From positions 992,001 through 1,056,000 of the forward strand of contig NZ_CP014213.1 in assembly GCF_003268005.1 (NCBI RefSeq): a stretch of DNA of 64,000 nucleotides, in the 5' to 3' direction. The stretch's first letter is position 1. Each line of letters opens with the position of its first letter. This document shows positions 1-64,000 of this stretch, one piece after another. The position numbers and the translations under genes were made by a program. The stretch is from Methanosphaera sp. BMS. GTDB lineage: Archaea > Methanobacteriota > Methanobacteria > Methanobacteriales > Methanobacteriaceae. Below the pieces are notes generated by a model. That model made no database searches and was not told the origin of the DNA. It worked only from the letters and a program-made list of their open reading frames with translations.

Positions 1-1193
1 ATAATGTTGATATTAGCGAAGTTGATACATTAACTTCAGATAGAGAAAGTATACAAAAGGAACTTAAAAAATCACAAAATGATTATAATGAAATATATGA
101 AAAATATGAGAAAAAAATTATTCAATTATATCCATTAGTCGTTTTATTTGATGAATTAAGTAAGGCTTATGAAATTACTCATAATGCTAAAAAAAAGAAA
201 ACAGCTCCTCCTAAAGTTGAAATTGAACTGTTGAGAGATATTTTGAGTGATGGTATATGTATTTGTGGAACAGATATTAATGAACATGATGAATGTATAA
301 AAATTTTAACTGATAGATTAAATAACACCAGTAATGTAACTAAGGATGATTTTTATGAATATTATTATTTATTCCAAGAAAAATTAAAAGAGTTATATTC
401 AATTCATGATATAGATGATATGAAAAATTCATTAAACTCTTTAAAAGAGTCTATCAGTCTTAAAAAAGATCAATTAAATGATATTTCACAAAAATTATCA
501 AATATGAATGAAGCAAAAATTAAAAGATTAGAAAACGAACGAGTGAAAAATATAAATATTAGAGATAGATTACGAAAAGATAATGAAAGGTTATCGAAAG
601 ATATTGAAAAATTAGATTCTGATATTGATGATTTGAAAGATGAAAGAGAAAAACAAACTGTAACTAACAGTAAAGCAAGATCTTTGAATAAAAAAATATT
701 TTTTACAGAAGATGCATTAGAAAAAACAAAATCATTATCTTCTGATGTTGAAATGTTTATAAGAAATAAAGTGAATGAAAACACCAAACAACAATTTACA
801 AAGATTAACTGGAAAAATGATAAATATACTGATGTGATTTTAAATGAGGATTATTCAATAAATATTGCTAAGTACGATGAATATGTCACTCCTAATGATC
901 TTTCTGATGGTGAAGTAAATTTATTAGCTTTATCTTTTATGATGGCATTACATAGTTTAATTGGTTTTGAAATTCCAATTTTTATTGATGCACCATTTGA
1001 AAATCTAGATACAAATAAACGTTTAGATTTTGTTCAAGGATTACATGCATTCACATCTAACAAACAAATTGTTTTTTTACTAACCGATAGTCAATATACA
1101 TCAGATGTTAAATCAGCAATGAAACCAAATGTTTTTAATGAATATCAATTAATTCCTCTAGAAAAAAATAAAACGGTGATAAAAAATGAATAA
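1..1193 (+). CDS. SMC/DndD-like ABC-type ATPase, C-terminal part (5' end outside window)
   Basis: The frame is open from base 3 with no start in the window, so the gene begins upstream; 396 residues are visible. A CICG motif (visible residue 86) sits between two long Lys/Glu/Asp-rich coiled-coil stretches, like the hinge or zinc hook of Rad50/SbcC and DndD proteins, although only one C-x-C half is seen. The C-terminal ATPase lobe carries an ABC signature (LSDGE, about residue 300), a Walker B strand IFIDAP ending at the Asp near residue 329, and a D-loop FENLD. The order and spacing resemble DndD-type ATPases of DNA phosphorothioation systems more than Rad50; this is an inference because the N-terminal Walker A is missing. 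The stop overlaps the next gene by 8 bases, so the two are probably co-translated. Other SMC-like defence ATPases remain possible. Confidence 0.75.
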   Translation, partial: NVDISEVDTLTSDRESIQKELKKSQNDYNEIYEKYEKKIIQLYPLVVLFDELSKAYEITHNAKKKKTAPPKVEIELLRDILSDGICICGTDINEHDECIKILTDRLNNTSNVTKDDFYEYYYLFQEKLKELYSIHDIDDMKNSLNSLKESISLKKDQLNDISQKLSNMNEAKIKRLENERVKNINIRDRLRKDNERLSKDIEKLDSDIDDLKDEREKQTVTNSKARSLNKKIFFTEDALEKTKSLSSDVEMFIRNKVNENTKQQFTKINWKNDKYTDVILNEDYSINIAKYDEYVTPNDLSDGEVNLLALSFMMALHSLIGFEIPIFIDAPFENLDTNKRLDFVQGLHAFTSNKQIVFLLTDSQYTSDVKSAMKPNVFNEYQLIPLEKNKTVIKNE

Positions 1194-1650
1194 TTCAAAT
1201 TCTGACAGGATTCCAATCGAAAAAAATAAAAGAAACTTATTCACAGAATTAAAAAAAGATATTGAAGGTCCATTAAAAAATTCTGACATTCGTAGTAATG
1301 ATATTTATAACTTAGCCATAGCATTTGGTTATAAAAATAAAATTAGAATGCCTATTTCTAAAAAAGATCAATTTATACGACAAGAAAATTTTGGAAAATC
1401 TTTAAAGGCTATAATTTACTCTTTAGCTATAAGTAATTCAAAAGAAAACATAGATATATTATCTGAAGATTATGATAAGAAATATCTTGTTGCCCAAGAA
1501 TTTGCAAATGGTGGCATAGACTTTTTATCAAATAGTTATAAAAGAGATGTCGATAAATTCATTAATAAATTAAGATTAGAAATTTCTAAATTAAATAAAG
1601 ACGATAAAATTTTAAATAAATTAAAAGAAATGGGAATAGAAGATAATTAA
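1186..1650 (+). CDS. Small protein overlapping the SMC-like ATPase gene, unknown function
   Basis: This 154-residue protein is rich in Lys, Asn and Ile, lacks membrane segments and has no motif that I recognise with certainty. It starts inside the end of the ATPase gene, which argues for a stoichiometric partner. In Dnd phosphorothioation loci the gene after dndD is the small dndE, so a distant DndE-like role is one option; the sequence itself does not prove it. The N-terminal third (residues 15-55) contains a segment reading SDIRSNDIYNLAIAFGY that could be a helical DNA-binding or dimerisation element. Nothing follows it on the same strand for about 500 bases, so it closes the operon. Confidence 0.65.
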   Translation: MNNSNSDRIPIEKNKRNLFTELKKDIEGPLKNSDIRSNDIYNLAIAFGYKNKIRMPISKKDQFIRQENFGKSLKAIIYSLAISNSKENIDILSEDYDKKYLVAQEFANGGIDFLSNSYKRDVDKFINKLRLEISKLNKDDKILNKLKEMGIEDN

Positions 1651-2167
1651 ATTAATATTTTTTTATATAATTCCTATTTTTCTGGGACAAGAAATTGTCT
1701 TCATTTTTTTCTTTTTAAATACCTATTTAAACTGTGATAAATATTTTATTTAAGAATATTTAATCATGCTGTAAATAGTTATCTTGAAACAATGATACTT
1801 CAAACAGTGGGATGATTTATAATATATATATATAAAATCAATTAAATTCATAACATTCGAGGGAATTTACTTTAAATAGTGAATATAATTGAAGAATATA
1901 TTCAGAAAGGGACACAAACTGTTAGGAAAGAGAAAAAAAGAGAAACTTCTCAAACTTATCACATCATAATTAAGTATTTATAGTAGTGATCATATAATTA
2001 ATACTAGAATATATAATTATAATATTTCCATTAATTATATTGATCATATTTAAACAATGATTAAATTAATCATATTATCAATAATCAAATTTTTAAAATT
2101 AATTTAAGTAACTTCATATTGAATAAAAATTGGGAATATAATTTTTTGAATTGACACTGGTGTAAAA
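1651..2167. other. Long A+T-rich intergenic region
   Basis: About 500 bases without a credible reading frame. It holds T-runs just after the preceding stop, consistent with archaeal termination, and several TATA-like stretches (for example near 1820-1840 and 2010-2040). A GGTG ribosome-binding site lies immediately before the next start at 2168. No repeat or RNA gene is evident. Confidence 0.5.
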
Positions 2168-3430
2168 ATGTTATTTGAAAATTGGATTAATGAAGATATA
2201 AAAAAGGTTTTATTAGTTGAACCTAATTTTCCTATCCCTAATAAAAGTAGAAATCATTCTAATTTTCTTCCAATAGGCTTATTAAAGATTGCCAGTTATT
2301 TAAGATCCAAATCTATTGATGTGAAATTAATTCGCTATAAACACGATTCTTCAATACAATCCACATTGGATGATCAATTTGAAGAAAAAAAAGACCGATT
2401 TAATCCCGATTTAATTTGCATAACTTCAATCTTTACATATTGGTCCAGTCATGTAAAAGATGCTGTCAGTTATTACAAACATATATATCCAGAGGTACCA
2501 GTAATTGTTGGTGGTATTTATGCTTCATTACTTCCACAACATTGTAAAGAATATACTAAATGTGATGATGTCATTGAGGGAATAATACCTGAAGCTGAAA
2601 AACTAAGACCTGCATATGATTTAGTTGATGTGGATTATCAAATTTTACATACCACCAGAGGTTGTATAAGAAAATGTGGTTTTTGTGGAGTTTATGTTAT
2701 TGAACCGGATTGGCTTTATAAAAAATCGATTAAAGAGGAGATATTTAAAAAGAAATTAGTTTTTTATGACAACAATCTTCTCGCTAATCCGTACATAAAA
2801 AATATTTTAGATGAATTAATTGAATTAAAAAAAGCTAAAAAAATTAGTTATGTTGAATCTCAAAGTGGTTTTGATGGTAGATTATTGATTAATAATCCAA
2901 CTTTTGCTAAAAAAATGAAAGAAGCAGGTTTTAAAAATCCACGAATCGCCTGGGATCACCATTATTCTGATGCAGATTTTATCCATAAACAATTAAAAAT
3001 ATTGTTTAATGCTGGTTTTAAGCCAAGAGAAATATCAGTATTTATGATTTATAATTTTGATATAGATTATAATGAAATGGAAGATAAACGTGCTAAATGT
3101 TTTGAATGGGGAGTTCAAATAACAGACTGTAGAAATAGACCTTTAGATAAAACTACAGATGGGTATAATCCACGTAAAAGAAAACAGACAAGACAAGAAT
3201 ATCATATCAATCCTAATTGGACGGACTATGAAGTTAGATCATTTAGAAGAAATGTTCGTAGACATAACATTTGTATACGAATGGAAGCTGATTACCATAG
3301 TTTTAAATTAGAAAGAAAAGCAATACCTCAAGAAAAAGCGAAAGAATATAGATATAAAAGTTATGAAGAAATGAAAGATATTCTTGATGATGTCTGGACA
3401 CCAAAAATACCTCATTACATTGAAAAATAA
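2168..3430 (+). CDS. B12-binding-domain radical SAM protein
   Basis: A 420-residue protein with the usual two-part layout. Residues 10-120 resemble a cobalamin-binding Rossmann domain (LLVEPNFPIP near the start, IVGGIYASLLP in the middle), without an obvious DxHxxG base-off motif. The radical SAM signature CIRKCGFC lies at Cys166, Cys170 and Cys173, which should bind the 4Fe-4S cluster and S-adenosylmethionine. The C-terminal part (residues 330-420) is basic and rich in Arg and Tyr. The substrate cannot be deduced. The start is supported by GGTG four to five bases upstream. It follows the ATPase module on the same strand after a long gap, so a functional link is possible but not shown. Confidence 0.88.
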   Translation: MLFENWINEDIKKVLLVEPNFPIPNKSRNHSNFLPIGLLKIASYLRSKSIDVKLIRYKHDSSIQSTLDDQFEEKKDRFNPDLICITSIFTYWSSHVKDAVSYYKHIYPEVPVIVGGIYASLLPQHCKEYTKCDDVIEGIIPEAEKLRPAYDLVDVDYQILHTTRGCIRKCGFCGVYVIEPDWLYKKSIKEEIFKKKLVFYDNNLLANPYIKNILDELIELKKAKKISYVESQSGFDGRLLINNPTFAKKMKEAGFKNPRIAWDHHYSDADFIHKQLKILFNAGFKPREISVFMIYNFDIDYNEMEDKRAKCFEWGVQITDCRNRPLDKTTDGYNPRKRKQTRQEYHINPNWTDYEVRSFRRNVRRHNICIRMEADYHSFKLERKAIPQEKAKEYRYKSYEEMKDILDDVWTPKIPHYIEK

Positions 3431-3548
3431 GAAGACAATATTGTATTTACAGTAAATAATTACTGTGTAAATATCATCATACTTGATGAATATTATTTTA
3501 ATCCCCATTTTTTCCGTGAAAATAAATCATTATAATTTTTTAAAGTAA

Positions 3549-3935
3549 CTAACTATCCCCTATTTCTTGTAATGCTCGTTTCATTTCAGATTTACTGGTT
3601 CCTTTTGGGAATTGACCTTCTCTAACCGTTCTTCCATTACTATCAAAGTAAGCATTTAATTCAGAATCATATGTTACACCACTACCTGATGAGGATTTTT
3701 TTGTTGTTGATTGACTACTCACCTTTTATGTTGTCTTCTTGGTTGTTTGTGTTTGAGTTGTCTGGTTTTCTGTGGTATTGTTTGTGTTGTTGTCTGTTAG
3801 GTTTATTGTTGTTTCGTTTGTAATGTTGTTGTCTGTTGTGTTGTCCGGGTGTATTAGTGAGGTTGCTCCCAGTATTGTTATTGCCAGTAGTGCTATTACT
3901 ACTGCTGCTATTATTATTACGTTGTTTGTTCTCAT
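3549..3935 (-). pseudogene. Membrane-anchored Asn/Thr-rich small protein split by an in-frame TAA
   Basis: A strong GGAGG precedes the ATG at 3935. The first 69 codons encode an N-terminal hydrophobic anchor (VIIIAAVVIALLAITILGA) followed by an Asn/Thr-rich linker. A TAA at 3728-3726 then interrupts the frame. The same frame continues with Ser/Thr-rich sequence and a compact C-terminal domain (SELNAYFDSNGRTVREGQF) until TAG at 3549-3551, for 129 codons in total. The continued composition and the sensible C-terminal domain indicate one original protein of about 128 residues broken by a single nonsense change. The alternative is a functional 69-residue peptide with a relic behind it, or a sequencing error. 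Confidence 0.65.
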
Positions 3936-4096
3936 TTTTTCCTCCTTTGTTTTGGGTTTGCTTTGTGTTATTTATTTATTATTTGTTTTTGTTTTTTATT
4001 TATTTTTTGATATACTTTAAATACATAACAATGTTATACAATCATTTTGAATTTGTTTATAAAATTAAATTGAAAAAGTATATATACTAGTTCTGC

Positions 4097-4132
4097 CATA
4101 ATAATTATTATACCTATAGGGGTATAGGTATA
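4097..4132 (+). promoter_or_regulatory. Palindromic 36-bp site, copy A
   Basis: The core is a palindrome: TATACCTATA, four G, then TATAGGTATA. An AT-only flank AATAATTATTAT precedes it. The complete 36-bp unit recurs in reverse orientation at 7461-7496 with a single mismatch. G-tracts flanked by A/T half-sites recall operators of CsoR/RcnR-type metal or formaldehyde regulators; that assignment is inference. The site lies about 85 bases upstream of the small membrane protein at 4217. Confidence 0.55.
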
Positions 4133-4216
4133 GTAAGTAAAACGACTGATGATTAAGTAAACTTGATAAAATTATCAAAAAATATTAATTAATATTTTAT
4201 TAAGGAGGTCATCGAA

Positions 4217-4357
4217 ATGCTTAAAAATATATTTAAAAAAGTTGGTAAAGCATTTGTAAACATTTGTTTAGCATTCATCATGTTAATAGCATTATTTTAT
4301 TTAAGGTTTTATGAAACAAAACCTTTTTATGCATCAAAAAAAGATTACATACAATAA
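4217..4357 (+). CDS. Single-pass small membrane protein (46 aa)
   Basis: A perfect AAGGAGGTCATC ribosome-binding site precedes the ATG. The peptide begins with a basic amphipathic stretch (MLKNIFKKVGKAF), continues with one hydrophobic segment (CLAFIMLIALFYL) and ends in a basic tail. No family is recognised. The palindromic site at 4097-4132 lies upstream in the probable promoter region and might control it. Its small size and strong ribosome-binding site suggest an expressed microprotein rather than chance. Confidence 0.6.
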   Translation: MLKNIFKKVGKAFVNICLAFIMLIALFYLRFYETKPFYASKKDYIQ

Positions 4358-4661
4358 TACTTTATTAACTTTTATTTAAAGATTATAACCTTATTATTTC
4401 ACAACACATCACAATTGAAATGATTAATACATTAAATGAAAGAAATATAAGAAAAAAGAAATATAAAGAAAGATAATTAATGTATTTTAATCATTTTAAT
4501 CACCTTTTTTACAAAACCCACTTTATTAACAATCTATCCCTAAAAAGGATTAAACTTCCACTCGTTTTAGATTATTTTAAATGACTTAAGAATTATTCAC
4601 ATACATCACAAAGTCTTAAATCTTATAAACATATATATTTACTATCAAGAAGTGATTAATT
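4358..4661. other. Intergenic region with promoter of the nitroreductase gene
   Basis: No reading frame is supported. A TATA-like stretch around 4620-4640 (TTATAAACATATATATTTA) lies at a suitable distance before the nitroreductase start, followed by AAGTGATT, a partial match to the GGAGGTGAT ribosome-binding site. Confidence 0.45.
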
Positions 4662-5189
4662 ATGAATGATTCAGATTTAATATTGGATTCGATTAACTCA
4701 AGATGCAGTACAAGATGCTTCACCGACAAAAAGATATCAGAAGACTCATTGGAAAAAATCATCAAGTCAGCCTTTACGGCTCCATCGGCGTGTAATCTTC
4801 AGCCATGGGAATTTATATTGATAACGGATAAAGATACGCTAAGGGATATGGCTGATGTTCATCCTTTTGCATCCATGTTCAAGACTGCCACTGCCGGAAT
4901 TATAGTATGTGGCAACATGGAAAAATGCATCAAAAATCATGAGGAGTTCTGGACTCAGGATTGCAGTGCTGCTACGGAGAATATTCTTCTTGCGGCAAAT
5001 AGTCTGGATATCGGAAGTGTATGGACGGGAATATATCCCGTGACGGAAAGATGCAGATACCTAAGCGATTACTTTAATCTGCCCGATAACATCATGCCCT
5101 TTAGTCTGATAGCACTCGGCTATCCGGGCCAAAAGAAGAATATCATGGATAAGTATGATGAAAATAAGGTTCACTTTGATAAGTGGTAA
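4662..5189 (+). CDS. Nitroreductase family FMN-dependent oxidoreductase
   Basis: The 175-residue protein matches the short nitroreductase family in length and motif order. An FMN-phosphate binding N-terminus (SINSRCSTRCF, residues 11-21), the APSACNLQPWEF loop (residues 40-51), a central alanine-rich helix (DCSAATENILLAANSLDIGSVW) and a C-terminal FSLIALGYPG segment are all present. Such enzymes form homodimers and reduce nitro compounds, quinones or flavins with NAD(P)H or F420H2; the true substrate is unknown. It is transcribed towards the secreted protein gene at 5247, with only 57 bases between the stops. Confidence 0.9.
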   Translation: MNDSDLILDSINSRCSTRCFTDKKISEDSLEKIIKSAFTAPSACNLQPWEFILITDKDTLRDMADVHPFASMFKTATAGIIVCGNMEKCIKNHEEFWTQDCSAATENILLAANSLDIGSVWTGIYPVTERCRYLSDYFNLPDNIMPFSLIALGYPGQKKNIMDKYDENKVHFDKW

Positions 5190-5209
5190 AAAAAAGGTGG
5201 AGATTTTTA

Positions 5210-5243
5210 AAGACATGTAGTCTTAATATGATCTTTTTTTTTT
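5210..5243. terminator. Possible terminator between convergent genes
   Basis: A short hairpin (AAGAC at 5210-5214 paired with GTCTT at 5220-5224) is followed by a ten-T run at 5234-5243. It lies between the convergent stops of the nitroreductase and the secreted protein gene. The stem is short, so the T-run may be the real signal. Confidence 0.35.
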
Positions 5244-5246
5244 GAT

Positions 5247-6920
5247 TTACAGTTGCAATGTTATTGTACAGTTTCCCCTGCAACCGTTGTAGGCACCTCT
5301 TGTACCCGTTGAGAGGACAACCGTGTGATTGCCGCTTTTATAGTAGCTTGGTAATGTCACGGTAATGTCTATTGTACCGTTTATTACCTTAAAGAGCATT
5401 GCTTCGGAGTTGTTTGTTTTTAACGTTAAACCTGATACCTTGATGGCGAAGATGTTTTCGCCCAGGACGTTATGGTTGTGTTCATCAAGAAGTACTCCTG
5501 TTATGCGTATTGTTCTTGTGTTGAATGTACGGTTTACCAATTGTATGTGAGTGTCTGGTCTTGTAAGGTTGAAGTATGTCTTGTTTTCTATACGTCCATA
5601 GTTGCTTTTGCTGTAGACTGAAGTTAACTTGACTGCCTTTGCTGACCATCCATCTGGCATAGTAAAATTGATTGATGCCGTTCCGTCTTTTAGGTATGCC
5701 TTTACGGTCTGGTTATTTTTATCCTTAACGGTTATGCCGTTTAGTTTAAATATGACATATCCTGTGTTTATTTTTCTGTCATCTATCTTAAGGTTTGCAG
5801 TAAAGGTTATGTTGTTTCCCATCTTTGTAATGCTGTCGCTGGTTGTTATGACAAAGTCGACCTTAGGCTTGTATGAAGCGTTCAGGATATATGTGTATTT
5901 TTGTATGAACATTCCGTTTACGCTTGTCGGCAGTTGACTGGCGGCTATTCGTCTGTTTGAGGTTACTATGTTGTCTCTTAGATATGCCGTGCTTCTTCCG
6001 ACATATGCTCCGTTGTCGTTTCCTGCATAGAAGTCTATTGTTGATGTGGTTTCATTGCGTTTGAAGTGATATGTCATTATGTTTCTTCTGTTTATTCCAT
6101 ATGGATCCTTTAGTGTTATCAGTCGGGAGAGATATACTGGGGTGGATGTTTTTAGATCGTTTGCACAATTTCCTTTGCGGTAGTATGTTTTGCTGTTTGG
6201 ACATACTATGTAATCACCGTAGTTTAATGTGCCTGTATTTATCATTGCTCCGTTACGGTATACTTCAGATCCGTATCTTCCATCGGGTGATTTTATGATG
6301 AAGTGTCCTATACCTAGTTGTCTGTGTAGGTTTCCGATGTAGTTAAGGTCACTGTTTGTGATTGATTTTGATTGTATCATTGAAAGTGCCCTTGATTCTA
6401 TGAGTCTGTTTATGTTTGAATTGTCTGCTCCTCCGGTTCCCACCATCCATCCGTCATTGCTTACAAGTACGTGGAAGAAATAGCTTCCTGTTGTTTTGTA
6501 TTGCTTGATGAATGAGGTATTGTTGACGACATATATGTCGGCCGTTGAGCCTGTTGAATCTCTTCTGAATGAGATTACTGCCTCATTTTCGGATATCTGC
6601 ATTATCGTTGTACAGCAGTCGCCTGTATATTCTGTTTCATCAATGTTTTCTTTTTTGTTTGTGGTCTTTTCTTTGTTGATGTTTCCCGTTGACTTGTCGT
6701 CGATTCGGCTTTGGATATCTGTTGATATCTGTTTATTGTCGTTTATTTCCTGTGTATGAGTTTCGGCTTGATTTTGCGTGGAAACGCTTGTGTCAGTTTC
6801 GTGTGTAATTGTATTGGCTGTTGTAGTGTGATTGTCACTTGCATATGCTGCGGTGACAAATAGCATTATTAATACAATTAATAGAGCTGATTTATATATT
6901 TTAATATTTTTACCCCCCAA
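5247..6920 (-). CDS. Secreted protein with a CC-motif enzyme-like domain and Ig-like domains
   Basis: An N-terminal signal peptide (SALLIVLIMLFVTAAYA) is followed by a Thr/Asn/Lys-rich linker to about residue 98. Residues 100-335 form a compact domain beginning GDCCTTIMQ and containing ISFRRDS, SNDGWMVGTGG, GHFIIKSPDGRYG and NRRNIMTYHF. Its start at a Cys-Cys pair and later Asn/Asp/Arg-rich motifs suggest an Ntn-hydrolase-like cysteine enzyme, but this is not proven. Residues 345-557 hold two Ig-like domains of the type repeated in methanogen adhesins (VIFKLNGITVKDKNNQTVKA). The frame opens with TTG at 6920 inside a TTGGGGGGT string; that G-run would serve as a ribosome-binding site for a start near 6905, where only ATT exists. 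No ATG occurs before the signal-peptide core. The product is probably exported and pseudomurein-associated. Confidence 0.8.
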   Translation of the reverse strand: MGGKNIKIYKSALLIVLIMLFVTAAYASDNHTTTANTITHETDTSVSTQNQAETHTQEINDNKQISTDIQSRIDDKSTGNINKEKTTNKKENIDETEYTGDCCTTIMQISENEAVISFRRDSTGSTADIYVVNNTSFIKQYKTTGSYFFHVLVSNDGWMVGTGGADNSNINRLIESRALSMIQSKSITNSDLNYIGNLHRQLGIGHFIIKSPDGRYGSEVYRNGAMINTGTLNYGDYIVCPNSKTYYRKGNCANDLKTSTPVYLSRLITLKDPYGINRRNIMTYHFKRNETTSTIDFYAGNDNGAYVGRSTAYLRDNIVTSNRRIAASQLPTSVNGMFIQKYTYILNASYKPKVDFVITTSDSITKMGNNITFTANLKIDDRKINTGYVIFKLNGITVKDKNNQTVKAYLKDGTASINFTMPDGWSAKAVKLTSVYSKSNYGRIENKTYFNLTRPDTHIQLVNRTFNTRTIRITGVLLDEHNHNVLGENIFAIKVSGLTLKTNNSEAMLFKVINGTIDITVTLPSYYKSGNHTVVLSTGTRGAYNGCRGNCTITLQL

Positions 6921-7682
6921 ATTTTAAAAATAAAGTTTTTTATTCTTTTATATGAAATAGTTTATAATTTGTGTTATAAATAGATTCCTTTATATTTTTT
7001 TTTTGAAGGATTACTCTTTTTAAAAGGGGTTGTTGATGAGCATAATTAGATTTTATTGGTTTTATTTTGAACAAGTAAGATATTGAATTTGTTTATTAGG
7101 TTAGGGGATATTTAATTATTTGTGCTGTTTGAAATTATTTTTAGAAAAAATAGGTTAATGTAAGATGTTTTTGTCATCTTTAGATTGTGGATTATTTGAT
7201 AATGTTATATGGGATAATCTATTGTTTTTGACATCCCATATTCCCTACACATATTTATGTATTTTTAGAGTGATTTGATTTTTGCTATGTGTATCTGATG
7301 TTTTTATCAAACGATTTATTTTAAATCATAGGCGATTTATGATTTATATGGAGTTTGTTTATGTGATTTTTTAATCTTGGCATTACCAATTGCTTTTTTA
7401 ATATATAGGATTTAATTTTTAAACTTAATTTTTGGGTTTTTTTTCTTTAAACTTAAACTTTATACCTATACCCCCATAGGTATAATAATTATTATGCACT
7501 TACTACTATATAAAGATAATCAAAAAAGTTATCAAAAATGGATTAAAAAAGGTCAAAATAAAAGGATTAAAAAACATATTAAACATACAAAAAACATAAA
7601 ATAAAAAAAGAGAAAAAACAATAATATAACTATAAAAAACCACATCCTCGCCAAAAAAACATTAACAAAAAGATAATCCGGT
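6921..7682. other. Long intergenic region upstream of two divergent genes
   Basis: About 760 bases of very A+T-rich sequence without a supported gene. It separates the leftward secreted-protein gene from the rightward Fe-S protein gene and should contain both promoters. Its only distinctive element is the palindromic site at 7461-7496. Confidence 0.5.
7461..7496 (-). promoter_or_regulatory. Palindromic 36-bp site, copy B (reverse of copy A)
   Basis: Read on the minus strand this sequence matches the site at 4097-4132 at 35 of 36 positions. The core TATACCTATA, five C, ATAGGTATA is again palindromic, and the AATAATTATTAT flank sits on the same relative side. It points towards the secreted-protein gene ending at 5247 and lies about 195 bases before the Fe-S protein gene at 7692. 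Its conservation within drifting A+T-rich intergenic DNA implies function or a mobile origin. Confidence 0.55.
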
Positions 7683-7691
7683 TTGATTAAA

Positions 7692-8375
7692 ATGACACTT
7701 AAAGACAAGATAGACAACATATGTATAAACATGACCACACTACATGGCTATGCATCAATAGAAGACTATCAGGATTACATGATAGATGAACTTAAAGGAT
7801 ACTCCCATGCAATAGTAGTGGGCATAAAAATACCAGACAATATAATAGACAACCTCGAATCACCACAGGGTGAACTGGATTATCAGGATAGCTACAACAG
7901 GATAAACAATAAACTCAATCAAATAACCTCAGAACTTGAAAATCTGATTAAAAATGAGGGTTACTCAGCAAAAAGCGTCAATGCATCATACATCATACCC
8001 GATGGAAAGCTATACGGTGAACTATCACATAAGATGATAGCAAACCTTGCGGGACTGGGCTGGATTGGAAAAAGTTGTCTGCTTATAACACCAGAGTACG
8101 GTCCAAGACTAAGATGGGCCACACTGCTAACGGATTATGATTTGAAAACAGAAAATAATCCGGTGAAATCACAGTGTAACAATTGCAGATTATGCGTTGA
8201 AAAATGTCCGTCACACGCACTTAATGACGTTGAATTCAGACCGGAAGATCCAAGAAGCGTACGATATGATGCATACAAATGCAGCGAATACTTTGACAAG
8301 CTGGAAAAGATGAACAGGCCAAGACTATGCGGGTTATGTGTAAAGGTATGTCCATGGGGGAAAAAGTCCAACTAA
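7692..8375 (+). CDS. QueG-like 4Fe-4S protein
   Basis: The 227-residue protein resembles the catalytic core and ferredoxin part of epoxyqueuosine reductase-like proteins. An N-terminal domain precedes GELSHKMIANLAGLGWIGKSCLLI (residues about 112-135), the segment typical of this family, and a C-terminal ferredoxin module has CNNCRLCVEKCP and CGLCVKVCP, two Cys clusters that would hold 4Fe-4S centres. Archaea use archaeosine rather than queuosine, so the substrate is probably different, and many methanogens carry such homologues of unknown role. ATG 7692 is preferred over an in-frame TTG at 7683. It converges on the zinc-ribbon membrane protein gene ending at 8406. Confidence 0.8.
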   Translation: MTLKDKIDNICINMTTLHGYASIEDYQDYMIDELKGYSHAIVVGIKIPDNIIDNLESPQGELDYQDSYNRINNKLNQITSELENLIKNEGYSAKSVNASYIIPDGKLYGELSHKMIANLAGLGWIGKSCLLITPEYGPRLRWATLLTDYDLKTENNPVKSQCNNCRLCVEKCPSHALNDVEFRPEDPRSVRYDAYKCSEYFDKLEKMNRPRLCGLCVKVCPWGKKSN

Positions 8376-8405
8376 AATAAATTATAAAAAAAGAGATAGG
8401 TGGAG

Positions 8406-9359
8406 TTAGAGTTTCTCTCCACAGTTCAGGCATAAGTCAACAAAGTCCGGATTTGAATGGCCGCACTTGGAACACCTGGTAAGACTTGTCTGTGTCAAGT
8501 CCTCCTGTTCTGAGCTTTCAAGGTACTCCTCGAATGAATCCTGTGAAACGGGACCTTCTTTGATATCATCCCGTGAATATTTATTATAGTCAAAGTCAGT
8601 ACTGGAAACACTATCTGATTGTTCTACAGAAACACTATTTTCCTTCAGGTTACGCTCATTGTACAATAATCCAACCACACGTCCATTGAATACAACAGAT
8701 AGCGTCATGATAAACGCAAATATTATAACGCCAAATATTGGTATGCCCATCAAGAAGCTGAAAAATGACATGAGTATTGACGTCAGTATTCCCGCTAGAA
8801 GCAGTGTCACGTATATCTTCAGCTTACCTATCCTATCTGCCACTTCCCTGAGCTGACCAAAGCTTAACGCGTCGGCAAGGCTATTTGTCTGTGCCAATTT
8901 ACCGCTGGCAACCACATTAAGTACACTCAGGTATATGCTTATTATAGCAAAGATTATGATGAATATGAATATTACCAATGCAAAGTCAGTATGCAGCTTG
9001 ACATATTCCGAGAGGAAATATATTATGCCACCTGTTATTCCCACAAGTACAAATTCAACTATGATATACTTTAGTCCGTCAAGCAAAAACAACTTAAGGT
9101 TAATCTCCGGCAATACGTCATTCAAGTTAACGGTATGCCTGATGACATTCAGCATTAATCCGGAATAAAATAATGCCAGAAAGATTCCCAGTATGAAATA
9201 TAATGGAGATAAAACTACAAGAAAATCCAAATCAAAATAGATGATTGATGAAACCGACAGTAGAATTATGATTATTGCAGGTACCGACAGAACAAATAAC
9301 TGTACAATATCCGAAATTGTGTATCTAAGTGAATCTTTTATTATACTCATTGCATCCAT
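8406..9359 (-). CDS. DUF4013-like multi-pass membrane protein with C-terminal zinc ribbon
   Basis: The N-terminus (DSLRYTISDIVQLFVLSVPAI) resembles DUF4013 membrane proteins, common in methanogens. At least five hydrophobic segments follow up to about residue 235. A hydrophilic Ser/Asp/Glu linker leads to a C-terminal zinc ribbon (CSKCGHSN...CLNCGEKL) with two CxxC pairs. The start at 9359 is preferred because GGAGGAAGAATTC lies just before this ATG; an upstream in-frame ATG (9374) overlaps that site. The family function is unknown. A similar zinc ribbon begins the protein encoded at 14974. Confidence 0.78.
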   Translation of the reverse strand: MDAMSIIKDSLRYTISDIVQLFVLSVPAIIIILLSVSSIIYFDLDFLVVLSPLYFILGIFLALFYSGLMLNVIRHTVNLNDVLPEINLKLFLLDGLKYIIVEFVLVGITGGIIYFLSEYVKLHTDFALVIFIFIIIFAIISIYLSVLNVVASGKLAQTNSLADALSFGQLREVADRIGKLKIYVTLLLAGILTSILMSFFSFLMGIPIFGVIIFAFIMTLSVVFNGRVVGLLYNERNLKENSVSVEQSDSVSSTDFDYNKYSRDDIKEGPVSQDSFEEYLESSEQEDLTQTSLTRCSKCGHSNPDFVDLCLNCGEKL

Positions 9360-9488
9360 GAATTCTTCCTCCATACTTGTTTAAACAATATAATTTATAT
9401 AAGTTGATATATTAAAAAGTATTTATTGGCTTGAGCATGATAAAAGATGTGAAAACACTAAAAAAGGATATTGGAAGGGGATTGATGA

Positions 9489-10619
9489 TTATCTTCTGCG
9501 TCTGAATCGGAGCAGTCTGCGAAGTATGGCCAATGCCACTATAAACACAAGTATTAATGCTGCTATCGGCAGCATGTCTATTATGAATGAATGATTAACC
9601 TTTTCCAGGTAATAGCTTCCATAGAAGTTCATGCTGCTTGAATCCGTATGGTTTTCTGTAATCTTGGCAAATGTACGTACAAGGTCCGGGTAGGCTATGT
9701 ATGCCCCATTGTATTCTATGTAATCCGGGGCCTTGTTGTTTTCATCCATGTACTGCTTTACGATACCGCCCATCTTCATGTAATCGGATATTGTATATGC
9801 ATCCTTTGCAAAGAATGAGTAAGTCCATGGAGTGGAAGGTGCTTCATAGCCGGAGGGACTTTCAAGTCCGTTGCCGTTAAGATAACTTGCCGTTAGGTAT
9901 AATACCTGGCTTGCCGTGTAGCCGTTGTATGTATCATCATATGATGAATCCTCACTTTCATACAACTCTTTGCTTGCCTTTGCCATCTGTGACACGTCAA
10001 GCTTATGTGTCAGCACAAGGCCATCATCATATGCCCTGTTGTCATTGTTGTTGTTTATCTTGTCTACTATCTGTTGGGCTATGTACTTGTTTACCTCATC
10101 TCTTGACTGTGAGTATGTTCCCTTGTATGCAGCATCCGGATACTCCTGCAGCGGCTGGATATATTCTATTCCGGCATCCTGCAGGTACTTGCCGGGATTG
10201 TTTATTCCCGCAAATACGTTTGATGAGTAGTCATCATCCCATGCTCTTCTTATATATCCGTCACTATTGTTTAAGTCAAAGTCTCCGGTGTTTACGTATA
10301 TTATTTGCTTGTCTGTGTTGACTGCATATTTTGCCAGTATCAGCAGGTTTCCTGCACAGGGATTTGCAACGTTTACTCCCACGTCATAGTTTGACTCTAT
10401 CAGCCGTGTTCCCTCTCCGGGACTTGGTGCCTGTGAGTCTATGGTGACGGTTATCTGTCCGCCGGACAATTCTTCAACATAGTTTTTTATGGACTTGAGC
10501 ATATCCAGGTCATTATCTGTATTGGATATGCTGTCTGATGTGAGAAATACGTTTGTAGCACTCACGGTTGAGGTTAATATCAATGCTATAACCAGCAGTA
10601 TGGATATCTTTTCCTTCAT
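9489..10619 (-). CDS. Exported surface protein with pseudomurein-binding repeat and C-terminal membrane anchor
   Basis: A signal peptide (ISILLVIALILTSTVSA) opens the protein. The central region resembles conserved Methanobacteriales surface proteins, with NYDVGVNVANPCAGN and a stretch of Asp/Asn-rich sequence. Residues about 290-345 form one pseudomurein-binding repeat (MGGIVKQYMDENNKAPDYIE then YNGAYIAYPDLVRTFAKI). The C-terminus has one membrane segment (MLPIAALILVFIVALAIL) and a short Arg-rich cytoplasmic tail. It therefore probably spans from membrane to pseudomurein wall. GAGAAGGGGG upstream favours the ATG at 10619 over that at 10643. It lies just downstream of comB on the same strand. 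Confidence 0.82.
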   Translation of the reverse strand: MKEKISILLVIALILTSTVSATNVFLTSDSISNTDNDLDMLKSIKNYVEELSGGQITVTIDSQAPSPGEGTRLIESNYDVGVNVANPCAGNLLILAKYAVNTDKQIIYVNTGDFDLNNSDGYIRRAWDDDYSSNVFAGINNPGKYLQDAGIEYIQPLQEYPDAAYKGTYSQSRDEVNKYIAQQIVDKINNNNDNRAYDDGLVLTHKLDVSQMAKASKELYESEDSSYDDTYNGYTASQVLYLTASYLNGNGLESPSGYEAPSTPWTYSFFAKDAYTISDYMKMGGIVKQYMDENNKAPDYIEYNGAYIAYPDLVRTFAKITENHTDSSSMNFYGSYYLEKVNHSFIIDMLPIAALILVFIVALAILRRLLRFRRRR

Positions 10620-10662
10620 AATAATATTTTTCCCCCTTCTCATTTACTCTTAATATGATTAT

Positions 10663-11367
10663 CTACTTTGATAGACGTATCTTAGCGTCTTCATATATTC
10701 CCACGTTTTCTGAGTGGTTTATTTTCATGCAGAGCTTTACGTCCTCTTCTAGTCCTAGTTTTCTTAGCTTGCATCCTCCCCATGAGTCATATATCAGTTG
10801 TTGGCTTCTTTTGTGATCTTCGGATAAGATGCTTGCAGCCTGTGCAGATTCATCGGGATGTACATCCAGTTTCATTTTTTCTGCTAAGTTTATTAGCTCT
10901 TGTGTTATTATACCCGCCGCTAGTGCATCCTCGATGTTGAAGTTTGTCCTTCTTCCTGCCATTATTATTTCTATTTCATCATTGGCCATTTCCAATGCCT
11001 TTTTTGCAACTGAATGTGCGTTTATCATGGATCCTACCAGTACCCTTGTGTCCTCTGATTTTTTCTTTACGTTTTCCAGTACCCGTGTTCCGTTTGTGGT
11101 TAACAGTACAAGGGTATCGGCAGTGTTCTGTTGTATTTGATGTGGTGAGTTTGTCAGGTCAAATCCATCTATTGTTTTAAGGTCCAGTTCTCCGGCAAGC
11201 AGCGTGTTTTCATCCTTGAGTGATAGTGCCTTATCTATATCGTTTACTGGTATTACCTCGTTGAAGTTGTCCAGTGCCAGGGTTATTGTTGTGGTTGCCC
11301 TGAGCTGGTCTATTACTATACATAAGTCCTCCGTTGTAGAGTCAAATAATGATACTTTTATATTCAT
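10663..11367 (-). CDS. comB: 2-phosphosulfolactate phosphatase
   Basis: ComB removes phosphate from 2-phospho-3-sulfolactate, the second step of coenzyme M biosynthesis in methanogens. Characteristic segments are VIDQLRATTTITLAL near residue 20, LLAGELDLKTIDGFDLTNSP with the family's Asn-Ser-Pro loop, LLTTNGTRVL and the C-terminal AAGIITQEL region. Length (234 residues) is normal. The frame extends upstream to 11427, but ATG 11367 gives the family N-terminus (MNIKVSLFDS) and has GGTG upstream. The pathway acts in the cytoplasm and feeds methyl-coenzyme M reductase. Its neighbours are not methanogenesis genes, so its chromosomal setting is that of an isolated housekeeping gene. Confidence 0.9.
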   Translation of the reverse strand: MNIKVSLFDSTTEDLCIVIDQLRATTTITLALDNFNEVIPVNDIDKALSLKDENTLLAGELDLKTIDGFDLTNSPHQIQQNTADTLVLLTTNGTRVLENVKKKSEDTRVLVGSMINAHSVAKKALEMANDEIEIIMAGRRTNFNIEDALAAGIITQELINLAEKMKLDVHPDESAQAASILSEDHKRSQQLIYDSWGGCKLRKLGLEEDVKLCMKINHSENVGIYEDAKIRLSK

Positions 11368-11433
11368 TTTTCTAAAAACACCGTCCCTTATTTTTATTTG
11401 ATTGGTCTTGTTTAAATTCTTTTGCATATTAAT

Positions 11434-11775
11434 CTATAATGTGTATTCCACGCTATGACTTCCGCATATCAGTTTCTGATTATCATCATCAATGACACTT
11501 TGACCATTAATCATATTGAAGTAAGCGGAATACTTTTTGTTTAACTGCTTGCATGTTTCATATTTTAAAAGTGCCTTGTTTTTCTTATCAATTTCCACTA
11601 TATCATATACATCACTTGGTGCAAAATAACAGATGCTCACTTCCATGTTTTCATTGGATAATATTACATGTTCAAAGATGACAACACCGAATGAGTATAG
11701 CATCTCTATTTCCGACTTATTGTCCTCATCAACCTCTATTCTGGTATGCTGCGTTTCCTTTATTCCTTCGGCCAA
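11434..11775 (-). CDS. Conserved-looking small protein of unknown function
   Basis: A 113-residue soluble, acidic protein with no motif that I recognise. The start is a TTG four bases after a good GGTGAT ribosome-binding site. It lies 66 bases upstream of the comB start on the same strand, so it may be co-transcribed with comB. Alternating hydrophobic residues (MLYSFGVVIFEHVIL, MEVSICYFAPSDVYDIVEI) suggest a small beta-rich fold. Confidence 0.65.
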   Translation of the reverse strand: MAEGIKETQHTRIEVDEDNKSEIEMLYSFGVVIFEHVILSNENMEVSICYFAPSDVYDIVEIDKKNKALLKYETCKQLNKKYSAYFNMINGQSVIDDDNQKLICGSHSVEYTL

Positions 11776-11853
11776 TTAAATCACCGTCACAAAAATCATT
11801 TAAGTTAATCACTAAATTACAGATGCATATGAACGCTTCACATGATGATTATA

Positions 11854-12420
11854 CTATATGTCATATACATCATCGTTTTCAAAGTCATATCCGTCAAGAT
11901 ACTCGAATACCTCATCTACAGTATCAACTACGTAAAATAGGTCCCGGTTATTCTCGGGTATGGTATTTTCCTTTATCATATCGTCAATCATCGACAGAAG
12001 CGGGTCATAGAAGTTATATGCATTCAATATTATGATGGGCTTATTGTGACATCGAAGCTTCTTTAATGTTATCACTTCAAAGACTTCATCAAGAGTTCCT
12101 ATTCCACCGGCCGTTATTATGAATGCGTCCGACTTTTTGATAAATTTCTTTTTGCGTTCATCCATGGACCTGGTGTATATTATATTATCACATTCATTAA
12201 ATAAGCGTTCAAATCTGGTCATCCAGTCGGGTATGATGGCCTGTATGAATCCGTCATTGTCTGCAACTCCACGGGCGACGCTTCCCATCATTCCATCATT
12301 TCCACCGCCGAATACCAGACAATGATTGTTATCGGCTATCATTTGCCCCAATTCATAGCCCAACTTCAAGTATTTTTCGTCAACTTCATTGCTTCCAGAG
12401 CCGAATAAACATATTTTCAT
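11854..12420 (-). CDS. LOG-family (TIGR00725/00730-like) nucleotide phosphoribohydrolase
   Basis: The protein has the Rossmann fold and motifs of the LOG family, often misnamed lysine decarboxylase: MKICLFGSGS, CLVFGGGNDGMMGSVARG and GGIGTLDEVFEV. Members split nucleoside 5'-monophosphates into base and ribose 5-phosphate. The usual PGGxGTxxE signature reads AGGIGTLDE here, with Ala for the first Pro; the catalytic Glu and the glycines remain. At 188 residues it has family length. The physiological substrate in archaea is unsettled. It lies on the same strand as comB and its small neighbour. Confidence 0.85.
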   Translation of the reverse strand: MKICLFGSGSNEVDEKYLKLGYELGQMIADNNHCLVFGGGNDGMMGSVARGVADNDGFIQAIIPDWMTRFERLFNECDNIIYTRSMDERKKKFIKKSDAFIITAGGIGTLDEVFEVITLKKLRCHNKPIIILNAYNFYDPLLSMIDDMIKENTIPENNRDLFYVVDTVDEVFEYLDGYDFENDDVYDI

Positions 12421-12534
12421 GATAATACTTCCTAAGTAATATTTTAATTATTTAACTATAAGTATTTTATAATTTCAGATATTACATAAAAGTTATTAAG
12501 TATTAGAATAAAACCTATATAATAGGAGATAGAA

Positions 12535-13131
12535 ATGGTAGGCTTTGAAGTAGTTTTGACTATAAATGATTCACATCCGGTTACAAGCAGAAAACTTAAA
12601 ATACCTTATGGCATTACATTTAAGCAAATGCATAACATTATCCAGATTGTATTCGGATTTGAACATGAGCATGAGTATCAGTTTAAATTTAAGGATTTTG
12701 AATTTACTATTGAAGAGATTGATAGATTGGATCCGGAGCTTATTGATTCAAGACGTGAGCCTATCGACAAATACTTTGAATCATTCACGCAGTGCACATA
12801 TTACTACGGGGACTGGACCATCATCATGGACATTGACGTTATTGAATATGATGAGGTCTTTGCACAGATTGATACCGTTCATGGCAGGTATAATCCTATT
12901 GAGGAATGCGGTAACGTTGAGGAGTTCAATAAGATTGTTGACATTAAGAGAAACTCACTTGACTATGATATTGTCAAGTACGGTTTTTATGTGGATAAAA
13001 TCAGGTTTATTAACCGTAAGATTGTTCAAAAAAAGTTCATGCTTATGTTTAGGGTTCCGTTTAAGGAAGTAAATAATAGGATTGTTAAAGTTGAAATTGA
13101 TCCTAATTATTCCCTTGATAGATTCTTTTAA
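12535..13131 (+). CDS. Plasmid pRiA4b ORF-3-like protein
   Basis: The N-terminal 130 residues match this family: VLTINDSHPVTSRKLKIP, a hydrophobic helix FKQMHNIIQIVFGFEHEHEY and the YYYGDWTIIMDI strand. The His/Glu-rich HEHEYQFKF stretch is typical. The family occurs in mobile elements and in many archaeal chromosomes, with no established biochemical role. Length is 198 residues. ATAGGAGATAG upstream supports ATG 12535. It is divergent from the LOG gene, so the 114-base interval should contain both promoters. Confidence 0.82.
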   Translation: MVGFEVVLTINDSHPVTSRKLKIPYGITFKQMHNIIQIVFGFEHEHEYQFKFKDFEFTIEEIDRLDPELIDSRREPIDKYFESFTQCTYYYGDWTIIMDIDVIEYDEVFAQIDTVHGRYNPIEECGNVEEFNKIVDIKRNSLDYDIVKYGFYVDKIRFINRKIVQKKFMLMFRVPFKEVNNRIVKVEIDPNYSLDRFF

Positions 13132-13175
13132 ATTATAATTTTTTTTGTTAAACTTGTTTTAGTTAACTTTTATTT

Positions 13176-13274
13176 TTACATCATTATTGTTATCATTCCG
13201 TAGAAAACTATTATGAGGAATACTACGGTGATGATTGCCACGATTGCTTGTGTTAGTTTTTCACTCATGAACAT
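13176..13274 (-). CDS. Single-pass membrane microprotein (32 aa)
   Basis: AGGAGGTTT directly precedes the start region on the minus strand, an almost ideal ribosome-binding site. The peptide reads MFMSEKLTQ, then a single hydrophobic helix (AIVAIITVVFLIIVFYGMI), and ends a few residues later. ATG 13268 is an alternative start. No family is recognised. The arrangement, a perfect ribosome-binding site followed by a one-helix peptide, is like that of the 46-residue protein at 4217. Confidence 0.55.
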   Translation of the reverse strand: MFMSEKLTQAIVAIITVVFLIIVFYGMITIMM

Positions 13275-13462
13275 AAACCTCCTATAATTTTAGGTATGCC
13301 TTACTTTATATATAATTATTAAATTCATCATATATAAAGATATTCAATTTAAAATATAAACCAAGAAAAAATAGAGACAAAATCCATACAATACAAAATA
13401 AAAAAAAATATCCAAAATACACAAAAAAAATAATTACAAAAAAGAAATGGTAAAAAATAGAA

Positions 13463-13813
13463 TTATAACAGTTTTTCTGCCCATTCAGCTTCCTTAAAGC
13501 CTGTAAGGACAAAGTCATCACATACGATGATGGGCCTTTTTACAAGCATTCCATCGGTTGATAAGAGTTTAAGCTGTTCATCCTCACTCATATCGGGTAA
13601 CTTATCCTTCAGCTTCTTTTCTCGATATATCTTTCCGCTGGTGTTGAAGAATCTTTTCAGGGTTAAATCACTTCTTTCATACCAGTCCTTAAGCTCCTCA
13701 TACTGAGGGTTATCCTTGACTATGTCACGGTCCTCATAGTCTATTTCATGTTCATCCAACCACTTTTTGGCCTTGCGGCATGTCGAACACCTTGGATATT
13801 CTACGAATAACAT
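13463..13813 (-). CDS. ArsC/Spx-family thioredoxin-fold protein
   Basis: The 116-residue protein has the family's N-terminal redox motif CSTC (residues 9-12) after strand MLFVEYPR, the middle segment LKRFFNTSGKIYRE, and the C-terminal DGMLVKRPIIV with the Arg that contacts substrate in arsenate reductases. The YusI/Spx branch often acts on unidentified thiols rather than arsenate, so a specific arsenic role is not claimed. No arsenic genes are adjacent. Start ATG 13813 gives the normal N-terminus. Confidence 0.85.
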   Translation of the reverse strand: MLFVEYPRCSTCRKAKKWLDEHEIDYEDRDIVKDNPQYEELKDWYERSDLTLKRFFNTSGKIYREKKLKDKLPDMSEDEQLKLLSTDGMLVKRPIIVCDDFVLTGFKEAEWAEKLL

Positions 13814-14165
13814 TTTCTATTTCCACTCCCACTTGTTTTCATTAGTATATTATATGACTCTTATAGCATTTAATGTTAATATGAGTTTTCAGGCAAAATA
13901 TTTCAACGGGATAACGGCCAATACAGACTCGATAAAATCACATCCAATAAAACACACCAGCTTAGGACATAAGTTAAACGTTACATACAGCCGGATATGC
14001 AAAAACGCTCATTTAATTAGAAAGCAAGCCAATAATCTCTATCATTTTCTAAAAAAATTCATGTACATAACATACATTAAACCTATTTTATGCTTTTTAC
14101 CATAATGGCATTTTTTACATAATATGTACATAGATATATATACTAACACAGACATAGATAGTATC
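13814..14165. other. Intergenic region between divergent genes
   Basis: Some 350 bases with no supported gene. A short open frame overlapping the ArsC-like gene's 5' end looks like chance because it lacks a ribosome-binding site and family-like sequence. The region should carry the promoters of the ArsC-like and AbrB-like genes; a TATA-like ATATATATACTA lies at about 14133-14144. Confidence 0.4.
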
Positions 14166-14363
14166 ATGAAAAATTATACAGTTAAAGCTAGACAGAGATA
14201 TGGTAGCAATTCCATTGATTTAACATTACCGGCTAGTATAAGAAAAGAATATTCAATAAACCATGGAGATATATTCAAAATAAGTCCCATAGAAAAAGAT
14301 AACGTGTTAACACTTGAATACAGGTTAATCTACCACAATGAGGATGAAGATGAAGAGGAATAA
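14166..14363 (+). CDS. AbrB/SpoVT-like (swapped-hairpin) DNA-binding protein
   Basis: The first 50 residues match the AbrB fold: VKARQRYGSNSIDLTLPASIRKEYSINHGDIFKI is the usual alternation of strand, LPASIRK and GD turn (shown here by its parts). An acidic tail (DEDEDEEE) ends the protein. AbrB-like proteins are transcription regulators or antitoxins. ATG 14166 is preferred; an upstream in-frame ATG at 14124 would add 14 residues. The TIR-like gene starts 32 bases downstream on the same strand, so the two probably form an operon. Confidence 0.75.
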   Translation: MKNYTVKARQRYGSNSIDLTLPASIRKEYSINHGDIFKISPIEKDNVLTLEYRLIYHNEDEDEEE

Positions 14364-14395
14364 TATCTACCAAAAACGAATACAGGGCAAAAAAA

Positions 14396-14863
14396 ATGAT
14401 ATCAAAAGATGTTAACATATATATAAGCTATTTTCATATAGACGAATACTTTAAAAATCTCTTAAATGACATGATAGGTGAAAACTACAAGATAAAATCA
14501 TCACCCCAGGAATATTATATCAAAAACAATTTCAACTCATACATGGACCAATTAAACACGAACAACAATGAGGAAAACATATTCATAGTACTTGTAGGTA
14601 CCGATACCTATCGCAGCGTAAACGTGGACTGGGAGTTGGAGTTCGGACTGACACACCATGATGCAATACTGGGATTGTGCCTTCCGACAAATGATGACTA
14701 CAAGAAGGACGTATGCACCCCAAAAACCACTCCGACAAAACTGTTGAATAACCTGTACACAGGTTACGCATCATATTTTGACTGGACAGACAGCTTTAAT
14801 GATCTAAGCGAATATATCAATATTGCAGTAAACAACAAACTTCATAGACATGCACTGATATAA
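14396..14863 (+). CDS. MTH538-type TIR-like (ThsB_TIR/DUF1863) protein
   Basis: The 155-residue protein begins with a strand and helix (VNIYISYFHIDEYFKNLL), continues with FIVLVGTDTYRSVNVDWELEFGL, which is the best-conserved core of the MTH538 TIR-like family, and ends with a short helical region. The Glu in WELEF corresponds to the acidic residue of the family core. Related domains act as ThsB sensors in Thoeris defence, where they generate cyclic ADP-ribose-type signals, and in other archaeal proteins of unknown role. No ThsA-like effector is adjacent in the window, so a complete Thoeris system is not claimed. It follows an AbrB-like gene by 32 bases. Confidence 0.72.
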   Translation: MISKDVNIYISYFHIDEYFKNLLNDMIGENYKIKSSPQEYYIKNNFNSYMDQLNTNNNEENIFIVLVGTDTYRSVNVDWELEFGLTHHDAILGLCLPTNDDYKKDVCTPKTTPTKLLNNLYTGYASYFDWTDSFNDLSEYINIAVNNKLHRHALI

Positions 14864-14973
14864 AAGAAAAAAATTTAAAACATATTTTAATATAGACAAT
14901 CCAATAAAGATATTGATTAGAAAAATTTTTTTAAAAAGCACCAAATAAGATTACATTAGGGGAAGGACAAATT

Positions 14974-16128
14974 ATGCAAAGATGTGAAAAATGTGGACAA
15001 GAGAATAATAACTATGCGGAACGTTGTGTCTACTGTGGAGAATTCCTGTACATAGCAGTAGATCATGATGACATCCAGTACAATCATCCACGACGAAAAA
15101 TAAAAAGAAGACATAACGACTTCACAGAGGATATAATTGATGAACTGTCAAACTCCAACAATGAAGCATCAGAGTACATGGACATAGATGACAATCCATT
15201 TACACAGGCCATAGAGAAAAACTCATACCATGAAAAGAACAGATACATCAATGACGACTACATCGATGAAAGCTTCATAAACCCGGGCGATTCAAGCTTT
15301 CATGATTTGGAAGTGAATAATCCGGATACACTTGAAGAGGAGATAATAGAAGAACTCACCGGCACCCAAGAACAACAGCCACCAAAAAAACAGCACCTGA
15401 TAGACCTTCAGGATGACTTGAAACGAAAGATCAAAAGAAACAAGACGCTTGAAAACTCGATAGGAATAAGATTCAGCGATATAGATGTAAACGTAACATC
15501 CATAAAAAATCCGATAGAGATAACAGGCAGGGCACACTTCAACCAGAACGATATACATGAGGACTATAAGCTCTCGGTCATATGCTATGACGTGCTTCAA
15601 AACAAGCTTGACAGAAAGGAGATAATGCTTGAAAACAACAACCACGATGAACACGTGGACTTCAGTATATCCATAACACCGAACATCCACAAGACTGCCA
15701 TGATAATACTGCTACCGGAGATAATAGAAGAGGACCAAGAGGATACCACAGAGTTTTCATATGACTATAAGAAAGCATCACATGACGTGTCACCAAGCAT
15801 TACCAATCAAATATTCATAGAAAACATGACCGATATCGAAAGAAAAATAGGAATAAAAATAGACAATACAAGCATACTCTTTAAGTCCGACAGAAAAATA
15901 GAAGTGGTAGGTGAAATCTACATCAAGCATCCGGACAAATACACCACCATAATGATAACCGCCACATGCTATGACAAGAACAATCACATCATAGCAACAG
16001 AGGCCACCAAGATAAACACCAGAGTTTACCTTGGATTTGACACACTGCGTCTTATCATCAATGACGTTGACGTAAAGAAAATCCAAAGAATAAAGATATA
16101 TCCGACACTGCAGGGACTTGACTACTAG
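14974..16128 (+). CDS. Zinc-ribbon protein with acidic linker and C-terminal beta domains
   Basis: An N-terminal zinc ribbon (CEKCGQENNNYAERCVYCG) opens the 384-residue protein. A hydrophilic Asp/Glu/Asn-rich linker runs to about residue 155. The C-terminal 210 residues contain two similar beta-rich units, each starting near an IGIRF/IGIKI motif (about residues 163 and 288) followed by a VTGRAHF or VVGEIYI strand, which suggests an internal duplication. There is no membrane segment. GGGGAAGGA precedes the start. A partner-recruiting or scaffold role is plausible but unsupported by a named family. Confidence 0.7.
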   Translation: MQRCEKCGQENNNYAERCVYCGEFLYIAVDHDDIQYNHPRRKIKRRHNDFTEDIIDELSNSNNEASEYMDIDDNPFTQAIEKNSYHEKNRYINDDYIDESFINPGDSSFHDLEVNNPDTLEEEIIEELTGTQEQQPPKKQHLIDLQDDLKRKIKRNKTLENSIGIRFSDIDVNVTSIKNPIEITGRAHFNQNDIHEDYKLSVICYDVLQNKLDRKEIMLENNNHDEHVDFSISITPNIHKTAMIILLPEIIEEDQEDTTEFSYDYKKASHDVSPSITNQIFIENMTDIERKIGIKIDNTSILFKSDRKIEVVGEIYIKHPDKYTTIMITATCYDKNNHIIATEATKINTRVYLGFDTLRLIINDVDVKKIQRIKIYPTLQGLDY

Positions 16129-16155
16129 AAGTTGCCCTAAACTATGACTTGATAG

Positions 16156-16722
16156 TCAGTAGTCCAGGTATTGGCATCTTGCCTTGTATCTGGCATATTC
16201 AAGGGGATAATTATTTTCCAATATCTCCAGAACCCTTCCCTTTACCTCTTTATCATCACTTATTTTTAGAATGTCAACCAATATGTCAAATTCCACCACC
16301 TGATTTTTAATCTGCACGGCAAGATAGTCATGATATTCATCATCCCTATTGTACAAGTCCACCAGCCTATATGTCTCCAACTCCAGGTATAACGAGGACA
16401 ATAAATATGATACACACTCTGTTATAACGGTATCTGCGACAACATCATACTCGTCGATGTTAACAATCAAATCGGTTATCCTGTATATTAATATCTTAAG
16501 CTCCTCATCATCAACGATAATCTTGGCCGAGAGCACATCCTCAATGTATTCATAGAAATCCGCCAAGTCATCCAGGCTTTGACTGTTATGACGAAACATC
16601 ACCCTCAGGTTAAAAAGAAGCAACTTCAGGTAATGATTTGTCCTGTCAGATAATATGTCATTGTTAAGGCTTGTTATATCACCTATATTCAACACGTCTA
16701 ATTTTTTACTCTTCCACTTCAT
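16156..16722 (-). CDS. Helical soluble protein of unknown function
   Basis: The 188-residue product is rich in Leu, Asp and Tyr and appears all-helical, with no motif that I recognise. GGGGG about 12 bases upstream favours ATG 16722 over 16746. It is convergent with the zinc-ribbon gene, with 27 bases between stops. A helical-repeat protein such as a HEAT-like scaffold is one possibility from the last 60 residues (DILKISDDKEVKGRVLEILE). Confidence 0.6.
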   Translation of the reverse strand: MKWKSKKLDVLNIGDITSLNNDILSDRTNHYLKLLLFNLRVMFRHNSQSLDDLADFYEYIEDVLSAKIIVDDEELKILIYRITDLIVNIDEYDVVADTVITECVSYLLSSLYLELETYRLVDLYNRDDEYHDYLAVQIKNQVVEFDILVDILKISDDKEVKGRVLEILENNYPLEYARYKARCQYLDY

Positions 16723-16955
16723 AAAAAATAAACCCCCCACACACACTTATGAAATATGTAATACTATATATTATATAAGTTTAGCATTATTGATATAATT
16801 ATCAATGAGCATAAATCCAATTGATATAATTCAATCGTCCATAATTAAAAGTGGATAAAAAAAATGAACAATACCCAAAATTTATATTCAAAAAAGACCT
16901 AAAATAAGTATATCTGATAAAAATGAATAATTATTCTATTGGGAGTTGATGAGTT

Positions 16956-18323
16956 ATAACAGAACATAAGACAGAGGGAGTAAAGACAATACTCGGAGAT
17001 CCACGTATAGCGGTACGTAAAATGAGCGTACCACTTATAATATCAATGCTCTTGGTGAGCATATATAACCTCGCGGATGCAGCCTGGGTAGCGGGACTGG
17101 GCTCTGATGCACTGGCAGGGGTAGGATTTGTAACGCCACTGTTTCTGATACTGGTAGGACTGGGAAACGGACTTGGAGCAGGTGCAACCTCATCCATTGC
17201 AAAGTATATCGGACAACAGAAGAAAGAAAAGGCAGATAACGGTGGATTACATGTAATTATAATTACTATTATAATATCACTTCTTGTTACCGTGGCACTG
17301 CTATTGATATTAAAGCCCATACTGGCCATGATGGGAGCCGGAACAACGACAAGCTACGCATTGGACTACGGCTACCTGATGTTCGGCGGAACGATATTCT
17401 TCGTACTTCCAAATGCAATGTATGGAATCCTAAGAGCAGAAGGTGACGTAAACCGTACCATGCATGCAATGGCAATAAGCGGCGTATTAAACATCATAAT
17501 AGATCCAATATTCATATACGTACTGAATCTCGGCGTAAAAGGAGCAGCCCTAGCCACACTCATATCATCAGGGCTGGTCATAATAATAATAGCATACTGG
17601 TTCTACATCAAAGAGGATACCTACGTCAAACCTACAATAGCAAACTATCAATTCAGCCGTGAGATAACATTCGACATACTAAAAGTTGGAATACCTGCAA
17701 GCCTTGAATTGTTAATGACGGCAATACTCACGGCGGTTCTATCCACAATACTTACAACCGTCGCATCAACCGATGCAGTGGCAGTCTACACTACAGGCTG
17801 GAGAGTGGTAAGTCTGGGTACCATGCCGATAATAGGAATATCCACCGCACTGGTATCCATCGTAGGAGCAAATTTCGGGGCAAAGCAGTTTGAAAACATT
17901 AAGCTGGCACATCATTACAGCATGAAGCTGGCATTTCTTATAGCGGTACTTACCGGAGTACTGATATATGTCTTTGCACCACAGATAGTGATGCTCTTTT
18001 CATACAGCACAAACAGTGCACACCTTGCAGATTCAATGGTGGGATTCTTAAGGGTGATGACATTCTACTACCTGTTCATGGCATTTGGTGCACCATCCAC
18101 ATTCCTCTTCCAGGGTGTGGGCAAGGGATTGACTGCAATGTTCCAGACAGTACAAAGAACCGTGATATTCAGTATCATATGCTCATACATATTCGCCATA
18201 CCAATGGCCATGGGCGAACACGGAGTATGGTACGGTATTGTAGTAGGCCAGGCAATAGCCACCATCATTACATTCATCTGGTCAAAGGAATATGTGAAAC
18301 GATTAATAAAACGTGGAACATAA
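16956..18323 (+). CDS. MATE-family multidrug/Na+ antiporter
   Basis: The protein has twelve hydrophobic segments, a MATE N-terminus (MSVPLIISMLLVSIYNLADA) and the duplicated second half starting ILKVGIPASLELLMTAI. MATE transporters export cationic drugs or metabolites in exchange for Na+ or H+. The first ATG is at 17022, but the same frame runs back to TGA 16950 and encodes VKTILGDPRIAVRK, a segment expected in front of helix 1. No ATG, GTG or TTG occurs there; GGGAGTTGAT at 16941-16950 points to ATA at 16956. A one-base insertion after an ATG at 16949 would explain it equally well. I therefore place the coding start at 16956 and flag it. Confidence 0.85.
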   Translation: MTEHKTEGVKTILGDPRIAVRKMSVPLIISMLLVSIYNLADAAWVAGLGSDALAGVGFVTPLFLILVGLGNGLGAGATSSIAKYIGQQKKEKADNGGLHVIIITIIISLLVTVALLLILKPILAMMGAGTTTSYALDYGYLMFGGTIFFVLPNAMYGILRAEGDVNRTMHAMAISGVLNIIIDPIFIYVLNLGVKGAALATLISSGLVIIIIAYWFYIKEDTYVKPTIANYQFSREITFDILKVGIPASLELLMTAILTAVLSTILTTVASTDAVAVYTTGWRVVSLGTMPIIGISTALVSIVGANFGAKQFENIKLAHHYSMKLAFLIAVLTGVLIYVFAPQIVMLFSYSTNSAHLADSMVGFLRVMTFYYLFMAFGAPSTFLFQGVGKGLTAMFQTVQRTVIFSIICSYIFAIPMAMGEHGVWYGIVVGQAIATIITFIWSKEYVKRLIKRGT

Positions 18324-18599
18324 ATAAACCCTCCCCTTAATTTTACTTTTTTTGATGAGAATACACTACTTTTTAAGATATTCAGATTCATTTACCAAGT
18401 TCATCGATAGGACATGTTATCCGACAATCACCCCAAATAAAATGACAGTAAATAATTTTAATACCGCCATAAGATTATCAATTAGTTTTCCAAGAAAAAT
18501 TAATAATAAAATTAATACCATAATATATATACAAGAACAAAAAAATTTTGTTCAACAATATTCAATAATAAAAATGGAAGTATAAAAAGAGGAAAGGCA

Positions 18600-19207
18600 A
18601 ACTAAAAAAATTACTGCTTTTTACTACAATAATGGTACTGCTGGTAGGAGTAGCAACGGCAAGTGAGGTATTCACCGATGCAGATACACCCTCCAGCGAT
18701 ACACATGCAATGGTGGAAAAAGCAGTACAGGAAAAACCAACAGTATCACCAGGTGATACAGATACAGTAGAAAATATAAAACAAAAAACGGAGACAAATC
18801 AGACAAAAAACATAGAAAAAACCACGAGTAACAACCTAAAAAAGGATACAACGGTAGACTCATGAACTACACTTAACAGTACAATAACTGATGCAACACC
18901 AACACTCACCATAACACCATTCGAAGAACCAGTAACCACAGGCTCAACAATAACACTCAATGCAAAAGTAACAGTCAGTGACACACCAATCACAACGGGA
19001 AAAATAATTTTCAAAATCAACGGTAAAACATTGAAAGATGCTAACGGTAAGGTGATTTACGCTAAACTAGACTCCAACGGTGAAGTATCAGTTAATTACA
19101 ACATTGGCAATCTTAAGGTTAATACCTACACTGTTAAAGCAGTATTTACCGATTCCCGATATGACAAAATAGAAAGTGACACTACTATGACTGTTGTAAA
19201 ATGTTAA
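18600..19207 (+). pseudogene. Truncated adhesin with Trp-to-stop change and lost start
   Basis: The leader (LLVGVATASEVFTDADTP), the Lys/Thr-rich spacer (TVENIKQKTETNQTKNIEK) and the block DTTVDS then TTLNSTITDAT are close matches to the start of the adhesin at 55071. The Trp codon TGG of that adhesin is TGA here (18863-18865). The frame stays open beyond this stop and encodes one Ig-like domain (KIIFKINGKTLKDANGKVIY) to a TAA at 19207. No ATG with a ribosome-binding site fits the signal-peptide start: the frame runs back as KGKLKKLLLFTTIM without initiation. It appears to be a shortened, dead paralogue of the 55071 adhesin. Confidence 0.75.
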
Positions 19208-19414
19208 AACACCAGTCAAATAATTAAACAAAACCTCAATAAATAGGATGGAAGTATCACAATCTTCCATTTCTTTTAACTTTTTTTATCGAACTATTTT
19301 TACTCATTTTCATTAACTTTATTAGTAGATGAAATAGAAATATTATTTTAGTAATCACTTTACAAATAAGTATATAAAGAATTCAATAGATACAAATCAT
19401 ATTAAACTGAAACC

Positions 19415-19789
19415 GTGAATAAACGAATTGTAATTGCCCAAAAATTGCTAAAAACATAGTATCCGATAAAATAAAAACCATTATCTTGTTTGAATTTAGT
19501 TGCACGTAGTGAAGACACTGAACTATTAGACATAGACTGACTGATAGTTACAGACTAATGGGAAGAATTGGATGTTGAAATTTCAAAATTAGTTGGTAAA
19601 ATAATGATTGAAGAAAACGAATTAATTTCAACCCATAACATGGACACCTACCATTTCAACACAACAAAATACTATTCCTTAATCTGCCACTTGAACAGAT
19701 ATAAGTTGCTTGAAGAAATCAGATATATTGATGAGTTACTCATCTATGTTGACTGTGAAATTAATTACCCAATACCGGGAGAATTTTAA
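19415..19789 (+). pseudogene. Minimal nucleotidyltransferase (MNT) relic
   Basis: Across two frames the sequence reads NKRIVIAQKLLK, then SDKIKTIILFEF, then SVARSEDTELLDID, a stop, LIVTD, a second stop, then WEELDVEISKLVGKIMIEENELIS. This follows the nucleotidyltransferase pattern LFGSxARxxxxxxSDIDLLIV, with its two metal-binding Asp residues, as in MntA/AbiEii-type antitoxins. The first Gly-Ser is already eroded, and there are a frameshift and two in-frame stops (TGA, TAA). The intact 73-codon frame starting at 19568 is therefore just the preserved end. No HEPN partner is recognisable next to it. Confidence 0.7.
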
Positions 19790-19795
19790 TCCTAA

Positions 19796-20262
19796 AAACT
19801 ATGAAGGATTATTTGAATTTATCACGGTTTTCTATTGCTCCTCCACTTTTTGGCACTATTATTATTTAGTATGGAATTGTTGATTATTAACGTTCCTCTA
19901 CTATAAATTGCTCCTCCATTTTCAGCATAGAATTTTATTAATGTGATATTATTTAATGTTAAAGTAATGTTTTCAGGTATCTTCATGAATTGATATGTGC
20001 CCGTCCATCAAGCGTATTGTTGTTACCGTTTATGATAATATTTTTGAGATCTGATTCTTCTAAGGTCATGCTTGTTGTTGCATTATAATCACCAGGCAGT
20101 AAGTTAATTTATAACTGGTAAATCCGTAGTTTGTGGCGTTTTCTATTGCCCGTACTAATTGATTATAACTTGTCATATTAACTTCCATATCACCATCCAC
20201 TATGAATGTTATAGTGTTTGATTGTTGGTTACATGTTTTAAAATATGCGATTGTGTATTTTA
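19796..20262 (-). pseudogene. Beta-helix adhesin fragment
   Basis: On the minus strand three successive frames give pieces of an adhesin: FIVDGDMEVNMTSYNQLVRA, then LLPGDYNATTSMTLEE and IIINGNNNTLDGR, then ITLTLNNITLIKFYAENGG with AIYSRGTLIINNSILNNN. The GGAIY...NNS pattern is that of the polymorphic-membrane-protein-like repeats in the 55071 gene. At least two frameshifts separate the parts and no start is present. It is a decayed remnant, oriented opposite to the neighbouring relics. Confidence 0.7.
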
Positions 20263-20419
20263 TATTTATTTAAATAATAATATTAATTATATACTAGAAA
20301 TACCATGAATAATATAAACTAACATAGTTAATAATAAAATAATTAGAAGAATAATAAAATAAAATCATAATATGTTATACATAATAAATTATTGAATAAA
20401 TACTTAAGGAGAAATTCAA

Positions 20420-20560
20420 ATGGCAAAACCTATTGGTAATACTCCAACATTATACGGTAAAGATGCAACTAAATTTTTAAACGATACGAATAAACCCCTT
20501 ACAAAAAAAGATAAAGAATTTAAAAAAAGATTTGATGAAGTGAGGAAAGTATCATTCTAA
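20420..20560 (+). CDS. Small archaeal protein, antitoxin-like (46 aa)
   Basis: AAGGAGAAATTCAA precedes ATG 20420. The basic, charged peptide contains PTLYGKDATKFLNDTNKPLT, a pattern I associate with short archaeal antitoxin-like proteins, though I cannot name a family. It is intact while everything around it is decayed. No toxin gene follows on the same strand; a degraded frame lies convergent downstream. Confidence concerns its reality as a gene rather than its function. Confidence 0.5.
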   Translation: MAKPIGNTPTLYGKDATKFLNDTNKPLTKKDKEFKKRFDEVRKVSF

Positions 20561-20618
20561 TAATTACAAATCAAAATATAAGAAGAAAGTTTCAATTGGA
20601 ATTTTTTCCATAATTTTT

Positions 20619-20745
20619 TTAGTTTCTTTTAATTTTTTCAATATCCCGTTCTAGAGGATTAAAATTATTATATTCTACATAAAATTTTAATGCTTAGCAT
20701 AAGCCTCTACAAGTACATATCTTAAAGTACTCATTTTCATTAATT
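20619..20745 (-). pseudogene. C-terminal remnant of an unidentified protein
   Basis: The minus strand reads ALKFYVEYNNFNPLERDIEK and ends in a stop at 20619, with a stop codon just upstream and another readable frame (STLRYVLVEAYAKH) overlapping it. The sequence has protein-like composition but no start and no recognised family. It lies between the small antitoxin-like gene and the ApgM-like gene. Confidence 0.25.
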
Positions 20746-20837
20746 ATATGTTGATAATCCTTTAAATCAGTACATTAATATATTAGTATAATTAGAACTT
20801 GCTTAAAAGAAGATTAAAAGGTGGGGTGGTTAAGTGT

Positions 20838-22037
20838 TTACTCTTTGCTGATTTTAATCATTTCACATAGAAGGGTATGGCCGGTGATGGTGCCGTATTT
20901 ACCCTGTGACATGTCTTCGGTGTATGATTGGGTGTCATCAGGTTCCTTGATGCTGGTTGAGTAGATTGCAAACGGTACCGGTGTCATGGTATGTGTCTTT
21001 ATGTTTACCGGTGTTGGATGATCAGGAAGTACTGCGATTGTGTATTCTTCATCTATTTCCGGTAGCTTATCGAATAATGTCTGTAGGATGATACTGTCTA
21101 TGTTTTCTATTGCCCTTATCTTTTCGGGTAGGTTTCCTTCGTGTCCTGCTTCATCCGGTGCTTCTACGTGAATAAACTGTACGTCATGTGTCTTTAAAGA
21201 TTCCAGTGCATAGTCTACCTTGTTCTGGTAGTTGGTGTCAAAGTATGCTGTTGCTCCTGGCACTTCTATTACGTCGAGGTCTATGTAGTTACTTATTCCT
21301 TTTAGTAGGTCTACACCGGTTATGGTTGCACCCGTCATATCATATTTTTCCGGGAAGTTACCTATTACTGGTTTTGCTCCCTGACCCCATAGCCATATCA
21401 TATTGGCAGGTAGTTTTCCTTCAGCTACACGTTTCTGGTTTACTGGGTGATTTTCAAGTACCTTTTGTGAGTCGTACATTAATTGGTTGAGCTTGTCTGC
21501 CTTTTCCGGGTTTCCTTTTAGGAGGTATTCCTCTACGTCTCCACCTACAACATCATGTGGTGGTGTATTCTGTAAATCTTCTGTTTCCAGGTCATCTATT
21601 ACAAATAGGTTTCTGTAGCTTACTCCTGCATAGAACTTTCCAATATCTCCGAATTGATCGTTTAATGCTTTGATTAGTTCTTCTGCTTCAGGTGTGGTTA
21701 TGTGTTGAGCGTTGGAGTTGTTGATTTTTCCATCCTTTACGTTTATGAAGTTTAGTCTGAATGCTACTTCTCCTTCTTTGAGGTCTACTCCTACACTTGG
21801 TGCTTCGAGTGGTCCTCTTCCCTTTAGCATTGATGGGTCAAATCCCATGATGGATGTGTTTGCAACATCTGAACCGGGAGTCATTCCATCAGGTACATTT
21901 TTTGCATAACCTGTATATCCATTTTTTGCTATGAAGTCCATATTTGGTGTTTTTGCCACCATTACTGGAGTTTGTCCGTCTATTTCATCTACTGGTTCAT
22001 CTGCCATTCCATCGGCTATTACTATTACGTATTTCAT
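20838..22037 (-). CDS. ApgM-superfamily protein: 2,3-bisphosphoglycerate-independent phosphoglycerate mutase or proposed homoserine kinase
   Basis: The 399-residue protein belongs to the alkaline-phosphatase-fold archaeal ApgM group. MKYVIVIADGMADEP, TPGSDVANTSIMGFDP (active-site Ser) and HVEAPDEAGHEG plus LPDHPTPV (metal ligands) are all present. Archaeal ApgM converts 3- to 2-phosphoglycerate. A subgroup next to homoserine dehydrogenase was named a proposed homoserine kinase (TIGR02535), and here hom lies one gene away on the same strand, so threonine synthesis is a serious alternative. GTGAT four bases before ATG 22037 sets the start. Telling the two roles apart needs a subfamily tree. Confidence 0.85.
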   Translation of the reverse strand: MKYVIVIADGMADEPVDEIDGQTPVMVAKTPNMDFIAKNGYTGYAKNVPDGMTPGSDVANTSIMGFDPSMLKGRGPLEAPSVGVDLKEGEVAFRLNFINVKDGKINNSNAQHITTPEAEELIKALNDQFGDIGKFYAGVSYRNLFVIDDLETEDLQNTPPHDVVGGDVEEYLLKGNPEKADKLNQLMYDSQKVLENHPVNQKRVAEGKLPANMIWLWGQGAKPVIGNFPEKYDMTGATITGVDLLKGISNYIDLDVIEVPGATAYFDTNYQNKVDYALESLKTHDVQFIHVEAPDEAGHEGNLPEKIRAIENIDSIILQTLFDKLPEIDEEYTIAVLPDHPTPVNIKTHTMTPVPFAIYSTSIKEPDDTQSYTEDMSQGKYGTITGHTLLCEMIKISKE

Positions 22038-22137
22038 TGTTATCACTATTTGTATTTTATTTATTTGTTATATTATATTATGATTTTCTTATCTTTTAAT
22101 TGTTTCTAAAAAATTTAGGCTTACTTAAATTTTTGTA

Positions 22138-22899
22138 TTAGTGTGTGTGCACTGAACATGTGCATCTTTTCACGCTGTTGGGCTTACCGGAGATTGTCCA
22201 GTCAACTTTTGAGTAGTTTTTGTATACATCAATCAGATGATCCCTAAGCTCCATCGTGGCTATACCCATAAGGTTATTTCCAACCAGGCTGCCGTCACTT
22301 TTTTCCTGTAATCCGTACTCCAGGTTATCACTGTAGCAGGCTATTATTTTTCCATCCATCTTAATCATTTCATTGATGAAGTTTATATCATTAGCCAGTT
22401 TATAGTATAATGCATTCAAGTATACCGTATACTTCATTTCATCCCATAACTGCTCGGTTTCATCGGCATTTAGATTCATATCCTTTATGGACTCCTTGAC
22501 TAGTGAGACTATCTCATTAAAGCTGTGGTAATGTGTCTTTCCTATAGGTATGTGCTTTTCTTCGGTAAATATGATGTCATACATTATGGAGTATTTTCCT
22601 TTGACGTATTCCGGATTATATTTTGATTTTGCATCAGCTGACCATAACTTGATAAAGTATGGTCTTTTGTCGCTTTTTAGATATTTCTTGAAGTTTTCGC
22701 TCAAGCTATCTGATGCTTCAATCTCCTCGGTGAAGGTTATGGCTCTTGGAAATACATCTTCAATGTCACCATTTTCCTTAACGTACTTATTGTATTTTAT
22801 AAGATATTCCGCACCACTGCCGTCCTTCCAGAAATCTGACTCTGCAGGAGCATATGGATATTTAATCCATGGGGGAGCGAGGTATTTTTCATTATCCAT
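22138..22899 (-). CDS. Soluble protein of unknown function with Cys/His-rich end
   Basis: The 253-residue acidic, Tyr-rich protein has no domain that I recognise. Noticeable are PPWIKYPYAPAESDFW at the start and a C-terminus ending CTCSVHTH, which could bind a metal. GGTGATATA precedes ATG 22899. It sits between the ApgM-like gene and hom on the same strand, with 92 and 94 bases of spacing, so it may belong to the same transcript. Confidence 0.65.
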   Translation of the reverse strand: MDNEKYLAPPWIKYPYAPAESDFWKDGSGAEYLIKYNKYVKENGDIEDVFPRAITFTEEIEASDSLSENFKKYLKSDKRPYFIKLWSADAKSKYNPEYVKGKYSIMYDIIFTEEKHIPIGKTHYHSFNEIVSLVKESIKDMNLNADETEQLWDEMKYTVYLNALYYKLANDINFINEMIKMDGKIIACYSDNLEYGLQEKSDGSLVGNNLMGIATMELRDHLIDVYKNYSKVDWTISGKPNSVKRCTCSVHTH

Positions 22900-22993
22900 T
22901 ATATCACCTTGAATTGTTTTTATTAGAAATAGATTGTTATTATTTAAAAAGTTTTTTTGGGGTAAAAAAAGAATTAGAAGCAGAATATACTAC

Positions 22994-24025
22994 TTAGTTA
23001 GTATTATTCTTACCTATACTGATTATGTCACTGAGAATTGCGGATGCCGTTTCTATTGAACCTGCTCCAATACCTACAACGGTTACGTCCTCGGATAAAT
23101 CAGTCTTAAGAGTTATTACATTTAATGTTCCGTTTACTGCAAATGGGGAAGTTTTCTTAACAAGCATTGGTGCTACGGTTAGTTTACCGTCCACTGCTTC
23201 TGCCACTAATTTTATCAGGTAACCGTCCTTCTTAGCAAGCTGTACCGCATTTGAAGTAATGTTGGATATTCCCTGACGGTTAACGTCTTTAAGTGTCACG
23301 TCCCAGCCCATAAGTGAGTTTGCTATGATAACTATTTTACAGGCCGCATCTAATCCTTCTACATCCTGGTATGGATTTGTCTCGGCTATACCTAACTCTT
23401 GTGCTTCCTTGAGTGTTGGTTCATAGTCTGTTTGTTCATTGGCCATACGTGATAGGATATAATTTGTTGTACCGTTTAATATACCTTGTACTTCATGGAT
23501 ATTATTTCCTGCAAGTGATTCACGTGCAAGGTTGATAACAGGCATTGTTCCACCAACGGATGCTTCAAACCGGAATTTGACCTTATTTTCACGTGCTGTT
23601 TCTATTAATGTTTTGAAGTTTAATGCCAATGGTCCCTTATTTGATGTTACCACATCTTTCTTATCGTTCATGGCCTTTAGAATGTGTGATTGGGTAGGTT
23701 CTCCGTCCTCGATGTTTGTTGGTGTTGCCTCTACAAGACAGTCATATTCTGCCTTATCAAGTACTTCTATTCCATCAACGCCTTCTACACCATATTCTGG
23801 GTAATCCTTTATTTTTCCGGTATCTTCTTTTGTATCCAGTGCCAGTTGTAAGTCAAGTCCATCTGCATTAATTGCTGCACCAGATCTATCTGAGATTGCA
23901 GTTATAGATAAGTCCAAGTTATATTTGTCAATAAGTTCATCATGTTTCATGATTAATACTTTTGCAAGTCCTTGACCTACTGCTCCAAATCCAAGAAGAC
24001 ATAATCTCATTTTATTTACAGTCAT
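22994..24025 (-). CDS. hom: Homoserine dehydrogenase
   Basis: Homoserine dehydrogenase reduces aspartate semialdehyde to homoserine for threonine and methionine synthesis. The N-terminal NAD(P)-binding motif GFGAVGQG (residues 12-19), the [10 protein letters not shown] loop with the catalytic-region Lys, and [14 protein letters not shown] are family hallmarks. At 343 residues it is the short form without an ACT domain; a free-standing ACT protein is encoded directly upstream, 10 bases away, and could supply allosteric control. GAGGAG precedes ATG 24025. Confidence 0.93.
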
Positions 24026-24035
24026 ATTTACTCCT

Positions 24036-24527
24036 CTAGATTTCTTTTATTAATATTAGGTTGTTTTTATCAGAAATTTCTTGTATGTAACGTAATGTTT
24101 CCAGTTTTCTATGATTTCTTGTCTCTACTACCAGTTTACATACTGATTCTTGCAAATCATTTCCAATGTTTAAGTCAACACTTACAATTTTAACGTCCTT
24201 GATATCATCAATACTGTGAATTGTATCCATGATGTCCCCTGTTGTAATATCACCTAACAGTAGGAATGTCTGTGTTTCCTTCTGCAATACACCATCAATT
24301 TCTACAATGTCTATGTTACTTTCATCCCTTATTATGTCTAATCCTTTTTTCAGTACTTCACGACTACCGTCTAATGTGAAATGTACTGGTATTTTACCAT
24401 CAGCGGTGGCGTTATCATGTTCATGGATGATTGTTGATACGTTAGCACCCAGTGATGATAATGGTTTGAGGATATTGAGCAATTGACCAGGAGTATCTGG
24501 TAATTCTATTAATAGTTTTAATCTCAT
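24036..24527 (-). CDS. ACT-domain amino-acid-binding protein
   Basis: The protein begins [20 protein letters not shown], the beta-alpha start of an ACT domain, and shows a second ACT-like unit from about residue 80 ([20 protein letters not shown]), so it probably carries two. Such proteins bind amino acids and regulate enzymes. The ATG at 24527 overlaps the stop of the gatC-like gene as ATGA, and its own end lies 10 bases before hom, which implies tight co-translation. It is best read as the regulatory partner of homoserine dehydrogenase. ATG 24536 is an alternative start. Confidence 0.85.
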
Positions 24528-24739
24528 TTTGTCCATTTCCCTTTTTCAGCTACAACGCTGTTGTTTTTATCTACATGTGCATTTCTAAGTATTTTATCAG
24601 GATGTGATTGCTCGTTTACATCCTCTCTTGTTCTGTTTAAGTTATCAACTATGTATTGTGTTTCTTCTAAATCTGGAATTTCATCTAATACTTTTGAAAA
24701 CTTGTTTAATATATTTTCTGCTTCTTTTTCTATTTCCAT
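24524..24739 (-). CDS. GatC-like aminoacyl-tRNA amidotransferase subunit
   Basis: The 71-residue protein is mostly helical with a short Pro/Asp/Arg-rich segment: KEAENILNKFSKVLDEIPD, then NRTREDVNEQSHPDKILRNA. This resembles archaeal GatC-like subunits of the Asp-tRNA(Asn)/Glu-tRNA(Gln) amidotransferase, which stabilise the GatA-GatB complex. GGAG upstream and family length favour ATG 24739 over 24754. It is the first gene of the overlapping run with the ACT protein and hom. The family assignment is plausible rather than certain because the protein is short. Confidence 0.65.
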   Translation of the reverse strand: MEIEKEAENILNKFSKVLDEIPDLEETQYIVDNLNRTREDVNEQSHPDKILRNAHVDKNNSVVAEKGKWTK

Positions 24740-25131
24740 GCATAATAACTCCATATATTTTTATGATAATAAATAAATCAATTATCTAGTAATATAATAT
24801 ATTATGTTTTATCTAATTTAAATAAATTTGTCTTTTTGGTTGTTTTTTATGGTACTGTTTTTAAACTGATGACCATAAGGTGGTTATAAATATTTTTTAA
24901 TCAAAAAAAATGAGTGTATATACCATTATATTATTATATGATTACTATTAGTTATAATATATATAATAAAAAGTATGTATGTATACGCTTATTTTGAATG
25001 TATTACATATTTACACCTGTAAAGATTGATTTAGATTTCAATTGCTTTTGTAAAGGTTTAAGAGAATAATTTTCTTTACGATATCCGTGAATATATAAAA
25101 AAGTAGAAGAAAAAGAAAAAACTGGAAAGTA
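24740..25131. other. Intergenic region upstream of gatC-like gene and downstream of giant adhesin
   Basis: About 390 bases with no reading frame of interest. It is very A+T rich, with TATA-like runs near 24785-24805 and 24940-24975. It should hold the promoter of the gatC-like operon. Confidence 0.4.
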
Positions 25132-28100
25132 TTATATTCCAAGCAATATCGTGTTTAACCTGCTTGAAAGGTACTTGCCGTTTTCACCGGCTATGATGCA
25201 TACCTGATGCAGTCCTTTAGTAATGTTTAAAGGTACCTTGAAGTTTATCCTGCCATTAGTATTGTTTAAACTGTAACTTTTGCCGTCAATCTTTATTACA
25301 ACGGTTGTCTGTCTGTTTATTAACTGGTTGTTGTCATCGAGTATTTGTGCCTTAATGTATGCGGTGGCCTTATTGGTAAATACCGGTTCGGCTGTTATAT
25401 GAGTGTTTAACTTGTTGGTTGTCAGGACAGTTGTAAGCTCCATTCGTCCATATTTTTTAGATGAATATACGGCCGTAAGGTTATGAGCCCTAGAGGCAAG
25501 AGTATCCGGGATTTTATAGTCAAGCACTCCAAGACCTTCCCTGATGTTTACCATGACTGTGCTGTTATTTTCATCCTTAAGGGACATTCCATTTAACTTA
25601 AATACAAGTTGTCCACCTGTAATGTCCACGACATCCTCCGATAGGTGTGCTACCAGCTTAAGCCTGTCACCCACCTTAACTGCAGACGAACCGGTAAGTA
25701 TGCTCAGTATCTTACCTGTCTTGGTATCGCCACTTTTAAGTACCTCCTTAGCATTCAAGGTATTGTTGATGTAATTTGTCTTTATGATTTTATCGGATTT
25801 CACCAGTAATGTTTTAACGCTAGATGCCAGGTATTTACCGTTTTCTCCACTAATTATTGTCATGTTGTAATAGCCGTCTTTTAGTGTCTGATTTATTGTA
25901 TAGTTTATCGTACCGTTTGTTGTATTGAATGTGTAGCTTTTACCGTTTATCTTTATACACATAGTGGTTTGTTTGTTTAATGCATGGTTGTTCTGGTCTA
26001 CAACCTGAGCTGTTAGCCTGATGATATCACTGCTTGTGTATAGGGGATTTACATCGATATGTGTAGTGTATTTGACTATCGTCATAGGCGTTGACAGCTC
26101 AACCCTCTGATAATCCCTTGAAGAGTATACAGCCGTCAGGTTATGAACCCGGGCTCCTAGTGAATCGGGGATTTTATACTCCATTATTGCCAGTCCATTC
26201 TTAATGGCCACTATTACCGGATTGTCCTCAGCGTCTTTAAGTGACAGGCCATTGAGTTTGAATACGAGTTGTCCTCCATTGATATCTAGATTGTTATCCG
26301 TTATGTGAGCTACAAGTTTTACAGTGCCTCCAGGTTTTGTATTGAATGATCCCGTGAGCAACTGTACGTCCAGTTTATATGTCCTGTTCAAGGAGAGATT
26401 ACTTGTGGATGCCATATATGATGTGTTTCCATCATAGTTTGCAGTTATTGTGACGTTTTTATCATCTTTATTCACCAGATACTCCAATGTTACAACACCC
26501 TTTTTATCGCTTGTTAATGTATATTTTTTGTTGTTTACATTTGCAGTTATCCTTTGAGCGTTAACGGGATTTTTATTAGCATCGGTTAAGGTGAACGTTA
26601 ATTTTATATTTTCATTAACTCTTGGAGCATTGTTGTTTGATTTGACTACCAGTTTTGTAGTTATCTTATTGACATTTAATGATGCTGTCTTATTTACCGT
26701 ATAGTTATCGGTTGTCGTGTAAGTTGCTGTAATATTTACCTTGTTTGCATTTAGCGGCGTGCATGCTATGCTTGCTACTCCGTTTTTGAATGTGATGTTC
26801 TGTTTCTTGTTGTTTACTTTGACTTCCAGACTACCTTTGTTTATAGTTGAATTGTTCTGGTTTGTTAATTTAACAGTAATATTGGATGGTGTAAATACAG
26901 TTAAACTTCCGGTTATATTAATATTTACCTTGTTTACAGTAACGGTTGTCCTAGCCGTTGCCTGCTTATACGTACTTGAATCGGAGTAAACTGCCGTAAT
27001 GTTATATATGCCAACACTTGGATAAGATACATTGACTGATGCCTGACCGTCAACTACCCTGACACTACCCCAAAGTTTACCGGATGAATCACTAAATGAC
27101 ACCAACCCATCCCTCACAGCTTTACCCAAAACATCCCTAACGGATGCAGTCAAAACCACCTTCTGATTAACCAAGATGTTCTTAGATGATACCGACATTT
27201 TAGCGGCAATCATAGAAACCTTCAACGTAGCAGTCCTACTGACAGAATAGTTATCCGTAGTGGTATAAACCGCGGTGACATTTACACTATCCATACTCTG
27301 TGGTGTATAGCTAAATGTCGCTACACCTTTATTGAATGTGATGTTCTGTTTCTTGTTATTAACTTTGACTTCAAGGCTACCCTTACTTACAGCCGAGTTA
27401 TTTTGGTTGGTAATCTTAATCGTTATATTTGATGGAGTAAATACCGTTAAACTTCCGGTTATATTAATATTTACCTTGTTTACAGTAACCGTTGACTTAG
27501 CCGTTGACTGCTTATACGTACTTGAATCGGAGTAAACTGCCGTAACATTATATATGCCGACACTTGGATAAGATACATTGACGGATGCCTGACCGTCAAC
27601 TACCCTGACACTACCCCAAAGTTTACCGGATGAATCACTAAATGACACCAAACCATCCCTCACAGCTTTACCCAAAACATCCCTAACGGATGCAGTCAAA
27701 GCCACCTTCTGATTAACCAACACAGTCCTAGATGATAAGGAAGACATAGTGGCAATCATTGAAACATTTAATGTGACAGTATTTCTAACACAATAGTTTT
27801 CCGTAGTTGTATAAACCGCGGTGACATTTACACCATCCATACTCTGTGGTGTATAGCTAAGTGTGGCCACTCCGTTTTTGATTGTTGCATTCTGAAGTTT
27901 ATTGTTAACAGATACTTTAATTGTTCCGGAAGTTACAGTGGCGTTATTCTGGTTGGTAATCCTTACCGTTATATTGCCAGGAGTAAATACGGTTAAGTTA
28001 CCATTTATGTCAATATTTACATTATCCACAGTGACCGTTGTATTTGCACTTGATTCTTTGTACTCGTTTGAATTTGAATATACCCCGGTAATGTTATAAA

Positions 28101-31100
28101 TGCCGACACTTGAATAACTTACGTTAACCGATGATTGACCGGAGGATACGTTGCAGATAGCTAATATTGTACCGTTATCATTTGTAAATGTCACACTTCC
28201 ATCCTTAACCATATTACCCATAATGTCCTTTACGGTTGCAGTGACAGTTACCTCCTGGTTTACTAATGCAGTCCTTGAGGTTAAGGTTATCCTGGTATCT
28301 ATCATGGATACCTCGAGCGTTGTGCTGTTGCTTCTCTGTAGCTTATTAGGACTCGTGTATACTGCAACAACACTTACATCATCCATTGTCTGAGGAGTAT
28401 AAGCAAATGTTGCCTTTCCACCTTCAAGTATAACATCATTATCCATATTGTTTACCGTTAACATGATGCTTCCATAGTTTATGGAATTTCCGTTCAAATC
28501 CGTTACCCTTACTATGATATCGCTTGGCTTATATATTGTCAGATTTCCACTTATTATTACTATACTGTTTAATATATTGTTGTCATGTACGCTGGTTGTT
28601 GATTCTGTAACCCTTACGGATGCATCACCCTGCTGTTTGTTAGCATATAATCCATTATTTGTCACGTTTGCATTGATGGAATTGGCTACCTCCACCGTAT
28701 ATTCACTGGTAACATTGATGTAATTGTTATCCACCAGTACATCACGTGAACTATCTATCAATAGTCCTTCACCTATATTGGAGGTAAACTCCGAATTTGT
28801 TATATTGGCATTTGTAGCGTTGACAAATGTCAGTATGCTTGCATTGTCTGTTGATTTTATCTCTACGGTTATGTTATTTATGATTATGCCTGTTATATCG
28901 GATAGGTTTATGGCCGTTATATTTGATCCTTCAAGCATATAGAGTGAGTTTTCAATCGTTATATCCTGTACTTTATCCGCATCTATGGCTTTTATATTAT
29001 TTGTGTTTATATTTGCTTCAATACCAGAGAGTGTTATGTTACCGGTTTTATCCGGAGCTGTTTGAGTAATGTAGGCAGCATAGGATAAGTCAGTAGCGTT
29101 AATTGTTATTTTACCCGATATCTCCGTATTTATTGAGTCTGATATGTAAATTGGATAAGCGGTATTTGTTGAACTTATGCTAATGCTGATATTTGATGCA
29201 CTCGTATTTGTAGTTTTATTCAGAATCAATCCATAGGCCTTGTCAGCACCGGCCACGTCAATGTGGGTATCTTTTATGAGAGTATTTGCTATGTTTTTTC
29301 CCGATTTTTCTGACTCTACGACTATGGCATATATTGATAAAGGATCAATTTGATTGTTAGTGCTTTTTACTGTTATGTTAACATCATTTACTGTGTTATT
29401 GTCATCTGATATGAGTATTGTCCTTGTTTGCGTGTTGGTATTTACATCTATTTGTGTATTGACTATTAAGTTATCCTTGGACTCGAGGATGATTGTTTCG
29501 GAGGGAACGTTGACATTTTTAATCTTTAATCCGTAAAGCAATACATGTGCCTTTGATTTGACGTCTATTGTAGAATTGTATAATGTGAAGCCTCTAAGGT
29601 TATTGAAGATTACATTGGCATCATTGAATATGAAATTCTTATTTTTGACATTGCCTGCAAGCATTAGAGATATGTTGTTCCGGATTACGTCACTTTTTGC
29701 TGTTCCATCAGGATTGAATAGGTTTGCATAGTTGCTGTCCGTTAATTCAAATGTTACCAGGCTGACATTTATCTTATTTAGAAGTACGTTAGCCTTAGCC
29801 TTTATTGTTATTGTACTATTCGTAAATGTGTAGTTTTTCGGATTTGTAAAGTTAAGGGTTCCATTGTCAAATATGAATCCTTTGTTATGAATGTTACCCA
29901 CTACAACTAGCGTTATGTTGTCATGAATCATGTCAAGTTTAAATATGGAATTATCGTCGAATAATCTGTCATAATTAGCATCGGTTAATTCATAGATAAT
30001 CCTGTCGACTTTGATTTTATTTAATGATACCGTGCTATTTGCCTTGACCTCTACCGTTGAATTGGTAAATGTATAACCCCTTGGATTGGTAAAGTTAACC
30101 CTTCCATTAACAAATGTGAAATTCCTGTTATGAATATTACCCGCAACAACAAAGGTAACGTTATCACCAACAGTATCCACCCCAACCGTAGCATCAGCAT
30201 TAAACAACCTACCATAACTACCATCGGTAACCTCATAAATTATCCTATTTACTTTTATGTTATCTAAGGACACATTGGCATTGGATTTAATCTCCACAAT
30301 GGAATTTGTAAATGAATAATTCCTTGGATTGGTAAAGTTAACCGTCCCATTAACAAATGTGAAATTCCTGTTATGAATATTACCCGCAACAACAAAGGTA
30401 ACGTTATCACCAACAGTATCCACCATAGGCGTAGCATCAACATTAAACAACCTACCATAACTGCCATCAGTTACCTCATAGATTATCCTATTTACTTTTA
30501 TGTTATCTAAGGACACATTGGCATTGGATTTAATCTCCACAGTGGAATTTGTAAATGAATAATTCCTTGGATTGGTAAAGTTAACCCTTCCATTAACAAA
30601 TGTGAAATTCCTGTTATGAATATTACCCGCAACAACAAAGGTAACGTTATCACCAACAGTATCCACCTTAGGCGTAGCATCAGCATTAAACAACCTACCA
30701 TAACTGCCATCGGTAACTTCATAGAGTATCCTATCCACCTTGATTTTATTTAATGATACCGTGGCATTGGCTTTGATTTCTACTGTGCTACCGGTCAGGT
30801 TATATCCCTTTGGATTTGTGAAGTTTACCTGTCCGTCGGTGAATATGAACTTCTTATTCTTTATATTGCCAGTTACTTCCAGTGTAATGTTATCGGGCAG
30901 GTAGCTTTTTAATGTTCCGTCGTTATTGAAGAATCGCTGGTAGTTTGATTCGTTTAATTTGAAGACTTTCATGTCATTGTTTATGATGTAGTCCTCATAG
31001 AAGGGGTAAATGTATATGCTATCGTTTCCGGTCAGATTATTTGTCATCAGATAGTTATCTGATATGTTAAGTCCCCTTACCTTTTTGTCCACTGTTATCG

Positions 31101-32601
31101 TGTAGTTTTCATCGTTTATTATGCTGTTGTTGTATATTGAGACGTTGTTGTTGAGGCTGTTTTTTCCGGAAATTATTATCTGCCTGCCGATTGTGTTGTT
31201 TGTTATCGTGATGTTCTTTGATCCGTTGAGAAGTATGTATCCTCCTATATTATTGTTTCGTACGGCCATGTTTATTGGAACTTCCGCGACGCTTGGACCC
31301 TTTATGGTCAGATTGCCTGTTATGTTACAGTTTTCTATGGTGATGTTGTCCCTTTCGGTGGTTACCATTACATTCTCGACTTTGGTGTTTGAGAGAGTTA
31401 GGTTGTGATAGACAAGTTTTATGTTGGTAAATGTGTTGTTTTCGACTATGCTTCGTGTACCCATCGTGAAGTTTCCGGTTACCGTATTGTTTATTACCGT
31501 TGAACCGTTTGGCATGAAGAAGTTTGATCCGTTTAAGGTATTGTTGGCTATGAGTGTATTCATGTCATAGTCAAATGAATATGCCTGTACGTTTATTCCA
31601 CTACCGTTGTAGTTCAGGACTGTGTTGTTTATGATTCTGTTGTTTGTACCGCTTAGACATATTGCATAGCACATTGGCTGTGCATATCCCGGCCCTATGA
31701 GAAGATTGTTTTCAAATGTATTGTTTACGTTTATTAGTGTGTAGTCAAGCTGTCCAGCGTCGTTATAGGGCATTCTTTCTTCCACGTTGAATGTGGTTAG
31801 GTAAAATAGATTACCTACCTCTCCTATTCCGGTAATCTTATTGTAGCGTATTGTACAGTTGTTTGCCCATGCCAGTACCAGTGTACATCCACCCCACTGA
31901 TCCTTTGTGGAGAATGTACTGTTTTCTACCGTGACAAAGCTTGAGTTGTCCCTTATTGAGGTTTGTCCTACTCCACGGCCTACTGTACTTTCCTCTACTA
32001 TGGCTGTGATGTTGTTGAATATGATGTGATGTGATCCCTTGACGAATATCTGTGAATTATAGAAGTGAATATCACTTACATTTGTGTATGCTCCACTTTT
32101 TGTTATTGTGAATGCCGCTACATCATCACCCCCGAACCAGTCCTCGGCGGTCGTGTTAAGGTAGATATATGCATCCTTTGTAGTGGATGTTATGTTTACC
32201 GCCTTGTTGATAAACATGGAGTAGTTTCCCATGAATTTTCCCTGAAAATCCAATACATCACCATCCGATACTCTATCGTTAAGGTATTGATTTGTAAAGT
32301 AAGTGTAATATGTCTGATTGTTGATTACTATTCTTTTTGAAGTTTTTAAATTCCCGTCTTCTTTTTTAAGCTTGGAATTTGAAGTATCATCAATACCCGT
32401 ATTATCATATGAATGTGTGTTGTCACTTGTTTTTTCTGCTAGCGTTTGACTAGTCACACAATCTTTTATTGATGAATCTATTGACGTGTCCATGGCATTA
32501 TCAGCACCATCGTCAACATTGTCCTCGGCCGATACGACTGATAATCCGAGGATGAATATCATGGATATTAACGTGAACAATACTAGTTTACTGTTTGACA
32601 T
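25132..32601 (-). CDS. Giant adhesin-like surface protein (2489 aa) with beta-helix and Ig-like repeats
   Basis: A signal peptide (LVLFTLISMIFILGLSVVSA) precedes a Ser/Asp/Thr spacer. Residues about 85-540 look like a right-handed beta-helix (repeated NNT/NNTV turns). Residues about 542-1028 are six repeats of 81 residues with the motif VTDGSYGRLFN and NFTNPRNYSFTNSTVEIK. Residues about 1030-1350 return to beta-helix sequence. From about 1353 come four 182-residue double Ig-like repeats, then further Ig-like domains with VFKLNGMSLKD to the C-terminus. No membrane anchor or sorting signal is visible at the end (RLNTILLGI), so attachment is unclear. AGGGGGTT precedes ATG 32601. It is a typical gut-methanogen adhesin-like protein, presumably binding host or bacterial glycans, which is an inference. 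Confidence 0.88.
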   Translation of the reverse strand: MSNSKLVLFTLISMIFILGLSVVSAEDNVDDGADNAMDTSIDSSIKDCVTSQTLAEKTSDNTHSYDNTGIDDTSNSKLKKEDGNLKTSKRIVINNQTYYTYFTNQYLNDRVSDGDVLDFQGKFMGNYSMFINKAVNITSTTKDAYIYLNTTAEDWFGGDDVAAFTITKSGAYTNVSDIHFYNSQIFVKGSHHIIFNNITAIVEESTVGRGVGQTSIRDNSSFVTVENSTFSTKDQWGGCTLVLAWANNCTIRYNKITGIGEVGNLFYLTTFNVEERMPYNDAGQLDYTLINVNNTFENNLLIGPGYAQPMCYAICLSGTNNRIINNTVLNYNGSGINVQAYSFDYDMNTLIANNTLNGSNFFMPNGSTVINNTVTGNFTMGTRSIVENNTFTNIKLVYHNLTLSNTKVENVMVTTERDNITIENCNITGNLTIKGPSVAEVPINMAVRNNNIGGYILLNGSKNITITNNTIGRQIIISGKNSLNNNVSIYNNSIINDENYTITVDKKVRGLNISDNYLMTNNLTGNDSIYIYPFYEDYIINNDMKVFKLNESNYQRFFNNDGTLKSYLPDNITLEVTGNIKNKKFIFTDGQVNFTNPKGYNLTGSTVEIKANATVSLNKIKVDRILYEVTDGSYGRLFNADATPKVDTVGDNVTFVVAGNIHNRNFTFVNGRVNFTNPRNYSFTNSTVEIKSNANVSLDNIKVNRIIYEVTDGSYGRLFNVDATPMVDTVGDNVTFVVAGNIHNRNFTFVNGTVNFTNPRNYSFTNSIVEIKSNANVSLDNIKVNRIIYEVTDGSYGRLFNADATVGVDTVGDNVTFVVAGNIHNRNFTFVNGRVNFTNPRGYTFTNSTVEVKANSTVSLNKIKVDRIIYELTDANYDRLFDDNSIFKLDMIHDNITLVVVGNIHNKGFIFDNGTLNFTNPKNYTFTNSTITIKAKANVLLNKINVSLVTFELTDSNYANLFNPDGTAKSDVIRNNISLMLAGNVKNKNFIFNDANVIFNNLRGFTLYNSTIDVKSKAHVLLYGLKIKNVNVPSETIILESKDNLIVNTQIDVNTNTQTRTILISDDNNTVNDVNITVKSTNNQIDPLSIYAIVVESEKSGKNIANTLIKDTHIDVAGADKAYGLILNKTTNTSASNISISISSTNTAYPIYISDSINTEISGKITINATDLSYAAYITQTAPDKTGNITLSGIEANINTNNIKAIDADKVQDITIENSLYMLEGSNITAINLSDITGIIINNITVEIKSTDNASILTFVNATNANITNSEFTSNIGEGLLIDSSRDVLVDNNYINVTSEYTVEVANSINANVTNNGLYANKQQGDASVRVTESTTSVHDNNILNSIVIISGNLTIYKPSDIIVRVTDLNGNSINYGSIMLTVNNMDNDVILEGGKATFAYTPQTMDDVSVVAVYTSPNKLQRSNSTTLEVSMIDTRITLTSRTALVNQEVTVTATVKDIMGNMVKDGSVTFTNDNGTILAICNVSSGQSSVNVSYSSVGIYNITGVYSNSNEYKESSANTTVTVDNVNIDINGNLTVFTPGNITVRITNQNNATVTSGTIKVSVNNKLQNATIKNGVATLSYTPQSMDGVNVTAVYTTTENYCVRNTVTLNVSMIATMSSLSSRTVLVNQKVALTASVRDVLGKAVRDGLVSFSDSSGKLWGSVRVVDGQASVNVSYPSVGIYNVTAVYSDSSTYKQSTAKSTVTVNKVNINITGSLTVFTPSNITIKITNQNNSAVSKGSLEVKVNNKKQNITFNKGVATFSYTPQSMDSVNVTAVYTTTDNYSVSRTATLKVSMIAAKMSVSSKNILVNQKVVLTASVRDVLGKAVRDGLVSFSDSSGKLWGSVRVVDGQASVNVSYPSVGIYNITAVYSDSSTYKQATARTTVTVNKVNINITGSLTVFTPSNITVKLTNQNNSTINKGSLEVKVNNKKQNITFKNGVASIACTPLNANKVNITATYTTTDNYTVNKTASLNVNKITTKLVVKSNNNAPRVNENIKLTFTLTDANKNPVNAQRITANVNNKKYTLTSDKKGVVTLEYLVNKDDKNVTITANYDGNTSYMASTSNLSLNRTYKLDVQLLTGSFNTKPGGTVKLVAHITDNNLDINGGQLVFKLNGLSLKDAEDNPVIVAIKNGLAIMEYKIPDSLGARVHNLTAVYSSRDYQRVELSTPMTIVKYTTHIDVNPLYTSSDIIRLTAQVVDQNNHALNKQTTMCIKINGKSYTFNTTNGTINYTINQTLKDGYYNMTIISGENGKYLASSVKTLLVKSDKIIKTNYINNTLNAKEVLKSGDTKTGKILSILTGSSAVKVGDRLKLVAHLSEDVVDITGGQLVFKLNGMSLKDENNSTVMVNIREGLGVLDYKIPDTLASRAHNLTAVYSSKKYGRMELTTVLTTNKLNTHITAEPVFTNKATAYIKAQILDDNNQLINRQTTVVIKIDGKSYSLNNTNGRINFKVPLNITKGLHQVCIIAGENGKYLSSRLNTILLGI
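26700..28545 (-). repeat. Tandem 546-bp (182-aa) Ig-like repeats inside the adhesin
   Basis: Four units begin with NLTIYKPSD or SLTVFTPSN near 28543, 27997, 27451 and 26905. Two units are almost identical at base level: the block around 26965-27240 recurs around 27511-27790. The exact 546-base spacing shows duplication of a whole two-domain module. Confidence 0.8.
29520..30977 (-). repeat. Six tandem 243-bp (81-aa) repeats inside the adhesin
   Basis: Each unit encodes a variant of VTDGSYGRLFN, GDNVTFVVAGNIHNRNF and NFTNPRNYSFTNST. The central three units (about 30010-30740) are almost identical in bases, while the outer ones have drifted, which is the usual picture of repeat expansion by unequal exchange from the middle. 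Confidence 0.85.
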
Positions 32602-33296
32602 CACATAACCCCCTAACTTATTATAGAATAAACATCTTTTTATTAATGTTTGTTAATCATTATATACTATATATGGTTTTAAAAATATTAATAATATTAT
32701 ATTGACCGATTGAAAAAAAGCTTTAATCATTTATAAAGTTGAAAAAAAGAGTAAGAGAAGTAAAATATCAAGTGGAGGTTATAAAAGGGTATGATTGTAT
32801 TCATCATATACCTAGTTGAGTCGTATCCCCTGATAGGCATACGACTTGTTTTACTTTAATCATGAAAATTTGCCTATTGTATGGATGAAATCCTCTTTAC
32901 ATTATGGGTATTTGTATCCGAAACTCATTTCATCATCAACAACTGTACGGCTGACTTTGATGTTAATTCCGGGTGCAATTATTATTTTCATAATCTTCTA
33001 TTAAATAGGCAGTATAAACTCTTGATTTATCAATATTATTGACCTATAAGTCAATTTTCCATAATCATATTTTTGTTCAATACTAGCCGGTGGGTCGGGA
33101 GTATACAAAAATAGAGTTTGATGAGAATGGGATTATATGATAAAAATAGGCCATGTTATAGATTAAAAGCTAAAATGATTAAATTATGATGAGTATATTA
33201 TGAGTAGAAGTTTAAAATAAAAGATTTTTAAAAAAAAGGAATGTTAAAAAGAAAAAAATAGTTTGATGAATTATTGATTTATGTTAATTCACTGCT
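32602..33296. other. Intergenic region with a small hairpin
   Basis: About 690 bases. An 8-bp perfect inverted repeat (AGTCGTAT at 32819-32826, ATACGACT at 32839-32846) can form a stem-loop. A 29-codon minus-strand frame at 32902-32991 starts MKIIIAPGINIKVSRTV but lacks a strong ribosome-binding site; it may be a relic. The remainder shows nothing supported. Confidence 0.4.
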
Positions 33297-34580
33297 TTAA
33301 ACGACAACACCCTTTTTATTTCCACTATCAGAAGCTGGTTTGTTGCTTACAACATTATCATCTGATGGTTCATTAGCTGTGGTATCATCTTGGGTATCAT
33401 CATCTGATGCTTGACTGTCATCTGCATCGGCAGTGGAATTTTTATCATCGGTTGAATTTGTATTATCATCATCGGTCAGGTCTTGGCCTATTATGCTGTC
33501 TAATCCAAACCATGAAAGTGTTCCGTCAGGGTTTTGTTTTAACTCTGATGTATCAATTCCTTCATCATTTAACTTTTGAACCAATTGATCAAAGGTTATT
33601 TCACCACTAAAGTACTTGTTTAATAAGTCCCTTATTATACCGATTTTATTTGAATCAAATGAGAAGTCCTTTTCTTCTTTGAATATTTTTTGTGTTCTGA
33701 AATTGGATATTTTTGAATGTGAACTGCTTGATGATTGTTGACCATTGCCACCATTTACTATTTTGTTTATGGTATCAGGTATACTTGTAATTGCTGATAC
33801 TACATCTATTTCCTCATCATCCCCATCGTTATCATCCAATAGTTGAACGAAATTAAAGAATGTTTCCAAATCTTCATCACTTAATTTGTTTAGTTCCTGA
33901 TACAAGTCCAATATTGTGTAATTTTCATGATGTTCCAGAATATTGAGAATGTTATCAAATTTTCCATCATTGAAGTAATTTAATATGTCTGTGAAGTTTT
34001 CAGCGTTTTCAACATTCAAGTCGCTGATATCATCCATTATATCAAGTGTTTTTTGTGATCTATCTATTTCAGCATCTGATCGATATTCATCGTGACAGAA
34101 TTCAAATATATCTGATAAAACATCATAATCCTCATCACTTAGCTTGTCAAGTGCTTGGCTTAATTCATCAAGTGAAACATTATCATTTGTGAGAATATTT
34201 AATATTTCATCGTATTGACCATTTGAATTGGCCTGAGTAATATCATCAACGAATTTATAGTATTCTGCAGGATTTAAATCTGATACTCCAGTTGATACTA
34301 CTTTGGTACTTTCAGCCCTTTCTTCAGGGGTCATTGTAGTATTATTAGCACTTTGATTTTCCGTCGTGTTTTCATCCGTCAGGTTATCCTCTGAAGCCGT
34401 TACTTCCGGTGTTTGTTCAGATTCACTTGTCGGTGCATCTGTTGATTGATCTTGTGATGTTGTCTGTGAATCATCACTTGTTGTTTGTACGTTATCACCT
34501 GTTTGATTAGCTGCTACGCTACCAAATGATACGCTTAACATTACAAATATCAAAAATATTGATAGTAATTTCTTGTTCAT
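33297..34580 (-). CDS. Secreted acidic Ser/Asp/Thr-rich protein
   Basis: AAGGAGGATATA precedes ATG 34580. A signal peptide (LLSIFLIFVMLSVSFGSVAA) leads into Thr/Ser/Gln-rich linkers. The core contains two related helical units ending KLSDEDYDVL and KLSDEDLETF, each preceded by a LDEL or LDLY segment, so an internal duplication is likely. A third helical stretch (LLNKYFSGEITFDQLVQKLN) follows, then an Asp/Thr/Asn-rich tail. No anchor is visible. It resembles wall-associated low-complexity proteins of methanogens; no function can be named. Confidence 0.75.
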   Translation of the reverse strand: MNKKLLSIFLIFVMLSVSFGSVAANQTGDNVQTTSDDSQTTSQDQSTDAPTSESEQTPEVTASEDNLTDENTTENQSANNTTMTPEERAESTKVVSTGVSDLNPAEYYKFVDDITQANSNGQYDEILNILTNDNVSLDELSQALDKLSDEDYDVLSDIFEFCHDEYRSDAEIDRSQKTLDIMDDISDLNVENAENFTDILNYFNDGKFDNILNILEHHENYTILDLYQELNKLSDEDLETFFNFVQLLDDNDGDDEEIDVVSAITSIPDTINKIVNGGNGQQSSSSSHSKISNFRTQKIFKEEKDFSFDSNKIGIIRDLLNKYFSGEITFDQLVQKLNDEGIDTSELKQNPDGTLSWFGLDSIIGQDLTDDDNTNSTDDKNSTADADDSQASDDDTQDDTTANEPSDDNVVSNKPASDSGNKKGVVV

Positions 34581-34972
34581 TATATCCTCCTTATATATCA
34601 TTGATGTTAAATATATTAGTTAAAGTATCTAACGATATGTATTTTATTTTTAAGAGTATGAGTGTTGGCATAAATTATGTTTTTTCACTCTTAAGTAATA
34701 CTTTTATAAACTTACTATTTATTAGTATCTGTTTTAGTTAATAATTTAAAATAATTATATTATTATTACTTATCATGACCCCCTTTGAATACTTATCAGA
34801 TGCTCGCATTTTATTTATATAGTATCTATGAATAATATAATAATATAATCATGTAATATGTTATATCTTTATAATGGGGGACTGTTATGAATGTTTATTG
34901 GGGAACATTTTGTTAGATATTATGTGATTATGTTTATTCAGTGATTATAGGGGAGGTGAACTAAGAGAGATT
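34581..34972. other. Intergenic region upstream of tnpB
   Basis: Nearly 400 bases between divergent genes. It carries the promoter of the secreted acidic protein and, on the other side, GGGGAGGTGA before the TnpB start. If TnpB belongs to an IS200/IS605-type element, the left end should lie here, but I see no clear terminal hairpin or tnpA. Confidence 0.4.
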
Positions 34973-36355
34973 ATGTCTGATGATTGTGTTTTATTAACTC
35001 AAAGTGTTCTTATTCGTGGTCTTACCATGAAACAATATAATGTTTTGGTGGATATTTCCTTGAAACTTAACTATTTGAGAAATTGTGCTGTGGAAAAGAC
35101 TCCATTTGTTAAATCTACTGATAAAAAGCATTTTAAGAAAATAAATTTTAAATCAATAATTAGCAAGGTCAAAGAGGAATTTAAGATGGAATATTCTTTT
35201 ATTCAGGCTCAGTTAGCTAATGCTGCTATAAAAAAGCATGTTGAATCATTCAATAGCTATGTTGAGTTGAAAAATAAAAAAATTGATGGTGAATATGATC
35301 AAAAGGTTAATCCGCCTAAAAAACATAAGAATTATCGATTACATAACATTATAATTCCGAAAGAATCTATTACTTCTTCTAAAAAGAAGCTAAGGGAGGG
35401 TTTTATAGAATTACCATTAAGTAGAAATTATAAGAAACTTTTGGAATCAAAGAATTGTAGACCTAGAATAAAAATTCCTGAGAACATACGAGATAAAAAG
35501 ATTATTCAAGTGGAAATCATTCCTATAAATAATGGAAAGATGTTTAAGGCAAATTTCACTTATGAAGCTGAAAAAGAGCCACTGGATTTGGATAAGGATA
35601 AAATTATGGGTATTGATCCGGGTGTAAATAATTTTGCAACAATTGTTACAACCGAAGGGCCTCCATGTATCGTGGACGGGAGAAAATTAAAAAATCAAAT
35701 ATACTTCAAATGTAAGAAAACAGCACACTACCAATCAATACTTAATAAACAAGGACGTAAAACATCCAATAGAATCCGAAAAATAAACCAAAAATTCAAA
35801 AACATACAAGACAACTTCCTCAACCAAACAGTAAACTTCATCATAAAAAAATGCAAAGAACAAGATGTAGGTACAATTGTGCTTGGATACAACAATAATT
35901 TCCAGCACAAGACCAATATGGGAAAAAAACAAAACCAAATATTTTCACACATAGCATTCAAACAATTCAAACAAAAACTAGAAACACGATGCCAAATACA
36001 CGAAATAGACCTGATAATACAGGAAGAATCATACACAAGCCTAAGCAGCTTCCTAGATGAAGATATACTACCAGAATACCAAGAAAAAAAAGACGCTAAA
36101 AATAAGGGGGATAAAAAGAAGAAGGATAAAAAGAAGAAGGATAAAAAGAAGGAAGATAAAAAGAAGGAAGATAAAGTTAAATATGAATTTAAGGGCAATA
36201 GAACAAAACGTGGATTATACGAAACACAAAATGGAAAAATTATTAACGCAGATGTAAACGCTGCAGCCAATATTATAAGAAAATGTAAGCATAGGTTCAA
36301 TTTTGAGCTATTGTGTAAGTGGGTCCAGACTACTCCAAGTAAAATCAAATTATAA
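34973..36355 (+). CDS. tnpB: TnpB-type RNA-guided nuclease (IS200/IS605 OrfB), zinc-finger-less with Lys-rich insert
   Basis: RuvC motifs are complete: GIDPGVNNFATI with Asp215, QEESYTS with Glu352, and INADVNAAANI with Asp427. An N-terminal Lys-rich helical domain (residues 1-200) would bind the guide RNA and DNA. The four-Cys zinc finger that many TnpB proteins carry between the second and third RuvC motifs is absent; instead there is SFLDEDILPEYQEKK, then a run of Lys/Asp repeats (about residues 375-402), then GNRTKRGLYETQNGKI. Zinc-less TnpB relatives with the RGLY motif exist, but the Lys/Asp run is unusual and comes from a reiterated AAGAAGGAT-type DNA unit. No tnpA lies nearby, so transposition would need help in trans. 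Confidence 0.85.
   Translation: MSDDCVLLTQSVLIRGLTMKQYNVLVDISLKLNYLRNCAVEKTPFVKSTDKKHFKKINFKSIISKVKEEFKMEYSFIQAQLANAAIKKHVESFNSYVELKNKKIDGEYDQKVNPPKKHKNYRLHNIIIPKESITSSKKKLREGFIELPLSRNYKKLLESKNCRPRIKIPENIRDKKIIQVEIIPINNGKMFKANFTYEAEKEPLDLDKDKIMGIDPGVNNFATIVTTEGPPCIVDGRKLKNQIYFKCKKTAHYQSILNKQGRKTSNRIRKINQKFKNIQDNFLNQTVNFIIKKCKEQDVGTIVLGYNNNFQHKTNMGKKQNQIFSHIAFKQFKQKLETRCQIHEIDLIIQEESYTSLSSFLDEDILPEYQEKKDAKNKGDKKKKDKKKKDKKKEDKKKEDKVKYEFKGNRTKRGLYETQNGKIINADVNAAANIIRKCKHRFNFELLCKWVQTTPSKIKL
36100..36174 (+). repeat. Short-period purine repeat encoding the Lys/Asp run of TnpB
   Basis: The coding strand is almost pure A and G, built of reiterated GATAAAAAGAAG-type units. It encodes the block DKKKKDKKKKDKKKED of TnpB. 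Slippage at such a tract could change its length in multiples of three without breaking the frame. Confidence 0.7.
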
Positions 36356-36715
36356 CCAAGACATCCAGATATATAATAGGTGCGGTATAAAAAAAAATGT
36401 TTATCCCTTATTGTCCATTATTGTTATTATCACATGTTTGTCGTTATTTGATTTGAACAAAGGCAAAAGAGAGTATTCCATGCAGTATGATTATTTCTGG
36501 GTTTTAAATCTTTTATAATAAAAGAAAGAAAGGTTGTACTGTTTATTGTTTACTTGCTTTAAGGTGAAAAAATGGTTGTATTATAAAATATATGTTTATG
36601 GAAGTTTTTTTTCTTCTTGACTTATATGAGTAATACTTTTTTTTTGTTTTAAAATACTTTTGGCCAAGTCTCGAGTATTTAATTGTTACATATAAATGTT
36701 ATCTTTTTAGAATAA
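36356..36715. other. Region downstream of tnpB, possible omega-RNA/right end
   Basis: This 360-base gap lies between tnpB and the converging AsnB-like gene. TnpB elements usually encode their guide RNA over the 3' end of tnpB and just beyond, so this is where it would be expected. A stem with 7-bp arms (36652-36658 with 36674-36680) is the clearest structure. The guide and element boundary cannot be fixed by eye. Confidence 0.35.
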
Positions 36716-38158
36716 TCAATAGTTTGGGTTATCCAATATTTTCCGATACTTTTCTTGTTTTAATAGTTTTTTTCTGATAATCTTATCTATTCCCGTTCCG
36801 TATTGGGCGGCCTTTTTAGGTCTGTATGCGATTGTTTCGGGTACTCCCAATTCATAGGCCACATCCCTCAGTATGTGTTTTCTTATGGAATCCTCTGGTG
36901 AATCGATGAGGTATTTGACGGGTACCCGGCAGGCTACATCAACTACATCCTTATCTAGAAACGGTACTCTTAGCTCCATTGAGTTTGACATGACAACCTT
37001 GTCATCACGCTCAAGGTTTACCAGGTACATATTGTTTAAGTCTGATGACAGTTCATCCAGCAGTTGTTGGGGTGTGTTTATCTTATTTTTGTATCGGTTG
37101 TATCCGGCAAAGAGTTCATCTGCTCCCTGACCTGATAGGATTACCTTACATTCATCCATGCTTGCAAGGTTACTTGCCATTTTAATTGCCATACCGACTC
37201 CCAATTTCATAAGATTATTGTCTTCAATAGAATTTAATGTAGGCTCAAAGTAATATTCAACATCTTCTTTGGTTATTATATTATACTTCAAGGGAATATC
37301 TATATCACATGCCACTTTTTTAGCAAATTCCAAATCCTGGCTATTGGCAGTACCTATGGTATATGCAGTAAAGTCAACATCCAATTCTTTTAGAATAACA
37401 GCTATCAATGTGGAGTCAACACCAGCTGAAAAAAGAAGTGCTAATTTATCCAAGTTTCTGGACCTTTTGTCTACGGCAGTTACCAATGCATCCCTTAATT
37501 TACATTTGATTTCATCAATATCCGTCAGGCTCTCACATCTTGTGTATTCATCGGCAACATCAATCAATTGACCGTTATATATCGCTTGTCTCGGATTTAA
37601 TGAAGTGACTTCTGATTTGTCTTTGAATGCCTTCTTTTCGGATGCACATATGAATTTATCCAATCTGTTGGAGTAGTATACGGGTTTTACGCCCATCCTG
37701 TCACGGACAATCAAATAATCATTATGGTCATATACACAAAAAGCATAATCCCCATCCAATTCACCCAATGCTTTAAAAACAGCATCTTTTAGATTATCAA
37801 CATAATGATACTCTATTATCTTTAATATTATCTCACAATCAGAATCCGTATCGAGATTATACTTGTCCATCAACTCTTGGGAGTTATATATCTCGGCATT
37901 GGCAACAAGCACGAGATTAGATGAAGATAACGGTTGGGCTATATTATCACCAACAACTGATAACAAGTTATGTGCCAAGATTATATCATCGTTCATCTTT
38001 TTACTATTATCATCAAATTGATCCGGTTTTCTATTGTAATAGACATTTCCTTTATAATATACTCCATGAGCATCCGGTCCTCTATGATTTAACTTATCCA
38101 ACATCCAATATGCATCATCCAATGATGATTTATTATCCAATACAATTATAGAACACAT
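36716..38158 (-). CDS. Asparagine synthetase B-like glutamine amidotransferase
   Basis: The N-terminal Ntn domain begins MCSIIVLD with catalytic Cys2 and has LNHRGPDAHG. The synthetase half begins near residue 235 with the ATP-binding loop LLFSAGVDSTLIA (an Ala replaces the second Gly of SGGVDS) and has ILSGQGADELFAGYNRYK and MELRVPFLD. At 480 residues it is shorter than E. coli AsnB and like archaeal or surface-polysaccharide-linked homologues. It makes asparagine from aspartate, or amidates another carboxylate. The nearby giant glycosyltransferases on the same strand raise the second possibility, since AsnB-like proteins occur in glycan clusters. It does not overlap its neighbours. Confidence 0.87.
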   Translation of the reverse strand: MCSIIVLDNKSSLDDAYWMLDKLNHRGPDAHGVYYKGNVYYNRKPDQFDDNSKKMNDDIILAHNLLSVVGDNIAQPLSSSNLVLVANAEIYNSQELMDKYNLDTDSDCEIILKIIEYHYVDNLKDAVFKALGELDGDYAFCVYDHNDYLIVRDRMGVKPVYYSNRLDKFICASEKKAFKDKSEVTSLNPRQAIYNGQLIDVADEYTRCESLTDIDEIKCKLRDALVTAVDKRSRNLDKLALLFSAGVDSTLIAVILKELDVDFTAYTIGTANSQDLEFAKKVACDIDIPLKYNIITKEDVEYYFEPTLNSIEDNNLMKLGVGMAIKMASNLASMDECKVILSGQGADELFAGYNRYKNKINTPQQLLDELSSDLNNMYLVNLERDDKVVMSNSMELRVPFLDKDVVDVACRVPVKYLIDSPEDSIRKHILRDVAYELGVPETIAYRPKKAAQYGTGIDKIIRKKLLKQEKYRKILDNPNY

Positions 38159-38245
38159 ACTCTTGAACCTAAACGAACTTATTTAAAAAAAATAATTTAA
38201 GAAAAAAATGGGGGAGATACTTATTAACTTTACTATTTTGTCATT

Positions 38246-38521
38246 TTATACTACGTAGTTTATTAAAACAATCCATACTACCATACATATAAAGTAAAAT
38301 GGCACTACACCATTCATAATCCATGAATTTAAACCGATTGTTTCTCTACCATATTTCTTTTCGGCATGTTTACCAAGTAAATATACGAGTACTAAACTGA
38401 TAATTACACCTATAACTTCATTTGCTATACCAAAATATCCTTTCTGAAATCCAAAACATATAAAACCGGCCAATATTCCACCGACTATATGTTGTACGGA
38501 CATGATTCCTGCTTCATCCAT
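38246..38521 (-). CDS. Small three-helix membrane protein
   Basis: The 91-residue protein has three hydrophobic helices (VGGILAGFICFGFQ, VIGVIISLVLVYLLG, VVPFYFICMVVWIVLI) and a short cytoplasmic loop HAEKKYGRETIGLNSW. The layout resembles archaeal EMC6-like or DUF5379-type proteins, but the match is from memory and weak. It lies between asnB and the giant glycosyltransferase genes on the same strand. Confidence 0.65.
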   Translation of the reverse strand: MDEAGIMSVQHIVGGILAGFICFGFQKGYFGIANEVIGVIISLVLVYLLGKHAEKKYGRETIGLNSWIMNGVVPFYFICMVVWIVLINYVV

Positions 38522-38816
38522 ATTATCTACCGTTGTATTATATTAAAAAAATTTCTTAAACCCTATGTAATTAATATTAATAATATATATTAAAAATATC
38601 ATTTATATAATTTGTTATATTAGGGTGATTAAAAGAATATCAAAAAAAGAATAAATGTGGAATTTAATGTGCTATTGCTCAAATAATATATCCATATCAT
38701 CATTGGTTAAAGATTACAAGTAATGAAACAAAAATATCAAAAATAAAAATAAAAGAGATTTTAAGTAAAAAATTAGACATTTTAGGAGTGTTGTAGCACT
38801 CCATTATTTCCATTAT

Positions 38817-41800
38817 TTATTTAATCAGTTTTTCATATATGTCCATGTATTCATCGGTCATCTCTTGTGTTGTTTTTATATTTATCCCTGTGATTTCATT
38901 TACCCTTTCGGCGTATGCATCTTCGTCGGCTATTATGTCAAGTATGTCCCGGTATGCCCTTTCGGCATCCATGTCTATGAAGAATCCTCCGCCGTGTTCA
39001 TGTACACGTTCACCCAGTGCTCCAATGTCTATCGTCAGTACCGGTACTCCACATGACCAGCTTTCTGTTAGCGTGTGACAGTACGTTTCGGGCCATATCG
39101 AGAGTATTCCAATAAAGTGTGGGTTCACCTCTCGGACTATCTCTTCGAAGTCGCTTCTGTCATAGAAGCCGTGGTATGTTCCATAGTCTTCAAGGTCTTC
39201 TGATCCGTAGATACTTCCCATGTAGTGGAATTCAAGCCTGTCATCAACGTCCAACTGTTTTATGCCTTTAATTAGTTCATAGCCTTTACTTCGTCCGATA
39301 TGTCCCGGAAAGAGTATTCGTACGGGTTCATCATCCTTGAGTGGCATGACTTCTATTTCCGATGGTGTTTGAAGGTCCCTTCCATGTTCTATGAATCTGA
39401 AGTCCTTATCCATCAGTTGCGGATACGCCTTTTTGTACATGTCACATACGCACTGTGACGGTGCCTGGAACACATCACACAAATTGAGCATTTCACTTAC
39501 CTTTTTGTGCCATTTTTGTTTGTATAACTTTAATATTGGCAGGTTTAATCCGGCAGCTACACTGCATTGACCGTTGTTTATTGAGTCCGGGTTATATTCA
39601 CTGCATATGCCGGCACAGTAGTTTCCATTGTCATCAAGCAGGTTGTGTGATGGGCATATGTAGTAGAAGTCATGGAATGACATTACCACAGGTAATCCCA
39701 AGAGTTTTGAAAGCTCCACCAAGTCGAAGCTGCTGTGGATTAAGTGCATCACATGCACTATGTCTATCTTTAGGTTAACCAGTATGTTGAAGTAGATCTT
39801 CTTCAATTCATCGATTGTTGTATCCATGGCCGTGTAGGAGTATTCCTTTGGCCATTTTCTTAACAGCTGCAGGTATTTTACGAATTCCTTGTCACCGTCC
39901 TTGTGTTCTATGTCATTGTTTCCCAGACTGTTGTATTTGTAGAGTGCTATGTCCTGTTTACCAGTTACTATGAGGTAGGTGTCCATGTTTTTGTCAACGT
40001 TTTTCATTATGTCCATGGTGGTGTGGAGTGCTCCTCCTGATCCGTTGTGTATTGCATAGAGTATTCTTTTCCTGTTGGACTCCTTGGTGGTGGAGTTTAT
40101 TGCATCATCTATGTTGTTTCGTATCTTCCTGAAGTTTGTTGAGGATATGAATTCATTTACGCGTTTTTTGTAGTCGGGGTATTTCATTCGCAGTATCTGT
40201 GAGTGCTTTTCTATGAGTTTATCCTTTTTGGTGCTGAAGGATACACTTCTTTTATGGTAAATGTATACTGATGGGTCTATTACATGTTTCCAGCCTTTGC
40301 GTAGCAGTCTCATGCAGAAGTCATTTTCTTCTCCGTATCCCATTCCGTATATTTCATCGAAAAATCCCACGTCATTTATGGCCTCTTTCTTGATGTACAT
40401 GCAGAATCCATTGGCGGTAGGTGTCTGTACTATAGAGTCATCGGATGCCTTTTCAACTATGTTTGCCATGTCGTTTATCGTAAATTGGTCAGGGATGTCG
40501 TTTGCCTCGGGCTGTGGTACGGAGAATGCTCCCGCATTGTTTGATACGGCAGTCACCGTTGCTATTTTCTGGTTGGTGTATGCCTTGTATTTTAGTTTCT
40601 GCAGCCATTTTGGCGTTACTATGGTATCGCTGTTTAGCAGTACCACGTCATTGGAGGTGTTCATGAATGCCTTGTTAACGTTTTTTACAAATCCCTGGTT
40701 GACATCATTATGTATGACTGTGATGTGGGAATAGTCCCTGTATGACTCGAGAAGGTCGTGTATTCTTTCATCGGTTGATGAATCGTTTATTAAAAGCAGT
40801 TCATAGTCTATCGTTGTGTTTTCCAGTACGCTTTCTATACATGATTTTGTCTCCTCGTATGCATTGTATATCGGTATGACAACGCTTGTTTTCCTGTGGA
40901 ATGCTTCACATATGGTGTTTACCTCTTCATTGTCATATTTGAGGTGATACCATGAGTCATATTGTGTGTTGACCTTTCGCATGAAGTATCCATTATTTAA
41001 GTGGTCATGTATCTGGAAGTATTCGTTCTTGAATATGTAACTGTCGGTTGCGTCATATGTGAAGTTGTTTTTGTAGCAGGCGTAGTTGAAGCTTAGCTGA
41101 TCGCGGTAGCTTCCCTCGATTATCTGGCCAAACCAGTCCTCCATCACACCTATCACGTCGGGGTCGTTGTGCTTTCTGAATAGTATTCCCGAACTGATTA
41201 ATCCGTTATGTTCAGGGTAGCCTTCATCCCTGTATCTGTTTATCTGTGGGATGATATTGTCCATTTCATCCTTTTTGAGCCTGATGCATTCATCTGCCTC
41301 ATCATAGATACAGTCCCTCTGTGGATGTTTGAATGCCAGTAACTTATTGTTGACAGAGTACTTGTTTATAAAGTCACGTATGTCTCCTATTATCTCGATG
41401 TTGGTATCTATCCATAAGGAGTAGTCATAATCGGAGAGGTATTTGTGGGCCAGTATCTTGTACATTCGTGCCGTTTGTGTAGCATTCAGGCCTTCACTTT
41501 CTATTGGCCTTATATCCCAGAAGTCTGACTTTAAGAATGGATTGTCGGTAAAGCATATATAGTCAAAGCCCTCTATTCTTTCCTGTGGTATTAACGGCTC
41601 GTCATATGTACCTGTTACCGCCGTGTATACCACCATCCGTTTACCTGTGAAGTCTATGTTGGATGATTTTTTGCTTATAAGATTGTCGAATGAGTCTACC
41701 GGGTTTAGCAGTTTGTCGCATGCCGGCAGTATAGTGTCTATCGTATGTGTGGATTCGGTTATCTGTTCTATTTCAAGGTATTTTATCATCCTGTTATATA

Positions 41801-44800
41801 TCAATACTTCACTGTTTGATGAGTGATATAATCTGCGTGCATTCTTCAGGTATACTAGGTCTATCTTTAGATTTACGAGTATGTTGAAGTATAGCCTGAA
41901 GAACCTGTCGCTGTCATATGAAAAGTCATACTCCCACTGGTTAAATATTGGACTCATCTGTGGGGTATACTTGAATAATCTGATGACGTTATCCCCTACT
42001 GCCAATACAATCGTATCATATTTTCTTGACAGTCTAAGAAGCATCAAGTTGTCAATATCCGCCTCGTCATCTATCAGTTCGGTTATGCATAGTATTCTCT
42101 GTGAGTTTATGCCCCTTTTGACGTTTTCTGTTATGTCATCAAGTGTCTTTTGCACCTCTAGTGATGATGCAAAGTTATCCCACTTGTCAAATACCTGAGG
42201 GTAGCGTTCGAGTATTATTTCTTTGTTTTTGCTTTTTAGTTTGTCTGTGTTTTGCTTCTTGAATGATGCGTGTCTTTTATGATATACAAATACCGATGGA
42301 TTTCTTATGTTTATCCATCCGTTGGCTGCAGCCCGGCTTGTAAAGTCTGTTTCTTCACCGTAGCCCATGCCGAATATTTCATCGAAGTATCCTATATTCT
42401 CGAGTACTTCCCGTTTGATGTACAGGCAGAAGCCGTTACCTGTTGGACTTAGCAGTTTGTCGGTATTTGCCAGCTTGTTTACCTGGTATGAGTAGTCATT
42501 TAACACTTCCTGATTGTCATCAAGTCCAAGCTTTTCTATTGACAAGTCGGATGAGTTACTTATGGGAGTTACGGTTGCTATCCTGTCATCAGAGTATGCA
42601 CTTGTCACCAGCCTGGATAGCCATTTCGGCGTTACCTTGGTATCGCTGTTTAACAGTACAACGTCATTTGATGACTGCTTCATGCCCATGTTCACGTTCT
42701 TGACAAATCCCTGGTTGGACTTGTTGTGAATTACCCTGATAAATGATATGTCCTCTAGGCTGTCAAGCAATGTTTCTATTCGTTCATCACTGCTTGCATC
42801 GTTTATAAGTATCAGTTCATAGTCCACTTGTGTATTTTCAAGTACGCTCCTGATACATTCCCTGGTTTCTTCATATGCATTGTATATCGGTATTATTATC
42901 GATACCTTCCGGTGTAGTGCTTTGATGATTTTCTTTGACTCGAGGATGTCATATTTTGAGTCATAGTTTTTGACGTAATCCTCTTTTGGTATATGGCAGA
43001 ATCTGCCTTCATGTATTCCATTGTTAAGATAGTGGTATAATGGGTTTATATGGCTGTTTTTTACGTCCCCGTATACCCTTAGGTACTCGTTTGTTGAGAA
43101 GTATTTGGATGGATTCTTTCCGTTGTCTGCCCCTATGAGTATGTAGTGTAGTATCGGATCTATATCAAGTGCCTCTACTTCGGGATTTTCCTCCATGTAG
43201 TAGTATTCATCGAAGTAATCGGACTCGTAGATTACATCGTACCAGTCACATATATTGGAGTCATATGCTGCCATATCCGATAGTTCTAGTTTTGCTCTCT
43301 TGAATGGCCTTTTTTCTTTATGTCCGTTTTGTGTAAAATGTATGACAGGGTCTATGCCATATGTCTTCAGGTCAAGGTTTAATCTGTAGTATTCCTTCTT
43401 GTCGAAGTATTTGCTGGTCGGGTAATCCTCATATCTTCCCTTTCTTATGTAGTAGTCTATTGCATCATCATTGTCTGATAGGTTGGGGTTGTGTTCTATG
43501 TAGTATATTGGGTCAAAGTACTTTGAATTGGAGAGTATTGAATAGTCTTCAAGGTATTTTTCATCAATAGACTGATAGTTGTCCTCCAGGTTTTCGGCAT
43601 GAATTGAATCATCACCATTTAGTATGTATTCTACAAGCGGATTGATGTGTGAATCGTTAGGATATCCGTGTCTTGCCATGTATTCTATGCTGTTGAAGTT
43701 TTTGTTTGGATTGTTTTTATGTGAATTTTCCATGAAGTGCATGATTGGATCTGTAAATTCATCCAATTCATCTGCATAGATTTCCGTGTAGTAGTTGGCA
43801 TCAAAGAGTCCTGATTCTTCAATCAAACGATATTCTATGCTTTCGCTTATGTCATCGGTTAATTGTTCATCGATGAGAATGTCCTCCTTGAAGTTGAGTA
43901 TGTAATGATACAGTGCATTGGTATTTGTAAGTGCGTGCTTTTTCTTGTATTGGACCGTGTCAAATATTTCGGATGGATTGTATCCAAGTGCGTCTCCCGT
44001 TGTAAGGTAGTGTTCCAATAGGTCCACATCACCCTTTATATTATACTGTCTTCTATAGTATTCATCATCGAATAACTTTTCCTCACGGATTATGTTATAT
44101 TCCCTAGTGTCGGATATAACGGCCTCTTCAGGCTGGTCATAGTCCTTTTTGGAGTATTTGTATTCGTTATAGGCCACGTCATAGATGTAGTTGTCCAGCG
44201 GATTGTCAAACAAATCATGTGTTGACTGGTAGCTGTTTGAATCGAATTCATCATTCAGGTAGTAATTGTTTTTATAGCCCACTTCAACGTAGTTTAGGAT
44301 TTCATCATCATAAAATCCCTTATCCTGATGTTTGTTGTACTTTTCATAGTCCAGGAGGCCGTATTGCTTTATGTGGTTGTATGGGTAGCTGTCCTGTATG
44401 TCGGGTAGAATGTTTTTATCATATAGGGTGTTTGAATTTGTCCTGTCATCCTCCGATTTTAGTATGTAGTGTATCAATGGTATTTCATCTGTTAATTCAT
44501 AGTTGTCGCTGTAGTATCTGCTGTCAAACTCAGCGTTTGGATTATAATCCTTTAGGTATCCTATTGAGAGGTAGTGGGTTATTGTATCGGTCATAACGTG
44601 GTATTTATCCCTGTAATACTTCCTGTCAAAGAGTCCTGATTCGTCAATTAATGTGTATTCATGGGTATTTGTTATGTCCAGGCCAAACTCTTCGTGTGGT
44701 GGCAGCGGAAGCTTACCCTCGTATTGGCCCTTAAGCAGGTAGCTGACAAGTGGGTTTGCGTTGTCATCCAGGAGGTATCTCTGTTTATACCAGTTGGTGT

Positions 44801-45461
44801 TGAAGTTTTCTGATGGATTGTAGCCTAGGGTTGCTCCTACCAGCAGGTAGTGGCTTATGGCATCCAACTTGTCATCATCCATATACCTGTCGGTGTAGTA
44901 GTTGGCATTAAAGAGCTTTGATTGGCTTATCACGTCATAGCCCGGACTTAATCTGATATCACTATCCAGGTTAAAGAGATTTCCATAGGTGATGTTTGTG
45001 TCTATTATGTTCTTGATGATATCCAGGTTGGCCAGTACCTGCATGAGGTATTGTTTCTTTAGGGTTAATTCATAGAGTTCTTCATTGTCCGATTGATGAG
45101 TTCGGGATATGTCCGTATAGTATTTGTCCATCCGGTCATTTAGTGCCTTTTGGATATGATAATTCCTATTCAATTGCCTATTCTTATTTAGTGTAGCGTC
45201 GTATAAACCTTCCATTTTATATGCTTTCTTCTCAAGGATATCCATCCGCCTTGACAGTTCATCACGGTAACGGTTTAGTTGGTTGTTGATTCGCCTTAGG
45301 CTGTTTAGCTTCTTATCATTTCTGGCGTTGTCATCTATTAGTTCATTTATGAATCCTTCAAGATTATCAATTACTTCATCATCATATTCTATGGATGAAT
45401 CATTCAAGCTATCCCGTAGATTGTTTAGATAAGTGTTTAAGCTTATTTTATCATTTTTCAT
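38817..45461 (-). CDS. Giant multi-domain glycosyltransferase (GT2 + DUF616 + GT2 + GT4), downstream copy
   Basis: The 2214-residue protein starts with a coiled coil (about 1-150). Residues about 150-830 are repeated units of the form LFDxxYYxxxY...HYLxxGxxxxxNPSxxFDT, found in fused GT2 proteins. A GT2 domain starts near 852 (VSIIIPIYNAYEETRECI; LLNSDTKVTP; GMGYGEETDF). Near 1272 comes a DUF616/TOD1-like domain (MVVYTAVTGTYDEP; LWIDTNIEI). A second GT2 starts near 1524 (LLNSDTIVTP; GMGYGEENDF). A GT4 domain follows from about 1797 (RILFPGHIGRSKGYE; ETYCHTLTE with the Glu-x7-Glu pair). No membrane segment is seen, so it is cytoplasmic and probably assembles a surface glycan on a lipid or protein carrier. 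ATG 45461 is preferred to the TTG at 45467. Confidence 0.88.
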   Translation of the reverse strand: MKNDKISLNTYLNNLRDSLNDSSIEYDDEVIDNLEGFINELIDDNARNDKKLNSLRRINNQLNRYRDELSRRMDILEKKAYKMEGLYDATLNKNRQLNRNYHIQKALNDRMDKYYTDISRTHQSDNEELYELTLKKQYLMQVLANLDIIKNIIDTNITYGNLFNLDSDIRLSPGYDVISQSKLFNANYYTDRYMDDDKLDAISHYLLVGATLGYNPSENFNTNWYKQRYLLDDNANPLVSYLLKGQYEGKLPLPPHEEFGLDITNTHEYTLIDESGLFDRKYYRDKYHVMTDTITHYLSIGYLKDYNPNAEFDSRYYSDNYELTDEIPLIHYILKSEDDRTNSNTLYDKNILPDIQDSYPYNHIKQYGLLDYEKYNKHQDKGFYDDEILNYVEVGYKNNYYLNDEFDSNSYQSTHDLFDNPLDNYIYDVAYNEYKYSKKDYDQPEEAVISDTREYNIIREEKLFDDEYYRRQYNIKGDVDLLEHYLTTGDALGYNPSEIFDTVQYKKKHALTNTNALYHYILNFKEDILIDEQLTDDISESIEYRLIEESGLFDANYYTEIYADELDEFTDPIMHFMENSHKNNPNKNFNSIEYMARHGYPNDSHINPLVEYILNGDDSIHAENLEDNYQSIDEKYLEDYSILSNSKYFDPIYYIEHNPNLSDNDDAIDYYIRKGRYEDYPTSKYFDKKEYYRLNLDLKTYGIDPVIHFTQNGHKEKRPFKRAKLELSDMAAYDSNICDWYDVIYESDYFDEYYYMEENPEVEALDIDPILHYILIGADNGKNPSKYFSTNEYLRVYGDVKNSHINPLYHYLNNGIHEGRFCHIPKEDYVKNYDSKYDILESKKIIKALHRKVSIIIPIYNAYEETRECIRSVLENTQVDYELILINDASSDERIETLLDSLEDISFIRVIHNKSNQGFVKNVNMGMKQSSNDVVLLNSDTKVTPKWLSRLVTSAYSDDRIATVTPISNSSDLSIEKLGLDDNQEVLNDYSYQVNKLANTDKLLSPTGNGFCLYIKREVLENIGYFDEIFGMGYGEETDFTSRAAANGWINIRNPSVFVYHKRHASFKKQNTDKLKSKNKEIILERYPQVFDKWDNFASSLEVQKTLDDITENVKRGINSQRILCITELIDDEADIDNLMLLRLSRKYDTIVLAVGDNVIRLFKYTPQMSPIFNQWEYDFSYDSDRFFRLYFNILVNLKIDLVYLKNARRLYHSSNSEVLIYNRMIKYLEIEQITESTHTIDTILPACDKLLNPVDSFDNLISKKSSNIDFTGKRMVVYTAVTGTYDEPLIPQERIEGFDYICFTDNPFLKSDFWDIRPIESEGLNATQTARMYKILAHKYLSDYDYSLWIDTNIEIIGDIRDFINKYSVNNKLLAFKHPQRDCIYDEADECIRLKKDEMDNIIPQINRYRDEGYPEHNGLISSGILFRKHNDPDVIGVMEDWFGQIIEGSYRDQLSFNYACYKNNFTYDATDSYIFKNEYFQIHDHLNNGYFMRKVNTQYDSWYHLKYDNEEVNTICEAFHRKTSVVIPIYNAYEETKSCIESVLENTTIDYELLLINDSSTDERIHDLLESYRDYSHITVIHNDVNQGFVKNVNKAFMNTSNDVVLLNSDTIVTPKWLQKLKYKAYTNQKIATVTAVSNNAGAFSVPQPEANDIPDQFTINDMANIVEKASDDSIVQTPTANGFCMYIKKEAINDVGFFDEIYGMGYGEENDFCMRLLRKGWKHVIDPSVYIYHKRSVSFSTKKDKLIEKHSQILRMKYPDYKKRVNEFISSTNFRKIRNNIDDAINSTTKESNRKRILYAIHNGSGGALHTTMDIMKNVDKNMDTYLIVTGKQDIALYKYNSLGNNDIEHKDGDKEFVKYLQLLRKWPKEYSYTAMDTTIDELKKIYFNILVNLKIDIVHVMHLIHSSFDLVELSKLLGLPVVMSFHDFYYICPSHNLLDDNGNYCAGICSEYNPDSINNGQCSVAAGLNLPILKLYKQKWHKKVSEMLNLCDVFQAPSQCVCDMYKKAYPQLMDKDFRFIEHGRDLQTPSEIEVMPLKDDEPVRILFPGHIGRSKGYELIKGIKQLDVDDRLEFHYMGSIYGSEDLEDYGTYHGFYDRSDFEEIVREVNPHFIGILSIWPETYCHTLTESWSCGVPVLTIDIGALGERVHEHGGGFFIDMDAERAYRDILDIIADEDAYAERVNEITGINIKTTQEMTDEYMDIYEKLIK

Positions 45462-45476
45462 AATCAAAGGCCCCCA

Positions 45477-48400
45477 TTAATAGTTCAAGTAATCCTCATA
45501 TACTTCCAGGTAGTCCTGTCCCATCTGTTTTGTTGTTTTGAATTTTATGTTTGTTATTCTGCTTGCCTTTCTCAGGTATTGTCTTCTGTTTCGTGATATC
45601 TTTATTATCTTATCATATGCCTCTTTCGGGTCATTGTCTATGAGGAATCCTCCACCGTTGACTTTTATTCTTTCACCTACGGCTCCAATGTCAACCGCAA
45701 GTATCGGCACTCCCGATGCCCATCCTTCAGTCAGTGTATGACAGTAGGTTTCAGGCCATATCGAGAATATTCCTATAAAGTGTGGCTTTATCCTATGCAC
45801 TATATCCGAAAATTCACTTCTTTTATATACCCCATGATTTACTCCTATCTTCTCTAGATCATCATGTCCACCTATGCTTCCCATGTAATGGTATTCTAGC
45901 CTGTCATCGGTGTCGTATTCTTTTATCTTTTTAATTAATTCATAGCCCTTGGTGTATCCGATGTGACCCGGAAAGAGTATTCTTATCTTGCCCTTATTGT
46001 TTATTGGAGTCACGTATCTTGTAGAATCCGGCGTTTGCAGATCCCTTCCATGTTCTATTATCCTGAAGTCGCCATTCTCCAGCTGCGGATAGAACTTGGT
46101 GTATAACTGGTATGCCGATTTTGATGTTGTGATGAATGCTTTTATGGTTTTAAACATCTCTGATACCTCATCACGCCACCAGTGCACTATGCTTCTTGCC
46201 TGTGGTATGTTCAGCTGGCCTATTATGTTACATTGTCCTCCGAGGGTGTTGAACTCATATAACGGCGGACATATTCCTCCACAGTAGTTTTTGTTGTCAT
46301 CTACCAGGTTGTGTGATGGACATATGTAGTAGTAGTCATGGAATGAGAGTATTACGGGTATTGCCAGCTTTGCCGCTACTTTCGGCAGGTCAAAGGTTGA
46401 CATTATCAAGTGTCTTATGTGTATTATGTCGACGTTGAGGTATACGAGTATGTTGAAGTATATCTGTTTGAGCTGTTTGTCGGTTGTATTAAGTAGTGTG
46501 TAGCTGCCCTTTAGCTTCCATGTTCTTAAATGGTCAAGGTTATTTTTGAATTCCATGTCAGGGTTTGTGTCAATGCTTGTTGACTGCGGGTTATATCTGT
46601 AGAGTTCCACCTTGCTTGTTGATGTTACCAGCAGATATGCGTCCATGTGTGGATTTATGTTTTTCATCAGCTCAAGGTTTGTATGCAGTGTTCCACCCAC
46701 TCCCTCATGCAGTACATATAATATTCGTTTTTTAGTATTTTTATTGGCTAATCTATATTTCAGGTTTCTTTTTAGATTATTTAATTCTATTGACTTATTA
46801 AATTCACTGATTGAATCCTTATATTCATAGTATCTTGTAAGAAGTATCTTTTTATCGTGTGCGTATGGATTTATATCCTCATTTGTATGGGCACCGGCAG
46901 TTTCAAGGTATTCATATAGATTTTTTGTGTTTGCATCGTTGTATACATATGATGATGAGGCCATCGTATTGTGCCAGCCCTTCTTGTCAAGGCGTAATGA
47001 ATAGTCAATAAGGCAGTACTCCCAAGTATCATATTCCACGTCAAAGAATCCCACGGCATATATGGCATCCTTTTTGATGTATACACAATCTCTATTGACG
47101 ACAGGTACAATAAGCATTCCGTCCCTGGCGGATTGTTCAATACATCCGGAGTCAACTATAACAGTATCTTCGCTAAAGTCATGTCCTTCAACATAATGTA
47201 ATGTGTTATTGGATACTGGACTTACAGTTGCAATCATCTTGTCGGTGTATGCCTTGATTATTAGCTTCTGCAGGTATTTTGGTGATACGAGAGTTTTTTC
47301 ATCCAGTATCAGTACGTCATTTACGGAGTTGTTGATTGCCATATTTATCTTGGAAGTTGTAGCAGAATCCGGAAGATTTAAGATTTTTACAGCCCCGTTT
47401 GATGAGTATTTGTCGTTTAGAATGTGGTAATCCTCATCGTCATCACATACCAAGATTAACTTATAGTCAAGTGTCGTGTATTTAATCACGCTGTCAATGG
47501 CTTTTATTGAGCCTTCATCAAAGTCCTCTATCGGCATGATAATGGATACTTCATTAAAGTTGTCCAGTATATCTTCAACATCATCCGTCGTGTATTTAAG
47601 GTCATAGTCCATATCATATTCTATGTCAACGTTTCTTAGTACGAATCCCTTGGATAGGTGATCATGAAGCTGCATGTATGAGTTTTTGATGATGAAGAGA
47701 TTTGCACAGTCATATTCAAAGTCATTCTTGTAGCAAACGTAGTTGAAGCTTAGCTGATCACGGTAGCTTCCCGTAAGCAGTTGGCTAAACCAGTCCTCCA
47801 TCAGCTTGATTACGTCGGGGTCGTTATGATTTCTAAATAGCACTCCTGAGCTTATCAGTCCATGGTGTTCCGGGTAGGAGTCATTTCTGTAGGCATCAAT
47901 CTGCTTGTTTATTACTTCAATGTCAGTATCCTTGGCCGATGCTATGCATGTATCTGCCTCATCGTAGATGCAGTCTCGTTCTATATGTCTTATGGCAAGC
48001 AGCTTGTTGTTTTTTGAGTACTTGTGGATGTAGTCTATTATGTTGTCTGTTAACTCTATGTTTGTATCTATCCACAGAGAATAATCGTAGTCTGAGAGGT
48101 ACTTGTGGGCAAGTATCTTATAGCTTCGTACCTTACGTATGTCATCCAGGTCGGATTCGTCCATCAATCGTATTTCCCAGAAGTCTGACTTCAGGTTGTG
48201 ATTGTCAGTAAAGCATATGTAGTCGAAGTCCTCGTTTACATAGCCCGGTATTACAGGTTCGTCATAGCTGCCTGTTACGGCCGTGTATATGACCATTCTC
48301 TTGTCGTTGAAGTTTATCTGATTTAGTTTGTGATTTATGACGTCTTCGTAATCTGCATGTGTATTCAGGAGTTTTTCTGCCTCCAGCATGAATGACTTGT

Positions 48401-51400
48401 CATAGCAGACTGTTTCATGCAGTTCCTCCACTTCAAAGTGATGCTTGAATTCTAGTATTGAGGTGAACTTCCTATTTGTAGGGTGGAATAGTCTCTTATG
48501 CGTCTTGGTGTAGATTAAATCCACATTAAGGTTGAGGAGTATGTTTATATATACACTGTAGAAGAAGTTCGTATCGTATGAGTAGTCGGTTTTTATGTTA
48601 TCAATCAATGAGAAGTGACCGTTTTTATAGCTAAAGAGGTAGATCTTGTCGTCATCTATTGCAAGTATGTATGTCTGATACCTGTTTGACAATCGTCTGA
48701 TGTCATCGTCCACATTTGGCCGGTTGTCTTCCATTTGTGTAAAGCAGAGTACCCTTTCATATCTTTTATTGTCAAATGAAATGTCGGATATGATTTTATT
48801 TATATCATCAACAGTGATATCATTGTATTTGTTTGTTTCAAATTCGTTTTCATCATTATCCCCTGTGTATATGAATGTTGATGAATCCGTAATTGAAATG
48901 TAACCTTTTTCATATAAGTTTCTTGTCAGACTATCGATGTTTTCTGCCTTTTTAATGTCTACAGAACTTAATGCTTCTTTTTTAATGTATATGCAGTGTT
49001 TTTCGGGAGTTTGTCTTTCAACATATATTGATTCCAGCTTTTGGCCAAGATGTCTTGACTTATCGTTAAGGTTGTTGATGTTATTTTTTTCCTTGTCATA
49101 TAGTGAGGTTAGCTTGTCCTTATTGGATTGTGTTAGCAGGTCACTGTTATTTGTAATGGCAGATACCGTTGCCGCTTGTCTGTTTGCATATGCACCCTTA
49201 ATCAGTTTTACCAGCCAGTGTGGCGTGAGTATCACGTTTTCATCCAAAAGTACAACGTCTGTACTCAAAGAGGATATGCATTCCATTAGGACATTGTCAT
49301 TATCGCTCAAAGCATCGATTATTTTTATATTTTCTATTTTATCCAATCTTTCCAATTCACTTAACAATCGGCTGGTGTTATTGTCTTGTTCTGATTCGTC
49401 AACAGCGTTGAGTATTATGAGTTCATAGTGGTTGTTTGTATTTTCCAGTATGCTTTGTAGTGTTATCTTGAATTCATCATAGTGACCCGTTACCGGCAGT
49501 ATGATTGTTGTCTTTTCCTTTAGCTTATCAAGTATTGTAATTGATGTGGAAAAGTCATTCTTTTCGAGTATGTTGTTTACATAGTACTCTTCCGGCAGGA
49601 ACATGAAGCGGTTTTCCTTTTCTCCACGACTTAAGTAGTGGTATAATGGATTGAATCCCGTTCTTTTGATGTCCGGATTGTATTTCAGGTATCGTTGTGT
49701 TGAAAAGATTGCTGATGGATTCAAGTTTAAATCCACCCCATATTTCAGGTAGTGAATTATGGAGTCTTCACCAGTGGTCAATAGGCTGGGATTGTGCTTC
49801 ATGTAATATGATTCGTCAAATAGGTCTGATTCATATATCATGTCATATAATTCATACATCTGTGGATAATCTTTAAATTCATCCACTGAGAGTTTCGGCC
49901 TTTTATATCGTCTTGACTCGTTTATTCCACTTTTGATGAAGTGTATAAGGGGATCCACACCTGCTTTTTTCAAGTCCTGGTTGAAGTTGATGTAGCTTTC
50001 TATGTCAAAGTACTTGCTTGTCGGTACGGATGTCTTATCCTCATGTGTGAGATAGTATTCTATTGCATCCTGATATTCTTTTATGTCTGGGTTATGCTTT
50101 CTGTAGTAGTCCTCGTCAAAGTATATGCTTTTGTTTAAAAGATTGTAGTCATCCGGGTATTGTTTTGAATTCTTATAATCATATTCATCGTCTTTGATTT
50201 GTGATTTGATTATGTAATCGACGTAATCGTTGATTGATTCAACACCAGGTAATCTTTCGATGTCCACGTCAACCGTCGGGTTTCTTTTCTGATTGAATCC
50301 GTTGGTCATGTATTCCTCGAGCAAATCATCGGCTTCCACTTCGTAGCTATTGGAGTAGTAGCATGCATCAAAGTATTCCGTGTTATCAAGCAATGCATAT
50401 TCAATAGTATCCTTCATGCTTGTCTTTTCGGCTTCGGTGGCTAACTCCGGCTTATTGTTATATATGTAGTCAACCAGTGGGTTTATCCTGTTTTTTATTT
50501 GCGGGTTGATTTTGTAGTAATTGTCGGTATTGAAGTTTTCGCTAGGATTTCTTCCCTCGTTTATTCCAAACTGGAGGTAGTGACTGATTGGATCTGATGC
50601 GTTTTTCCATACGTCACCATATTTCTTGAGATAGTATCTCTTATCGAAGAGTTCATCATCCGATAGTATGGTGTATTCTACGCTGTCCTTGATATCCAAG
50701 TCCAACTCCCTCGAATAATCATAGCTTGAATCATATTCCCTGGATAGCTTTTCATAGACGTATTGGTATACGTCACTTGTAGGATTGTCCTGGATGTAAT
50801 CCTTATGAAGTTGTGATATGTAGCGGTTGTTTGATTCGTTCAGAATGTAGTCTTCCATCAAGTCATCCCGGTAGGAGTTGTACTGGGTAAAGTACCATGA
50901 CAGGTCAAATAAATTGCTTTCATCCAGTATGTGATATAGCTGTGAATCGCTGAGGTCATATTCCTCTTCTTGAGCATAGTTGTTTACGGCCTCTTTTGTT
51001 AATCTTGTATTGCTGTTTAACACGTAGTTTAATAGTGGACTTGGCTCGTAGTAGGAGTAGGTTTTTGTATACCATTGGACGTCGAAGTCTTCTCTTGGCT
51101 TGTATTTTCTTTGATATCCGACTGTCATGTAATGGGCTAACGGATCCATCCCCTCATCCACATCATATGTATCCATGTAGTAATCGGCGTCAAAGAATCC
51201 TGATTCGTCTATTAGATGATATTCCTGCGTATCGGCTATTGACGTGTCGGGACATTGAGAGTAATTTGTTGGCAGGTTATTGTTTTTAATGCCGCAAGTC
51301 AGGTATTCAACCAATGGATTGACTTTCATATCATCATTCAGGTATTTTTTTCTGTACCACTTGGTATTAAAGTCTTCACTTGGATTATAATCCAGTGAAG

Positions 51401-52019
51401 CTCCCGTTTTAATATAGTGAGCTACCTCATCAATACTTTCATCGTTTAGATACCGGTTGTTGTAGTAGTTTCTGTCGAAAAGAGGACAGTTGTCAATGAG
51501 CCTGTAGAATGGGCTTGATTCTATCCGGTCTATATTCAATGCATCGGATATGGTGTAGGTATCGTCTTCAAGGGAGTTTATTATCAAGGTTAGTTTTTCC
51601 AGTACTCTTTCATAGTATCCTATGTCTTTTTTAAGGTCTGATATCGTATCGTGATAATCAATGTTATCTTCCCTTATCGTGCTTATCTTTTCATCAAGGT
51701 CGTTGTTGGAGTCGTTTAATGAGTTATTTATCCTGGTTAACCTCTTGTTATCATCCAGGATTTGATTGTATTTTTCAAGTAGCCTCTGATTTTTATTTAA
51801 TTTATTGTTTAGGTTGGATTTGAATTCTTTGATGAATAATTCCAGCTTATCATTATCCTGTTTCAGTCCTTTTAATGTTCTTGTGCTATTGTTATTCTTA
51901 TCATATAATGACAATATGATTTTTGAAAATTCTTCAGCGTTTTCATCATTTGTTAAATCTTTAAAATCATTTAAATATGAAATAAGAATGTTACGTTCTA
52001 TATTACTAATAAAAATCAC
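45477..52019 (-). CDS. Giant multi-domain glycosyltransferase paralogue, upstream copy with degenerate GT2 domains
   Basis: The layout equals that of the downstream gene 15 bases away: coiled coil, YY/NPS repeats, GT2-like (from about 835), DUF616-like (MVIYTAVTGSYDEPVIPG; LWIDTNIEL), GT2-like, GT4 (RILFPGHIGYTKGYE; ETYCHTLTE). Both GT2-like domains have lost their sugar-nucleotide motif: LLNSDTxVTP is replaced by LLDENVILTP and LILDEKTLVSP, and GMGYGEExDF is missing. DUF616 and GT4 look intact. The frame opens with GTG 52019, which lies within AGGTGAT; the spacing of that ribosome-binding site points to ATT at 52010, giving SNIERNILISYLND, which aligns with the paralogue's N-terminus. The two genes very likely form one transcript, and the proteins may pair through their coiled coils. 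Confidence 0.85.
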   Translation of the reverse strand: MIFISNIERNILISYLNDFKDLTNDENAEEFSKIILSLYDKNNNSTRTLKGLKQDNDKLELFIKEFKSNLNNKLNKNQRLLEKYNQILDDNKRLTRINNSLNDSNNDLDEKISTIREDNIDYHDTISDLKKDIGYYERVLEKLTLIINSLEDDTYTISDALNIDRIESSPFYRLIDNCPLFDRNYYNNRYLNDESIDEVAHYIKTGASLDYNPSEDFNTKWYRKKYLNDDMKVNPLVEYLTCGIKNNNLPTNYSQCPDTSIADTQEYHLIDESGFFDADYYMDTYDVDEGMDPLAHYMTVGYQRKYKPREDFDVQWYTKTYSYYEPSPLLNYVLNSNTRLTKEAVNNYAQEEEYDLSDSQLYHILDESNLFDLSWYFTQYNSYRDDLMEDYILNESNNRYISQLHKDYIQDNPTSDVYQYVYEKLSREYDSSYDYSRELDLDIKDSVEYTILSDDELFDKRYYLKKYGDVWKNASDPISHYLQFGINEGRNPSENFNTDNYYKINPQIKNRINPLVDYIYNNKPELATEAEKTSMKDTIEYALLDNTEYFDACYYSNSYEVEADDLLEEYMTNGFNQKRNPTVDVDIERLPGVESINDYVDYIIKSQIKDDEYDYKNSKQYPDDYNLLNKSIYFDEDYYRKHNPDIKEYQDAIEYYLTHEDKTSVPTSKYFDIESYINFNQDLKKAGVDPLIHFIKSGINESRRYKRPKLSVDEFKDYPQMYELYDMIYESDLFDESYYMKHNPSLLTTGEDSIIHYLKYGVDLNLNPSAIFSTQRYLKYNPDIKRTGFNPLYHYLSRGEKENRFMFLPEEYYVNNILEKNDFSTSITILDKLKEKTTIILPVTGHYDEFKITLQSILENTNNHYELIILNAVDESEQDNNTSRLLSELERLDKIENIKIIDALSDNDNVLMECISSLSTDVVLLDENVILTPHWLVKLIKGAYANRQAATVSAITNNSDLLTQSNKDKLTSLYDKEKNNINNLNDKSRHLGQKLESIYVERQTPEKHCIYIKKEALSSVDIKKAENIDSLTRNLYEKGYISITDSSTFIYTGDNDENEFETNKYNDITVDDINKIISDISFDNKRYERVLCFTQMEDNRPNVDDDIRRLSNRYQTYILAIDDDKIYLFSYKNGHFSLIDNIKTDYSYDTNFFYSVYINILLNLNVDLIYTKTHKRLFHPTNRKFTSILEFKHHFEVEELHETVCYDKSFMLEAEKLLNTHADYEDVINHKLNQINFNDKRMVIYTAVTGSYDEPVIPGYVNEDFDYICFTDNHNLKSDFWEIRLMDESDLDDIRKVRSYKILAHKYLSDYDYSLWIDTNIELTDNIIDYIHKYSKNNKLLAIRHIERDCIYDEADTCIASAKDTDIEVINKQIDAYRNDSYPEHHGLISSGVLFRNHNDPDVIKLMEDWFSQLLTGSYRDQLSFNYVCYKNDFEYDCANLFIIKNSYMQLHDHLSKGFVLRNVDIEYDMDYDLKYTTDDVEDILDNFNEVSIIMPIEDFDEGSIKAIDSVIKYTTLDYKLILVCDDDEDYHILNDKYSSNGAVKILNLPDSATTSKINMAINNSVNDVLILDEKTLVSPKYLQKLIIKAYTDKMIATVSPVSNNTLHYVEGHDFSEDTVIVDSGCIEQSARDGMLIVPVVNRDCVYIKKDAIYAVGFFDVEYDTWEYCLIDYSLRLDKKGWHNTMASSSYVYNDANTKNLYEYLETAGAHTNEDINPYAHDKKILLTRYYEYKDSISEFNKSIELNNLKRNLKYRLANKNTKKRILYVLHEGVGGTLHTNLELMKNINPHMDAYLLVTSTSKVELYRYNPQSTSIDTNPDMEFKNNLDHLRTWKLKGSYTLLNTTDKQLKQIYFNILVYLNVDIIHIRHLIMSTFDLPKVAAKLAIPVILSFHDYYYICPSHNLVDDNKNYCGGICPPLYEFNTLGGQCNIIGQLNIPQARSIVHWWRDEVSEMFKTIKAFITTSKSAYQLYTKFYPQLENGDFRIIEHGRDLQTPDSTRYVTPINNKGKIRILFPGHIGYTKGYELIKKIKEYDTDDRLEYHYMGSIGGHDDLEKIGVNHGVYKRSEFSDIVHRIKPHFIGIFSIWPETYCHTLTEGWASGVPILAVDIGAVGERIKVNGGGFLIDNDPKEAYDKIIKISRNRRQYLRKASRITNIKFKTTKQMGQDYLEVYEDYLNY

Positions 52020-52332
52020 CTTGACAACCGTATTGATATATTGAATACCCTATGAAAGTATTATGCATAATCCATTTTAAGTTAGTGGATTATTATTAAT
52101 GAGATTTATGTTTTTTAAAAGATTTAAAACTAATGAAAAAATAGTATTTTAAAAGAATGTATGACAATTATGATTGGTGAAAATATTGGTGATGACTCGG
52201 GTTTTAAGGTCTGTTAAATTAGATTTTCAATATGACTTTCACATCATTATATGCAAGTTATCCCCTAAAAAGAGTACCGAAATAGAGTTCAAATCGTAAA
52301 ATTAGAAAGAATAAATGATAATGGATGTATTG
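52020..52332. other. Intergenic region upstream of the glycosyltransferase pair
   Basis: About 310 bases between two leftward genes: the CDF gene ends at its right edge and the glycosyltransferase transcript starts at its left edge. It contains A+T-rich promoter-like sequence; nothing else is seen. Confidence 0.4.
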
Positions 52333-53220
52333 TTATTTCAAATCCTTTGCATCATATATTCCCTCTTCACTTTCAATCTGAATTATAACATCCTTGACCT
52401 CATCATATTCATCAATAAGATTTTTTTTGACAAGACATGCCTTTTGATATGCTTCCTTTACCGTTAAATCTGAACTTACCACCATGTGCATGTCGATATA
52501 GACGTTAGATGTTGTGCCTCTTGTCCGAACGTTATGAATATTGTCTATACCATCAATTTTATAGACGATATTGTATATATTGGCCGTTGGCATGACATTG
52601 GCATCCAGCAATATGTTGAAATTATTCTTCAATATTTCTATTCCCGTTTTTATTATTATCAATGCTATTATTATCGATATTATCGGATCCATTATTGATA
52701 GATTGAAACGAACCAGTATTAATCCAAAGATAACTATGCTTGTAACCAATACATCACTTTTGGTATGGTCACTATCAGCTATCAGCAAATCACTTTTTAG
52801 CTGTTTTCCTTTTTTCAGTTCATACCTTGACAATGCTATGTTTATCAGCAGTGTTGTTATCATGATTATAAATCCAACTGTTGATATTTCAAGCGTTTGT
52901 GGGTGTAGGAATTTATCAAATGCCTGGCTTATAATTTCATAGCTTACGATTATTAATGAAATTCCAATCAGGATTGATGCAAATGCCTCTATCTTAGCAT
53001 AGCCGTAGGGATGATTTTTATCTTCGGGCCTACTTGATAGGCTTACGGCAATATATGCTACGATATTTGCCAGAGAATCAAGAAGGGAGTCATAACCATC
53101 AGCGGATATGCTTAATATTCCCGAGTAGACCCCATAACCAATCTTTAATGTTGCCATTATTATATTTAAGATTAATACTATCATTATAACTTTCTTTACT
53201 TCACCATGATAATCATTCAT
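52333..53220 (-). CDS. Cation diffusion facilitator (CDF) metal transporter
   Basis: The 295-residue protein has the six-helix CDF membrane domain followed by a cytoplasmic ferredoxin-like domain. Metal-site residues are SADGYDSLLDS in helix 2 and ADSDHTKSDVLV in helix 5 (HxxxD). The linker EDKNHPYGYAKIEA is the family signature after helix 2. It exports divalent cations such as Zn2+, Fe2+ or Mn2+ in exchange for protons; the metal cannot be specified. GGCGATAAG precedes the ATG. The last residues of another CDF-like protein are encoded at the window's right edge. Confidence 0.9.
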   Translation of the reverse strand: MNDYHGEVKKVIMIVLILNIIMATLKIGYGVYSGILSISADGYDSLLDSLANIVAYIAVSLSSRPEDKNHPYGYAKIEAFASILIGISLIIVSYEIISQAFDKFLHPQTLEISTVGFIIMITTLLINIALSRYELKKGKQLKSDLLIADSDHTKSDVLVTSIVIFGLILVRFNLSIMDPIISIIIALIIIKTGIEILKNNFNILLDANVMPTANIYNIVYKIDGIDNIHNVRTRGTTSNVYIDMHMVVSSDLTVKEAYQKACLVKKNLIDEYDEVKDVIIQIESEEGIYDAKDLK

Positions 53221-53828
53221 CTTATCGCCAGCCCATCATAAAAAATCATAACTTTTTTATTATAATTATTATTTTAATATTGAAAAGTTATATAAATAAC
53301 TATTTTTAAGTATAACTAAATTTAAATCAACCAAAACAAATAACAGTAATTTATGCCTACCTAAACTTAAAAACAATAAAGTATTACAAATTTTTTTAGG
53401 TAAACATAAATATATAGTGGCTGTTGAAAATGTAGTTGAAAGTTCAATAATTTAACAATACATATCGGTATTATTAACTGATTATCAATCGATAATGGAT
53501 ATTACTCATGAAAAAATTCCTAGAAAACAAAAACATGGACATATTACCAAACCACACTACCACGAAAACACGAAAAAAACACAGAACACTCAAAAAACCA
53601 AAAAAATCAAACCAAAACAAGCAAGATTAACACCCAATAGTAGCAAACATCAACAAAATACACAATACTAAACAAAAATCAATAAAAAACATGAAAACAA
53701 TTCAATCCATTAAATTTTTTTACGAAAAATAAATCAATCTTCTTTTTAACACGAAATGAATACAATACAGTTATATTTATGGTGTAAATCAATAAATTCA
53801 GAATTTTCTCAGAAAAAAAACATAACAC
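53221..53828. other. Intergenic region downstream of the recombinase relic
   Basis: Roughly 600 bases. A 41-codon Lys-rich plus-strand frame starting at ATG 53508 (MKKFLENKNMDILPNHTT) has no ribosome-binding site and is probably chance. The region before 53450 is A+T-rich and may hold the CDF promoter. Confidence 0.35.
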
Positions 53829-54535
53829 TTAAACCATGTTTTCAATAGCCACCTTTTTGCGTTGTTTGTATGTTTTCATGTCCTATGAATTCTTTTACAT
53901 AGTTTATTTCATTGTTTTTTTAGTGCATGTATTGCAAAGCGGTGTCGTAGGTTGTGTGATTTTAGGTTTTCTGAGTAAATCAGGTTATGTTCTTCCAGAT
54001 CTATTTTTTTGGCTAGTTTCTGGAATCCATATTGTATGCTTCTTATGAATTTTGTCTTTCGATTATCTCATTCTGACTCAATATATATATTTGATTGTTT
54101 TTTGAGTATCTTTGTAGTTGTTTTGAAAGTTTGCCAGATATTACTATTGTTCTTCTTTTACTGTTTTTTCCAATGATTATTATTATGACATTACCGTTTT
54201 CATATGTGTTTTATAGTGGAGTTTTTATTTGTTCAATTGTCAAATATTTGGGTTTTCTTATCTCAGTTTTAACTAGTTTAAATTTTTGTATTCAATCGGG
54301 TATAATCATTGATAAATGTTTTAAGTATTATTAAGTGTTGGTTTATTGTTGCTGGCTTGCAGTCTTTGTTGTTTAGATATGATTTGTAATTGTGAATTAT
54401 CGTGCAAATGTTTTCTTGTTTTACATCATTTATTTTATTTATTTCTATATACTGTATGAATTTATTAAGCGATAACTTGTATGCCTTACTAGTATTGGGA
54501 TTGTTTATTCCCTTACATTTTTTTAATAGTATCCT
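53829..54535 (-). pseudogene. Tyrosine recombinase (Xer/phage integrase) relic
   Basis: Read on the minus strand, the N-terminal part is intact as NNPNTSKAYKLSLNKFIQYI and KDCKPATINQHLIILK, which is the core-binding domain of Xer-type recombinases. The catalytic part survives in pieces over several frames: KPKYLTIEQIK, then SHNLRHRFAIHALK (the HxLRH box), then NEINYVKEFIGHENIQTTQ (the GHxxxxTT box), ending VAIENMV. Stops and at least three frameshifts interrupt it. It implies a past integration event or a lost DNA-inversion system near the adhesin gene at 55071. Confidence 0.75.
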
Positions 54536-55070
54536 GATTAATTAACATAAACAATACCCCAATTACATCTTTTGTTTCTAACTAAGAGAAATATTTGTTT
54601 AAAAACCATATAAAATACATCGCATAATAATATAATATGCGACAAAACACAAGAAAAGAAGAAGAACAAAATAAACAGATACCTACAAAAAATACTCCTA
54701 TTTAAACAAACGATTAATAAAAAAAGAAAAATAATAAAAAATATAAAATATATTAATTGGACTTACAAAATGAACAAAAATACAAATAATTATACGCCAG
54801 GAAAATTGTATAAAAAAAAGATAATATTCATCCCCTAATTATCATGATTAATCATGCCTATCCATTAAATAATCATAGAAAAAAGATACATCGGATACAA
54901 TCATTACAGCCCCAAGAAAAATCAGTAATTTCAGAATATAAACTCTTTAATAAGTATATTACTATTTAATTTAACTTCTTTTTTTATAAAAAACTCTAAA
55001 AAATATTAAATACCACCACTTCACAAATAGAGTATCATAATAAACTATAACTAATGGAGGATAGTTCAAT
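54536..55070. other. Intergenic region with promoter of the adhesin at 55071
   Basis: About 530 bases, A+T-rich, with no supported gene. GGAGGATAGTTCAAT directly precedes the adhesin start. A TATA-like AATAAGTATATTACTA lies near 54950-54965. Confidence 0.4.
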
Positions 55071-58000
55071 ATGAAAAAAATAAAAGAAGTACTGTTATTT
55101 GTCATAGTATTAGTACTCTTAGTGGGAGTTGCAACGGCAAATGAAGTATCCACCGAAGCAGACACACCCACTAGCGATACACCCCTAATACTTGAAAAAG
55201 CAGTACAAGAAAAATCAACAGTATCACCAAGTGATACAAATACAGTAGAAAATATAAAACAAAAAACGAATACAAATCAGACAAAAACCAAAAAAAACAT
55301 ACAAAAAAACACAAATAACCTAAAAAAAGATACAACAGTAGACTCATGGACTACACTTAACAGTACAATAACTGATGCAACAGAAGATACAACAATAACA
55401 CTAACAGGAGAAACATATACAGCTAACGGTACAATTACTTTTAATCAGGCGATAACAATTACCATTGACGGTAACGGACAAACCATAGACGGAAACCAAA
55501 CACAAATATTTTATATTAATAGTGGCTCTTCAGTAATTCTTAAAAACATCACAATAATAAATGCCAAAAACACTGATGGATATGGTGGAGCAATAGACAA
55601 CGGTGGAAACTTAACCATAATAAACAGCACACTCAAAAACAACACAGCAAAGTATGGAGGTGCAATAAACAACAACAACGGTAACATAACAATAATAGAC
55701 TCCAACCTCAACAACAACACAGCAACAGGACAATATGGATATGGAGGTGCAATATACAACAGGGGTAATCTTAACATAACCGACTCCAACTTCACACAAA
55801 ACAACGCAACAGGACAAGAAAATGGATATGGAGGAGCAATATACAACAATGGTAATCTTAACATAACACAATCCAACCTCACACAAAACAAGGCAACAGG
55901 ACAAAACTATGGAGTTGGAGGAGCAATATACAACGCATATGGTAATCTTAACATAACACAATCCAACCTCAAACAAAACAACGCAACAGGACAAAACAAT
56001 GGATATGGAGGAGCAATATACAACAGGGGTAATCTTAACATAACACAATCCAACCTCACACAAAACAACGCAACAGGACAAAACTATGGAGTTGGAGGAG
56101 CAATATACAACGCATATGGTAATCTTAACATAACACAATCCAACCTCAACAATAACACTGCAACAGGACAAACAGATGGATATGGAGGTGCAATATATAA
56201 CGCATATGGTAATTTAAACATTGACAATTCAATACTTGAATACAACAACGCAACACATGGAGGAGCAATAAACAACTATAATGGTAACATAACCATAAAC
56301 AACACCAATCTAACATATAACAACGCAACACATGGAGGAGCAATAGTTAACAATGGTACAGGTAGTAATTTAACAATAATAAATTCCAACCTCACACAAA
56401 ACACAGCAACAGGACAAGGACAATATGGATATGGAGGTGCAATATACAACAATGGTACTCTTAACATAACACAATCCAACCTCACACAAAACAACGCAAC
56501 CGGACAAAAATATGGATATGGAGGTGCAATATACAACAATGGTACTCTTAACATAACACAATCCAACCTCACACAAAACACAGCAACAGGACAAAACAAT
56601 GGACATGGAGGTGCAATATACAACGGTGGTAGTGGTACTCTTAACATAACACAATCCAACCTCACACACAACAACGCAACAGGACAAAACAATGGACATG
56701 GAGGTGCAATATACAACAACGGTGGTAATCTTACCATAACACAATCCAACCTCACACAAAACACAGCAACAGGACAAAACTATGGACATGGAGGTGCAAT
56801 ACACAACTATGCGGGAACTATTAATATAACCAATGCCAATATCACCAATAACACCGCAACAGCACAATATAGTGAGGGAGCTGGAGGTGCAATATACAAC
56901 AACGGTGGTAATCTTACCATAACAGACTCCAACCTCACACAAAACACTGCAACAGGACAAACATATGGACTTGGAGGTGCAATACTCAACACTGGTCGTG
57001 GTAATCTTACCATAACACAATCCAACCTCACACAAAACAAGGCAACAGGACAATATGGAGTTGGAGGTGCAATATACAACAACGCTGGTACTCTTAACAT
57101 AACACAATCCAACCTCACACAAAACAAGGCAACAGGACAATATGGAGTTGGAGGTGCAATATACAACAGCAGGGGTACTATTAACATAACACAATCCAAC
57201 CTCAACAACAACACAGCAAGCACTAATGGAGGTGCAATAGAAAACTATGGTTTGCTAACAATCATACACTCCATACTGGAAAACAACAAAGCAGGAAATC
57301 CTAACGATGGAACTGGTCGTGGAGGAGCAATATACAACGATTATAGGTCATTAAATATTTCTAACTCCACATTAACAAACAACACTGCAAACAAAGATGG
57401 AGCAGCAATATACAACAATCATGGTGATGTGGTTATTGAGGAGAATAATTTCATAGCCAACAACGCACCCAAAAACGGTGCACCAATTAAAGTAGCAGAT
57501 GATAGTCAAAACGTTAAAATAGATTATAATATAGGTGATGATACCACGCTATACAATAATACAATATACACAAATACAACCGATGATGGTAGTGCTCGTG
57601 TTGTGGGTAATGTGTTCTATGATGAGAAGGTTAACACAACACTTAACATATCATCCAATAACACTAATCCATATGTATATAATGTTATTAATTTAACATT
57701 CCACTTAACAGACGTGAATAATAAAAACCTATCAAATCAGCAAATAATCATAAAAATTAACAATCAGGAACAGACACTTCAAACAAACCAATATGGAATT
57801 GCGTACCTGGAATACATACCAGTAAACAATCAAACAATCACAGTAAACGCGTCACATCCTGAAACAACAAGTTATAATTACTCAACCAGGAGTATATTAA
57901 TACCTGTTGAAAAAATAAACACAACACTCAATATAAGCAAAAGTGATGAGACGGTATATGTTAATAAAACATTTAACATAACTGTAGAATTACTTGATGT

Positions 58001-58346
58001 GGATAAAAATGGAGTAAAAGATGCCAACATAACACTAACAATAAAAAACACAACAGATACCCTACTAACATATAATAACCTAACAGGTGAAAACAGTAAG
58101 TTAATATATCCTGTAACTGTAAATAGCAATGACACGATAACAGTTGAAGCAAAATATGCAAATGAATCCACAGTATATAAAGATGCTAGTGCTACTCTTG
58201 AATTTAATGTAGAATATGAACAGTTAAACACGACAATAGAAGCTACAATAAACAATACACAGCCATACGTAAATGATACAATAAACATAACATACACACT
58301 AAAAGACCAACTAGGATACACACTACCCGGACAAAAATACTCGTAA
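55071..58346 (+). CDS. Adhesin-like protein with polymorphic-membrane-protein-type GGAIYN repeats (intact N-terminal part)
   Basis: A signal peptide (VLLFVIVLVLLVGVATA) and a Lys/Thr spacer precede a beta-helix. Residues about 180-800 contain about twenty GGAIYN...NLTQNNATGQ units of 20-30 residues, comparable to the GGAI/FxxN repeats of chlamydial Pmp proteins and found in many methanogen adhesins. Ig-like domains start near residue 855 (NTTLNISSNNTNPYVYNVIN). The frame ends abruptly at 58346 in the middle of an Ig-like domain (LKDQLGYTLPGQKYS) and coding-like sequence continues beyond in other frames. The 1091-residue product would therefore lack the C-terminal half, and its status as a functional protein is doubtful. 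The leader is shared with the relic at 18600. Confidence 0.75.
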   Translation: MKKIKEVLLFVIVLVLLVGVATANEVSTEADTPTSDTPLILEKAVQEKSTVSPSDTNTVENIKQKTNTNQTKTKKNIQKNTNNLKKDTTVDSWTTLNSTITDATEDTTITLTGETYTANGTITFNQAITITIDGNGQTIDGNQTQIFYINSGSSVILKNITIINAKNTDGYGGAIDNGGNLTIINSTLKNNTAKYGGAINNNNGNITIIDSNLNNNTATGQYGYGGAIYNRGNLNITDSNFTQNNATGQENGYGGAIYNNGNLNITQSNLTQNKATGQNYGVGGAIYNAYGNLNITQSNLKQNNATGQNNGYGGAIYNRGNLNITQSNLTQNNATGQNYGVGGAIYNAYGNLNITQSNLNNNTATGQTDGYGGAIYNAYGNLNIDNSILEYNNATHGGAINNYNGNITINNTNLTYNNATHGGAIVNNGTGSNLTIINSNLTQNTATGQGQYGYGGAIYNNGTLNITQSNLTQNNATGQKYGYGGAIYNNGTLNITQSNLTQNTATGQNNGHGGAIYNGGSGTLNITQSNLTHNNATGQNNGHGGAIYNNGGNLTITQSNLTQNTATGQNYGHGGAIHNYAGTINITNANITNNTATAQYSEGAGGAIYNNGGNLTITDSNLTQNTATGQTYGLGGAILNTGRGNLTITQSNLTQNKATGQYGVGGAIYNNAGTLNITQSNLTQNKATGQYGVGGAIYNSRGTINITQSNLNNNTASTNGGAIENYGLLTIIHSILENNKAGNPNDGTGRGGAIYNDYRSLNISNSTLTNNTANKDGAAIYNNHGDVVIEENNFIANNAPKNGAPIKVADDSQNVKIDYNIGDDTTLYNNTIYTNTTDDGSARVVGNVFYDEKVNTTLNISSNNTNPYVYNVINLTFHLTDVNNKNLSNQQIIIKINNQEQTLQTNQYGIAYLEYIPVNNQTITVNASHPETTSYNYSTRSILIPVEKINTTLNISKSDETVYVNKTFNITVELLDVDKNGVKDANITLTIKNTTDTLLTYNNLTGENSKLIYPVTVNSNDTITVEAKYANESTVYKDASATLEFNVEYEQLNTTIEATINNTQPYVNDTINITYTLKDQLGYTLPGQKYS
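55590..57420 (+). repeat. Degenerate 66-84-bp tandem repeats of the adhesin beta-helix
   Basis: Units resembling CTTAACATAACACAATCC followed by AACCTCACACAAAACAA and GGAGGTGCAATATACAAC recur about twenty times. Several neighbouring units are identical over tens of bases, so copy number is likely to vary between strains by recombination. Confidence 0.8.
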
Positions 58347-60677
58347 CAATAAAAGACCAGACAAATACAATAACAACAAACAACGGAGGGTATTGCCAAG
58401 TATCGAATACACGCCAACAAACAACCAAACAACAACCATAACCGCAACATACACTGGCAAACAAGCCATACCAAGAAAACACCACAACAATACAAATCAC
58501 CGCAAACAAAATAGACACACAACTAACACTAAACGTATCCAACACCACACCAATAAACAACACACCAATCAACATAACCATAACACTAAAAGACAAAAAC
58601 AATAAAACACTAAACAACCAATCAATAACAATCACAATAGGCGAGGAAACATTCACCCTAAACACAAACGAAAAAGGAACAATAACACAAACATACACTC
58701 CTAAAAAAGTTGAAACGCAAACAATCACTGCACATACCAATGGAAACAATATGTACAATGCCAACTCCACAACAACAGACATAAACGTGTATAAAATAGA
58801 CACAAAACTAACACTAAACATATCCAACACCACACCAATAAACAACACACCATCAACATAACCGTAACACTAACAGATACCGATGGTAACAAACTAGCAA
58901 ACCAAAACATTATAATAAAGTAAGTGGATAAAACATTCAATGTAAAAACAAACAGCAATGGTGTAGCAACCCAAACATACACACCAACCAACAGTAGGAA
59001 AACAAACAATTAACTGCAACCTATAATGGAAATAGCCAATACATACAACAGTACTGCAACAACCTAGCATAACCAGTTAAGAAAATTAACACCAAAACTA
59101 TCAGTAACAAGTATCCAACAGTACACCAGTAAACAGTACAGCATTACAATTACAGCAACACTAACAGATGCGAATAACAAAGCAATTGCAAAGCAAAATA
59201 TTACAATTAAATGTCGCAGGTAAAACATTCAACATAAAAACCAATAGCAATGGTATAGCAACACAAAACATACACGCCAACCAACGCTAGGAAAACAGAC
59301 AATAAGTGCAACCTATAAAGGAGATAGCCAATACATTAACAGTACCAGTACAACCAACATCACAGTCAAAAAATAAACACTAAAGTGGATCTTAAAGTAT
59401 CCAATACCACGCCAATAAACAACACACCCGATAACAATAACCTGTAACACTAAATGATGCTAGATAACAATAAACTGGCAAATCAGCAAGCTAACATTAA
59501 ATATCAATGGAAAAACAGTAACGGCAAAAACAAACAATAATGGACAAGTAACACAAACCTACACACCGACTAAAAGTTGAAACACAAAACATAACCGCAA
59601 CATACACTGGAGACAGCCGATACAACAACAGCACAAAAACCATCAAAATAACAGTCAAAAACAAGATAAAAACACAAACCACAGTTAACCCGAGCTACTG
59701 GAGTAATAGGAGAAAAACTCATCATCAAAGCAACAGTAACCGATACAAACGGCAACAATGTAAACGAAGGAAACCTCATATTCAAAGTAAACGGAGTAAC
59801 AATAAAAGACAACGGAAAACTAACCGGTTCAAATAACCCACTCAAAATAAAAAGTAGTAAACGGAGTAGCAACCAGCCACCATCATACCAGACATCAATA
59901 TGACCAACGCTAAAAACATCACAGCATACTACGTTGGTACAACAATATACAATGCATCAACCAGCAGTCCCTGGCAAATATAAACATATCCAAACGTAAC
60001 GCTACAATAGAAGTAACAACAAACAAGAAGATAATCAAACAAGGACAAGTACTCACGATAACCGCTAAAATCTATGACACCACAAACGGCAAAAAAACAA
60101 ACAACATAACACGATACCAGGACGAATACGTATACTTCAAAGTAAATGGCATAACACTCAAAGGACGCCAACGGAGAAATGCTTAAAGTCAAGATAGTAA
60201 ACGGCACAGCAACAGTAAACTACACCAATACCACTAGGAATATCCTGTCGTAACGGATATGCAGACACTAACACCAAAAAATCACACCATACAAGTGGGA
60301 CTCTACAACAAGAACTATCAGAACATCATGACAAAAACACCAACATTCCAGGTGGAAAGATCAAACATCACCAATCAACCTAGCCAAACGCTACAATAAA
60401 CAACAAGACACACACACTATCCATGAAAATCACAATCAAAGACTACCTCAAAACACATGTAGCAGGACCTAACAAGTGTATTATAAAAGTAAATGGTGTA
60501 ACTCTCAAAAACGGTACAATGTACAGTACTATTACACAACTGATGGAGTGTTAAATCTTAAAAATATACCTGGTACCTCAATCTAAAAACTACACCAGCA
60601 TAGAAGTTATTACACAGGATAGACTGGCATACAACTCACAGAGAAACACGACAAAAGTGATAAAAATCACAAACTAA
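58347..60677 (+). pseudogene. Frameshifted C-terminal half of the 55071 adhesin
   Basis: Reading across frames recovers a continuous array of Ig-like domains: LPSIEYTPTNNQTTTITATY, ITITLKDKNNKTLNNQSITI, then several units with KTFNVKTNSNGVATQTYTP and finally TKVIKITN before TAA at 60675-60677. Frameshifts occur near 58335, 58390, 58470 and 58850 and then every 50-200 bases. The earlier 3.3 kb of the same gene has no such lesion. Either this half is freely decaying after the first break, or the region was poorly sequenced. The intact ancestor would have had about 1870 residues. Confidence 0.75.
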
Positions 60678-62052
60678 ACTCCCTTTTTTTACTCTATTTT
60701 TTTATAACACTATCGTTAAATCCATGATATTTAAATTAATCTTCAGAAAACGTTTTAAATTCGTTTTTTAGTTCGTTATAGCCCGTATAATGCGACAAGC
60801 AATTTTCTTCTTCTTCAAATCAGTGTAATACAACTTAGTTGTATTATTGACCTAGTTATGTGAGTCATTCTCACCCGAAACTGCATCAACTGGTAACGAA
60901 TGATGTGGGTTGCATGAAGGATAATGTCTATTCATATTCCTAATATCCAATTACAATTTTTTTATCCTACCTCACCAAAGTGTATGATTTTAATCCTATT
61001 TCTCTGAATGTTGCTATGATATAATTATGCATCTATAATAATAATCAATGAAAAAAAATTCCCACAATTTTGACACTACCGAAGTAGTTTTGGAAAAGAT
61101 ATATATATTATTAATAATATATATACTAAATGGCTTAATTATTTGTGTTTGTAATTAAGTCTTTTTAGTTATATGAAATATAACTGAAAACATTTTACAT
61201 AAAATAATTTATTGTTTTTTGTTTGTGAGGGCAATATGATTATTGTTGTGAGGGCAATATGAGTATTGTTTTGTGTTGGACAATAAATTAGTATCTGTAA
61301 AAAAAGATGGGATATTATTATTTGATTTACACTTACGACTGCTAATATATGCCATCAATTATTTTCATTATATTTTTTGATCGTTTTTATTTTCATAATG
61401 ATTTATCATAAAACGGGAAAAAAAGAGACCTATTTTATTAAAAATAGGATCACTTCACTTTTTTATTTTTTTTTGCTTATTTTTGAGAGCTTATTTTTAA
61501 TAGTGTGTGACAATTATGGGAGTTACCTGAATAATTGTCTGTTAATCCTGATTTAATTTTAAACTGTTATTCTATTTTTAAGTTAAATTTATCACCGTTA
61601 ATATTTGTTTGTTGTTTTTGTTCCATGTTGTGTATTTTTGTTATGTTTTGGGCTATGCCCCTGATTGTTTGTTATGTTTTTAGTTTTTCAAGGCTTATTA
61701 TATGATATTAACGGTAATCTAATGTGTATTTGTTGTATGCAAATCGTGGTTCGACAATTAACATTCTTTGTATATAGGGTTCTTGTCCTTTTGGTGTTTC
61801 AAATTGTTTTACCCGTAGTTCTTTGGCATCACTTGCATAATCAGTTATCATTTTTATTGTCATTCTAGATGTTAAGTATATGTCTTTTGATGAACAATTA
61901 GAACAATACTGTTATATTATTTATTTGTTTAAATTTTATATTCCTTATAAAATAGGATTTTTATGATTAAAAAAAAAGTAAATGAAGAAAAATGTTATTT
62001 GATTGTTATATTTTCAGTATAAGTTTTAGTATCATTATTAACAGTACATTCT
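60678..62052. other. Long intergenic region with small repeats and a possible transposase scrap
   Basis: About 1.4 kb. A 23-bp unit, TGTGAGGGCAATATGATTAT plus TGT, is duplicated in tandem at 61224-61246 and 61247-61269 with one difference. A minus-strand frame of 51 codons at 61708-61863 reads FETPKGQEPYIQRMLIVEP and ends in TLDYR; it has protein-like composition and may be the end of a lost transposase. The rest shows nothing supported. Confidence 0.4.
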
Positions 62053-62076
62053 GGCAGTGCCCAAAATACAGTCTGA
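62053..62076 (+). repeat. Left terminal inverted repeat of the insertion sequence
   Basis: It begins GGCAGTGCCC and ends CAGTCTGA, matching the reverse complement of 63815-63838 at 23 of 24 positions. It lies 36 bases beyond the ancestral stop of the transposase. Confidence 0.8.
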
Positions 62077-62112
62077 CTTCCTATAAATTTAATATTTTTT
62101 CAGTGGGTTGTA

Positions 62113-63534
62113 TTACAAAGACTGGTAGGATAAAATCTTTTTTCCTAAACATACCCTATAATTCCATCTGGATCTATTAGCCCTCATTTTTCTATTAACA
62201 CCCTTATCAGTCTTATAATGTTTTTTTAATTTATTACCACATGTAACATTGAAAAATAATTCGACTAAATTATTTGTACTAGGTATATCATCATTTCCAA
62301 TATGTTTAGTTAATTAATCAAATTTTTTATCTATTTTGTCAATGGCATCCACTATAGAATCAGGTAGTTTATTTTTATCTTCTTTTAATCTGTTTAATCT
62401 ATTCTTGGATGTTTTGAGAGTTTTTGATTTGAATATTAATGAGATTCTATCCATATATTTATCTAGTTCTTTATCCTCATTATTTAACGTTCGGATTTCT
62501 TGATTTAATGTGGATATCTGTCTGTTTTTGGATTGTATTTTATCATATAATTTACGGCGTTTAGTCTCGTTTTTTCCAAATCTACCACATTTAGGAATAT
62601 ATTTATTATTCAATTCTGTTAAATCTTCATTAATAGTCTTAATCTTCTTTGATTTATTTTTTCTTTTTGTATTATTTCTATTTATTATCTTGTATGGTTT
62701 ATCACGTACATTATGGATGGCATGAAAAGTACATAATGCTTGTTCTATTTCAAATTCTTTACAAATTGATGGATACATTGTATGACCATCAGTAATCATG
62801 CATTCTTTTGGTAAATTTGATAAAGTTGCATTCCAGTATTTTAAAATTGTATCAGAATCAAATTTATCTTGATTAATAATCATAGCAGGATAAGCATATT
62901 TTGTGTTAGCATCAAGCAATTGTAATTTTGCTTTTTTATTTTTAGATACTTTCATAAATTGTTCATCATAATTATAGTTTCCAGATGCTTCTATTTCTTG
63001 TTTTTCAACTTCTGCATCAATTTCTTTTTCAACGGCAGTTAATATTTCATCACTAGTTTGATCTTGATGATTATACAAGGTAGACTTAGGTATTCTTATT
63101 CCAAAAATAGCTTCAAAAATTTCACTCATTTTACGATAGACTATATTTTCAATAAATTGAAGTCTAGAACCCAATTGTTTCATATTACTAGTATAATTAG
63201 AGCCATCATCAATAAATTTATCTAATTTAACCCTGTGTTTCTTACCACATTCCTTATCAGGACACCTATAAACAATTCTATAAACATTTTCTAATTTATT
63301 GGGATAAAATTCTTCAACTGTACTCTCAACCAATTCCAATCCACAATCAGGACAAATTGGATTTGATTTAAAATACAAAACACCATCAATATCCGGATTT
63401 AAGAATCCTAAAAACGGTATAACATCAGGTGAAACAGTATCTGGTAACATGACCAATAGTTTTTCTTCTTCACCGAAAAATTTAACTACTTCAAAATTAA
63501 TAAATATACTTGTAGGGGTTATTTTCTTAGACAT
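62113..63534 (-). pseudogene. DDE transposase interrupted by an in-frame TAA
   Basis: GGGAGTTATATAATGTT precedes ATG 63534. A zinc-finger-like Cys set (Cys61, Cys64, Cys91, Cys96) lies near the N-terminus, followed by DDE-type segments LLDANTKYAYPAMIINQD and CMITDGHTMYPSICKEF with ALCTFHAIHNVRD. A TAA at 62314-62316 ends the frame after 406 residues. The same frame continues for 66 more codons as LTKHIGNDDIPSTNNLVELF and KTDKGVNRKMRANRSRWNYR, then stops at 62113. The TNNxxE box expected to supply the third catalytic acid (Glu425) is therefore cut off. The transposase is probably inactive. Confidence 0.78.
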
Positions 63535-63814
63535 AACATTATATAACTCCCTACACCTATATAAACTTATTTTATAACCCTAAACTCATTATAACAAATT
63601 AAATAAACCACTATAAATAAACAACAACATATATATCAACCGTATATTAAAATACTAATACGGATAATTTTATTAATTAAATAACATTTTATGTATAATT
63701 TAATTGAATATTAAATAATTGTGTAGTGTTATATAGTATTTTGACACCCGTTTAATCAATGAAAAAATAAAATGATTTATTAAATAATGTTATATGGTTA
63801 ATAGACATCAAAAC

Positions 63815-63838
63815 TCAGACTGTATTTTGGACACTGCC
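63815..63838 (-). repeat. Right terminal inverted repeat of the insertion sequence
   Basis: It reads TCAGACTGTATTTTGGACAC on the plus strand, then TGCC, and is the mirror of the left end with one mismatch. The transposase start lies 280 bases inside it. Confidence 0.8.
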
Positions 63839-63951
63839 TAATCTAATCATAATCAACTCCATTGTTTAGTTATTATATAATACTTTTCTAAATGAGTGGA
63901 TAAAAACTTTTCATCAAAAAATTATACTAAAAAAAAATAGTTGGGGTAGAA

Positions 63952-64000
63952 TTACAGTTCAATGGCATCACTTAATCCCTCCTCACTTTCAAGGTGAATA
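63952..64000 (-). CDS. C-terminal end of a second CDF-like metal transporter (partial)
   Basis: Only the last 15 codons are inside the window: IHLESEEGLSDAIEL then TAA. They align with the C-terminus IQIESEEGIYDAKDLK of the CDF transporter at 52333. The match is short but specific in position and sequence. The gene continues beyond the right edge. Confidence 0.6.
   Translation of the reverse strand, partial: IHLESEEGLSDAIEL

Follow-up and report, generated by a model that had tools for sequence, protein, structure and literature searches.

Two adjacent genes of Methanosphaera sp. BMS, contained in a window of 64,000 nucleotides (the whole stretch of DNA that was analysed), are predicted to encode one glycosyltransferase chain with four enzymes, P1, and a partner with the same domain order, P2, in which both GT2 units would be catalytically dead. 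On balance, we find it probable that P1 is a cytoplasmic multi-glycosyltransferase dedicated to a surface glycan and that P2, its tandem duplicate, pairs with it as a pseudo-GT2 partner subunit.

Architecture of the tandem pair

The P1 frame covers 38817..45467 on the minus strand and would yield 2216 residues from a TTG codon, with the ATG at 45461 as the better start. Given this ATG, the two genes are neighbours 15 bases apart, just as the initial annotation had placed them. The common order that it proposed (coiled coil, repeats, GT2-type, DUF616 (PF04765), GT2-type and GT4) is also found in both chains, as listed below, where the heptad values come from a home-made score of heptad periodicity against shuffles and not from COILS.

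45477..52019, minus strand: P2, upstream gene, 2180 residues; GT2a and GT2b degenerate, DUF616 and GT4 retained
51522..52016, minus strand: P2 N-terminal coiled coil, about 165 residues; 135 heptad-like residues (shuffle mean 35)
49608..51482, minus strand: P2 repeat region, the 34-residue YY/NPS unit detected 10 times
48807..49586, minus strand: P2 GT2a, predicted dead; NSD replaced by DEN, IND by LNA, GEETDF lost; GT-A fold in the model
48267..48806, minus strand: P2 linker, remnant of a GT4 N-terminal half, included in the profile of 16 linkers
47667..48266, minus strand: P2 DUF616/TOD1_MUCI70, conserved
46827..47621, minus strand: P2 GT2b, predicted dead; NSDT replaced by DEKT, GEENDF by EYCLIDY
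45480..46766, minus strand: P2 GT4, E-x7-E (ETYCHTLTE) intact
45462..45476, minus strand: 15 bases separating the stop codon of P2 from the ATG of P1, with a G-rich tract resembling a ribosome site (gggggcc)
38817..45461, minus strand: P1, downstream gene; motifs intact in all four transferase domains
44952..45461, minus strand: P1 N-terminal coiled coil, about 170 residues; 105 heptad-like residues (shuffle mean 34)
43002..44915, minus strand: P1 repeat region, the 34-residue unit detected 12 times
42135..42932, minus strand: P1 GT2a; IND, NSD and GEETDF intact
41595..42134, minus strand: P1 linker, remnant of a GT4 N-terminal half (hhalign probability 98.5, E 3e-15, no control above 27)
40935..41594, minus strand: P1 DUF616/TOD1_MUCI70, from Pfam
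40155..40919, minus strand: P1 GT2b; IND, NSD and GEENDF intact
38820..40094, minus strand: P1 GT4, E-x7-E intact

Pfam recognises in P1 two strong GT2 domains (PF00535, 3e-46), both with profile matches above the cut-off and with NSD and GEExD motifs, together with DUF616/TOD1_MUCI70 (1.5e-12) and GT4 (PF00534, 2e-7). The last two families are also detected in P2 (1.6e-12 and 4e-7, respectively), the PF04765 matches reaching 47.9 bits in P1 and 47.8 in P2 for a cut-off of 21.4, and PF00534 exceeding its own in both proteins, where the E-x7-E motif reads ETYCHTLTE. The DUF616/TOD1_MUCI70 family is annotated as glycosyltransferase-like. In Arabidopsis it has been predicted to be GT-A-like (PMC3522684), and no publication on DUF616 in methanogens was found in the literature collection searched. 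Besides P1 and P2, no other DUF616 genes were found in the 2.87 Mb genome. Identity between the two proteins is 42% overall, rising to 63% in DUF616 and 50% in GT4 and falling to 34-35% in the GT2 domains and 23% in the coiled coil. A hydrophobic stretch suggestive of a membrane span was looked for in both chains and none was found.

The long YY/NPS repeat region that had been noticed corresponds to a 34-residue unit with the consensus LFDTEYYLKNYPDVKKSGINPLVHYLLYGYKEGR, and the announced coiled coil is borne out by a heptad periodicity in excess of shuffles in both proteins. An AlphaFold model of P1 comprising four repeats, GT2a and the linker (mean pLDDT 83.9) has GT-A matches in the PDB, and the four repeat copies adjoining GT2a are helical in it.

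Degenerate GT2 domains in the upstream copies

The domain search and the structure prediction proposed at the outset recovered DUF616 in both proteins and GT-A folds for the modelled GT2 domains of P1 and P2, with two GT2 modules recognised by profile in P1 and none in P2. In P2, the Pfam search gave no GT2 match for GT2a and a best match to PF13632 for GT2b that stays below the cut-off of 27 bits (E=0.024, 14.9 bits), and neither domain carries the catalytic motif set IND, NSD and GEExD. The GT2a-to-GT2b model of P2 (mean pLDDT 79.3) nonetheless contains GT-A folds, built from an alignment with intact GT2 rows that favours finding this fold, and its best PDB matches are two-domain glycosyltransferase polymerases such as chondroitin polymerase.

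The loss of motifs was followed in a table and alignment of 24 GT2a and 23 GT2b domains. IND, NSD and GEETDF of GT2a are lost in all four upstream copies of tandem pairs (P2 and three orthologues), with replacements that vary by species (DEN, DKN, DRN, GGD), and the GT2b motifs are lost in three of the four (P2, G112 and G124). The double loss is not universal, the GT2b of G113_up being intact. All downstream tandem copies retain the GT2a and GT2b motifs, as do the single-copy orthologues with the exception of the G125 GT2b; this latter protein (L047:6339-10604) also has a truncated GT4 and has decayed independently. A 1130-residue repeat-GT2-GT2 chain of G108 (L036:14539-17928) has a second GT2 without NSD as well. 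From these motifs, GT2a and GT2b of P2 are predicted to be catalytically dead. Their loss is a strong, not a conclusive, sign of inactivity, because GT-A enzymes without DxD exist. The initial proposal of up to four catalytic units in each protein stands for P1 and its single-copy orthologues, where the four-enzyme reading holds, and fails in P2, devoid of a clear Pfam GT2 match and of the motifs; since both of its GT2 modules are predicted dead, the pair would have about six active units and not eight.

At the level of divergence, the analysis relies on NG86 values and on the comparison of upstream with downstream copies between the same genome pairs, dS being saturated. Upstream copies are more divergent in GT2a (odds ratio 3.0-4.4) and GT2b (3.2-4.6), with p at most 2e-10, whereas DUF616 and GT4 show no difference (0.74-1.23, p at least 0.18). 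Fast divergence in the upstream copies is confined to the GT2 domains, and DUF616 and GT4 of P2 evolve as slowly as those of P1. The presumed dead GT2 domains have dN/dS values of 0.12-0.31, which are rough owing to the saturated dS, and zero stop codons, arguing that these domains are constrained and not part of a decaying pseudogene.

Distribution, origin and related chains

Searching relatives, as had been suggested, gave a DUF616 match in 19 of the 20 Methanosphaera genomes examined (the source genome and 19 others), and P1-like four-domain chains, complete or interrupted by contig ends, were found fused across the genus, the single-copy ones in a conserved locus. Tandem pairs occur in G000, G112, G113 and G124, always adjacent and with the P2 type first (4/4 species), and G126 has a doubled GT2a-DUF616 part within one chain in place of the pair. 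Where the downstream copy of G112 seems broken in frame, the assembly has NN gaps and the breaks are not real, and an 11,995-residue frame in G108:C44, taken for a giant relative, was discarded as mostly masked N (32,000 of 60,000 bases). Dead copies with long branches distort the GT2a-only and GT2b-only trees, and the tree of DUF616 and GT4 was used instead. It unites all eight tandem copies in one clade (100/100), and a single duplication is the simplest reading. The split between upstream and downstream copies is not firmly resolved: the four downstream copies group with 80/80 support, and the AU test does not reject a grouping of the four upstream copies as one clade (p 0.085).

A long N-terminal coiled coil also appears to be limited to the tandem clade among the proteins checked. 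Six tandem-clade proteins have a complete N-terminus, G112_up and G113_up being interrupted there by contig ends. Counted from the stop-to-stop frame, 187-243 residues precede the first detected repeat in these six, and in five of them the heptad pattern exceeds shuffles (p 0.01 or less; 0.11 in G112_dn). Three of the single-copy orthologues checked have the first repeat at 57-69 and the others at residue 21-31, and the heptad pattern ahead of it is not significant. This clade-specific coiled coil suggests that P1 and P2 pair, because its presence coincides with the duplication, a coincidence that amounts to one evolutionary event.

By hhalign, the linker between GT2a and DUF616, overlooked in the initial annotation, is the remnant N-terminal half of a GT4: the match has a probability of 98.5 (E 3e-15), and no other domain exceeds 27. 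No match was found to the C-terminal, donor-binding half of GT4, and DUF616 comes next instead. The chain would thus go back to a GT2-GT4 unit that was doubled, the C-terminal half of the first GT4 being lost and its place taken by DUF616.

GT2-GT4 fusions are widespread in bacteria (about 700-1700 residues; Proteobacteria, Firmicutes and others). They have the same GT2-GT4 order and are homologous across the GT2b-GT4 half (26-43% identity), several of them with the 34-residue repeat at their N-terminus, ahead of GT2-GT4, but they lack the second GT2 with the GT4 remnant, DUF616 and a tandem pseudo-copy. A chain that includes DUF616 also exists in bacteria: a 1917-residue protein of a Rhodospirillaceae MAG (L102:8702-14452) joins DUF616, GT2 and GT4 in the order seen here, and differs in an N-terminal methyltransferase, an extra C-terminal GT4 and a single GT2 (methyltransferase-DUF616-GT2-GT4-GT4). 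A Tenericutes MAG has a GT2-GT4 gene beside a separate DUF616 gene, with an RgpF gene further along. Chondroitin polymerase K4CP (PDB 2z86), which is the best structural match to the P2 model and ranks first among the sequence matches of P1, also has two GT2 GT-A domains in one chain, but it has two domains only, both active, and neither DUF616 nor GT4. In the same genome, a 2553-residue protein (L138:4201-11862, at about 1.118-1.126 Mb of G000:C1) resembles P1 and P2 in carrying many transferases, five GT2 and a C-terminal CDP-glycerol glycerophosphotransferase, without DUF616 or GT4; a nearby 1372-residue chain (L139:416-4534) combines two GT2 with a C-terminal domain of the same type. The bacterial DUF616-GT2-GT4-GT4 chain and this six-enzyme chain make the architecture less unusual than first claimed. 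It has been reported that M. stadtmanae gained many glycosyltransferases from bacteria (PMC3445992).

Separate genes in related genomes had been named as grounds against the idea that the chains could build a complete repeating unit as a single assembly machine. This objection applies in part: within the same family, a sister genus (L060) encodes the DUF616, GT2 and repeat-GT4 families, with the same repeat, as separate proteins of one gene cluster, although the chains of Methanosphaera are fused. Split forms of these parts lie in glycosyltransferase clusters. A dedicated glycan cluster was sought around the P1-P2 pair and not found, its neighbours being housekeeping genes, an IS605-type transposase and adhesin-like genes. 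Conserved genes flank the locus: to one side NFACT and a cation-efflux gene, and to the other EMC6_arch, an asparagine-synthase-like gene, an ACT protein, homoserine dehydrogenase, NADAR and phosphoglycerate mutase. The transposase (34973-36355 of the window, IS605 OrfB-type, with a weak Cas12f1-like TNB match) sits within this otherwise conserved gene block. Two large, repeat-rich adhesin-like frames of one sequence group lie at 25132-32604, with 243-base repeats, and at 55071-58346 on the plus strand, with internal repeats of about 90 bases.

Proposed role of the pair

From knowledge of its enzyme families, which fit a surface-glycan role, we infer that P1 would add several sugars in succession, through GT2, DUF616, GT2 and GT4, to a surface glycan precursor or a glycoprotein. 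P1 should act in the cytoplasm, because its four domains have intact motifs and no membrane span, and its product, whether precursor or protein, would be displayed at the surface later. P2 would be a tandem duplicate of P1 with both GT2 units turned into pseudo-enzymes and with DUF616 and GT4 constrained as in P1; their conservation suggests that it contributes DUF616/GT4 activity, while its dead GT-A domains may serve binding or scaffolding. Pairing with P1 would occur probably via the N-terminal coiled coil, a joint suggested by its coincidence with the duplication. A more demanding version, which we put forward only tentatively, makes P1 and P2 an obligate hetero-oligomeric glycan synthase, in which the coiled coil was gained with the duplication and the dead GT2 domains of P2 became acceptor-binding or allosteric modules.

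It is rather unlikely, in our view, that P2 works as an independent enzyme with vestigial GT2 domains, transferring through DUF616 and GT4 to make a shorter or different glycan without forming a complex with P1. The maintenance of DUF616 and GT4 at the rate of P1 while the GT2 domains drift would agree with such independence, as would a stepwise loss, GT2a first and GT2b later, which fits gradual disuse. There is also precedent in Klebsiella O3 serotypes, where mutations in a multidomain glycosyltransferase change the product (PMC10629545). However, the dead domains have an unbroken frame, a dN/dS far below 1 and a predicted fold that is kept, the coiled coil marks the tandem clade, and the genes are adjacent with P2 first in all four species.

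We likewise regard as unlikely that the pair glycosylates adhesin-like surface proteins and not a polysaccharide, a target that would be compatible with P1 acting together with a pseudo-GT2 partner. Adhesin-like genes are present near the pair (25132..32604 and 55071..58346) and adjoin the gene in some relatives, for instance L071 and L070. Nevertheless, Methanosphaera genomes contain many such genes, the direct neighbours are housekeeping genes in most relatives, and the split relatives are located in polysaccharide-type glycosyltransferase clusters. That both proteins are four-enzyme machines, the GT2 domains of P2 having a divergent metal-independent chemistry, is very improbable: GT-A folds are predicted and metal-independent GT-A families exist, but three separate catalytic motifs were lost together in GT2a and their species-variable replacements (from DEN to GGD) are unlike a new conserved active site.

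Multi-enzyme glycosyltransferase chains were already known; the loss restricted to the GT2 domains of one tandem member, stepwise over four species, forms a natural series that could show how a pseudo-enzyme subunit arises. If the hetero-oligomeric arrangement is true, this would be an archaeal pseudo-glycosyltransferase subunit derived from a four-enzyme chain by tandem duplication, with intermediate stages preserved in living species. In addition, P1 and P2 are candidates for genes behind the surface glycans of gut methanogens, about which little is known.
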